The position numbers and the translations under genes were made by a program. 26,281 bases of DNA from a virus: the IMG/VR virus record IMGVR_UViG_3300046750_000237, positions 1-26,281 of that record; one strand, given 5' to 3'. Under the pieces are notes generated by a model. It searched no databases. It was not told where the DNA came from and saw only the letters and a list, made by a program, of their open reading frames with translations. Positions 1 through 26,281 of the stretch are shown here, one piece after another. Numbering within the stretch: position 1 is the stretch's first letter; each line of letters opens with the position of its first letter.

Positions 1-378
1 ATATCAAACAAATTAAAAGACCAAGTAGGCGTTGTTATAATTGACGGAATAGCTGACCTTGTTTCAGATGTAAACAACCTTGAAGAATCAAACGCAGTTA
101 TACAAAAATTAATGGAATGGAGCGCAAAATACAAGTGCCACATTATTACAGTTATTCATAGTAATTTTGGAAGCGACAAGCCGACAGGACATTTAGGCTC
201 ATTCCTTGAAAAGAAGTGCGAAAGTCAAATACAATTAGAAGCCAACACAGTAAACAAAGATTGGATAACAGTTAAATGTAAAAGAAGTAGAGGATTTCCT
301 TTTGAAACGTTTAGCTTTGAAGTAAACGAATACGGACTACCTACTGTTGTAGGAGATTTATACGACCCATTAAAATAA
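1..378 (+). CDS. RecA-like P-loop ATPase (RepA/DnaB-type helicase candidate), 3' part
   Basis: The gene enters the window from the left in frame 1, so its start and Walker A motif are not visible; 125 C-terminal codons are present. A hydrophobic strand ending in Asp (VVIIDG, residues 10-15 of the visible part) looks like a Walker B motif. It is followed by a helix and then TVIHSN, which fits a RecA-fold sensor strand, and a TGHLGS loop. This pattern is typical of the AAA_25/RepA-like and DnaB-C ATPases that phages use in replication. The next gene follows after 5 nt, so it is likely in the same transcript as the sigma and nuclease genes. RecA, UvsX-like or KaiC-like ATPases cannot be excluded without the N-terminal half. 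Confidence 0.7.
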   Translation: MSNKLKDQVGVVIIDGIADLVSDVNNLEESNAVIQKLMEWSAKYKCHIITVIHSNFGSDKPTGHLGSFLEKKCESQIQLEANTVNKDWITVKCKRSRGFPFETFSFEVNEYGLPTVVGDLYDPLK

Positions 379-383
379 AAAAA

Positions 384-557
384 ATGACAAACGTAGATGT
401 ACAATTTATTCCAGTAAGAGGTTTGGCAGTAGGCTTATTGCATTACAACCCAAGACAAGAACCCGATATTGACGAAGTGCCCGATGACGAATATTACGAA
501 CAATATACTTTAATGTTTTTCTTGTTTGCTATACACGTTACATTATGGGAGGAATAG
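384..557 (+). CDS. Small acidic protein with hydrophobic C-terminal segment
   Basis: A 57-residue ORF starting at ATG 384, too short for ordinary ORF cut-offs. The N-terminal half is hydrophilic, and residues 27-40 are strongly acidic (EPDIDEVPDDEYYEQ). Residues about 42-55 form one hydrophobic stretch (LMFFLFAIHVTLW), so it is probably a small single-pass membrane protein. It starts 5 nt after the ATPase gene and overlaps the start of the sigma gene by 13 nt, which argues that it is translated. Small proteins of this layout recur in flavobacterial phages, but I know of no function. Confidence 0.6.
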   Translation: MTNVDVQFIPVRGLAVGLLHYNPRQEPDIDEVPDDEYYEQYTLMFFLFAIHVTLWEE

Positions 558-1030
558 AGGCTATATTTAAAAAGCATAATGATTGGGTTGATATTGTTCA
601 AACCTTTGGATGTAATAAAGAAACTGCCGAAGATTTGGTACAAGAAATGTATATTAAGATTCAACTCAAAATAAACAATGGGCTTGATATATCTTTTGGC
701 GATGAAGATATTAATCACATTTACGTTTTTAAAACATTACGGACTTTATTTCTTGACCTTAAAAGAAAGGAAAAAAATATATATTTTGAATCGGATCTGG
801 TTTTAGATGAGGTTGAATCCGATTTTAGTATTGATAATTTTGACGAAGTTTACGACCAAGTAAAAGGGGAACTAAAAAAAATGTACTGGTATGATAGGAA
901 GATATTTGATTTAATTGATAACGGTAAAAGTATTGCTGAACTTTCAAGAGATACAAATATATCTTATTATTCACTTTATAATACATATAGAAAGGTTATA
1001 GAAAAATTAAAACAAAATTTATGGGAGTAG
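545..1030 (+). CDS. Phage-encoded ECF-like RNA polymerase sigma factor
   Basis: A 161-residue protein with the two-domain plan of small sigma-70 family (ECF-like) factors. Residues 27-39 (TAEDLVQEMYIKI) match the conserved core of sigma region 2, which contacts the RNA polymerase beta' clamp helices. Residues about 110-155 look like region 4: a helix (YDRKIFDLIDNGKS) followed by a helix-turn-helix (SIAELSRDTNISYYSL...YRKVI) that would bind the upstream promoter element. The linker is acidic. It overlaps the genes on both sides (13 and 10 nt). It could redirect host polymerase to phage promoters and is the natural candidate for recognising the ACGTTATATANNTA sites in this window; that link is inference. 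A DNA-binding regulator without sigma activity is the alternative. Confidence 0.72.
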   Translation: MGGIEAIFKKHNDWVDIVQTFGCNKETAEDLVQEMYIKIQLKINNGLDISFGDEDINHIYVFKTLRTLFLDLKRKEKNIYFESDLVLDEVESDFSIDNFDEVYDQVKGELKKMYWYDRKIFDLIDNGKSIAELSRDTNISYYSLYNTYRKVIEKLKQNLWE

Positions 1031-1500
1031 ATATTTTAAAGGTAACAAGCGAAAGATATAAAAATTGTTCTTCTGACGGCAATAGATTTGAAGAGTTGTT
1101 TAAGGATAAAGTTTTAAATAAAAAATTAAATTACAGGAAATCAAATCAAAAAGATGATTGGTACAACCATATTGATTGTTATGTAAACGGATACGGTGTT
1201 GATGTAAAAGGTAATAGACACCTAAACACTATTTGGCTCGAATATACAAATGTAAACGGAAATTTAGGCTGGTTAAGAGGAAAAGCTAAATATATATCTA
1301 TGCATATTTTTGAATTAGATTGCTTTTCTATTTATTTAAGAGAAGATTTGTTAAACTATGTAAATGAAAATGTATTTGAAACTACTGAAAATAAAAATGA
1401 TTATTTAAAGTTTTATACTAGGAAGAAATGGGGTAAAAAAGATATGGTAGTAAAAGTAAAATATAACGACATAAAACATTTAGAAATAAGTAAGCTATGA
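1021..1500 (+). CDS. PD-(D/E)XK-like nuclease
   Basis: A 159-residue protein. Residues about 51-64 read NHIDCYVNGYGVDVKG, an Asp then a beta-hairpin then VDVK, which is the classic D-x(n)-[D/E]xK metal site of PD-(D/E)XK nucleases. It is followed by WLEYTNVNGNLGWLRGKAKY, which matches the 'WhE..n..GnxGWhxGkAdyI' pattern common in small phage nucleases of this fold. The likely role is DNA processing during replication, recombination or host DNA breakdown; it could be a Holliday-junction or repair-type nuclease. The start overlaps the sigma gene by 10 nt and the stop overlaps the next ATG (ATGA). Confidence 0.65.
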   Translation: MGVDILKVTSERYKNCSSDGNRFEELFKDKVLNKKLNYRKSNQKDDWYNHIDCYVNGYGVDVKGNRHLNTIWLEYTNVNGNLGWLRGKAKYISMHIFELDCFSIYLREDLLNYVNENVFETTENKNDYLKFYTRKKWGKKDMVVKVKYNDIKHLEISKL

Positions 1501-1634
1501 GATTAGGAGATTTGGTGTATTACTTTACAAAGTACACAGGAATACGTTATGTATGGAAAAAATTGTATCCCGATTGCGGATGCGATGAACGTAGGGAAAA
1601 ATGGAATGAACTTAAAATAAAAAGAAATGGCTAA
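1497..1634 (+). CDS. Conserved small phage protein with CGC motif
   Basis: A 45-residue ORF, overlapping the preceding stop by 4 nt and the next start by 8 nt. It begins MRLGDLVYYFTKYTGIRYVW and then carries PDCGCDERREKW. The 'GD.V...T.YTGI' start plus 'DCGC..R..KWN' end is a pattern I recognise from flavobacterial phage genomes, where it is annotated as hypothetical. The Cys pair could bind metal, but two cysteines alone do not make a zinc finger. The tight overlaps on both sides support translation. Confidence 0.6.
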   Translation: MRLGDLVYYFTKYTGIRYVWKKLYPDCGCDERREKWNELKIKRNG

Positions 1635-1836
1635 ATTTAATCAAACCGATTATAATAATTGGAAAGAGTTTAGAGAATCGAGCAAATCAACAATAGTACA
1701 ATCTGAAAAAGAATTGATTGCAAACCTTTATTCTCAATACTATCACAAACCATATAAAATGCCCTGTACTTGTAATGGTAAGATATGGCAAAAAATGATT
1801 AATGATTTAAACATAATATTCGCAAATGGACTTTAA
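1627..1836 (+). CDS. Conserved hypothetical phage protein
   Basis: A 69-residue hydrophilic protein with predicted helices at both ends and a central KPYKMPCTCNGKIWQKMI segment. A 'pCTC....' loop followed by a helix containing 'W...I.DLN' looks familiar from flavobacterial phages, with no assigned role. The CTC pair might be redox- or metal-active, but nothing else supports that. It overlaps both neighbours by 8-11 nt in the same operon as the nucleases. Confidence 0.5.
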   Translation: MAKFNQTDYNNWKEFRESSKSTIVQSEKELIANLYSQYYHKPYKMPCTCNGKIWQKMINDLNIIFANGL

Positions 1837-2239
1837 AGATGTAAACAAATTAGAGCAAACGGTTGTTTCATTTTTAAACTTTGACGGTTGGGATTTAGAA
1901 TGGTGCGGAGGTGGATTCGACCATTATGACGCTAAAGGCAAAACCCCTAAAGGCGAGGATTGTGTTATTGAAATGAAGTTTCGTAAAAAATACTATAAAG
2001 ATAAAATGCTTGAAAAGTATAAATACGATAAACTTATGGAACTCCCTGACAATGTAGTCAAACTGTATTTTGTGAACGATACAAAAGGAAACTATTTATA
2101 TTGGCTAAACACAATTAAGCTACCTAAAACAAAAGATTTGTATTGTCCCGATACAACCCTTTGGACTAAAAAGAAATTAATGAAGCCAGTTTACTTGTTG
2201 GAAGAAAACCAAGCGACACTTATAAACCTAAACAAATGA
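1826..2239 (+). CDS. Putative PD-(D/E)XK-type nuclease (small)
   Basis: A 137-residue protein. Residues about 31-53 contain FDHYDAKGKTPKG followed by VIEMKFR, so an Asp, a hairpin and then E-x-K. This matches the metal-binding core of PD-(D/E)XK nucleases such as VRR-Nuc and lambda-exonuclease relatives. A basic helix follows (KKYYKDKMLEKYKYDKL), then alternating beta strands (VVKLYFVND, YLYWLN), consistent with the fold. It overlaps the previous ORF by 11 nt and the next by 4 nt (ATGA). It is the second nuclease of this type within 1 kb. A non-catalytic DNA-binding member is the main alternative. Confidence 0.55.
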   Translation: MDFKDVNKLEQTVVSFLNFDGWDLEWCGGGFDHYDAKGKTPKGEDCVIEMKFRKKYYKDKMLEKYKYDKLMELPDNVVKLYFVNDTKGNYLYWLNTIKLPKTKDLYCPDTTLWTKKKLMKPVYLLEENQATLINLNK

Positions 2240-2418
2240 AAACAAAAAAATATACCTTGCGCCAAGAGATGAAGCAAATGCAAGATGTACTTATACAATT
2301 ATTTACAAGGTTAAACGACCAAAGCAAAGTAATTGCTGAAATAAAAAAAGAAGTTGAATCATTAAAACCAATAAAAGATGCCATTACCGAAGCCATTAAA
2401 GACGGAAAAACAAAATGA
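2236..2418 (+). CDS. Small coiled-coil protein
   Basis: A 60-residue, highly charged, Cys-free protein that is helical throughout. Heptad-like hydrophobic spacing runs from about residue 10 to 45 (M..V.I.LF..L...S.V...I...V..L). It probably oligomerises or binds a partner. It starts on the stop of the nuclease gene (ATGA), and its last 41 nt also encode the start of the 2378 mini-ORF in another frame. Function unknown. Confidence 0.5.
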   Translation: MKTKKYTLRQEMKQMQDVLIQLFTRLNDQSKVIAEIKKEVESLKPIKDAITEAIKDGKTK

Positions 2419-2521
2419 GTTTATTCAAAGATGTATGACCGATAATGTTATGGTAAAAGAATACCCTAACAAAAATCAACGTTTAGCAGTTTGCGCTAAT
2501 ATTTACAGGAATGAGCGATAG
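2378..2521 (+). CDS. Mini-protein with phage 'RCM...QR.AVC' motif
   Basis: A 47-residue ORF hidden in overlaps: its first 41 nt lie inside the 2236-2418 coding region (another frame) and its last 11 nt overlap the 2511 gene. It begins MPLPKP and carries FIQRCMTD, then KEYPNKNQRLAVC. I recognise 'F..RCM.d..m..E(F/Y)P...QR.AVC' as a short domain seen alone or fused to phage head and portal-related proteins, with two conserved Cys and no well-established function. The presence of the whole conserved block makes real translation likely despite its size. Confidence 0.72.
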   Translation: MPLPKPLKTEKQNEFIQRCMTDNVMVKEYPNKNQRLAVCANIYRNER

Positions 2522-2789
2522 AAAGAAGATACCAGTTTATTCGGGGGTGTTAAATTATTTCCCCGATGCAATACGAGAAGTTGCTAAATGTTCTTATGTA
2601 GGGCAACAACAACACAATCCTATGCTTCCTTTGGCTTGGGATAGGGCAAAGAGTGGGGATGAGCTAGATGCACTTGCAAGACACTTATTAGAAGCAGGAA
2701 CTATTGATACTGACGGAGTTCGACACTCTGCCAAAGTAGCTTGGAGGGCTTTAGCTAATTTACAAAAGGAAATAGAAAATGCAAAATAA
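2511..2789 (+). CDS. DUF5664 dATP/dGTP diphosphohydrolase-like protein
   Basis: A 92-residue protein matching the DUF5664 pattern: KIPVYSGVLNYFPDAIREVA, then HNP near residue 36, then PLAWDRAKSGDELDALARHL, then DTDGVRHSAKVAWRAL. The His, Asp and Glu residues of the WDR.KS.DE.DAL.RH block and the D.DG.RHS helix would form a MazG-like all-helical metal site. The family is described as dATP/dGTP diphosphohydrolase (MazZ-related) and would remove or redirect a purine deoxynucleotide during phage replication. No PurZ or DatZ partner is visible here, so a link to 2-aminoadenine DNA is open. The start overlaps the mini-ORF by 11 nt. Confidence 0.75.
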   Translation: MSDRKKIPVYSGVLNYFPDAIREVAKCSYVGQQQHNPMLPLAWDRAKSGDELDALARHLLEAGTIDTDGVRHSAKVAWRALANLQKEIENAK

Positions 2790-2790
2790 T

Positions 2791-2868
2791 ATGAAAAGGA
2801 TAACTTGGATAGTAGTCGGAATAGTTACTTTATTAATATGGTATAATATTTATAGTATTTTTTCTTGA
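2791..2868 (+). CDS. Single-pass membrane micro-protein
   Basis: A 25-residue ORF beginning MKRITW, with one hydrophobic stretch (ITWIVVGIVTLLIWY, residues 4-18) after two basic residues, so an inner-membrane peptide is plausible. It begins 1 nt after the DUF5664 stop. Its stop codon overlaps the TTG element of the downstream promoter. Length alone gives little support; the position and composition argue for it. Confidence 0.35.
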   Translation: MKRITWIVVGIVTLLIWYNIYSIFS

Positions 2869-2894
2869 TTTATTCACATAATTGTTTATATTTG
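2865..2894 (+). promoter_or_regulatory. Bacteroidetes-type sigma-A promoter (TTG-N19-TATATTTG)
   Basis: TTG at 2865-2867 and TATATTTG at 2887-2894 are separated by 19 nt, an exact match to the Bacteroidetes -33/-7 consensus (TTG, TAnnTTTG). Transcription would begin around 2900, giving a leader of about 12 nt before ATG 2913. The spacer contains TTATTCACA (2870-2878), a perfect DnaA-box consensus. This promoter would drive the exonuclease-to-methyltransferase block. Confidence 0.8.
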
Positions 2895-2912
2895 TAATTC
2901 AAAACAGAGCAA

Positions 2913-3155
2913 ATGAGAAATTATTCAGAACTACAATACCACGCTGATGTAACTGAATCTTTAGAGATTATTCAGAAGTGGAGAAAGCAAAGCGACAAAG
3001 AAGAACTTATAAAGCTATCAAACGCAATACTAGGAATTTCTGTATATGTTGCTAACTTACAAAACGAACGCAAAGCCTTTGACCGAATAGTAAGCGAATT
3101 AAGAGCGGACAAATGGAGAGCAATTAAACGAGCGCAAAAATTAGAAAAATTATGA
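2913..3155 (+). CDS. Helical hypothetical protein, first gene of replication block
   Basis: An 80-residue, charged, largely helical protein with coiled-coil-like spacing in residues 45-78. It is the first ORF behind the 2865 host-type promoter, with an A-rich leader and no Shine-Dalgarno sequence, as usual in Bacteroidetes. It overlaps the start of the exonuclease by 4 nt (ATGA). I do not recognise the family. Confidence 0.55.
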   Translation: MRNYSELQYHADVTESLEIIQKWRKQSDKEELIKLSNAILGISVYVANLQNERKAFDRIVSELRADKWRAIKRAQKLEKL

Positions 3156-3865
3156 TATTATTAGTAGATGCAGATTCTTTGGTGTTTGCCAGTTGTTACA
3201 GAAAAAGAGAGAACAAAGACGATTATCCTTACTATACTGATTTGGACGATGCCATTGCAAAATTTGATGAGCAGTTTATGAAGATAGTAAATGACCTTGA
3301 AGAAAAATACAACATAGAAAAGGTGCTAACATTTAGCGGTTCAAAGGGAAACTTTAGAAAACTAATCACGCCAGTATATAAAGCCAACAGAAAAAAACAA
3401 GAACTACCTCCATTACTACACGATGTACACGCATACGTTAAAGAGCAATACAAATCTATTTGGGGAATGGGAATAGAAACAGACGACCTTGTTGCTCGTT
3501 ACTGGTATAATTTAAGTAAAGAAATTGGTAGGGATAATGTTATGATAGTATCAATAGACAAAGACTACAAACAGTTCCCTTGTTTAATGTACAACTACCA
3601 TTATAAGCATCAAACGATATTAGACATTTCAGAAGATGAAGCGATGTACAATTTCTATGAACAAATGATTGTAGGCGATACCGCTGATAATGTAAACTAC
3701 TTCAAAGGAAAAGGAAAAAGGTTTGCCGAAAAATACTTTGAGGGTTGCACAACAAAATACCAATACACCAAAAAGCTATACGAATTATTTAGACAAGAAT
3801 ACAAACAAAAGGCACGACAAAAATATACAGAGTGCTATCATTTATTAAAATTAAGGACAGAATGA
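3152..3865 (+). CDS. FEN-like 5'-3' exonuclease (T4 RNase H/Taq exo family)
   Basis: A 237-residue protein with the acidic motifs of the FEN/PIN-like 5' nuclease family in order: VDADS near the N-terminus (D6, D8), the substrate arch region with NFR...YKANRKK (about 69-83), ETDDLVA (D111, D112), SIDKDYKQ (D136, D138) and GDTADNV (D176, D179). These residues would hold two divalent metals. The GDTADN block corresponds to the helix-hairpin-helix entry of the family. The likely role is removal of RNA primers and 5' flaps during phage DNA replication. It is slightly shorter than T4 RNase H, which is normal in flavobacterial phages. It overlaps both neighbouring starts by 4 nt. Confidence 0.85.
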   Translation: MILLVDADSLVFASCYRKRENKDDYPYYTDLDDAIAKFDEQFMKIVNDLEEKYNIEKVLTFSGSKGNFRKLITPVYKANRKKQELPPLLHDVHAYVKEQYKSIWGMGIETDDLVARYWYNLSKEIGRDNVMIVSIDKDYKQFPCLMYNYHYKHQTILDISEDEAMYNFYEQMIVGDTADNVNYFKGKGKRFAEKYFEGCTTKYQYTKKLYELFRQEYKQKARQKYTECYHLLKLRTE

Positions 3866-4368
3866 ATGCAAAACTATTAAGTAGATTAAATTTAGAGGTG
3901 TGGAAAGATATACCAGATTTTGAGGGTATGTATCAAGTAAGCAATCTAGGTAATGTTAGGAGTTTAAAATCTAATAAGTTAAAGGTTTTAAAAAAAAGCA
4001 TAAATAACAATGGGAGATATAGGGTCAGTCTTTGTAAAAACGGTAAGAAATTTTCAAACTGTAAAATAAGCCAATTATCTGCAATGGCTTTTTTAAATCA
4101 TAAACCTTGCGGTCACAAAATAGTGGTAGACCATATAGACAATAATAAAGAAAATGATAAGTTGTACAATTTACAATTAATTTCAAATAGAGAAAATACC
4201 GTAAAAGATACCGTACGTGGTTCATCAAAGTACGTTGGAGTTTCGTGGCACAAAAATATAAAGAAGTGGAGGGCATACATATACATAAAAGGCAAAAATA
4301 AACATTTAGGGTACTTTACAGACGAAAAAGAAGCAGCGCAAGCATATAAAAACGAATTAAAAAAATAA
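3862..4368 (+). CDS. HNH homing endonuclease with NUMOD4 and AP2 domains
   Basis: About 168 residues in three modules. EVWKDIPDFEGMYQVSNLG (N-terminal) is a NUMOD4 DNA-binding motif. HKIVVDHIDNNKENDKLYNL is an HNH core whose DHIDNNK block supplies the metal- and phosphate-binding His and Asp. The C-terminal segment YVGVSWHKNIKKWRAYIYI...LGYF is an AP2-type DNA-binding domain. I chose ATG 3862, which overlaps the exonuclease stop as ATGA; an in-frame ATG at 3832 would add 10 residues inside the exonuclease gene. This is a free-standing homing endonuclease, probably a selfish insertion between two replication genes. Confidence 0.85.
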   Translation: MNAKLLSRLNLEVWKDIPDFEGMYQVSNLGNVRSLKSNKLKVLKKSINNNGRYRVSLCKNGKKFSNCKISQLSAMAFLNHKPCGHKIVVDHIDNNKENDKLYNLQLISNRENTVKDTVRGSSKYVGVSWHKNIKKWRAYIYIKGKNKHLGYFTDEKEAAQAYKNELKK

Positions 4369-4371
4369 ATT

Positions 4372-4911
4372 ATGAATCCACAAGAAGTAGCTGATAAATT
4401 AAAAGAATTAACTGGTTTAAACATATTTAAAAACACAAGACGTAGAGAATATGTAGAAATAAGAGCGGTGTTCTTCCATATATTAAGACATAAACACAGA
4501 TTAACATTAAGAGCGATACAAGATATTTTTGAGCAAAACGGAAAAAAAATCAATCACGCAACAATCGTACATTCATTAAAAGAATACGATATGTATTGCA
4601 AGGCAAATAAAGACCTTGATAAAATCAATGATATGTTTCCTATCAAGTCAATGCCTAAAGTAGAAATCAAAACCGCAGTGCAACAAATATCGATTATAAG
4701 AAAGTTACACAAAGAAATAGACAACCTAACATACCAACTAAAGCGCAAAAGCAACGATATAACGCCACTTCATAAGTTAGTTAGTAAAATACCTAAAGAA
4801 AGACAATCGGAAGCAAAGGAGCGCATTGAATTGATGATTAAGGGTTGGGATTGGAAGTATGAAGATAAATGCGAAATTATAGGGGGGTTTAATTCAGTAG
4901 ATGCGTACTAA
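4372..4911 (+). CDS. DnaA domain IV-like DNA-binding protein
   Basis: A 179-residue protein. Residues about 23-66 (RRREYVEIRAVFFHILRH ... INHATIVHSLKEY) follow the DnaA C-terminal domain pattern: an Arg-rich helix, 'aR.i..yl', then a helix-turn-helix ending '(D/N)H.Tv.h...'. In DnaA this helix reads TTATNCACA boxes. The rest is helical with a coiled-coil stretch (ISIIRKLHKEIDNLTYQL). No AAA+ ATPase domain is present, so it is not an initiator by itself. It may bind origin DNA, recruit host proteins or compete with host DnaA. A perfect box lies in the promoter spacer at 2870. It ends on the A of the next ATG. Confidence 0.65.
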   Translation: MNPQEVADKLKELTGLNIFKNTRRREYVEIRAVFFHILRHKHRLTLRAIQDIFEQNGKKINHATIVHSLKEYDMYCKANKDLDKINDMFPIKSMPKVEIKTAVQQISIIRKLHKEIDNLTYQLKRKSNDITPLHKLVSKIPKERQSEAKERIELMIKGWDWKYEDKCEIIGGFNSVDAY

Positions 4912-5552
4912 TGAAAATATTAAATTTATATGCTTGTTTAGGTGGAAACCGATACAAGTGGAACGAGGTTAAAGAAGATATAGAAGTAACTGCGATTGAA
5001 TGGGATGAAGAACTTGCTAAACTATACCAAGAGCGTTTTCCTAACGATAAAGTAATTGTTGCAGATGCACATCAATACTTATTAGACCATTACAAAGAGT
5101 TTGATTTTATATGGAGTAGCCCACCTTGTCCAACACATTCAAGAGCAAGATTTGCAAGAAGAAATACAACTAAAGCAGCTTACCCAGATTTAAAATTATA
5201 TGAAGAAATAATATTTTTAGAAAAATGGTTTAAAGGTAACTATGTTGTTGAAAATGTTATACCATATTATGAGCCTCTTATCCCAGCAAAGAAAAGAGGC
5301 AGACATCTTTATTGGACTAACTTTAATTTACCAAGTGATTTGAACGCAAGGAAGTCATCAATTATGGAAGGAAAGGATGAAGTTTCAAGATGGTGTAAAT
5401 TTCACGACTATGATTTTAGACAATACAAGGGTAAGCAACGTATAGATAAAATAGCAAGAAACCTTGTAGATTATGAAGCTGGTAAGACAATATTAGAAAC
5501 TGCAATAGGAATAATAAAAAAACAAAACGTAAAACAAACAGAATTATTTTAA
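4911..5552 (+). CDS. C5-cytosine DNA methyltransferase (short phage form)
   Basis: A 213-residue protein with C5-methyltransferase motifs: the SAM-binding loop LNLYACLGGN (motif I, residues 4-13), AIEWDEE (motif II), the catalytic loop SSPPCPTHSRAR with Cys73 in PPC (motif IV), VVENVIPYY (motif VI, E114-N115-V116) and a C-terminal GKTILETAIGII helix like motif X. It is much shorter than host enzymes of about 320-400 residues: the target-recognition region between motifs VIII and IX is reduced to some 40 residues. The catalytic residues are intact, so activity is plausible. Probable role: protection of phage DNA from host restriction. Specificity cannot be read from the sequence. Confidence 0.8.
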   Translation: MKILNLYACLGGNRYKWNEVKEDIEVTAIEWDEELAKLYQERFPNDKVIVADAHQYLLDHYKEFDFIWSSPPCPTHSRARFARRNTTKAAYPDLKLYEEIIFLEKWFKGNYVVENVIPYYEPLIPAKKRGRHLYWTNFNLPSDLNARKSSIMEGKDEVSRWCKFHDYDFRQYKGKQRIDKIARNLVDYEAGKTILETAIGIIKKQNVKQTELF

Positions 5553-5828
5553 ATGATAGTAAGAGAAAACGAAATAAAAGTAATAGATAAAAAAATAGAA
5601 AAGATGAGTAAAGGATTGAAGAAAGGATTTTGGGCGGGGTTATTAGCGTTTGTATTGGCAAAGATAAGCCACTTATTAGTTACACTTGCAATAGGCATTT
5701 GGCTTGTTGTGGCGTTTGGATATACCGAAACAGTTAGAGATGTAGCTACGTTTATAGACAATCCAATAGTAGGAATTATATATCTTATATTTGTAACACG
5801 ATTTATTTACTTTAAGATAACAAAATGA
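5553..5828 (+). CDS. Two-pass membrane protein
   Basis: A 91-residue protein with a charged N-terminal 30 residues (lysine-rich, helical), then a hydrophobic segment at about 30-53 (FWAGLLAFVLAKISHLLVTL onward) and a second at 73-88 (PIVGIIYLIFVTRFIYF). It directly abuts the methyltransferase stop and shares ATGA with the next gene. A membrane role is likely; superinfection exclusion is conceivable, but nothing in the sequence proves it. Confidence 0.5.
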   Translation: MIVRENEIKVIDKKIEKMSKGLKKGFWAGLLAFVLAKISHLLVTLAIGIWLVVAFGYTETVRDVATFIDNPIVGIIYLIFVTRFIYFKITK

Positions 5829-5941
5829 GAAAACTAATTGATAAAATACTTGCAATATCTTTAACAACAATAAGTGCTTCGGTTCTATTGTTTTATATAG
5901 GACTTACAATTTATGGAATCTATGCAATAATATTTAGATAA
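5825..5941 (+). CDS. Single-pass membrane micro-protein
   Basis: A 38-residue ORF between ATGA (5825) and TAATG (5941) junctions. It has a basic N-terminus (MRKLIDK) followed by hydrophobic residues from about 9 to 36, enough for one membrane helix. Perfect coupling to both neighbours supports translation. No family recognised. Confidence 0.45.
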   Translation: MRKLIDKILAISLTTISASVLLFYIGLTIYGIYAIIFR

Positions 5942-6126
5942 TGAAACAAAGAGCAATAAACAAAATAGACGCACTACTTACAATGCGTAGGATAGACCTT
6001 AAACAAGCTGAGAGCGACAAAAAAAACGACATAGGCTTTATAACAGATGAACAACACGATTCACTAATAGAGCATCACAAACAAGAAATAGAAGTACTAG
6101 AATACATTTTAAACAAGATAAGATGA
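5941..6126 (+). CDS. Small helical hypothetical protein
   Basis: A 61-residue, charged, all-helical protein, probably a two-helix coiled coil: residues 1-26, a break at NDIGFITDEQH, then residues 38-60. It overlaps the preceding stop by 1 nt and the methyltransferase start by 4 nt. Small two-helix proteins of this kind are common in flavobacterial phage operons; function unknown. Confidence 0.5.
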   Translation: MKQRAINKIDALLTMRRIDLKQAESDKKNDIGFITDEQHDSLIEHHKQEIEVLEYILNKIR

Positions 6127-6773
6127 AGATAACAAACGAATGTAATATGGAACTAATGGATAGGTATGAGGATAACTACTTTGATTTAGCTATTGTTGAT
6201 CCTCCTTATGGGATTGGGTTTGGAGAGTTTAACAGAACCAATAAAGATAGTAATGGAAAAAGGTATAAAGCCAATAAGTACAAACAAAGTAATTGGGATG
6301 ATGAAATACCAACAGATGAATATTTTATTGAGTTACAAAGAGTAAGTAAAAACCAAATAGTTTGGGGTGGTAATTATTTTCCTTATTTATGGAAAAATGG
6401 TTGTAAGGGTTTTATATTTTGGCATAAAGGAAACCCAGTACATAATTTTTCAGATGGAGAGTTGGCTTATACAAGTTTTAATAAAGTTGCTAAAATGTTT
6501 GATTATAGATATTATGGAAATTTAGATGGAAATACAAGTGCAAAAGAAAAATATCACCCCACCCAAAAACCTATTGCTTTATACGAGTGGTTGCTTATGA
6601 ACTATGCAAAAGAAGGGGATAAGATTTTAGATACCCATTTAGGTAGTGGCTCAATAGCAATAGCGTGTCATAATTTAGGTTATGATTTAACTGCTTGTGA
6701 ATTAGACAAAGAGTATTACGATGCAGCTATGAAGCGAATAAACGAACATAAATCACAAATAAGATTATTTTAA
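6123..6773 (+). CDS. DNA adenine/N4-cytosine methyltransferase (DPPY type)
   Basis: A 216-residue amino-methyltransferase. Catalytic motif IV is DPPY (residues 26-29) and comes first. KYHPTQKP (about 144-150) is the conserved segment before the SAM site, and LDTHLGSGSIAIACHNLGYD (from residue 169) is the SAM-binding FxGxG-type motif I. The order IV before X and I is the beta-class permutation. DPPY usually means N6-adenine, but N4-cytosine enzymes of this family exist. Together with the C5 enzyme upstream, this gives the phage two kinds of DNA methylation with no restriction nuclease beside either, which fits self-protection. Confidence 0.85.
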   Translation: MKITNECNMELMDRYEDNYFDLAIVDPPYGIGFGEFNRTNKDSNGKRYKANKYKQSNWDDEIPTDEYFIELQRVSKNQIVWGGNYFPYLWKNGCKGFIFWHKGNPVHNFSDGELAYTSFNKVAKMFDYRYYGNLDGNTSAKEKYHPTQKPIALYEWLLMNYAKEGDKILDTHLGSGSIAIACHNLGYDLTACELDKEYYDAAMKRINEHKSQIRLF

Positions 6774-6774
6774 T

Positions 6775-6924
6775 ATGAACGCAGTATATTACAAAAAGGT
6801 ACTCAACTATTATTTAGGAGAGTTAGAAAGAAGAAGATTAGAGGACAATCAAAAACTAATCAATCACTATTTAGACGAAATAAACGCATTACAAGAAAGA
6901 TACCAGTACAAAAACGCTAAATAA
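6775..6924 (+). CDS. Small helical hypothetical protein
   Basis: A 49-residue ORF starting 1 nt after the adenine methyltransferase stop. It is entirely helical and charged (LGELERRRLEDNQKL is typical) and rich in Tyr at the N-terminus. It is the last gene before the first ACGTTATATANNTA site, so it probably ends the early block. No family recognised. Confidence 0.45.
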   Translation: MNAVYYKKVLNYYLGELERRRLEDNQKLINHYLDEINALQERYQYKNAK

Positions 6925-6926
6925 TT

Positions 6927-6940
6927 ACGTTATATAAATA
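6927..6940 (+). promoter_or_regulatory. ACGTTATATANNTA motif, site 1 (terminase operon)
   Basis: Exact copy of the repeated intergenic motif, 2 nt after the stop at 6924 and 28 nt before the terminase small-subunit ATG at 6968. If it is a promoter that starts at its final A, the leader is about 28 nt. It is one of two copies not fused to a start codon. Confidence 0.65.
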
Positions 6941-6967
6941 GATTGAATAAACAATATTTTTTCTATT

Positions 6968-7234
6968 ATGGATAAACGTAAGAATAACGGTGGAGCAAGA
7001 CAAGGTGCTGGACGACCTAAAAAAGCTGATGAATCTAAATTGATTGAGAAGCTAGATAACTTAATTGATAGCGATGAGGTTATACAAATGCTAGGTAAGA
7101 AAATCAAAGAGGGAGACCAACGTGCTATGACTTTGTACTTCAATTATAGATACGGTAAACCAAAAGAATCGGTTGACATAAATTCAAGCGAGGGTTTAAA
7201 TATAAACTTCAAAGATTTGATTAAGTTCAAATGA
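6968..7234 (+). CDS. terS: Terminase small subunit (candidate)
   Basis: An 88-residue protein. The N-terminus NNGGARQGAGRPKKADE is the glycine/basic 'GGARxGAGRPKK' signature found at the start of many small terminase subunits and their relatives. It is followed by helices (LIEKLDNLI...DEVIQMLGKKIKEGDQRAMTLYF) and YRYGKPKESVDI. It overlaps the large subunit start by 4 nt, the classical terS-terL arrangement. It would bind packaging-site DNA and regulate the motor. It is shorter than typical full-length TerS (130-180 residues), so it may represent only the DNA-binding and oligomerisation part. Confidence 0.72.
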   Translation: MDKRKNNGGARQGAGRPKKADESKLIEKLDNLIDSDEVIQMLGKKIKEGDQRAMTLYFNYRYGKPKESVDINSSEGLNINFKDLIKFK

Positions 7235-8439
7235 TAGAGATACACAAAAAGTATTCTCCAATTACTGAATCTGATAGTCGTTATTTTATTGTTACTGGTG
7301 GACGTGGTTCGGGGAAATCTTTTACATTAACCTTATTACTTGTTTTGCTTACATACGAAGCTGGACACGTTATATTGTTTACTCGTTATACACTTACTTC
7401 GGCTTACGTTTCTATTATACCCGAATTTATAGAGAAGTTAGAATTGCTTAATATCTTTGGCGATTTCCATATTACTAAAGATGAGATTGTAAATAAGCGT
7501 ACAGGAAGCAAGATAATATTTAAAGGTATCAAGACATCAAGCGGCGACCAAACTGCAAACCTAAAGTCCTTACAAGGCGTTACAACGTTTGTATTGGATG
7601 AAGCGGAAGAACTTACCAATGAAGATACATTTGATAAGATAGATTTGTCTGTTAGGAATATGCTCAAACAAAACAGGGTTATTCTTATACTAAACCCAAC
7701 TACAAAAGAGCATTGGATATACAATAGATTCTTTGAATCAAAGGGAATACAAGAGGGAAGCAATACAACTAAAGACAATATAACGTACATACACACGACT
7801 TATGAAGATAATAAGGAAAACCTATCTGAAAGTTTCTTACAACAAATAGAAACGATTAAAGAACGCAGACCGAATAAGTATCAACATCAAATACTAGGTG
7901 GCTGGTTAAATAAAGCAGAGGGAGTCATCTTTAGTAATTGGAAGATAGGCGAGTTTAAAGAAGTAGGCGTTTCAGTTTACGGTCAAGATTATGGATTTGC
8001 CTCAGATGAAAATACACTTGTTAAAACAAGCATAGATACTGCAAACAAAACAATATACATCAAAGAATGCTTTTATATTAAAGGGCTTACAACAAGCGAA
8101 ATATCGCAATTAAATTTAAAACACGCAGGTAGCAGTTTAATAGTAGGAGATTCAGCAGAGAAGCGATTAATACACGAATTGAAATCAAAAGGTTGTAATA
8201 TAGTAGAATCAATAAAAGGTGCGGGAAGCATAACGTATGGAATTAGCTTACTACAAGATTATGATTTAATAGTAAGCGAGGATAGTATAAACCTTATCAA
8301 AGAATTAAATAATTATAGTTGGTTAGAAAAAAAGTCAAACACTCCTGTAGATAAATTCAACCATATTATAGATGCGATTAGATACGCAATAACATACCAA
8401 CTACAAAACCCTAATAGAGGGCGTTACGCAATACGATGA
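7231..8439 (+). CDS. terL: Terminase large subunit
   Basis: A 402-residue packaging motor with both domains. ATPase: Walker A GGRGSGKS (residues 23-30) and Walker B FVLDEAEE (120-127) with the catalytic Glu, then ILILNPT as the coupling motif III. Nuclease (RNase H fold): D253 in QDYGF, D307 in VGDSAEKR and D381 in HIIDAIRYA supply the metal-binding acidic triad. The pattern fits the Terminase_3/Terminase_6C-type families of siphoviruses. The length is normal. It pumps DNA into the prohead through the portal and cuts concatemers. It overlaps terS and the following small ORF by 4 nt each. Confidence 0.95.
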   Translation: MIEIHKKYSPITESDSRYFIVTGGRGSGKSFTLTLLLVLLTYEAGHVILFTRYTLTSAYVSIIPEFIEKLELLNIFGDFHITKDEIVNKRTGSKIIFKGIKTSSGDQTANLKSLQGVTTFVLDEAEELTNEDTFDKIDLSVRNMLKQNRVILILNPTTKEHWIYNRFFESKGIQEGSNTTKDNITYIHTTYEDNKENLSESFLQQIETIKERRPNKYQHQILGGWLNKAEGVIFSNWKIGEFKEVGVSVYGQDYGFASDENTLVKTSIDTANKTIYIKECFYIKGLTTSEISQLNLKHAGSSLIVGDSAEKRLIHELKSKGCNIVESIKGAGSITYGISLLQDYDLIVSEDSINLIKELNNYSWLEKKSNTPVDKFNHIIDAIRYAITYQLQNPNRGRYAIR

Positions 8440-8588
8440 CAAATCAAGAGATGATACATTTAGTTCAGCACTACGTTAAAGTTATGAAAGGGGTTAATGT
8501 AAGAATAAGCGAACCTAATACGCCAAGCCAGTTCTTAAAACTATCAAAAGCCTACGAGGTTGCATTGGCTTATTTCAAGGCAAAATAA
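8436..8588 (+). CDS. Small protein translationally coupled to terminase
   Basis: A 50-residue ORF beginning on the TerL stop (ATGA). It reads as two helices around a turn (NVRISEPNTPSQF) and is mildly basic. A small ORF in this position is common in phages of this group, but I recognise no function. It ends the terminase operon; a perfect hairpin follows 6 nt downstream. Confidence 0.45.
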   Translation: MTNQEMIHLVQHYVKVMKGVNVRISEPNTPSQFLKLSKAYEVALAYFKAK

Positions 8589-8594
8589 GAAAAA

Positions 8595-8620
8595 CTTATA
8601 GTAGGTTTGTTTACTATAAG
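8595..8620 (+). repeat. Perfect 9-bp inverted repeat downstream of terminase operon
   Basis: CTTATAGTA (8595-8603) and TACTATAAG (8612-8620) are perfect inverted copies around an 8-nt loop. On the + strand it lacks a following T run, so it is not a canonical terminator. Read on the - strand it is followed by five T. It may be an mRNA 3'-end hairpin, a processing site or an operator. The rest of the 8589-8847 gap holds a motif copy (8660), a weak hairpin with a G6 run near 8745, and a host-type promoter (8788). Confidence 0.7.
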
Positions 8621-8659
8621 AAAATAGTATTGTATATTTTGTTTATTGTCATTATTTAT

Positions 8660-8673
8660 ACGTTATATATTTA
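8660..8673 (+). promoter_or_regulatory. ACGTTATATANNTA motif, site 2
   Basis: Exact copy of the repeated motif in the gap after the terminase genes. The nearest ATG (8677) opens only a 20-codon frame, so this copy would give a transcript with a long leader reading toward 8848 and beyond. Confidence 0.6.
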
Positions 8674-8787
8674 GAAATGCAGATATATATTAAAATCTAC
8701 ACATATATCAAAACCAAAAAAAGCATTCATAAAGTATAGAGGACTTGGGGGGATTCTACCTTTTTAAAAAAAAAGTTATTAAAAGTT

Positions 8788-8816
8788 TTGTTAATTAAAA
8801 AAAAGGTGTATTTTTG
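8788..8816 (+). promoter_or_regulatory. Bacteroidetes-type sigma-A promoter (TTG-N18-TATTTTTG)
   Basis: TTG (8788-8790), 18 nt, then TATTTTTG (8809-8816) is an exact fit to the Bacteroidetes -33/-7 consensus. The bases after the -7 box (TAATTCAAA) are identical to those after the 2887 box. ATG 8848 lies 31 nt past the box, with an A-rich leader. It would express the small gene cassette independently of the phage motif. Confidence 0.8.
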
Positions 8817-8847
8817 TAATTCAAATAACAATTTAAAACAAAACAAA

Positions 8848-9045
8848 ATGATAGATTTTTGGATTTGGAAAGACGGTACAATAAGTTATAAAAAGGGCGA
8901 TTCAATATATACAGAGAAGATAGTGGCGGAAAACGATGAGTACTATACTGTTGTAGAAATTGGAGCAGGAGAAAAACTTTGGAATGCAGGGTACGCAGTA
9001 GGTAACAGAGTTTACAGAAACCCAATAGACCTAACAACAATATAA
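8848..9045 (+). CDS. Small accessory protein with its own promoter and terminator
   Basis: A 65-residue protein, predicted mostly beta strands, beginning MIDFWIWKDGTISY and rich in Trp, Tyr and Gly. I took ATG 8848 because an upstream in-frame TTG (8788) is itself the -33 promoter element. The gene sits alone between an exact host-type promoter and a GNRA-loop terminator at 9054, inside the late gene region, so it can be expressed when the neighbouring structural genes are silent. No family recognised. Moron-like or early anti-host roles are possible. Confidence 0.6.
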   Translation: MIDFWIWKDGTISYKKGDSIYTEKIVAENDEYYTVVEIGAGEKLWNAGYAVGNRVYRNPIDLTTI

Positions 9046-9053
9046 AACAAACA

Positions 9054-9072
9054 GGGGGCGAAAGCCCCTTTT
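9054..9072 (+). terminator. GC-rich hairpin with GAAA loop and T4 tail
   Basis: GGGGC (9055-9059), GAAA loop, GCCCC (9064-9068), plus a G-T closing pair and TTTT (9069-9072). The stem is all G-C in otherwise AT-rich DNA. The T tail is short, so it may be a partial terminator letting some transcripts reach the 9085 gene. Confidence 0.75.
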
Positions 9073-9084
9073 AAAACAAGTAAT

Positions 9085-9333
9085 ATGAAAAAAATCGAAA
9101 CAATATTTATAGAATTAGAAAAATACGATGATACAATAGTGGAGGTTGATTATATATTTAGAGAGGCAGAACCAAGAGTTTATTACAATTCTGATATGTC
9201 GGGAGATGACGGACAAGATGCAGACACAAGTGTGATTTCGGTTAGAATTGATGACGTTTGTATATTGAATGTAATGAGCGATAAAGCAATAGAAAATTTA
9301 GAAGAAAGAATAACTAAAACACTAGAAAAATGA
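9085..9333 (+). CDS. Acidic hypothetical protein
   Basis: An 82-residue acidic protein with about 21 Asp/Glu against 10 Lys/Arg. A central DMSGDDGQDADTS loop is flanked by beta-rich segments (VEVDYIF, VISVRIDDVCIL) and a C-terminal helix. It begins 13 nt after the 9054 hairpin and overlaps the next ORF by 4 nt (ATGA). Small acidic phage proteins sometimes act as DNA mimics, but there is no specific evidence here. No family recognised. Confidence 0.5.
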   Translation: MKKIETIFIELEKYDDTIVEVDYIFREAEPRVYYNSDMSGDDGQDADTSVISVRIDDVCILNVMSDKAIENLEERITKTLEK

Positions 9334-9452
9334 TACGTAAATTTTTAAAGAAAGACAAAAACAATATTTACTGGTTAGCCAGTTTTTATGCAGCAGCATT
9401 TTTATTGGTACAAACATTTTTATTATTTGCAGGTTTAATAGATAGTATATAA
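9330..9452 (+). CDS. Single-pass membrane micro-protein
   Basis: A 40-residue ORF with a basic N-terminus (MIRKFLKKDK) and a hydrophobic segment at about 15-37 (LASFYAAAFLLVQTFLLFAG), so inserted in the inner membrane with the N-terminus inside. Its start overlaps the 9085 stop, and a strong terminator follows. No family recognised; it is too short to be a confident holin. Confidence 0.45.
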   Translation: MIRKFLKKDKNNIYWLASFYAAAFLLVQTFLLFAGLIDSI

Positions 9453-9484
9453 GAGTTTCATTATAGTTAATTGTTAATTGAGTT

Positions 9485-9517
9485 AAAGAGGTAGTCGTAA
9501 TTGGCTACCTTTTTTTT
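9485..9517 (+). terminator. Rho-independent terminator before the tail module
   Basis: AGGTAGTC (9489-9496) pairs with GGCTACCT (9503-9510), with one G-T pair and a 6-nt loop. The stem extends outward through A-T pairs into an eight-T run (9510-9517). It separates the accessory cassette from the motif-driven gene at 9554. Confidence 0.8.
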
Positions 9518-9540
9518 GTTTCAAAAATTGCGTTTAAAAT

Positions 9541-9554
9541 ACGTTATATAAGTA
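9541..9554 (+). promoter_or_regulatory. ACGTTATATANNTA motif, site 3 (tail module)
   Basis: Exact motif copy whose last base is the A of the ATG at 9554. It lies directly behind a terminator, so a new transcript must begin here or be read through from upstream. AAAATTG precedes it by 10 nt, as at site 6. Confidence 0.7.
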
Positions 9555-10204
9555 TGAAGATTGAAGTTATCATACCAAACGATTTAAGCGAAATTACTTT
9601 AGACCAGTATCAAAGGTTTCTAAAGATACAAGAGAACAACACAGATGAGAAGTTTTTAACCTCTAAAATGATTGAAATATTTTGCGGTATTAAGTTGCCC
9701 GAAGTATTGAAAATGAGGGTTAATGATGTGGCTTTAATTACAAACATCTTAACTGAAATGTTTGAGAATATACCTCAACTTGTACAACGCTTTAAAATGA
9801 ACGGAGTTGAATATGGTTTTATTCCAGATTTAGACGATATGAGTTTAGGGGAATACATAGACCTTGATACCTATCTAGGCGATTGGGAAAACATACACAG
9901 GGCAATGGCAGTACTATATAGACCTATTAAAAACAAAAGTGGTAACAGATACAACATAAAGGACTATGACGGTAAGGGATTCGAGGATATGAAAGATATG
10001 CCTTTAGATGCTGTTTTAAGTTCCATTGTTTTTTTTTACAATTTAGGGATAGAATTGTCGAAATCTATGATGAATTATTTGGAAACAACGGAGGAGGAAG
10101 CCTTGACCGAGTATCTCAATTCTCAACAAAATGGGGTTGGTATCAATCAATTTACGCACTCGCTAACGGAGATATTACAAGATTTGAAAATATCACTAAA
10201 CTAG
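9554..10204 (+). CDS. Tail assembly chaperone candidate, zero-frame product
   Basis: A 216-residue protein with an alpha-rich middle. It contains LSEITLDQYQRFLKIQ at the start, SLGEYIDLDTYLGDWENIHR near 97-116 and AVLYRPIKN. This resembles proteins located before the tape measure in flavobacterial phages. The gene carries a T9 slippery run at codons 159-162 (10029-10037), and an open -1 frame continues to 10290, ending exactly on the next start. That is the hallmark of the lambda G/GT-type chaperones that guide tail tube assembly around the tape measure. Identification rests on this frameshift and the position; sequence similarity to known chaperones is not obvious. Confidence 0.65.
   Translation: MKIEVIIPNDLSEITLDQYQRFLKIQENNTDEKFLTSKMIEIFCGIKLPEVLKMRVNDVALITNILTEMFENIPQLVQRFKMNGVEYGFIPDLDDMSLGEYIDLDTYLGDWENIHRAMAVLYRPIKNKSGNRYNIKDYDGKGFEDMKDMPLDAVLSSIVFFYNLGIELSKSMMNYLETTEEEALTEYLNSQQNGVGINQFTHSLTEILQDLKISLN
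10028..10038 (+). other. Slippery T9 run for -1 frameshift
   Basis: G followed by nine T and A (zero-frame codons GTT TTT TTT TAC). T TTT TTT is a canonical X XXY YYZ heptamer that allows both tRNAs to re-pair after slipping back one base. Ribosomal slippage and polymerase slippage would give the same product. No obvious stem-loop or Shine-Dalgarno stimulator was found by eye. Confidence 0.65.
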
Positions 10205-10290
10205 GAATGCACAATTGTTTTATGATGTTAGCATTTATGAAAGAGAAAAACGAATTAGAATCGAAACAAATTAAAAGCAAGTTCAAATGA
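10036..10290 (+). CDS. -1 frame extension of the tail chaperone candidate (GT-like)
   Basis: An 84-codon extension read after slipping at the T9 run. It starts LQFRDRIVEIYDELFGNN, continues through GGGSLDRVSQFSTKWGWY and ends with KEKNELESKQIKSKFK. The -1 frame has no usable ATG until 10207 and is open for about 105 codons back to a TAA near 9976. Its residues look like real protein: amphipathic helices, a KWGWYQSIYALA core and a charged C-terminal helix. Its stop (10288-10290) shares ATGA with the gene at 10287. The full frameshift protein would be about 245 residues (9554-10290). Expression level relative to the zero-frame form is unknown. Confidence 0.68.
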   Translation, partial: LQFRDRIVEIYDELFGNNGGGSLDRVSQFSTKWGWYQSIYALANGDITRFENITKLGMHNCFMMLAFMKEKNELESKQIKSKFK

Positions 10291-10757
10291 GCCAACAGGG
10301 AGTAAGAGGGTTTTATCAAATTACACAAAAGATAAAAGACCAACTATTATTGGATGATAATGTAAACACGGTAACAACTGGCGATATTACGGATGTAGAT
10401 TTGTCAAAGCAAACTATATTCCCGTTATCACACTTAATAATCAACAACGCAACCCAAGAGGACGGCGTATGGCGTTTCAATATGTCAATACTTGCAATGG
10501 ATATTGTGGATGTATCTAAAGACGCTACAACCGATATATTTGTAGGAAACAACAACGAACAAGACATACTTAACACACAATTAGCAGTGCTTAATAAACT
10601 GTTTCAAGTTTTAAGGGGTGGGACATTACATTTTGATTTATACCAAATAGACGGAAACCCAAGTTGTGAACCCTTTTATGATAGGTTTGAAAATCAAGTT
10701 GCAGGTTGGGCCGCTTCGTTTGATGTATTAATTGCAAACGATATACTTATTTGCTAA
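10287..10757 (+). CDS. Tail completion/terminator-like structural protein
   Basis: A 156-residue protein of mixed alpha/beta content. A helix (GFYQITQKIKDQLLLDD) opens it, a beta-rich part follows (TIFPLSHLIINNAT, WRFNMSILAMDIVD), then a helix (LNTQLAVLNKLFQVLRGG), and it ends FENQVAGWAASFDVLIAN. This 'W.f.m.ilamDiVd' layout resembles tail terminator/completion proteins that cap the tail tube. It starts on the stop of the frameshift product and ends one base into the next ATG (TAATG), consistent with a tail module. The function is assigned from fold impression and position only. Confidence 0.5.
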   Translation: MSQQGVRGFYQITQKIKDQLLLDDNVNTVTTGDITDVDLSKQTIFPLSHLIINNATQEDGVWRFNMSILAMDIVDVSKDATTDIFVGNNNEQDILNTQLAVLNKLFQVLRGGTLHFDLYQIDGNPSCEPFYDRFENQVAGWAASFDVLIANDILIC

Positions 10758-11287
10758 TGACATTAAAGGAAACAAATAAAGCCCTTAATAACTTTGCTAA
10801 ATACGTCATACAACAATCAAGAACGAATTTAACAAAAGGAGGTAAATACGGAACCTACAATGCTAGTGGCAAACTATATGAGTCTTTAGGTTATGACCTT
10901 AAAACGCACCCCAATAGCTTTTCGTTGGCTTTCTTTATGGAAAATTATGGAGAATTTAAAGACAGGGGGGTTCGTGGCGTTAAGGGAGGAAAATCTTACA
11001 GCAACTTTAGTTATAAAACTTCATCCAACTTAATTGGCTTAGAGTATAATACTGGTGTGTTTTCAAAATGGGCTAAATTAAGAAAAAAACAATTTAGAGA
11101 TAAAAAAGGAAGATTCTTATCTTATGAGCAGTCGGGATATGCATTAGCAAACATTATAAAAAACTACGGTATAAAGCCTAGCTTATTTTTTACCAAACCT
11201 TTTGAGAAAGCATTTGATAGATTGCCCGATGAACTTATAGAAAAATTTGCCCTTGACCTAGAACAATTTTTAGATACAACAACATAA
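10757..11287 (+). CDS. HK97 gp10-like head-tail/tail completion candidate
   Basis: A 176-residue basic protein. It begins LKETNKALNNFAKYVIQQSR, includes NASGKLYESLGYDLK and MENYGEFKDRGVRGVKGG, and has a C-terminal FFTKPFEKAFDRLPDEL. The combination 'a..i...sr..l..ga..aSG.L..s....', 'yg.f.d.GvkG', and a late 'pf' block with terminal helix resembles the gp10-like head-tail connector/completion family. I chose ATG 10757 (TAATG overlap) rather than a TTG two codons upstream. It shares TAATG with the next gene too. Presumably a structural component at the head-tail or tail end. Confidence 0.5.
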   Translation: MTLKETNKALNNFAKYVIQQSRTNLTKGGKYGTYNASGKLYESLGYDLKTHPNSFSLAFFMENYGEFKDRGVRGVKGGKSYSNFSYKTSSNLIGLEYNTGVFSKWAKLRKKQFRDKKGRFLSYEQSGYALANIIKNYGIKPSLFFTKPFEKAFDRLPDELIEKFALDLEQFLDTTT

Positions 11288-12429
11288 TGACAAAACTAAA
11301 CGCAAGAAGCCCTTATTATATAAAAGTAGATGACATAAATTTAAGTTATGCTACTTTGCAACTATACGTATACACAGGAGTATTCACAACAGACAAGCGA
11401 GTTACGGCACAGTACACGATAACCAAAAGCGAAATTGCATCAAACAATTATGTAATATTTGAAATTGCCGAACTTGTAAGGGATTATTTAGATATATCTT
11501 TTAACCAAGAATTTACAGAGGATTTATACAAAGCAAGGGTACTCGCTGACGGTGGTACATTTGAGGGTTCAAGTTGTTTGAGCGCAATATTAGATACTTT
11601 AGATGATGACTTTAGAAGTCAAACAGTTTGGGTTGAAGCTGATATAACTTTATACAATTCTTCTGATGCAAGTATCGGAACAAGCAATACTGATTATTTA
11701 GCCTTTGACGGTTATGCTTATTTCACAGACGGAACAAATGCTGAACTTAGTAGAACGCTTTTACAATCTAATACCGATATATATGTAGAGAACGGAGAAA
11801 GGGTGCAAGTTCCTGTTTATACCGATGAAGTTACTTCTGTTCAATTTTATAATGGTGGCGTATTACATACGACCGAAACAATTACAAGTTCTACCAACTC
11901 TAACGCACAAATAAAATATGCAGGAAGTTCTTTAGCTACCGATGAAATTAGGGTAATATCAAGTGCAGGAACAGAAACAATAAATGTATATCAAACTGAC
12001 GAATGCAGATACACGCCTTATAGAGTTACTTTTGTAAACAAGTTCGGTGTATTACAAAATTTATATTTCTTTAAAAAGTCAATAGAAAATATAAACACTA
12101 CAACCGAAAATTACAAAGCCAATACATTTAATCAAAACACTTTAGATTACGACATACAAAGCCACCAATATAAGCAGTTTCAAAAAGCAGGTAAAGAAAG
12201 TATTACAATGAACACTGGATATGTTTCAGAGCAATACAACGAGGTTATGAAACAACTTCTTTTAAGTGAGCAAGTATGGATGACAAAAACAATAGATACT
12301 ACGCCTACTATATTACCTATAAATGTTAAAACGCAATCACTACAATATAAAACAAGTGTAAATGACAAATTGATTAATTACACTATTGATTTTGATTATG
12401 CCTTTGACAAAATAAACAATATTAGATAA
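11287..12429 (+). CDS. Virion structural protein (tail region)
   Basis: A 380-residue, beta-rich protein with many Thr, Ser and Tyr residues and no membrane segment. It begins MTKLNARSPYYIKV, followed by alternating strands. Residues 82-97 (KARVLADGGTFEGSSC) resemble a motif in the 64-residue protein at 22636. The C-terminal part (VTFVNKFGVLQNLYFFKKS, then YDIQSHQYKQFQKAGKES) also reads as beta sandwich material. I associate this pairing with the next gene with Bacteroidetes phage tail or baseplate structural operons, but no specific role is known. It ends TAATG. Confidence 0.55.
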   Translation: MTKLNARSPYYIKVDDINLSYATLQLYVYTGVFTTDKRVTAQYTITKSEIASNNYVIFEIAELVRDYLDISFNQEFTEDLYKARVLADGGTFEGSSCLSAILDTLDDDFRSQTVWVEADITLYNSSDASIGTSNTDYLAFDGYAYFTDGTNAELSRTLLQSNTDIYVENGERVQVPVYTDEVTSVQFYNGGVLHTTETITSSTNSNAQIKYAGSSLATDEIRVISSAGTETINVYQTDECRYTPYRVTFVNKFGVLQNLYFFKKSIENINTTTENYKANTFNQNTLDYDIQSHQYKQFQKAGKESITMNTGYVSEQYNEVMKQLLLSEQVWMTKTIDTTPTILPINVKTQSLQYKTSVNDKLINYTIDFDYAFDKINNIR

Positions 12430-14495
12430 TGCAGGAGATACAATTATACATACAAGGGGAACAAGTAGAATTGTTTAAAGACGAATCGGTAAGCATTACG
12501 CAATCAATACAAAACGTAAAAGATATTGCAAAGGTATTTACAGAATTTACAAAGTCGTTTACCGTTCCTGCTTCCAAAAAAAACAATCGAATTTTTAAGC
12601 ATTATTATAATTACGATATTGTAGGTGGGTTTGATGCAAGAAAAAAAGTATCTTCAACAATAGAACTTAATTACTTACCTTTTAAAAATGGGTTTATTAA
12701 ATTAGAGGGTGTAGATTTAAAAAACAATAGCCCTTATGCTTATAGGCTTACTTTCTTTGGTGCAACTGTAAACCTTAAAGATATATTAGGCGAAGACAAA
12801 CTTGATGCCTTAGGTTGGTTAGACAATTTTGTTTTAGATTATAGTTCCTCAAATATATTATCATATTTTGGAAGTGGTGCTGATATTACAGTAGATTCAA
12901 CTACTTATACAGATGCGGTTTTAGTACCTTTAATTTCACACACAAAAGGACTTTATTACGATTCTTCAATTTCAACTGCTGAAAGTGGAAATTTACATTA
13001 TTCAACAGAACAAACACAGGGCGTATTGTGGAAAGACTTAAAGTATAGTATTAGGGTGCATTTGATTATATTGGCTATTCAAGAAGCATATCCCGAAATT
13101 CAATTTAGCGATGACTTTTTTGATTCAAGCAATTCGGCGTATTATGATTTGTATATGTGGATGCACCGAAAAAAAGGGGATGTACAAGGTTCAGCAACAG
13201 GGGTTCAAGTGTATAGTAAAATTATAAATACATTCGGCTCATTTAATGAGTTGGGGGGTTATATAAACAATCCGATACTTTATATTCCCGAACCAAGCCC
13301 AAGTTCCCCTTATGAATGGATTGTTGCAAGATTATTTATAGAGCCTGCAAGTTTAACAACGCCTTATGATGTTATTTTAAAAAAGGACGGTGTAATTGTA
13401 GAAGAACTTATAAACGTAACAGGAAACCAAAACTTAAGTGCACCAAGCACAGGTGGAGAAGTAAATTCGGGTTCATATACTGTAACCTTAAGGTCAACAA
13501 CAACTATAACTTTCAACGATGTATATTGGAATGTTAGGGTTTTTAATGACATTGAGGGTACGCTTGAAATAAACGAAAACATATATGCAGGTTCAACTAC
13601 AATATTAGAGGAATTTGCTTTTTATCCAACACAACAATTACCCGAAATAAAAATAATTGATTTTCTAACTGGGTTGTTTAAGACTTTCAATCTAACTGCA
13701 TACGAGGAGGGTGGGATAATAAAAGTAGAAACTTTAGATAATTATTATTCAAGTTTTAATAGTTATGACATTAGCGAGTTTGTAGATGTAAATACAAGCG
13801 CGGTAAATGTAGGGCTACCATATAAAGAAATAAGTTTTATAAATAAAGGTACTGACAGTTTTTTTGCTTCTGTATTCAATCAATTAAACAACAGGGAATA
13901 CGGACAACTAGACTATAAAGGAGAGGAAAATCAAAACTGGGAGGGTTCTATTTATAAAGTAGAGTTGCCATTTGAGCATTTATTATATGAAAGGTTATAT
14001 GACGGAGATACTTCAACCTTAACTTCTGTACAATGGGGGTGGATGACAGACGATAATCAAGAATCGTATATCGGTGCGCCATTATTACATTATGTAGATA
14101 GGCAAACCTTTTCTCCGTCACCAACTTCAACTTTTATAAGTTTTAGAACCTCAGATACTGCAAGAACTGGTTTGTATAATTATTATATACCTTTAAACTC
14201 AAACAACACTTCGGGTACAGGGCAATCGTTAAATTTCTTTGCTGAAATTGATGAGTATTCTTTAACAGTAAACACTGAGACTTTGTTTAATAATTATTAT
14301 GTAAATTATATAAAAGATGTTTTTAATAGTAAAAGAAGATTAACAAAATTAAAGGCTTATTTGCCATTGAAAATATTATTAAACTTTGAACTTTCTGATA
14401 GGTTTGATATTAACGGACAAAGGTATAAAATTAACTCAATCACTACGAACCTAAAAACAGGCGAAAGCGATATAGAATTATTAAACGAAGTATGA
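12429..14495 (+). CDS. Large structural protein (tail/baseplate-type, Bacteroidetes phages)
   Basis: A 688-residue beta-rich protein. The N-terminal block (ELFKDESVSITQSIQNVKDI, then FTEFTKSFTVPASKKNNRIF) is a pattern I recognise from structural proteins of flavobacterial and Bacteroides phages. The middle contains FFGATVNLKDILGEDKLDAL, and the C-terminal third (about residues 400-688) has LKTFNLTAYEEGGIIKVETL and RRLTKLKAYLPLKILL, resembling baseplate-hub/tail-protein folds. It lies just before the tape-measure-like gene. It may be a distal tail or hub component. No catalytic motif is visible. Confidence 0.6.
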   Translation: MQEIQLYIQGEQVELFKDESVSITQSIQNVKDIAKVFTEFTKSFTVPASKKNNRIFKHYYNYDIVGGFDARKKVSSTIELNYLPFKNGFIKLEGVDLKNNSPYAYRLTFFGATVNLKDILGEDKLDALGWLDNFVLDYSSSNILSYFGSGADITVDSTTYTDAVLVPLISHTKGLYYDSSISTAESGNLHYSTEQTQGVLWKDLKYSIRVHLIILAIQEAYPEIQFSDDFFDSSNSAYYDLYMWMHRKKGDVQGSATGVQVYSKIINTFGSFNELGGYINNPILYIPEPSPSSPYEWIVARLFIEPASLTTPYDVILKKDGVIVEELINVTGNQNLSAPSTGGEVNSGSYTVTLRSTTTITFNDVYWNVRVFNDIEGTLEINENIYAGSTTILEEFAFYPTQQLPEIKIIDFLTGLFKTFNLTAYEEGGIIKVETLDNYYSSFNSYDISEFVDVNTSAVNVGLPYKEISFINKGTDSFFASVFNQLNNREYGQLDYKGEENQNWEGSIYKVELPFEHLLYERLYDGDTSTLTSVQWGWMTDDNQESYIGAPLLHYVDRQTFSPSPTSTFISFRTSDTARTGLYNYYIPLNSNNTSGTGQSLNFFAEIDEYSLTVNTETLFNNYYVNYIKDVFNSKRRLTKLKAYLPLKILLNFELSDRFDINGQRYKINSITTNLKTGESDIELLNEV

Positions 14496-14638
14496 TACAA
14501 AATATATTAGAAATGCTAAAGATAGCAAACGGAGAAACGGAAAACATTCGTATTGCACAAGGTAAATATAAATTACCCGAAACATTAAAGGATACATACA
14601 ATCAAATTAAAACAGAGATAAAATGGCAACAAAGGTAA
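14492..14638 (+). CDS. Small conserved protein before the tape measure gene
   Basis: A 48-residue ORF that starts on the stop of the previous gene (ATGA) and overlaps the next start by 16 nt. It reads NILEMLKIANGETENIRIAQ, then YKLPETLKDTYNQIKTEI. I have seen this 'ANGETENI.IAqG.Y.LP' pattern in flavobacterial phages. It might be a small structural or chaperone-type protein. The long overlap with the tape measure start argues for translational coupling. Confidence 0.6.
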   Translation: MIQNILEMLKIANGETENIRIAQGKYKLPETLKDTYNQIKTEIKWQQR

Positions 14639-16422
14639 CAATAGATTTAGAAGCCAAAACGGATAAGGCAATAGGCGAAATTGAATCTTTAAAGGAACAG
14701 ATTGTAAAACTCAATAAACAAGTTGCAGAGGGTAACGACAACACTAAAAAAGGTTTGGGTGGTGTTGAGAAAGCAACAAAAGGAGCGTTAGGTGGTGTTA
14801 AAAAAATAGGTAGAGGCTTAAAAGCATTAACAAGTGGTGTTGGAGTTTTGTTTCTTTTGAATAAAGCATTCGAGGTTTTTAAAGAGATAGGAATGAAAAA
14901 TCAAAAGGTTGTAGACGCCCTTGAAATTGCTATGGAATCTTTAAGTATTGTATTTAATCAATTCTTTACATACATATCGGACAATATAGGAACTGTTACT
15001 GGGTTTTTTAAAGATTTATTTGAAAATCCAAAAGAAAGAATAACAGAACTTGCAGAATCAATCAAAACTGGATTGCTTGATAGGTTTAATCAATTACTAG
15101 AGGTTTTTGGTTTAGTAGGTAAGGCGTTTGGAAAATTAATTAAAGGAGAATTTTCTGAAGCATTTGATACAATAAAGCAAGCTGGAAAAGAAGTCGTTGA
15201 TGTTTATACAGGTGTTGATGATAGTTATGAAAAAGTAGCTAAAACTGTTACCGACTACACTAAAAAGGTTATTAACTCTGCTAAAGAAAATGTTAAACTT
15301 GCAAAAACAGCAGAACTCGCAGCGGTTAAAAATCAAGGTTTAATAGAAAAATTTGATAAACAAGCAGAGCAATTAAGACAAGTAAGAGATGACGAAAGTA
15401 AAAGTTTTGCAGAAAGGATAAAAGCAAATGAGGATTTGGCGTTAGTTCTTGACGAGCAAGAAAAACAAATGCGAGCCAACGCTAATTTAATGGTTGAAAG
15501 AGCCAAAACAGAACTTGACAAAAACAAAGATAATATTGAGTTGCAAAAAGCATATCAAGAAGCACTTAACGAACAAGCTGGAATTGAGGCTCAAATAACT
15601 GGTTTTAGAAGTGAGCAACAAACAAATGCAAACTCATTATTAAGAGAGCAAAAAGATTTACAAAATGAATTAGCTTTAATAGGTAAGTCAGAAAGAGAAA
15701 TTGAACGGTTAGAGTTACAACAAGATTATGATGCTAAAAAGGCATTAATCGAAAGGGAAGTAACAGACGAAATTAAAAGAAAAGAAACATTAAAAAATCT
15801 TGAGGCAGAATACAATGCTCAAATATCCAGTATAGACCAAGCGGCACTTGATGAAAAAATAGATAAAGCAAATCAAGAACACGAATTGGAAAAACAGAAG
15901 ATACAAGATAAAGCAATGGTAGTTGACGCTATTAGTCAATTTGCAAATGCTGAAACTGGCATCGGAAAAGCCTTACTTATTGCAAAACAAGCTCTTGCAT
16001 TAAAGGAAACCATAATGGACTTAAAAAGAATTACTTTTAAAGGAGCAGAAGCAGTAGGACAAGCAGGAGTAAGCGCAGCCCAAAACGTAGCTGAATCCTC
16101 TAAAATTGGTTTTCCTCAAAACATTATAACAATAGCAGCAGCAATAGGGCAAGGAATAGGAATCATAAAGTCTGTTAAAAGCGCAGTAGCAAAAACAAAA
16201 GCCAAAGCAACTGGAGGGGGTTCAACTGGTGTGTCAACTCCAAGCGCAGCAACTCCCTCACAACCCCCTCAATTTAATATAGTAGGCGCAGGGGGAACAA
16301 ACCAGCTTGCAGAAGCTATTGGAAGCCAAGAGAAACAACCAGTAAAAGCCTATGTAGTTTCGAATGACGTTACTACTGCACAATCAATGGATAGGAATAT
16401 TGTAGAGGGTGCATCAATTTAA
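14623..16422 (+). CDS. Tape measure-like protein
   Basis: A 599-residue protein. The N-terminus (VTIDLEAKTDKAIGEIESLK) is typical of tape measure proteins. Next comes a Gly-rich amphipathic stretch and a hydrophobic segment at about 60-85 (LTSGVGVLFLLNKAFEVF). A long charged coiled-coil region follows (about 200-430, with many Lys/Glu and ELE/QEQ patterns), then a hydrophobic, Ala/Gly-rich stretch (ALLIAKQALALKETIMDL, IITIAAAIGQGIGIIKS) and a Gly/Ser/Pro linker before a short end. Tape measure length sets tail length at about 0.15 nm per residue, so about 90 nm. It is short for a siphovirus, but no contractile sheath gene is visible. Confidence 0.72.
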   Translation: MATKVTIDLEAKTDKAIGEIESLKEQIVKLNKQVAEGNDNTKKGLGGVEKATKGALGGVKKIGRGLKALTSGVGVLFLLNKAFEVFKEIGMKNQKVVDALEIAMESLSIVFNQFFTYISDNIGTVTGFFKDLFENPKERITELAESIKTGLLDRFNQLLEVFGLVGKAFGKLIKGEFSEAFDTIKQAGKEVVDVYTGVDDSYEKVAKTVTDYTKKVINSAKENVKLAKTAELAAVKNQGLIEKFDKQAEQLRQVRDDESKSFAERIKANEDLALVLDEQEKQMRANANLMVERAKTELDKNKDNIELQKAYQEALNEQAGIEAQITGFRSEQQTNANSLLREQKDLQNELALIGKSEREIERLELQQDYDAKKALIEREVTDEIKRKETLKNLEAEYNAQISSIDQAALDEKIDKANQEHELEKQKIQDKAMVVDAISQFANAETGIGKALLIAKQALALKETIMDLKRITFKGAEAVGQAGVSAAQNVAESSKIGFPQNIITIAAAIGQGIGIIKSVKSAVAKTKAKATGGGSTGVSTPSAATPSQPPQFNIVGAGGTNQLAEAIGSQEKQPVKAYVVSNDVTTAQSMDRNIVEGASI

Positions 16423-16444
16423 AATGCAAAATTAACAATTAATT

Positions 16445-16458
16445 ACGTTATATAGTTA
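16445..16458 (+). promoter_or_regulatory. ACGTTATATANNTA motif, site 4 (protease)
   Basis: Exact motif copy in the 35-nt gap before the protease gene; its last base is the A of ATG 16458. AAAATGCAAAAT precedes it at 16423-16434, as it does before site 5. Confidence 0.7.
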
Positions 16459-17063
16459 TGAAGATAATCGAACTCATTTTAGACGAAAACGAAGAGTTAA
16501 ACGGAATTGAGGCAATATCTATTGTTGAAAGCCCAGCGATTGAGGAAGATTTTATTGCATTAAAGAGCGATGAAATAAAACTTGCCGAAGTATCAAAAGA
16601 ACGTAGAGTATTAATGGGAGCATTGTTGATACCTAACAAGCCTATATATAGACGCAATGGAGAAGATGAATATTATATATACTTTTCCAACGATACGGTG
16701 TTAAAAGCCTCCCAAATGTATTTAATGAAAGGCAATCAAAACAACAGTACACTTGAACATCAATACAGTTTAAGTGGTTTGTCTTTAGTTGAATCTTGGA
16801 TTGTTGAAGATGAGGTACACGACAAATCAAGAAAGTACGGAATGGAAGTACCAGTAGGAACTTGGATGGGTACAGTAAAAGTAAACAACGACCAAGTGTG
16901 GGAAGAATTTGTTAAAACAGGAAAAGTAAAAGGTTTTTCTATTGAGGGTTATTTTGCTGATAAAATGGAACGCCCTAAAGAATCTTTAAAAGAAGAATTG
17001 ACGGAAGAAAAACAAGCAGAAGAATTATTGTCTAAAATCAAAAACATTTTGACAAATGCCTAA
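16458..17063 (+). CDS. XkdF-like prohead serine protease
   Basis: A 201-residue protein. It begins with IELILDENEELNGIEAISIV then ESPAIEEDFIALK, which is the N-terminal pattern of XkdF-type proteins (Peptidase_S78_2), with the usual 'ENPAIE'-like site. The core includes ALLIPNKPIYR, TLEHQYSLSGLSLVESWIVE and VKVNNDQVWEEFVKTG, then GFSIEGYF; the His in EHQ and the Ser in GFSIEG are candidates for the catalytic His and Ser of the prohead protease fold. The C-terminal tail is acidic and helical. It would trim scaffold and capsid N-termini during head maturation. The start is fixed by the conserved N-terminus and lies exactly at the motif. Confidence 0.8.
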   Translation: MKIIELILDENEELNGIEAISIVESPAIEEDFIALKSDEIKLAEVSKERRVLMGALLIPNKPIYRRNGEDEYYIYFSNDTVLKASQMYLMKGNQNNSTLEHQYSLSGLSLVESWIVEDEVHDKSRKYGMEVPVGTWMGTVKVNNDQVWEEFVKTGKVKGFSIEGYFADKMERPKESLKEELTEEKQAEELLSKIKNILTNA

Positions 17064-17226
17064 AGCCTGTTATTGTAAAGATACAAACACTTACTCAATC
17101 AAATGTTGTGACGGTAGTTTATGGGCGCAAGGGATAGGAAGAACACAAGCACCCGAACCGTTTTTTTTATTACAAGAAGATAGCAGTTTATTACTACAAG
17201 AGGACAACGAAAAAATAGTATTATAA
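17056..17226 (+). CDS. Cys-rich small phage protein
   Basis: A 56-residue ORF overlapping the protease stop by 8 nt and the next ATG by 1 nt (TAATG). It begins MPKACYCKDTNTYSIKCCDG, with four cysteines (5, 7, 17, 18), then SLWAQGIG. I recognise the 'C...TYSI.CCDGS..AQGIG' pattern as a short conserved protein of flavobacterial phages, next to head genes, with no known role. A T8 run sits inside the gene. A disulfide or metal-stabilised small virion protein is possible. Confidence 0.65.
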   Translation: MPKACYCKDTNTYSIKCCDGSLWAQGIGRTQAPEPFFLLQEDSSLLLQEDNEKIVL

Positions 17227-17675
17227 TGGCAAACTTAAAAATCTCACAATTACCAGTAGCATCAAACCCAAGTGGGGATGAATTGTTGGCAAGTGTACAA
17301 AGTGGAACTACCAAACAAATAAAGGTTAATCAAATAGTAAACTACATTTCTGCTACAAGTTTAACTTTTGAAGTAGGGGATACTGTTAATTTAAGCGATT
17401 CTGCTTATAGTGAATCTGAATTAATAAGGTTACACTGGAGTGGTGCAACTGGAACTGCTGCTTTAAATTTACCCGACGCAACTCTAAATACAAATAGATT
17501 GATTCGTTTTATTTCAAATGGTGGGTTTACCGCATCTACAAGAGTAGAATTAACGCCAATATTAAGTCAAACTATTGACGGTTCAACTTCACCTTATGTT
17601 ATAAACAAAGAATATGAGGGAATACAAGTTTGGTCTGACGGTGTAGAATGGTTTATCATTCAGAAGAAAGCCTAA
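17226..17675 (+). CDS. Fibre- or decoration-like structural protein
   Basis: A 149-residue protein opening with LKISQLPVASNPSGDELLAS then VQSGTTKQIKV. 'L.ISqLP.a....GdElL...q.g..kqi.v' is a common N-terminal anchor of phage fibre and decoration proteins. The remainder is a beta-rich domain (RLIRFISNGGFTASTRVEL, YEGIQVWSDGVEWFII) like small trimeric fibre heads. Position between the protease and the scaffold suggests a head fibre or capsid decoration rather than a tail fibre. It shares TAATG with the Cys-rich gene. Confidence 0.6.
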   Translation: MANLKISQLPVASNPSGDELLASVQSGTTKQIKVNQIVNYISATSLTFEVGDTVNLSDSAYSESELIRLHWSGATGTAALNLPDATLNTNRLIRFISNGGFTASTRVELTPILSQTIDGSTSPYVINKEYEGIQVWSDGVEWFIIQKKA

Positions 17676-17702
17676 ACAAAAATGCAAAATATAAATTAAT
17701 AA

Positions 17703-17716
17703 ACGTTATATAATTA
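17703..17716 (+). promoter_or_regulatory. ACGTTATATANNTA motif, site 5 (scaffold/capsid)
   Basis: Exact motif copy; its last base is the A of ATG 17716. AAAAATGCAAAAT (17680-17692) precedes it, placing TGC 18-20 nt before the motif as at site 4. It would drive the scaffold and major capsid genes. Confidence 0.7.
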
Positions 17717-18312
17717 TGAAACCAATGGAAATGCTAAAAGAAATCAAAACACTTTTGGGCGTTGAGGAAACTAAAAAAGTTTCTTTGGCTCAAATGAAGT
17801 TAGAAAATGGTACTGTTTTAGAAGCAGAATCATTCGAGGCAGGAAAAGAAGTTTTTATTGTAACCGAAGATGATAAAGTTGCTTTACCAGCAGGCTCGTA
17901 TCAACTAGAGGACGGAATGAAACTAACTGTCGTAGATGAGGGAATTATTGAATCAATCGAAGAAGCCAAAGACGAAGAAGAAGTCGAGGAAGAAGTTGAG
18001 GAAGTTGAAGAAGTAGAAGCAGCCGAAGAAGAAAAAGAAGAAATGGGCTATGCTACTAAAGAAGAACTTGCCGAAGTTAAGTCAATGATTGAGGAAATAA
18101 AAGCTATGCTTGAACCTAAAGAAGATTTAAGCGAAGAAGTTAAGGAAGAAGTTAAAGAAGACGAAGTATTGAAAGAAGAATTGTCTGCGCCAGCTTCTGA
18201 ACCTTTGAAACACAATCCCGAATCACAAGAAGAAAAAACATTGAATTTGCACGGACAAAAACGTCCACAAACTACAATGGATAGAGTATTAAACAAAATT
18301 ATAAACCAATAA
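17716..18312 (+). CDS. Acidic scaffold-like protein
   Basis: A 198-residue protein. A short N-terminal beta domain (VSLAQMKLENGTVLEAES, then VALPAGSYQLEDGMKL) leads to an extremely acidic segment at residues about 78-112 (runs of Glu with few other residues). A predicted coiled coil follows (TKEELAEVKSMIEEIKAML), then a basic C-terminal tail (GQKRPQTTMDRVLNKI). A coiled coil with a basic C-terminal end directly before the capsid gene is the usual layout of scaffolding proteins, which chaperone capsid assembly and are then removed by the protease. No sequence family is recognised. Confidence 0.65.
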   Translation: MKPMEMLKEIKTLLGVEETKKVSLAQMKLENGTVLEAESFEAGKEVFIVTEDDKVALPAGSYQLEDGMKLTVVDEGIIESIEEAKDEEEVEEEVEEVEEVEAAEEEKEEMGYATKEELAEVKSMIEEIKAMLEPKEDLSEEVKEEVKEDEVLKEELSAPASEPLKHNPESQEEKTLNLHGQKRPQTTMDRVLNKIINQ

Positions 18313-18324
18313 AATAAATTTATT

Positions 18325-19248
18325 ATGCCTAAACCAACAATTACAAGTACTTATGCAGGAGAATTTGCAGGGAAATATATCTCGGCTGCCCTATTAAGTG
18401 GTGCTACTATCGAAAACGGAGGAATCGAAGTAAAGCCAAACGTAAAGTTTAAAGAAGTAATCAAAACCGTTTCTACAACTGGATTGATTGCCGATGCAAC
18501 TTGCGACTACACTGATGCAGGAACTGTAACACTTAACGAAAGAGTTATTGAGCCAGAATCTTTTCAAGTAAACCTTACACTGTGTAAGAGCCAATTTCAT
18601 TCAGATTGGGAAGCAGTATCTATGGGATATTCAGCTTTCGATTCTTTGCCACCTAACTTTAGCGAATTTTTAATTGCTCACGTAGCTGGAAAAGTTGCTG
18701 AAAAAACAGAGCAAAACATTTGGAGTGGAGTTGATGCTAACGCAGGAGAATTTGACGGACTTGTTACTTTGGCTACTGCTGATGCTGATGTTGTCGATGT
18801 TGCAGGAACTACCGTTGATGCTGCAAACGTAATTAGTGAACTCGGAAAAATAGTTGATTCCATAAATTCTAGCCTCTATGGCAAAGAAGACCTTTACATT
18901 TATGTTTCACAAAACATTGCTCGTGCCTATGTACGTGCTTTGGGTGGATTTGCTGCTGCTGGTCTTGGTGCTAACGGTGTAAACGCACAAGGTACTCAAT
19001 GGTGGAACAACGGAGCATTGTCTTTTGACGGTGTAAAATTGTTTGTTGCTAACGGACTTGCTGACAACACTGCTATGGCAGCTCAAAAATCAAATCTTTT
19101 CTTTGGAACTGGACTACTTTCAGACCACAACGAAGTAAAAGTATTGGATATGGGTGACCTTGACGGTTCTGACAATGTTCGTGTAATAATGCGATTTACC
19201 GCCTCCGTACAATATGGCGTAGGTGCTGACATCGTACTTTATTCTTAA
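18325..19248 (+). CDS. Major capsid protein (HK97-fold candidate)
   Basis: A 307-residue protein without a membrane segment. The N-terminal part (YAGEFAGKYISAALLSGATI) is flexible and could be protease-processed. The body has long alpha and beta segments such as FHSDWEAVSMGYSAF and FLIAHVAGKVAEKTEQNIWS, which suit the E-loop/spine helix and P domain of the HK97 fold. The Ala/Gly-rich C-terminal half ends VQYGVGADIVLYS. Its length, position after a scaffold-like gene, strong terminator and its own short leader fit a highly expressed capsid gene. The fold cannot be proven from sequence reading. Confidence 0.75.
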   Translation: MPKPTITSTYAGEFAGKYISAALLSGATIENGGIEVKPNVKFKEVIKTVSTTGLIADATCDYTDAGTVTLNERVIEPESFQVNLTLCKSQFHSDWEAVSMGYSAFDSLPPNFSEFLIAHVAGKVAEKTEQNIWSGVDANAGEFDGLVTLATADADVVDVAGTTVDAANVISELGKIVDSINSSLYGKEDLYIYVSQNIARAYVRALGGFAAAGLGANGVNAQGTQWWNNGALSFDGVKLFVANGLADNTAMAAQKSNLFFGTGLLSDHNEVKVLDMGDLDGSDNVRVIMRFTASVQYGVGADIVLYS

Positions 19249-19270
19249 TAATTAATTAACCAATAAAATA

Positions 19271-19308
19271 GGGTAGGTGGGTTGTTTGCCTACTTACCCT
19301 TTTTTTTT
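19271..19308 (+). terminator. Strong rho-independent terminator after capsid gene
   Basis: GGGTAGGTGGG (19271-19281) pairs with CCTACTTACCC (19289-19299) over 11 positions with two G-T pairs and a 7-nt loop, followed by nine T (19300-19308). It lies between the capsid and the next gene and would limit read-through or stabilise the capsid mRNA 3' end. Confidence 0.85.
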
Positions 19309-19323
19309 AAAACCTTATAAAAT

Positions 19324-19851
19324 ATGGCTTGTGTATTAACAACTGGTAGAAAAGTACCTTGCAAATCGGCAGTAGGTGGAATAAAATCCGTTTACTTTGC
19401 TGACTTTGGAACTTTGGGTACTGCTACTATTGCTTCGGGAGAGATTACCGCATTTTCGGGAACGCCCGATTGGTTTGAATTTGACGTAAAAGGAAATTCA
19501 AGTCTTGAAACTACCGTAAACTCATCAAGAGAAAACGGAACAACTTTCTATACTCAAACTCTTAACTTGACTTTAACTTTCTTGGATAAAGCAACACAAG
19601 AGGAATTGAAACTATTGGCTCACGCTAGACCACACGTTGCAGTAGAAGATTACAACGGAAACTTTTTCCTTGTAGGACTTGAACACGGTGCAGAGGTTAC
19701 TGGTGGAACAGTCGTTACTGGTGCTGCTATGGGAGATTTGAGTGGATTTACATTAACATTCGAGGGACAAGAAACTGCACCCGCTTACTTTGTAACATCA
19801 ACGGTTATTACTGATGATGCTTCTGCGGTACAGATTGACCCGACTGCTTAA
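19324..19851 (+). CDS. Major tail tube protein candidate
   Basis: A 175-residue beta-rich protein beginning MACVLTTGRKVPCKSAVGGI. It is followed by strands (SVYFADFG, TFYTQTLNLTLTFL), a helix with a conserved-looking KLLAHARPHVAVEDYNGNFF, and a late GDLSGFTLTFEGQETAPAYF. A 'G..nGyt.tf.g.e..pa.f' ending is typical of the tail tube and related phage tail proteins; size and composition fit a single-domain tube protein. It sits between two terminators, so it can be made in large amount. Alternative: a capsid decoration protein. Confidence 0.55.
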   Translation: MACVLTTGRKVPCKSAVGGIKSVYFADFGTLGTATIASGEITAFSGTPDWFEFDVKGNSSLETTVNSSRENGTTFYTQTLNLTLTFLDKATQEELKLLAHARPHVAVEDYNGNFFLVGLEHGAEVTGGTVVTGAAMGDLSGFTLTFEGQETAPAYFVTSTVITDDASAVQIDPTA

Positions 19852-19870
19852 TTAGTTTTTATTGATTGAA

Positions 19871-19901
19871 AAGGCACTCTTTTATAGGGTGCTTTTTTTT
19901 T
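19871..19901 (+). terminator. Rho-independent terminator after tube candidate
   Basis: GCACTCT (19874-19880) pairs with AGGGTGC (19886-19892) with one G-T pair and a 5-nt loop; the stem is extended by A-T pairs and followed by nine T (19893-19901). It precedes motif site 6. Confidence 0.8.
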
Positions 19902-19934
19902 GCATTTATATTAGTACAAAATTGACTATTTATT

Positions 19935-19948
19935 ACGTTATATATATA
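19935..19948 (+). promoter_or_regulatory. ACGTTATATANNTA motif, site 6 (19948/portal operon)
   Basis: Exact motif copy behind a terminator; its last base is the A of ATG 19948. AAAATTG precedes it by 10 nt, the same arrangement as at site 3. It would drive 19948, portal, connector and fibre genes. Confidence 0.7.
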
Positions 19949-20295
19949 TGAAACATCTTACAACATCAACAGATGCGCAAATAGTTAAAATTATCCCAAG
20001 AAGTTATGTATCAAACGCAACTTTAAAATTAAGGGACGATTCAACCAATACAGAAGTTTCTTATTCGGTTACGCCAACAACGGACGGTAATTATTTGGTA
20101 ATATCAAACTCTTACACACTTGTTGAGGGTAGGTTTTACGATTTGACTTTATTAGACGGAACGGAAGTAATTTACAAAGACAAAGTATTTTGCACAGACC
20201 AAACAATAAGCCAGCCAAACAACGACTATTATACGGTAAATAAAGACGTATATAAGTCAGATACATCATTTGACAACGATTATATTATATTATGA
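19948..20295 (+). CDS. Conserved hypothetical, beta-rich structural protein
   Basis: A 115-residue beta-strand-rich protein. It begins MKHLTTSTDAQIVKIIPR, shows immunoglobulin-like alternating strands (TLKLRDDSTNTEVSYSV, YLVISNSYTLVEGRFYDLTL), and ends with Tyr and Asp clusters (NDYIIL). I recall similar proteins in flavobacterial phages next to portal genes, without a role. It is coupled to the portal gene by a 4-nt ATGA overlap, consistent with a virion protein. Confidence 0.55.
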   Translation: MKHLTTSTDAQIVKIIPRSYVSNATLKLRDDSTNTEVSYSVTPTTDGNYLVISNSYTLVEGRFYDLTLLDGTEVIYKDKVFCTDQTISQPNNDYYTVNKDVYKSDTSFDNDYIIL

Positions 20296-22082
20296 ATAAA
20301 ACTATAAAAAAGGCAAAGAATCGTACCTATAATGCGCCTAAAAGCAACTCCGATGTTAGAGTGGTTAATTTAAGTACATATACAAGCCCAAAGATTGTTG
20401 AAACTAAAAATAAAAATTGGGTAGCCTATGGTTCAGACAATAACTACTTTCAATATCTTATAGACAGATACAACGGAAGCCCGACAAATAATGCGGTTAT
20501 AAACGGCATTAGTCAAATGATTTTCGGAAAAGGATTGGATGCAACTGATTCTAACAGAAAACCCGACCAATACGCACAAGCGGTTTCGTTGTTTAAAAAA
20601 GATGCGGTACGAAGATTAGCCTATGACCTTAAATTAATGGGACAATGCGCTATTCAAGTAATATATTCAAAAGACAGAACAAAGATTGCACAAGTAGAAC
20701 ATTTGCCAGTTGAAACTTTAAGGGCTGAAAAATGTAACGAAGACGGAAAAATTGAGGCTTATTATTATCATTCTGATTGGGCTAATGCAAAACCAAGCGA
20801 CAAACCTTTAAGAATCCCTGCGTTTGGTTGTAGTAAAGAAGCTATTGAGATTTTATATGTTAAACCTTACAAAGCTGGGTTTTATTATTATTCCCCAGTA
20901 GATTATCAAGGGGGGTTGCAATATAGCGAACTTGAAGAAGAAATATCAAACTATCACTTAAACAATATCCTTAATGGACTTGCGCCAAGTATGTTAATTA
21001 ACTTTAACAACGGAACGCCAAGTGAAGAAGATAGAAGATTAATCGAACAACGTATTGCACAAAAATTTAGTGGCTCATCAAACGCAGGTAAATTTATACT
21101 TGCATTTAACGACAACAAAGATAGTCAAGCGGAAATAACGCCAGTACAATTATCGGATGCGCACAATCAATATCAATTCCTTTCAGACGAAAGTACTAAA
21201 AAAATTATGGTTGCTCACAGGGTTGTTTCGCCTATGCTTTTAGGTATTAAAGATTCTAGCGGACTTGGAAACAATGCAGATGAATTAAAAACTGCTACTT
21301 TGTTAATGGATAATACAGTCATACGTCCGTTTCAAGACCTTTTAATTGATGCCTTTGATACAATACTTGCTTTTAATAATATAAGCCTTAATTTATACTT
21401 TAAAACGCTTCAACCTTTAGAGTTTACAGACCTTGAAAACGTAGAAGATGAAGAAACAAGAGAGGAAGAAACAGGCGTAAAATTATCAAGCCAACAAGAA
21501 ACAGAAATGTTTGAGGAATTGGAAGAACTTGGAGAAGATGAAAATCTTGACGAATGGGAACTTGTAGATGAAAGACCAGTTGATTACGACCAAGAAGAAG
21601 CGTTAGATAAAATGATTGGATTGGCTACAACAGGAACAGCAAGACCAAACGCAAAAAGCAAACAAGACGGAGAAAACCAAGAGGGCGTACAATTTAAAGT
21701 ACGATACCAATACGCACCTTTAAAGGCTTCAACCAATAGCAGGGAATTTTGTAAAAAAATGGTAGCTGCTAAAAAGATATACCGAAAGGAAGATATTATT
21801 TCAATGGATAGCGTTTCTGTAAATTATGGTTGGGCTAAAAAAGGAGAGCAATCAAAAGGATATTCAATTTGGTTTTACAAAGGCGGTGGAGATTGCCACC
21901 ATTTTTGGATGCGTAAAACATACAAAGCAAAAAACCCCGATGTTAAACCCGATGTAGGAAACCCCAATGCGGAAGTAAGTGTAAACCAAGCAAAAAAGAA
22001 AGGATTTACGCCCGAAAAGAACGACAAGAAAGTAGCTCAAAGACCTACTGATATGCCTAACAATGGATTTGTAAATAAATAA
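20292..22082 (+). CDS. Portal protein with appended C-terminal Cys/His domain
   Basis: A 596-residue protein. The portal part (residues about 30-400) includes YGSDNNYFQYLIDRYNGSPT, typical of phage portals near the N-terminus. DLKLMGQCAIQVIYSKD and a C-terminal VAHRVVSPMLLGIKD (about 305-320) match the portal core and the conserved helix that lines the channel. A very acidic linker follows (about 385-435). Residues 480-560 form an extra domain with SREFCKKM (C487), FYKGGGDCHHFWMR (C535, H536, H537) and basic tail residues; this Cys/His pattern may bind metal. The portal would be the DNA entry and head-tail connector ring. The fused domain is unexplained. Confidence 0.78.
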   Translation: MNKTIKKAKNRTYNAPKSNSDVRVVNLSTYTSPKIVETKNKNWVAYGSDNNYFQYLIDRYNGSPTNNAVINGISQMIFGKGLDATDSNRKPDQYAQAVSLFKKDAVRRLAYDLKLMGQCAIQVIYSKDRTKIAQVEHLPVETLRAEKCNEDGKIEAYYYHSDWANAKPSDKPLRIPAFGCSKEAIEILYVKPYKAGFYYYSPVDYQGGLQYSELEEEISNYHLNNILNGLAPSMLINFNNGTPSEEDRRLIEQRIAQKFSGSSNAGKFILAFNDNKDSQAEITPVQLSDAHNQYQFLSDESTKKIMVAHRVVSPMLLGIKDSSGLGNNADELKTATLLMDNTVIRPFQDLLIDAFDTILAFNNISLNLYFKTLQPLEFTDLENVEDEETREEETGVKLSSQQETEMFEELEELGEDENLDEWELVDERPVDYDQEEALDKMIGLATTGTARPNAKSKQDGENQEGVQFKVRYQYAPLKASTNSREFCKKMVAAKKIYRKEDIISMDSVSVNYGWAKKGEQSKGYSIWFYKGGGDCHHFWMRKTYKAKNPDVKPDVGNPNAEVSVNQAKKKGFTPEKNDKKVAQRPTDMPNNGFVNK

Positions 22083-22086
22083 AAAA

Positions 22087-22587
22087 ATGGCAGTAGCATT
22101 ATTCATATCAAGAACGGATTTAGTAAGAAACAGTATTATTGACGGAAACGTAGATACTGACAAATTTATCCAGTTTATTAAGATAGCCCAAGAAATACAC
22201 GTTCGCAACTATCTAGGAACTGATTTATACAATAGAATTAGTACTGATATTATAAACGATACTTTAACAGGCGATTATTTAACGTTGGTTAATACATACG
22301 TTCAACCGATGCTTATACATTTTGCAATGGTTGATTATTTGCCCTTTGCAGCTTATCAATTAAAAAATGGGGGTGTATTAAAACATTCTTCTGAAAATAG
22401 CGAAACAGTTGCAAAAGAAGAAATTGATTATCTAGTAAACAAAGAGAGGGAGTTTGCTGATTACTATACAAGACGGTTTATTGATTTTATGTGTTTCAAT
22501 CAAGAGAAATATCCCGAATACAACTCAAATAGTAATGACGATATAGACCCCTCACAGGATGCAACTTTTAATGGTTGGGTTTTATGA
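22087..22587 (+). CDS. Head-tail connector (DUF6712-like)
   Basis: A 166-residue, mainly helical protein beginning ALFISRTDLVRNSIIDGNVD, with the pattern KFIQFIKIAQEIHVRNYLGT and a later PMLIHFAMVDYLPFAAYQL. 'f...I..aQ..hl...lG..ly..l' is the signature of small connector/adaptor proteins located next to the portal in Bacteroidetes phages (DUF6712-type). It would form the ring below the portal where the tail attaches. It lies 4 nt after the portal gene and shares ATGA with the next small ORF. Confidence 0.72.
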   Translation: MAVALFISRTDLVRNSIIDGNVDTDKFIQFIKIAQEIHVRNYLGTDLYNRISTDIINDTLTGDYLTLVNTYVQPMLIHFAMVDYLPFAAYQLKNGGVLKHSSENSETVAKEEIDYLVNKEREFADYYTRRFIDFMCFNQEKYPEYNSNSNDDIDPSQDATFNGWVL

Positions 22588-22694
22588 GGTACAAACCAAA
22601 AAATAAGAATATAACAAAACTAAAAAAATATCTAAATGATAGCTTGGGGACAAATAATAAACAAAATAAGTTTCGGGGAAATATACGGAAATAG
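22584..22694 (+). CDS. Small basic ORF overlapping the 22636 gene
   Basis: A 36-residue, strongly basic ORF starting on the connector stop (ATGA): it begins MRYKPKNKNITKLKKYLNDS and has no hydrophobic segment. Its last 59 nt overlap the start of the 22636 gene in another frame. Coupling to the connector and charge support translation, but the length is close to chance. Confidence 0.35.
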   Translation: MRYKPKNKNITKLKKYLNDSLGTNNKQNKFRGNIRK

Positions 22695-22830
22695 TTGGGT
22701 TGGGGAATATCCTTTTATAAATATAGTAGGGGATGTAAACGACTTTGATAAAAGAGTATCTGATGATAGCGGAACAATAGAGGGACATATTTGTCAAGTT
22801 AATAACATAAATAATACAGTATCACAATGA
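22636..22830 (+). CDS. Short structural protein preceding the fibre gene
   Basis: A 64-residue protein beginning MIAWGQIINKISFGEIYGNS. The block NSWVGEYPFINIVGD and then DKRVSDDSGTIEGHIC resembles short proteins with 'NSW.G........RV..DGGT.E...C' that lie before LamG/fibre genes in flavobacterial phages. The last part shares RV..D.GT.EG..C with residues 84-97 of the 11287 product. It overlaps the 22827 gene start by 4 nt, so it is part of the fibre operon. Function unknown; perhaps a fibre-attachment piece. Confidence 0.55.
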   Translation: MIAWGQIINKISFGEIYGNSWVGEYPFINIVGDVNDFDKRVSDDSGTIEGHICQVNNINNTVSQ

Positions 22831-24107
22831 GTTTATACGATAAAGCAAGTTTAATACAGATACCGAGTGGATATAAAGCGGGTAAATTATATTCTGTTAT
22901 TCCTAATAGTGGCGCAGGCGATTTTACAGTAACAGGAGACCCTGAGGGCGAAGCCACAAGAGTAAACCCACAAGGATTGATTGAAAATGTAAGTGCTAAC
23001 GTGCCACGTTTAGACTATCCTTTTATTGACGGAGAAGTACAAGACTGCCCACATTTACTTTTAGAGCCTCAAAGGACAAATTTAATTTTATATAGTGAAG
23101 AATTTTCAGGCTCAAATTGGGTAACTTTAAATACTTTAATAAATTCAGATACTGTTATTTCTCCTAATGGTACAATGACTGCCAATACATTGCAAAGAAC
23201 TTCAACAAGTGCTTCATATCGTTCTCATAATATTAGCAAGTCAGCAAGTGCAATAACTTATACTACTTCTGCTTTTATAAAAAAAGGCAGTGATGACTAT
23301 TTCTCAATGAGGGCACAAGGTAGTTACCCGTCAAGAGCTGATTTTAGATTTAGATTTGATACGGAAGAAATTTATTATACACAAGCATTTTCTAATTTTA
23401 CTATATTAGATTATGGTGTTGAGAATTATTCAAATGGTTGGTATAGGTTGCATTTTACATATACATCAGATACACACACAAATTTGAGTATTACTTTTAG
23501 TCCTCGTTCTACCGATGGCAATATAGATAATACAGATACTTCTGATAATTCATTTGCTTATGTGTGGGGCGCACAATTAGAAGCAGGAAGCTACCCAACA
23601 AGCTACATACCAACAGTAGCGAGTTCTGTTACAAGAACAATAGATAATGCACACTTGTTGAATCACTCATTATTTACAGACTATCCTTTTACGGTTTATG
23701 CAAAGGCTGAGGTAAAAGCAATACCTAACGATTTTTTCTCTCTTGTGGATAACACAAGCTCAGAAAAATACTTACTTTTTCAATTAAGCGGTGCTACACA
23801 AATCTCAGTTCATAGAAGAAATTCAATCACAAATGATTCTGATTATTACTATTTTTCTTATTCTATTGGCGATACATTAAAAGTAGCAATATCTTATATA
23901 AGCGCAACAGCATATAAATTATATATCAATGGAACTCAAATTGGAAATGTCACAAGTGGCTCGTCGCTTCCATTTGCTTATCCCGATATAATTTTAGGTC
24001 AACAAAGGGTTACTTCAGATACAGGAAGAAGAAACCCTATTAGTGAATTTTTGGTATTTAGCGAAGCATTATCCGATTCAGAACTTGAAACATTAACAAC
24101 TTTATAA
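22827..24107 (+). CDS. Tail fibre/receptor-binding protein candidate (LamG-like end)
   Basis: A 426-residue beta-rich protein. An N-terminal head-binding-like stretch contains ASLIQIPSGYKAGKLYSVIP, a GDFTVTGDPEGEATRV block, and HLLLEPQRTNLILYSEEFS. A carbohydrate-binding-type region follows, ending YVWGAQLEAGSYPTSYIPT, a hallmark of phage particle-surface beta-sandwich domains. The C-terminal half (about 270-426: PFTVYAKAEVKAIP, LKVAISYISATAYKLYING) resembles a LamG/concanavalin-A-like domain. It would bind polysaccharide on the host surface. It starts 4 nt inside the previous ORF's end. No lyase or hydrolase active-site pattern was recognised. Confidence 0.7.
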   Translation: MSLYDKASLIQIPSGYKAGKLYSVIPNSGAGDFTVTGDPEGEATRVNPQGLIENVSANVPRLDYPFIDGEVQDCPHLLLEPQRTNLILYSEEFSGSNWVTLNTLINSDTVISPNGTMTANTLQRTSTSASYRSHNISKSASAITYTTSAFIKKGSDDYFSMRAQGSYPSRADFRFRFDTEEIYYTQAFSNFTILDYGVENYSNGWYRLHFTYTSDTHTNLSITFSPRSTDGNIDNTDTSDNSFAYVWGAQLEAGSYPTSYIPTVASSVTRTIDNAHLLNHSLFTDYPFTVYAKAEVKAIPNDFFSLVDNTSSEKYLLFQLSGATQISVHRRNSITNDSDYYYFSYSIGDTLKVAISYISATAYKLYINGTQIGNVTSGSSLPFAYPDIILGQQRVTSDTGRRNPISEFLVFSEALSDSELETLTTL

Positions 24108-24108
24108 A

Positions 24109-24441
24109 ATGAAGCTATTTAAAAAATACGAGTTTAACTCAAAGGAACAAGCAGAAGAAAAAATCAAGGATTTAGGCACTTCGTTTGACGAATTAACAGA
24201 ACAAGAATACGCAGACCATAATCACGCTATTGTAAAGTTGGGATATTTGACAATCCAAGAGGGTGTATATGAAGCAGATGAGAAAGGAGAGCTTATCGAA
24301 GTTGAAGCTCCTGTACTTTCTGATAAATATTCGGTAGATGTTCTTTGGGATAATTTAGACGAATCTCCTTATGGTTGGAAGTCTTATGAAATTGAGGTTG
24401 AGGGTAACGGTTCGCATACGTTTTACGGATATAATTTTTAA
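24109..24441 (+). CDS. Conserved hypothetical, fibre-operon protein
   Basis: A 110-residue acidic protein beginning MKLFKKYEFNSKEQAEEKIK. It then has a helix (TSFDELTEQEYADHNHAIVK), a strand (LGYLTIQEGVYEAD), and ends SYEIEVEGNGSHTFYGYNF. I recall proteins of this layout after fibre genes in flavobacterial phages. It might be a fibre chaperone or structural accessory. It starts 1 nt after the fibre stop. Confidence 0.55.
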   Translation: MKLFKKYEFNSKEQAEEKIKDLGTSFDELTEQEYADHNHAIVKLGYLTIQEGVYEADEKGELIEVEAPVLSDKYSVDVLWDNLDESPYGWKSYEIEVEGNGSHTFYGYNF

Positions 24442-24443
24442 CA

Positions 24444-24599
24444 ATGGACTTTACTGACTTGAAAATATACGGAATTAACTTTGGAGCGTTTGCAATTTCT
24501 TTGGCTGATATTGATGTAATATTGAAACTTACCCTGTTAGGTGTTTCTATTGGCTATACAATACAGAAATGGTATATGTTAAATGACAAGAATAAGTAA
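24444..24599 (+). CDS. Small holin-like membrane protein
   Basis: A 51-residue ORF with hydrophobic residues from about 9 to 42 (YGINFGAFAISLADIDVILK then LTLLGVSIGYTI), broken by an Asp pair, then a charged tail (NDKNK). Short proteins of this type before a lysis peptidase often act as holins or spanin-like helpers. It overlaps the M15 peptidase start by 17 nt, which supports a role in lysis. Confidence 0.6.
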   Translation: MDFTDLKIYGINFGAFAISLADIDVILKLTLLGVSIGYTIQKWYMLNDKNK

Positions 24600-25047
24600 A
24601 CATATAAGCTACAAAGAGGCTACTCGCTCAATTACTGCTATACGTTTAGGAATTGACAACAAACCTTTTGAATATGAATTAGGCAATATGAAAGCAGTTG
24701 CTGAAAACATATTTGAACCTTTGCGTAAATGGGTTGGCGGTGCAATTAAAGTTACTTCTTTTTTTAGGTCTGAAAAATTAAACCAAGCTATTGGCGGTTC
24801 TGTTTCTTCGCAACATTGTCAAGGTAGAGCGATAGATATTGACGACATTTACGGACATAAAACAAATGCCGAAATGTTTAACTATATAAAAGACAACCTT
24901 GATTTTGATACTATCATTTGGGAGTTTGGAACAGATGACAATCCCGATTGGATTCACGTTTCGTATGTGAGTAATGAACGAAACAGAGGGCGAGTTTTAA
25001 AGGCTATCAAAGAAAATGGCAAAACTAAATATCTAAACTATGAATAA
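24583..25047 (+). CDS. Endolysin, M15-type peptidase
   Basis: A 154-residue enzyme of the Peptidase_M15_3 (VanY/DD-endopeptidase) type. The zinc-binding pattern is HCQGRAID (H78, D85) and WIHVSY (H125), with TSFFRSEKLNQAIGG before it. No signal peptide is present, so it would leave the cytoplasm through a holin, matching the adjacent membrane proteins. It would cut the peptide cross-links of peptidoglycan at the end of infection. It overlaps the previous gene by 17 nt and the following one by 8 nt. Confidence 0.85.
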   Translation: MTRISKHISYKEATRSITAIRLGIDNKPFEYELGNMKAVAENIFEPLRKWVGGAIKVTSFFRSEKLNQAIGGSVSSQHCQGRAIDIDDIYGHKTNAEMFNYIKDNLDFDTIIWEFGTDDNPDWIHVSYVSNERNRGRVLKAIKENGKTKYLNYE

Positions 25048-25423
25048 GATTATACAATGGCTTACAGGCGGTGTAATTAAAGAGGTTGGTTCTGTTATAG
25101 ACAAACTTACTACAACTGATGAAGAACGCTTAGAAGCTAAACAAAAGATACAAGAAATTTTAGAGAAAGCTGATAGCGAAGCACAGGAGCAAGTTACAAA
25201 GCGTTGGAAAGCTGATATGAACTCTGATAGCTTTTTAAGCAAGAACATTCGCCCTATGGTGCTTATATACCTTACTACGGTGTTTACTATACTTGCTTTT
25301 TTTGACGGTAATATTGGACAGTTTAAAGTACAGGAACAATATATACCTATTATTCAAAGTTTACTTATAACTGTTTACGGTGCTTATTTTGTAGGTAGAA
25401 CTTGGGAAAAAATTAAAAGATAA
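25040..25423 (+). CDS. Holin, 3TM/GTA-holin-like
   Basis: A 127-residue protein. A long charged helix (about 20-65: KLTTTDEERLEAKQKIQEI...) is followed by NIRPMVLIYLTTVFTILAFF (71-90), FDGNIGQF, YIPIIQSLLITVYGAYFVG (102-120) and a short basic end. 'RP.v.i.l...F..la..dg' and 'i..ll...y..Y...R' are the marks of the Holin_3TM/GTA_holin family. It would form lesions in the inner membrane that release the M15 endolysin. It overlaps the endolysin stop by 8 nt and shares TAATG with the next ORF. Confidence 0.8.
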   Translation: MNKIIQWLTGGVIKEVGSVIDKLTTTDEERLEAKQKIQEILEKADSEAQEQVTKRWKADMNSDSFLSKNIRPMVLIYLTTVFTILAFFDGNIGQFKVQEQYIPIIQSLLITVYGAYFVGRTWEKIKR

Positions 25424-25548
25424 TGAAGAAAAGTATATCTATTGCAATAATAGACAAACCAAAAAAGAAGCGTAAAGGCGTACATTCAAAAAACGCTTCT
25501 AAAGGTCAAAATTCGTTTAAGAAAAAATATAAAGGACAAGGAAGATGA
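25423..25548 (+). CDS. Small basic conserved phage protein
   Basis: A 41-residue, very basic ORF. It begins MKKSISIAIIDK, then KPKKKRKGVHSKNAS and ends KKYKGQGR. The 'RKGVHaK..s....s..YkK.YrGQGR' ending is a recurrent short protein in flavobacterial phages. It probably binds nucleic acid or acidic surfaces; its role is unknown. TAATG and ATGA overlaps on both sides support translation. Confidence 0.65.
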   Translation: MKKSISIAIIDKPKKKRKGVHSKNASKGQNSFKKKYKGQGR

Positions 25549-25958
25549 AAGAATTACTAAAGATTGAACTGGAAGAAGCTAAACAATTATTAGCTACAAT
25601 TAAAGCAATAGTAAAAAAAGACAAAAGATATAAAAAAGGTCAATCAACAGAATTAGAATCATATTCCGATTATCCTAAAGCAGTACGCAACAACGCAAAA
25701 AGAGGTTTAGAGTTAAACGAAAAAGTAAACAATAAATGCGCTACCCAAGTAGGAAAAATAAGAGCGCAACAACTTGCACAAGGCAAACCGATTTCAAAAG
25801 CTACTATTACTAGAATGGTATCATATCTATCAAGAGCCGAAACGTACTATGACCCAAACGATACAAAGGCTTGTGGTACTATATCTTATTTATTATGGGG
25901 TGGGTTAGCTGCTAAAAGGTGGGCTATATCCAAACTAAAAGAGTTGGACGGTCAATAA
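25545..25958 (+). CDS. DUF5824-like phage protein
   Basis: A 137-residue basic, helical protein. YSDYPKAVRNNAKRGLELNE, then CATQVGKIRAQQLAQGKPIS, then ITRMVSYLSRAETYYDPND and CGTISYLLWGG follow the DUF5824 pattern 'yP.aa..NAkral......G....G..RA.QLa.ge.is..ti.RM.sf.s'. This domain is found alone or fused to capsid and portal proteins of many phages and has no settled function. It closes the lysis operon; no gene follows for 156 nt. Confidence 0.72.
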   Translation: MKELLKIELEEAKQLLATIKAIVKKDKRYKKGQSTELESYSDYPKAVRNNAKRGLELNEKVNNKCATQVGKIRAQQLAQGKPISKATITRMVSYLSRAETYYDPNDTKACGTISYLLWGGLAAKRWAISKLKELDGQ

Positions 25959-25975
25959 GTTGTTAATAACATACT

Positions 25976-26005
25976 TGACTTTTTAAAAAAAAACACCGAA
26001 CTTTG
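25976..26005 (+). promoter_or_regulatory. Possible degenerate host-type promoter
   Basis: TTG (25976-25978), 19 nt, GAACTTTG (25998-26005): spacing is perfect and TTTG matches, but TA of the -7 element is replaced by GA. It faces the gene at 26115 with a leader of about 100 nt. The same bases form a small hairpin (CACC 25994-25997 with GGTG 26005-26008) preceded by nine A, which on the - strand would resemble a weak terminator. The remaining gap to 26114 is nearly pure A/T with near-palindromic TATA runs. Confidence 0.3.
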
Positions 26006-26114
26006 GTGGGTAAGTGGGATATAAAGTGTTACTTATTTATAAGAATGTATTTAAATATATTTCTAAATATGTATATATATATATTTATTCTAATAATTAT
26101 CTAAAAAACAATAT

Positions 26115-26281
26115 ATGAATACAAAAATTGATAGAATACTAAATTTTAAAACAATATCTATAAAACAAAAAATAGATAGATTGTTGGAAATGGATGCAAA
26201 TAATTATACAAATTTGGGTATTGATTCCACAAAGACACAAAGAGAAGAAGTCAAAAAAGAATCAAGGTTTATATATAGAGC
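26115..26281 (+). CDS. Conserved hypothetical phage protein, 5' part
   Basis: The gene runs off the right edge; 55 codons are visible, beginning MNTKIDRILNFKTISIKQKI, then RLLEMDANNYTNLGIDSTK and a charged helix. The 'LL.mDa..YTNLGiDs.k' block is one I recognise from flavobacterial phages, as a hypothetical protein. It starts a new transcription unit after the AT-rich gap. Its function is unknown. Confidence 0.65.
   Translation, partial: MNTKIDRILNFKTISIKQKIDRLLEMDANNYTNLGIDSTKTQREEVKKESRFIYR

Follow-up and report, generated by a model that had tools for sequence, protein, structure and literature searches.

Probable late promoters of a Bacteroidota phage family and a phage-encoded ECF-like sigma factor that may read them

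We analysed a stretch of viral DNA of 26,281 nucleotides (IMG/VR record IMGVR_UViG_3300046750_000237; the whole stretch is called the window here) and found repeated two-part sites before its structural operons, together with a gene for an ECF-like sigma factor. The sites are probably late promoters of a Bacteroidota phage family, read by the host RNA polymerase with the phage's own ECF-like sigma factor (545-1030), and we hold this reading with fairly high confidence. The relatives of the phage and the presence of TAnnTTTG-type sites suggest that the host is a flavobacterium. The phage family appears to infect marine bacteria and to make its own sigma factor.

Two-part sites and the sigma factor gene in the window

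Copies of ACGTTATATANNTA were located at 6927, 8660, 9541, 16445, 17703 and 19935, all on the + strand, as an earlier note on this DNA had placed them. The claims that they are intergenic and far above chance were also borne out, as 0/6 copies lay inside an ORF and dinucleotide shuffles gave an expectation of 0. A CAAAA box was observed 18 to 19 bp 5' of the core in 5/6 copies, the copy at 8660 being without it, and the window holds five full two-part sites and one promoter-like core (8660). The scoring matrix used for these sites was trained on other genomes, without the window and its nearest relative. The five full sites scored 25 to 31 bits and the 8660 copy 15.2, compared to a best score of 13.3 in the shuffles. 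A near-match at 1544, which by eye seems to lie within a small reading frame, was set aside. The features are as follows.

545..1030, + strand: putative ECF-like sigma factor of 161 aa with sigma2, short linker and sigma4 (profile homologues, predicted fold)
6909..6940, + strand: predicted late promoter 1, CAAAA 6909-6913 and ACGTTATATAAATA 6927-6940; terminase operon, predicted leader ~28 nt
8660..8673, + strand: promoter-like core without upstream A box; a 20-codon ORF follows
8788..8816, + strand: host-type promoter candidate, TTG ... TATTTTTG with a TAnnTTTG -7 box; outside the late set, listed for contrast
9485..9514, + strand: terminator-like hairpin just 5' of promoter 3
9522..9556, + strand: predicted late promoter 3, CAAAA 9522-9526 and ACGTTATATAAGTA 9541-9554; ends on ATG 9554, tail operon
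16427..16460, + strand: predicted late promoter 4, CAAAA 16427-16431 and ACGTTATATAGTTA 16445-16458; ends on ATG 16458, head maturation protease
17685..17718, + strand: predicted late promoter 5, CAAAA 17685-17689 and ACGTTATATAATTA 17703-17716; ends on ATG 17716, scaffold/capsid operon
19270-19300: terminator-like hairpin 3' of the capsid gene
19868..19898, + strand: terminator-like hairpin just 5' of promoter 6
19917..19950, + strand: predicted late promoter 6, CAAAA 19917-19921 and ACGTTATATATATA 19935-19948; ends on ATG 19948, portal operon

The operons that the earlier note had assigned to the sites were recovered for the terminase pair, tail, head maturation protease, scaffold/capsid and portal genes, but not for the 8660 copy, which has only the 20-codon ORF and no clear gene after it. 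Strong terminator-like hairpins were indeed present 5' of sites 3 and 6, with the third lying 3' of the capsid gene, and the motif is, as claimed, unlike the host -7 box TAnnTTTG, the sites reading TAnnTATG or TAnnTAGA. Reading of the flanks showed that ACGTTATATANNTATG ends on the start codon at 9541, 16445, 17703 and 19935 (4/6 copies). This ATG coincidence, the upstream A box, the incompleteness of the 8660 copy, the sigma gene and the family-wide spread were all absent from that note. In the region 8660-8790, a ACGTTATATA core without A box is followed by the 20-codon ORF and then by the host-type promoter candidate; the 8660 core is also found in the close relatives L206, L208 and L128.

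The protein encoded at 545-1030 is a putative phage-encoded two-domain ECF-like sigma factor, an assignment that is weak by single-sequence Pfam comparison and draws on a medium-confidence model. The single sequence gave an E value of 0.007 against Pfam, below the cut-off, with a weak sigma region 2 signature. Sigma70_r2 was matched weakly by 26/31 of the relatives' homologues, and the homologue gp35 of Nonlabens phage P12024L (Inhavirus), which carries the GenBank note "containing Sigma-70 region 2", lay above the Pfam Sigma70_r2 cut-off. The predicted model (pLDDT 75, pTM 0.45) consists of two 4-helix domains with helices at 3-77 and 96-160 and a linker of ~20 residues (<50 aa in the ECF criterion). 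The best PDB matches in a fold search were ECF sigma factors (top E 0.002, probability 1.00). Among viruses, the top matches that carry a name were annotated Sigma70-ECF. When solved structures were searched by sequence, the result was limited to ECF matches without significance.

The window sigma had no match in the phage collection by direct tblastn, and it was the profile that linked it to P12024L gp35 (E 1e-11). The sigma profile matched 35/36 long relatives, the remaining one being recovered on iteration, and every near-complete relative carries a homologue. When cellular genomes were scanned for the sigma family, no relative was found, and a prophage or host origin of the gene is thus unsupported. 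Unlike many ECF loci, the sigma gene at 545 had no late-type site 5' of it in the matrix scan of the window, and no anti-sigma gene was recognised in the annotations, in which many neighbours are of unknown function. The early region also contains two DNA methyltransferase genes (4911-5552 and 6123-6773, PHROGs matches) and, between early genes, an ORF at 3832-4368 that by eye is a putative HNH homing endonuclease with an AP2-like C-terminus.

Sites and sigma genes across the phage family

Loci of relatives were collected through the similarity of their proteins to the sigma factor, terminase and capsid, and the motif was not used for the choice. The core was found at 99 distinct places in 70 of these loci, always on the gene strand. 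For a further count we used 21 near-complete genomes of the window's clade, of which G026, G028, G030, G031, G033 and the window had entered through the motif or the finding itself and the rest through proteins. The matrix for this count stops before the ATG and was trained on the same 21 genomes. It gave 92 sites, with 92/92 on the late-gene strand and 0 inside ORFs, and nearly all of them precede terminase, tail, protease, scaffold and portal operons. The motif search in related phages that the earlier note had proposed, run in this way, returned sites before the same late operons in 21 genomes.

The C of CGTT lay 12 nt before the ATG in 45 of the 92 sites, 13 nt in 17 and 16 nt in 10, with 62 at 12 to 13 nt. 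The terminase-side sites kept both boxes, with the ATG ~31-44 nt from the C. The A box was likewise retained: AAA was in place or shifted by one in 69/70 CGTTATA sites with the ATG 12-13 nt after the C, and the box was kept at the same spacing also in relatives' sites whose ATG lies elsewhere. In orthologue upstream regions gathered irrespective of the motif, CGWTA occurred exactly at -12 before the tail (27/42), protease (17/45) and scaffold (12/44) genes, and no case was found before the in-operon capsid gene (0/56) or the gene following it (0/64). Cellular genomes totalling 257 Gb contained the full pattern only 37 times, spread across phyla and for the most part with no gene after it; in viral contigs, its matches number at least those listed. 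Among the mRNAs of the five full promoters, a real leader is predicted for that of the terminase alone, and GATTGAATAAACAAT in this leader (6941-6967) is conserved, for example in L190, L229 and L254.

These data support the assignment of the sites as late promoters, where "late" is predicted from the identity of the genes served and does not refer to measured timing. The earlier note had offered a late promoter or an operator. The late promoter is the best reading and the operator the weaker one, because the sites recur before the same operons with a fixed strand and a second box at fixed spacing, alongside a sigma gene.

P12024L, which has a diverged sigma and a terminase 54% identical to that of the window, lacks ACGTTATATA in its genome. 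Seven sites resembling CGTTAATA were found in it, preceded by boxes resembling AAAACAAA, and the distance from the C to the depositor-annotated start codon is exactly 12 nt in 6/7 of them and 11 nt in 1/7. Lineages with a diverged sigma carried other boxes at the same place: CGATATA in G019, GGTTAACCTATTATG with ATAACACTT upstream in G020 and G025, and AGTTAT/TATTGTA boxes in others. The drift of the box (CGATATA, GGTTAAC, AGTTAT) accompanies sigma divergence, and sigma identity and box mismatch were correlated (Mantel, parsimony), with boxes typed only where recognisable. The co-divergence tests agree with each other, but we give them little weight, as they are confounded by this labelling and by shared ancestry, which explains part of the correlation and may explain all of it. 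A deep freshwater lineage (G021-G024, loci L383-L390) has a diverged sigma gene and no recognisable CGTT-like box before its late genes, and k-mer counts alone revealed no box in the deep lineages. Both the sigma gene and the sites are absent from Riemerella phage RAP44, which is related through its terminase.

Register to the start codon and alternative readings

Hallmarks of ECF systems are a two-domain sigma factor and promoters that carry AAC in the -35 and CGT in the -10 element (PMC8103513). CGT is present in every window site, whereas the upstream box in the window is CAAAA and not AAC; AAC at -35 is found in P12024L and in the GGTTAAC lineage. Four window copies have the C of CGTT 12 nt before the A of ATG, and the terminal A of the motif is that same A. 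The open complex of sigma-H has its -10 GTT at -11 to -9 and its -35 GGAACA at -34 to -29, positions that we derived from the scaffold given in the paper (PMC6411747). If the phage GTT is aligned to these positions, +1 falls on the A of ATG, and the same alignment places the AAC of P12024L at -32 to -30, as in sigma-H. Compared with the -35 box in sigma-H promoters, the A box of the phage sites is 1-3 bp nearer to CGTT, which counts against the proposed reading. An ECF promoter at a start codon is possible, since ECF promoters 0-1 nt from the start codon occur in C. glutamicum (PMC10012870).

The 12-nt register and the ECF structure suggest that four of the five full promoters would give leaderless mRNAs starting at AUG, which would be unusual for this bacterial group. 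Most mRNAs of Flavobacterium johnsoniae are leadered (87% above 10 nt, mean 33 nt), and Bacteroidota have no Shine-Dalgarno signals and use upstream A bases instead (PMC6847099). A tentative extension, which we consider rather doubtful, is that the phage family has locked its late sigma promoters onto the start codon, making nearly the whole structural regulon leaderless in otherwise leadered hosts and possibly favouring phage translation late, when initiation is altered.

We propose the following mechanism. The host sigma factor would transcribe the early genes, among them the sigma gene, from TAnnTTTG promoters. As the phage sigma builds up, it would turn on the terminase, tail, protease, capsid and portal operons at the same time. 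Its sigma4 domain would contact the A-rich box (CAAAA, about -31 to -27), while the CGTTATATA box would be bound by sigma2, the C lying at -12 and GTT at -11 to -9. The conserved A of NNTA would be the start of transcription. Where that A is also the start codon A, as in four of the five full promoters, the mRNA would begin at AUG, and the terminase promoter would produce a short leader.

The same promoters and phage sigma could act with a start that lies upstream or a few bases into the gene, in which case the AUG coincidence would not be true leaderlessness, for example if a downstream start codon is used. This fits the ATG at 13 or 16 nt, not 12, in some orthologues. However, orthologues share the protein N-terminus that directly follows this ATG, the P12024L start codons were annotated independently, and the ECF structural register sets +1 on the A (PMC6411747), so we regard a shifted start as improbable. 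A translation-start element in the mRNA with a Kozak-like context is extremely unlikely: most sites have the motif in contact with the start codon, and Bacteroidota without Shine-Dalgarno signals use upstream A bases (PMC6847099), but the terminase sites keep both boxes with the ATG ~31-44 nt off, and in-operon genes needing high expression, such as capsid, are without the motif.

The sites could also be promoters of the host housekeeping sigma, TANNTATG then being a variant form of the TAnnTTTG -7 box of Bacteroidota. This would explain why TAnnTATG is one base from TAnnTTTG at four sites, and A-rich DNA upstream is common in Bacteroidota housekeeping promoters (PMC6847099). However, the TG is missing at 6927, 8660 and in many relatives while CGTTATA is kept nonetheless, the host start 4-5 nt after the G (PMC6847099) would fall within the gene, and true host-type sites exist elsewhere in the phage, which makes this explanation very unlikely. 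We attach equally little probability to operators for a phage repressor or activator; the repetition of near-identical sites before operons speaks for them, but 92/92 are oriented to the gene and consist of two unlike boxes with fixed spacing and a fixed register to the gene start. Bacteroidota possess many ECF factors, which counts for the phage exploiting host ECF sigma promoters, as does CGTT. The latter is a common ECF -10 core (PMC8103513). With the full pattern at only 37 scattered places in 257 Gb of cellular genomes and an own sigma gene in every near-complete relative, host ECF control is barely credible.

Significance and comparison with known systems

The window and its relatives provide a candidate sequence-level late-gene switch (sigma, two-part promoter, regulon) for aquatic Bacteroidota phages, an abundant and little-studied group. 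Their diverging sigmas and promoters also form a naturally matched series from which ECF specificity could be decoded. If the mRNAs are leaderless, this would be family-wide leaderless late phage expression in hosts without Shine-Dalgarno signals and with leaders averaging 33 nt (PMC6847099), and the question of why leaderless translation persists would become directly testable. Late promoters read by a phage-encoded sigma are established for phiEco32 and, in bipartite form, for 7-11 (PMC8948821), and the proposed system would operate in the same manner. Phage sigma factors that serve late promoters are thus known, and the CGTT class, the Bacteroidota setting and the leaderless register are new as far as could be found; no prior description of leaderless phage late genes, Flavobacterium phage late promoters or P12024L promoters was found in the open-access library that was searched.

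The late promoters of T4 (gp55, TATAAATA) resemble the window system in their phage sigma-like factor and AT-rich late box. They have no -35 element and require the sliding clamp, whereas the window system has a conserved upstream box; a T4-type single-box reading was considered and rejected. The gp47 sigma and late promoters of Salmonella phage 7-11, of the phiEco32-like group, also have a phage sigma that reads bipartite late promoters, but they differ in promoter sequence, host phylum and gene set, and the word "leaderless" is absent from the paper (PMC8948821). Similarly, phiEco32 gp36 is a phage-encoded distant sigma70-family factor serving middle and late promoters, but the phiEco32 promoter is the single element tAATGTAtA and its sigma has no region-4 homology (PMC8948821). 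M. tuberculosis sigma-H and other ECF factors share the -10 GTT/CGT core, the two-domain sigma and the rigid spacing (PMC6411747, PMC8103513), although the cellular factors regulate stress responses, have GGAACA as their -35 box and are usually paired with an anti-sigma factor. P12024L gp35 is a homologous sigma with its own CGTTAATA sites at start codons, its promoter box having diverged from that of the window.

Follow-up and report, generated by a model that had tools for sequence, protein, structure and literature searches.

Morons carry their own promoter and their own terminator. They are defined, in PMC7067206, as accessory loci of phages. In T4-type phages, the promoter early stem-loop elements (PeSLs) have been described (cited in PMC4503421) as composite promoter-terminator motifs that mark the ends of gene shuffling, and it has been proposed (PMC3233612) that short conserved intergenic sequences could direct homologous recombination in mosaic phage genomes. 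The locus described here, which lies in a linear IMG/VR virus record of 26,281 bases analysed over its whole length (the window), resembles each of them. Like a moron, it holds an extra late-region gene with a host-type promoter and a hairpin, which is missing in near relatives and occupies other sites elsewhere; unlike a moron, it shares its promoter and hairpin with other cargo genes, and its transcription unit probably comprises three genes before a strong terminator. As with PeSLs, conserved promoter and stem-loop elements appear as ends for the shuffling of small genes, and the same hairpin follows unrelated ORFs in the window and in its relative L007, but here the promoter precedes the cargo and the hairpin follows it, instead of both forming one combined intergenic element. 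With the boundary sequences the locus has in common short conserved stretches between genes as possible recombination targets, whereas here the ends consist of a promoter-leader of host type and a hairpin, and the phages are those of Bacteroidota. All three kinds are already known; the variant with promoter-leader and hairpin-leader ends in Bacteroidota phages is one for which we found no report, and a literature search whose coverage left out most subscription journals returned no description of the TerL/g9554 hotspot or of the 65-aa family. We consider it likely that the locus is a cassette of accessory genes that can be exchanged at a phage hotspot.

The junction between the terminase and g9554 genes

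Judged by g9554, the named phages nearest to the window are P12024S and P12024L of Nonlabens (34.5% identity over 77% of g9554). The features to which the analysis refers are the following:

2887-2903, plus strand: second host-type box and start of a leader, in the early region; other phages have the 65-aa gene here
7231-8439, plus strand: terminase large subunit (TerL) gene, with matches to PHROG terminase large subunits; left border of the hotspot
8436-8588, plus strand: 50-codon gene, present in the nearest relatives L005-L008
8589-8767: spacer carrying an inverted repeat and, at 8659-8669, a late-like motif; a block present or absent in near relatives
8787-8790 (TTTG) and 8809-8816 (TATTTTTG), plus strand: host-type promoter of consensus form, kept in L005-L008
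8817-8847, plus strand: A-rich leader with the linker TTTAAAACA at 8832-8840; left end of the exchanged segment, where matches to L005-L008 end (8847-8851)
8848-9045, plus strand: cargo gene of 65 codons plus stop; dN/dS 0.13; homologues in 24 contigs
9053-9070, plus strand: G+C-rich hairpin with a GAAA loop and a short T tract, identical in L007 after another gene
9070-9078, plus strand: right linker TTTAAAACA, ahead of the next gene
9085-9333, plus strand: second operon gene, 82 codons; homologues in L006, L007, L008 and L089
9330-9452, plus strand: distal hydrophobic gene, 40 codons (GRAVY 0.75), the common distal gene of the hotspot
9485-9514, plus strand: intrinsic terminator, strong (13-pair stem and T run), that closes the accessory operon; kept in L005-L008
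9540-9550, plus strand: late-promoter-like motif immediately before g9554
9554-10204, plus strand: g9554 (phrog_32199), right border of the hotspot

An earlier note on this DNA had placed the cassette between the terminase and tail modules. The terminase side of that placement is borne out by the PHROG matches of 7231-8439. For the tail side there is just a weak match of g9554 to a tail family (phrog_166, E 0.039), and the structural genes come after it. Judged from the contigs compared, the TerL/g9554 junction is a hotspot for exchangeable small genes. In 83 distinct contigs with both borders (86 rows before L085 and L087, both duplicates, and L001, the window's own copy, were left out), the gap measures up to 45 bp in 27, which count as empty, 45-200 bp in 2 and more than 200 bp in 54, with a maximum of 1,506 bp; these contigs are fragments that include several near-duplicates, and the counts are not independent. 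The gaps contain mostly varied small ORFs. Counting ORFs that begin with ATG and have 35 codons or more, some spurious overlaps included, there are 151, which make up 70 groups by similarity; 39 groups have a single member. At the distal end, a short hydrophobic protein like that of 9330-9452 together with a terminator is common. In P12024S (Inhavirus) the TerL gene directly adjoins the g9554 homologue, and the junction is therefore empty in this phage. Among the matches listed, none of 80 relatives carrying g9554 has the 65-aa gene (at least 80 exist, and some of the contigs end early on the left). The case that the earlier note had named as refuting its reading, a gene universal and syntenic in all relatives, thus does not apply, and homologues lie at several other sites as well.

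The spacer 8589-8767 is found in L005, L006 and L086 and is cleanly absent from L007, L008 and L089. The junction of L020 appears, judged by eye, to hold a tRNA-like gene among its cargo.

Promoter-leader, hairpin and exchange at gene ends

The promoter, the 65-codon gene at 8848-9045 and the GC-rich hairpin that the note had read from the letters are all there, and so is the agreement that it saw downstream of the 8788-8816 and 2887 boxes, as TAATTCAAA follows both of them (8817-8825 and 2895-2903). The promoter at 8787-8816 agrees with the Flavobacterium consensus TTTG/TANNTTTG, revised as TAHHTTTG, as given in PMC6847099. Taken by itself, the pattern is no more frequent in the window than chance would allow (3 matches versus 1.45 expected). 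It is the conservation of the box in all four nearest relatives (L005-L008), together with an excess of boxes before the first ORFs of filled junctions, that makes the promoter credible: a TAHHTTTG box, or the looser TAHHTTAG, stands within 70 nt before the first ORF in 38 of 52 filled junctions versus 41 of 500 control ORFs, and the strict form in 27 of 52 versus 29 of 500, figures for filled junctions that are descriptive only, the contigs being related. The first ORF lacks a recognised box in the other 14 of the 52. As the same promoter-leader precedes different genes in the nearest relatives, the promoter is, on these alignments, not private to the 65-codon gene.

The positions at which the relatives diverge are informative as to how the cargo changes. 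On the left, the match to the window ends at 8849 in L005, 8847 in L006, 8851 in L007 and 8847 in L008, at the start codon in all four. On the right, L007 rejoins the window at 9042, at the stop codon, and continues through the identical hairpin and the next leader; between these points L007 has a 97-codon ORF unrelated to that of the window. This pair is best described, from its alignment, as the exchange of one ORF, with the promoter-leader before it and the hairpin after it both conserved, and L089 is arranged like L007. In L006 and L008 the promoter stands immediately before the 82-codon-type gene. Other pairs differ by single genes: L059 and L060, which share 98.8-99.7% identity on either side, by the insertion of an 82-codon gene that has no hairpin, and L086 and L005 by one 49-codon gene plus hairpin. 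In L095 and L097 the unit from promoter to next ATG is 97.3% identical over 329 bp versus 52% for TerL and 65% for g9554, which shows that the unit was transferred as a whole. The comparisons among near relatives show, at the level of aligned genomes, that the cargo varies, that the junction can be empty and that homology breaks off at the start and stop codons, inside ends that are conserved.

The linkers are short and A+T-rich, and because TTTAAAACA occurs five times in the window versus 2.3 expected, its direct repeats may simply be common translation-start sequences. Leaders inside the gaps are alike at 15 or more of 20 positions in 8% of 59 successive pairs, modestly above the 0.5% of 1952 pairs.

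The hairpin has a GGGGC-GAAA-GCCCC core at 9055-9068, and G.T and A-T pairs extend the stem to 9053-9070; the 55 nt from the stop codon fold at -12.8 kcal/mol (z -4.0). Its T tract is TTTT only, and the same hairpin is common to the window and to the unrelated gene of L007 and L089. It looks like a weak terminator; with so few T, termination would most plausibly be partial, or else the hairpin would protect the message. Since the hairpin has only four T and is followed by two small genes and then a strong terminator, the transcription unit probably comprises three genes (65, 82 and 40 codons) and extends to 9514. No TAnnTTTG box occurs between 8809 and 10396 on the plus strand, and so there is none in the space after the hairpin. 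The cassette had been described as a single gene with a promoter and terminator of its own. The gene and both elements are present as described, but two more genes and the terminator at 9485-9514 follow, the promoter and hairpin are common to other genes, and the T tract is short.

The 65-aa protein and its family

That the 65-codon gene is real is shown by purifying selection, the median dN/dS being 0.13 for the 190 pairs that 20 distinct homologues form. The protein is acidic (pI 4.7). The window copy has no match in PHROGs, Pfam, PADLOC or NCBIfam, and 19 homologues scanned one by one gave weak scattered matches (best E 0.0036 in PHROG, 0.0073 in NCBIfam and 0.034 in PADLOC). A PDB sequence search returned a single match at E 1.3; tblastn found no acceptable match in 50,697 phage records (three matches at E of 4 or more in one search, none in another) nor in 72,556 plasmids. 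The structure prediction that had been proposed for this protein was carried out with 19 sequences and gave a model with pLDDT 76.9 and pTM 0.57; a model from four sequences (pLDDT 53.6) was set aside. Compared with the PDB, the 19-sequence model reaches Z scores of at most 3.7, and many of the top rows are myosin N-terminal domains, integrase C-terminal domains, Tudor and SH3 domains, which we take to be SH3-like barrels, while a BFVD search with the model returned nothing at E of 0.001 or below. The weak similarity is a hint that the protein may be an SH3-like barrel, and such a model together with the host-type promoter suggests a host-directed accessory role. There is perhaps an even chance, as a guess from its distribution, that it is a small host-directed factor which serves in takeover, in counter-defence or in superinfection exclusion and brings a benefit on certain hosts only.

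Homologues were found by scans in 24 further phage contigs and were placed by their flanking genes at several sites. Ten further copies occupy the TerL/g9554 junction (L092, L095, L096, L097, L101 with the left flank only, L104, L105, L106, L107 and L109). Six lie between w1826-like and w3152-like genes (L102, L108, L110, L111 and L112 with both flanks, L098 with the right flank only); in the window, the 2887 promoter lies in this interval. Three are at other early positions (L002, L003, L004), two upstream of TerL (L113, L114) and one in a different phage type (L100), and the sites of the remaining two (L099, L103) are not assigned by flanks. Near-duplicates among these contigs are L095/L096, L104/L106/L107, L113/L114 and L003/L004. 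A hairpin follows 22 of the 25 gene copies, 8-15 nt past the stop codon, with the stem kept and the sequences different, and is lacking in L100, L113 and L114; a comparable stem (score of at least 13) follows 8% of 302 control stops. The 65-aa profile is positive in nine of 20 phage records, with one copy each.

A host origin through Maribacter (L090) was considered and rejected, for the matching protein is longer and of another kind, similar over a short stretch by chance, and the profile is negative in that genome; a sample of 299 genomes from the Maribacter sp. PR1 family contained no copy of the gene. The L109 cassette has blastn matches in cultured Flavobacterium and Elizabethkingia phages, around the promoter, the leader and the gene start; in the two phages examined, the gene standing there is unrelated. 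A gene at 3832-4368 encodes a NUMOD4/HNH/AP2-type endonuclease, likely a homing endonuclease, and its homologues are near the 65-aa gene in L098, L102 and L108.

Transcription, exchange and the alternatives

The late-promoter-like motif TACGTTATATA occurs on the plus strand at 6926, 8659, 9540, 16444, 17702 and 19934, and with up to one mismatch on both strands gives 8 matches versus 1.2 expected. It precedes g9554 and several structural genes, mostly three nucleotides from the start codon, and at 9540, 16444, 17702 and 19934 the spacing is exactly 3 nt, hinting at near-leaderless late messages. A regular-expression form of the motif is found within 21 nt before g9554 in 50 of 57 filled and in 21 of 30 empty-or-unknown junctions, duplicates included. 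The 161-aa protein of 545-1030 resembles Sigma70_r2 weakly, with an E value of 0.0069 that falls short of the curated cut-off, and is 27% identical to P12024S_33, annotated as Sigma-70 region 2; it is possibly a late sigma factor that reads TACGTTATATA.

The operon at the junction would run from the host-type promoter and the A-rich leader through one or more variable cargo genes, often a G+C-rich hairpin, and distal small genes to a strong terminator. Host RNA polymerase would transcribe it independently of the late promoter type of the phage, as a promoter of host consensus should need no phage factor. Given a host-type promoter here versus the late motif at g9554 and the structural genes, the accessory operon would be active as soon as infection begins, though it lies among late genes; given the late-like motif copy at 8659 upstream, the cassette may also be transcribed late. 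Transcription would read through the weak hairpin and stop at 9485-9514, the hairpin probably reducing expression of the downstream genes or shielding the first message. The exchange itself would be homologous recombination between the short conserved ends in mixed infections.

Other mechanisms have to be weighed against such recombination. Short ORFs might turn over by illegitimate recombination, a published alternative (PMC3233612) in which insertions land anywhere and survive only between genes, so that apparent ends are merely gene borders. It too predicts breaks at gene borders, and the linkers are indeed short and A+T-rich, but it fits poorly with an identical hairpin and a near-identical promoter-leader around unrelated ORFs in the window and L007, or with a break at the same point in all four relatives, and we regard it as unlikely. 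A site-specific system resembling an integron, in which hairpins or linkers are recombination sites and a recombinase of phage or host always inserts behind the promoter, would account for the variable cargo next to the promoter, the constant distal end and the hairpin that most copies of the 65-aa gene have behind them. The hairpin sequences, however, vary among phages, L060 and L059 differ by a gene without a hairpin, and no tyrosine recombinase match was found in 15 records, which are fragments and whose hosts could supply the enzyme; this mechanism appears very improbable.

The earlier note called the cassette moron-like, a reading that is in large part right though incomplete: the gene is accessory, patchy in its presence and placed among the late genes behind a promoter of host type. 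A true moron of a temperate phage would go further: the prophage would express the 65-aa gene from its own promoter and terminator and alter the lysogen, for example by superinfection exclusion. The host-type promoter, the hairpin after the gene, the late-region position and the patchy presence are all in keeping with it, as is the sharing of the whole promoter-gene-hairpin unit by L095 and L097. Near relatives, on the other hand, use the same promoter for other genes, the gene is absent from the 299 genomes of the Maribacter sp. PR1 family, and a tyrosine integrase was found in none of 15 records (fragments, the window included; serine integrases lay outside the search). The strict sense of the term needs a lysogen, and as no tyrosine integrase was found, temperance is unproven; we hold a true moron to be unlikely.

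Returning to the exchangeable cassette, it may be suggested, tentatively and with more doubt than confidence, that Bacteroidota phages possess a fixed platform of host-type promoter-leader and hairpin-leader, present in at least two places of the genome, on which small host-range or counter-defence genes, drawn from a common pool that includes the 65-aa family, are swapped exactly from start to stop codon, in an integron-like manner without a dedicated integrase. The locus gives marine flavobacterial phages a fixed address, from TerL to g9554 and behind a host-type promoter, at which small accessory proteins can be collected. In other phages, such addresses are productive sources of host-takeover and counter-defence genes. 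The clear insertion pairs and the exact ORF exchange also make boundary recombination testable outside T4 or lambda.
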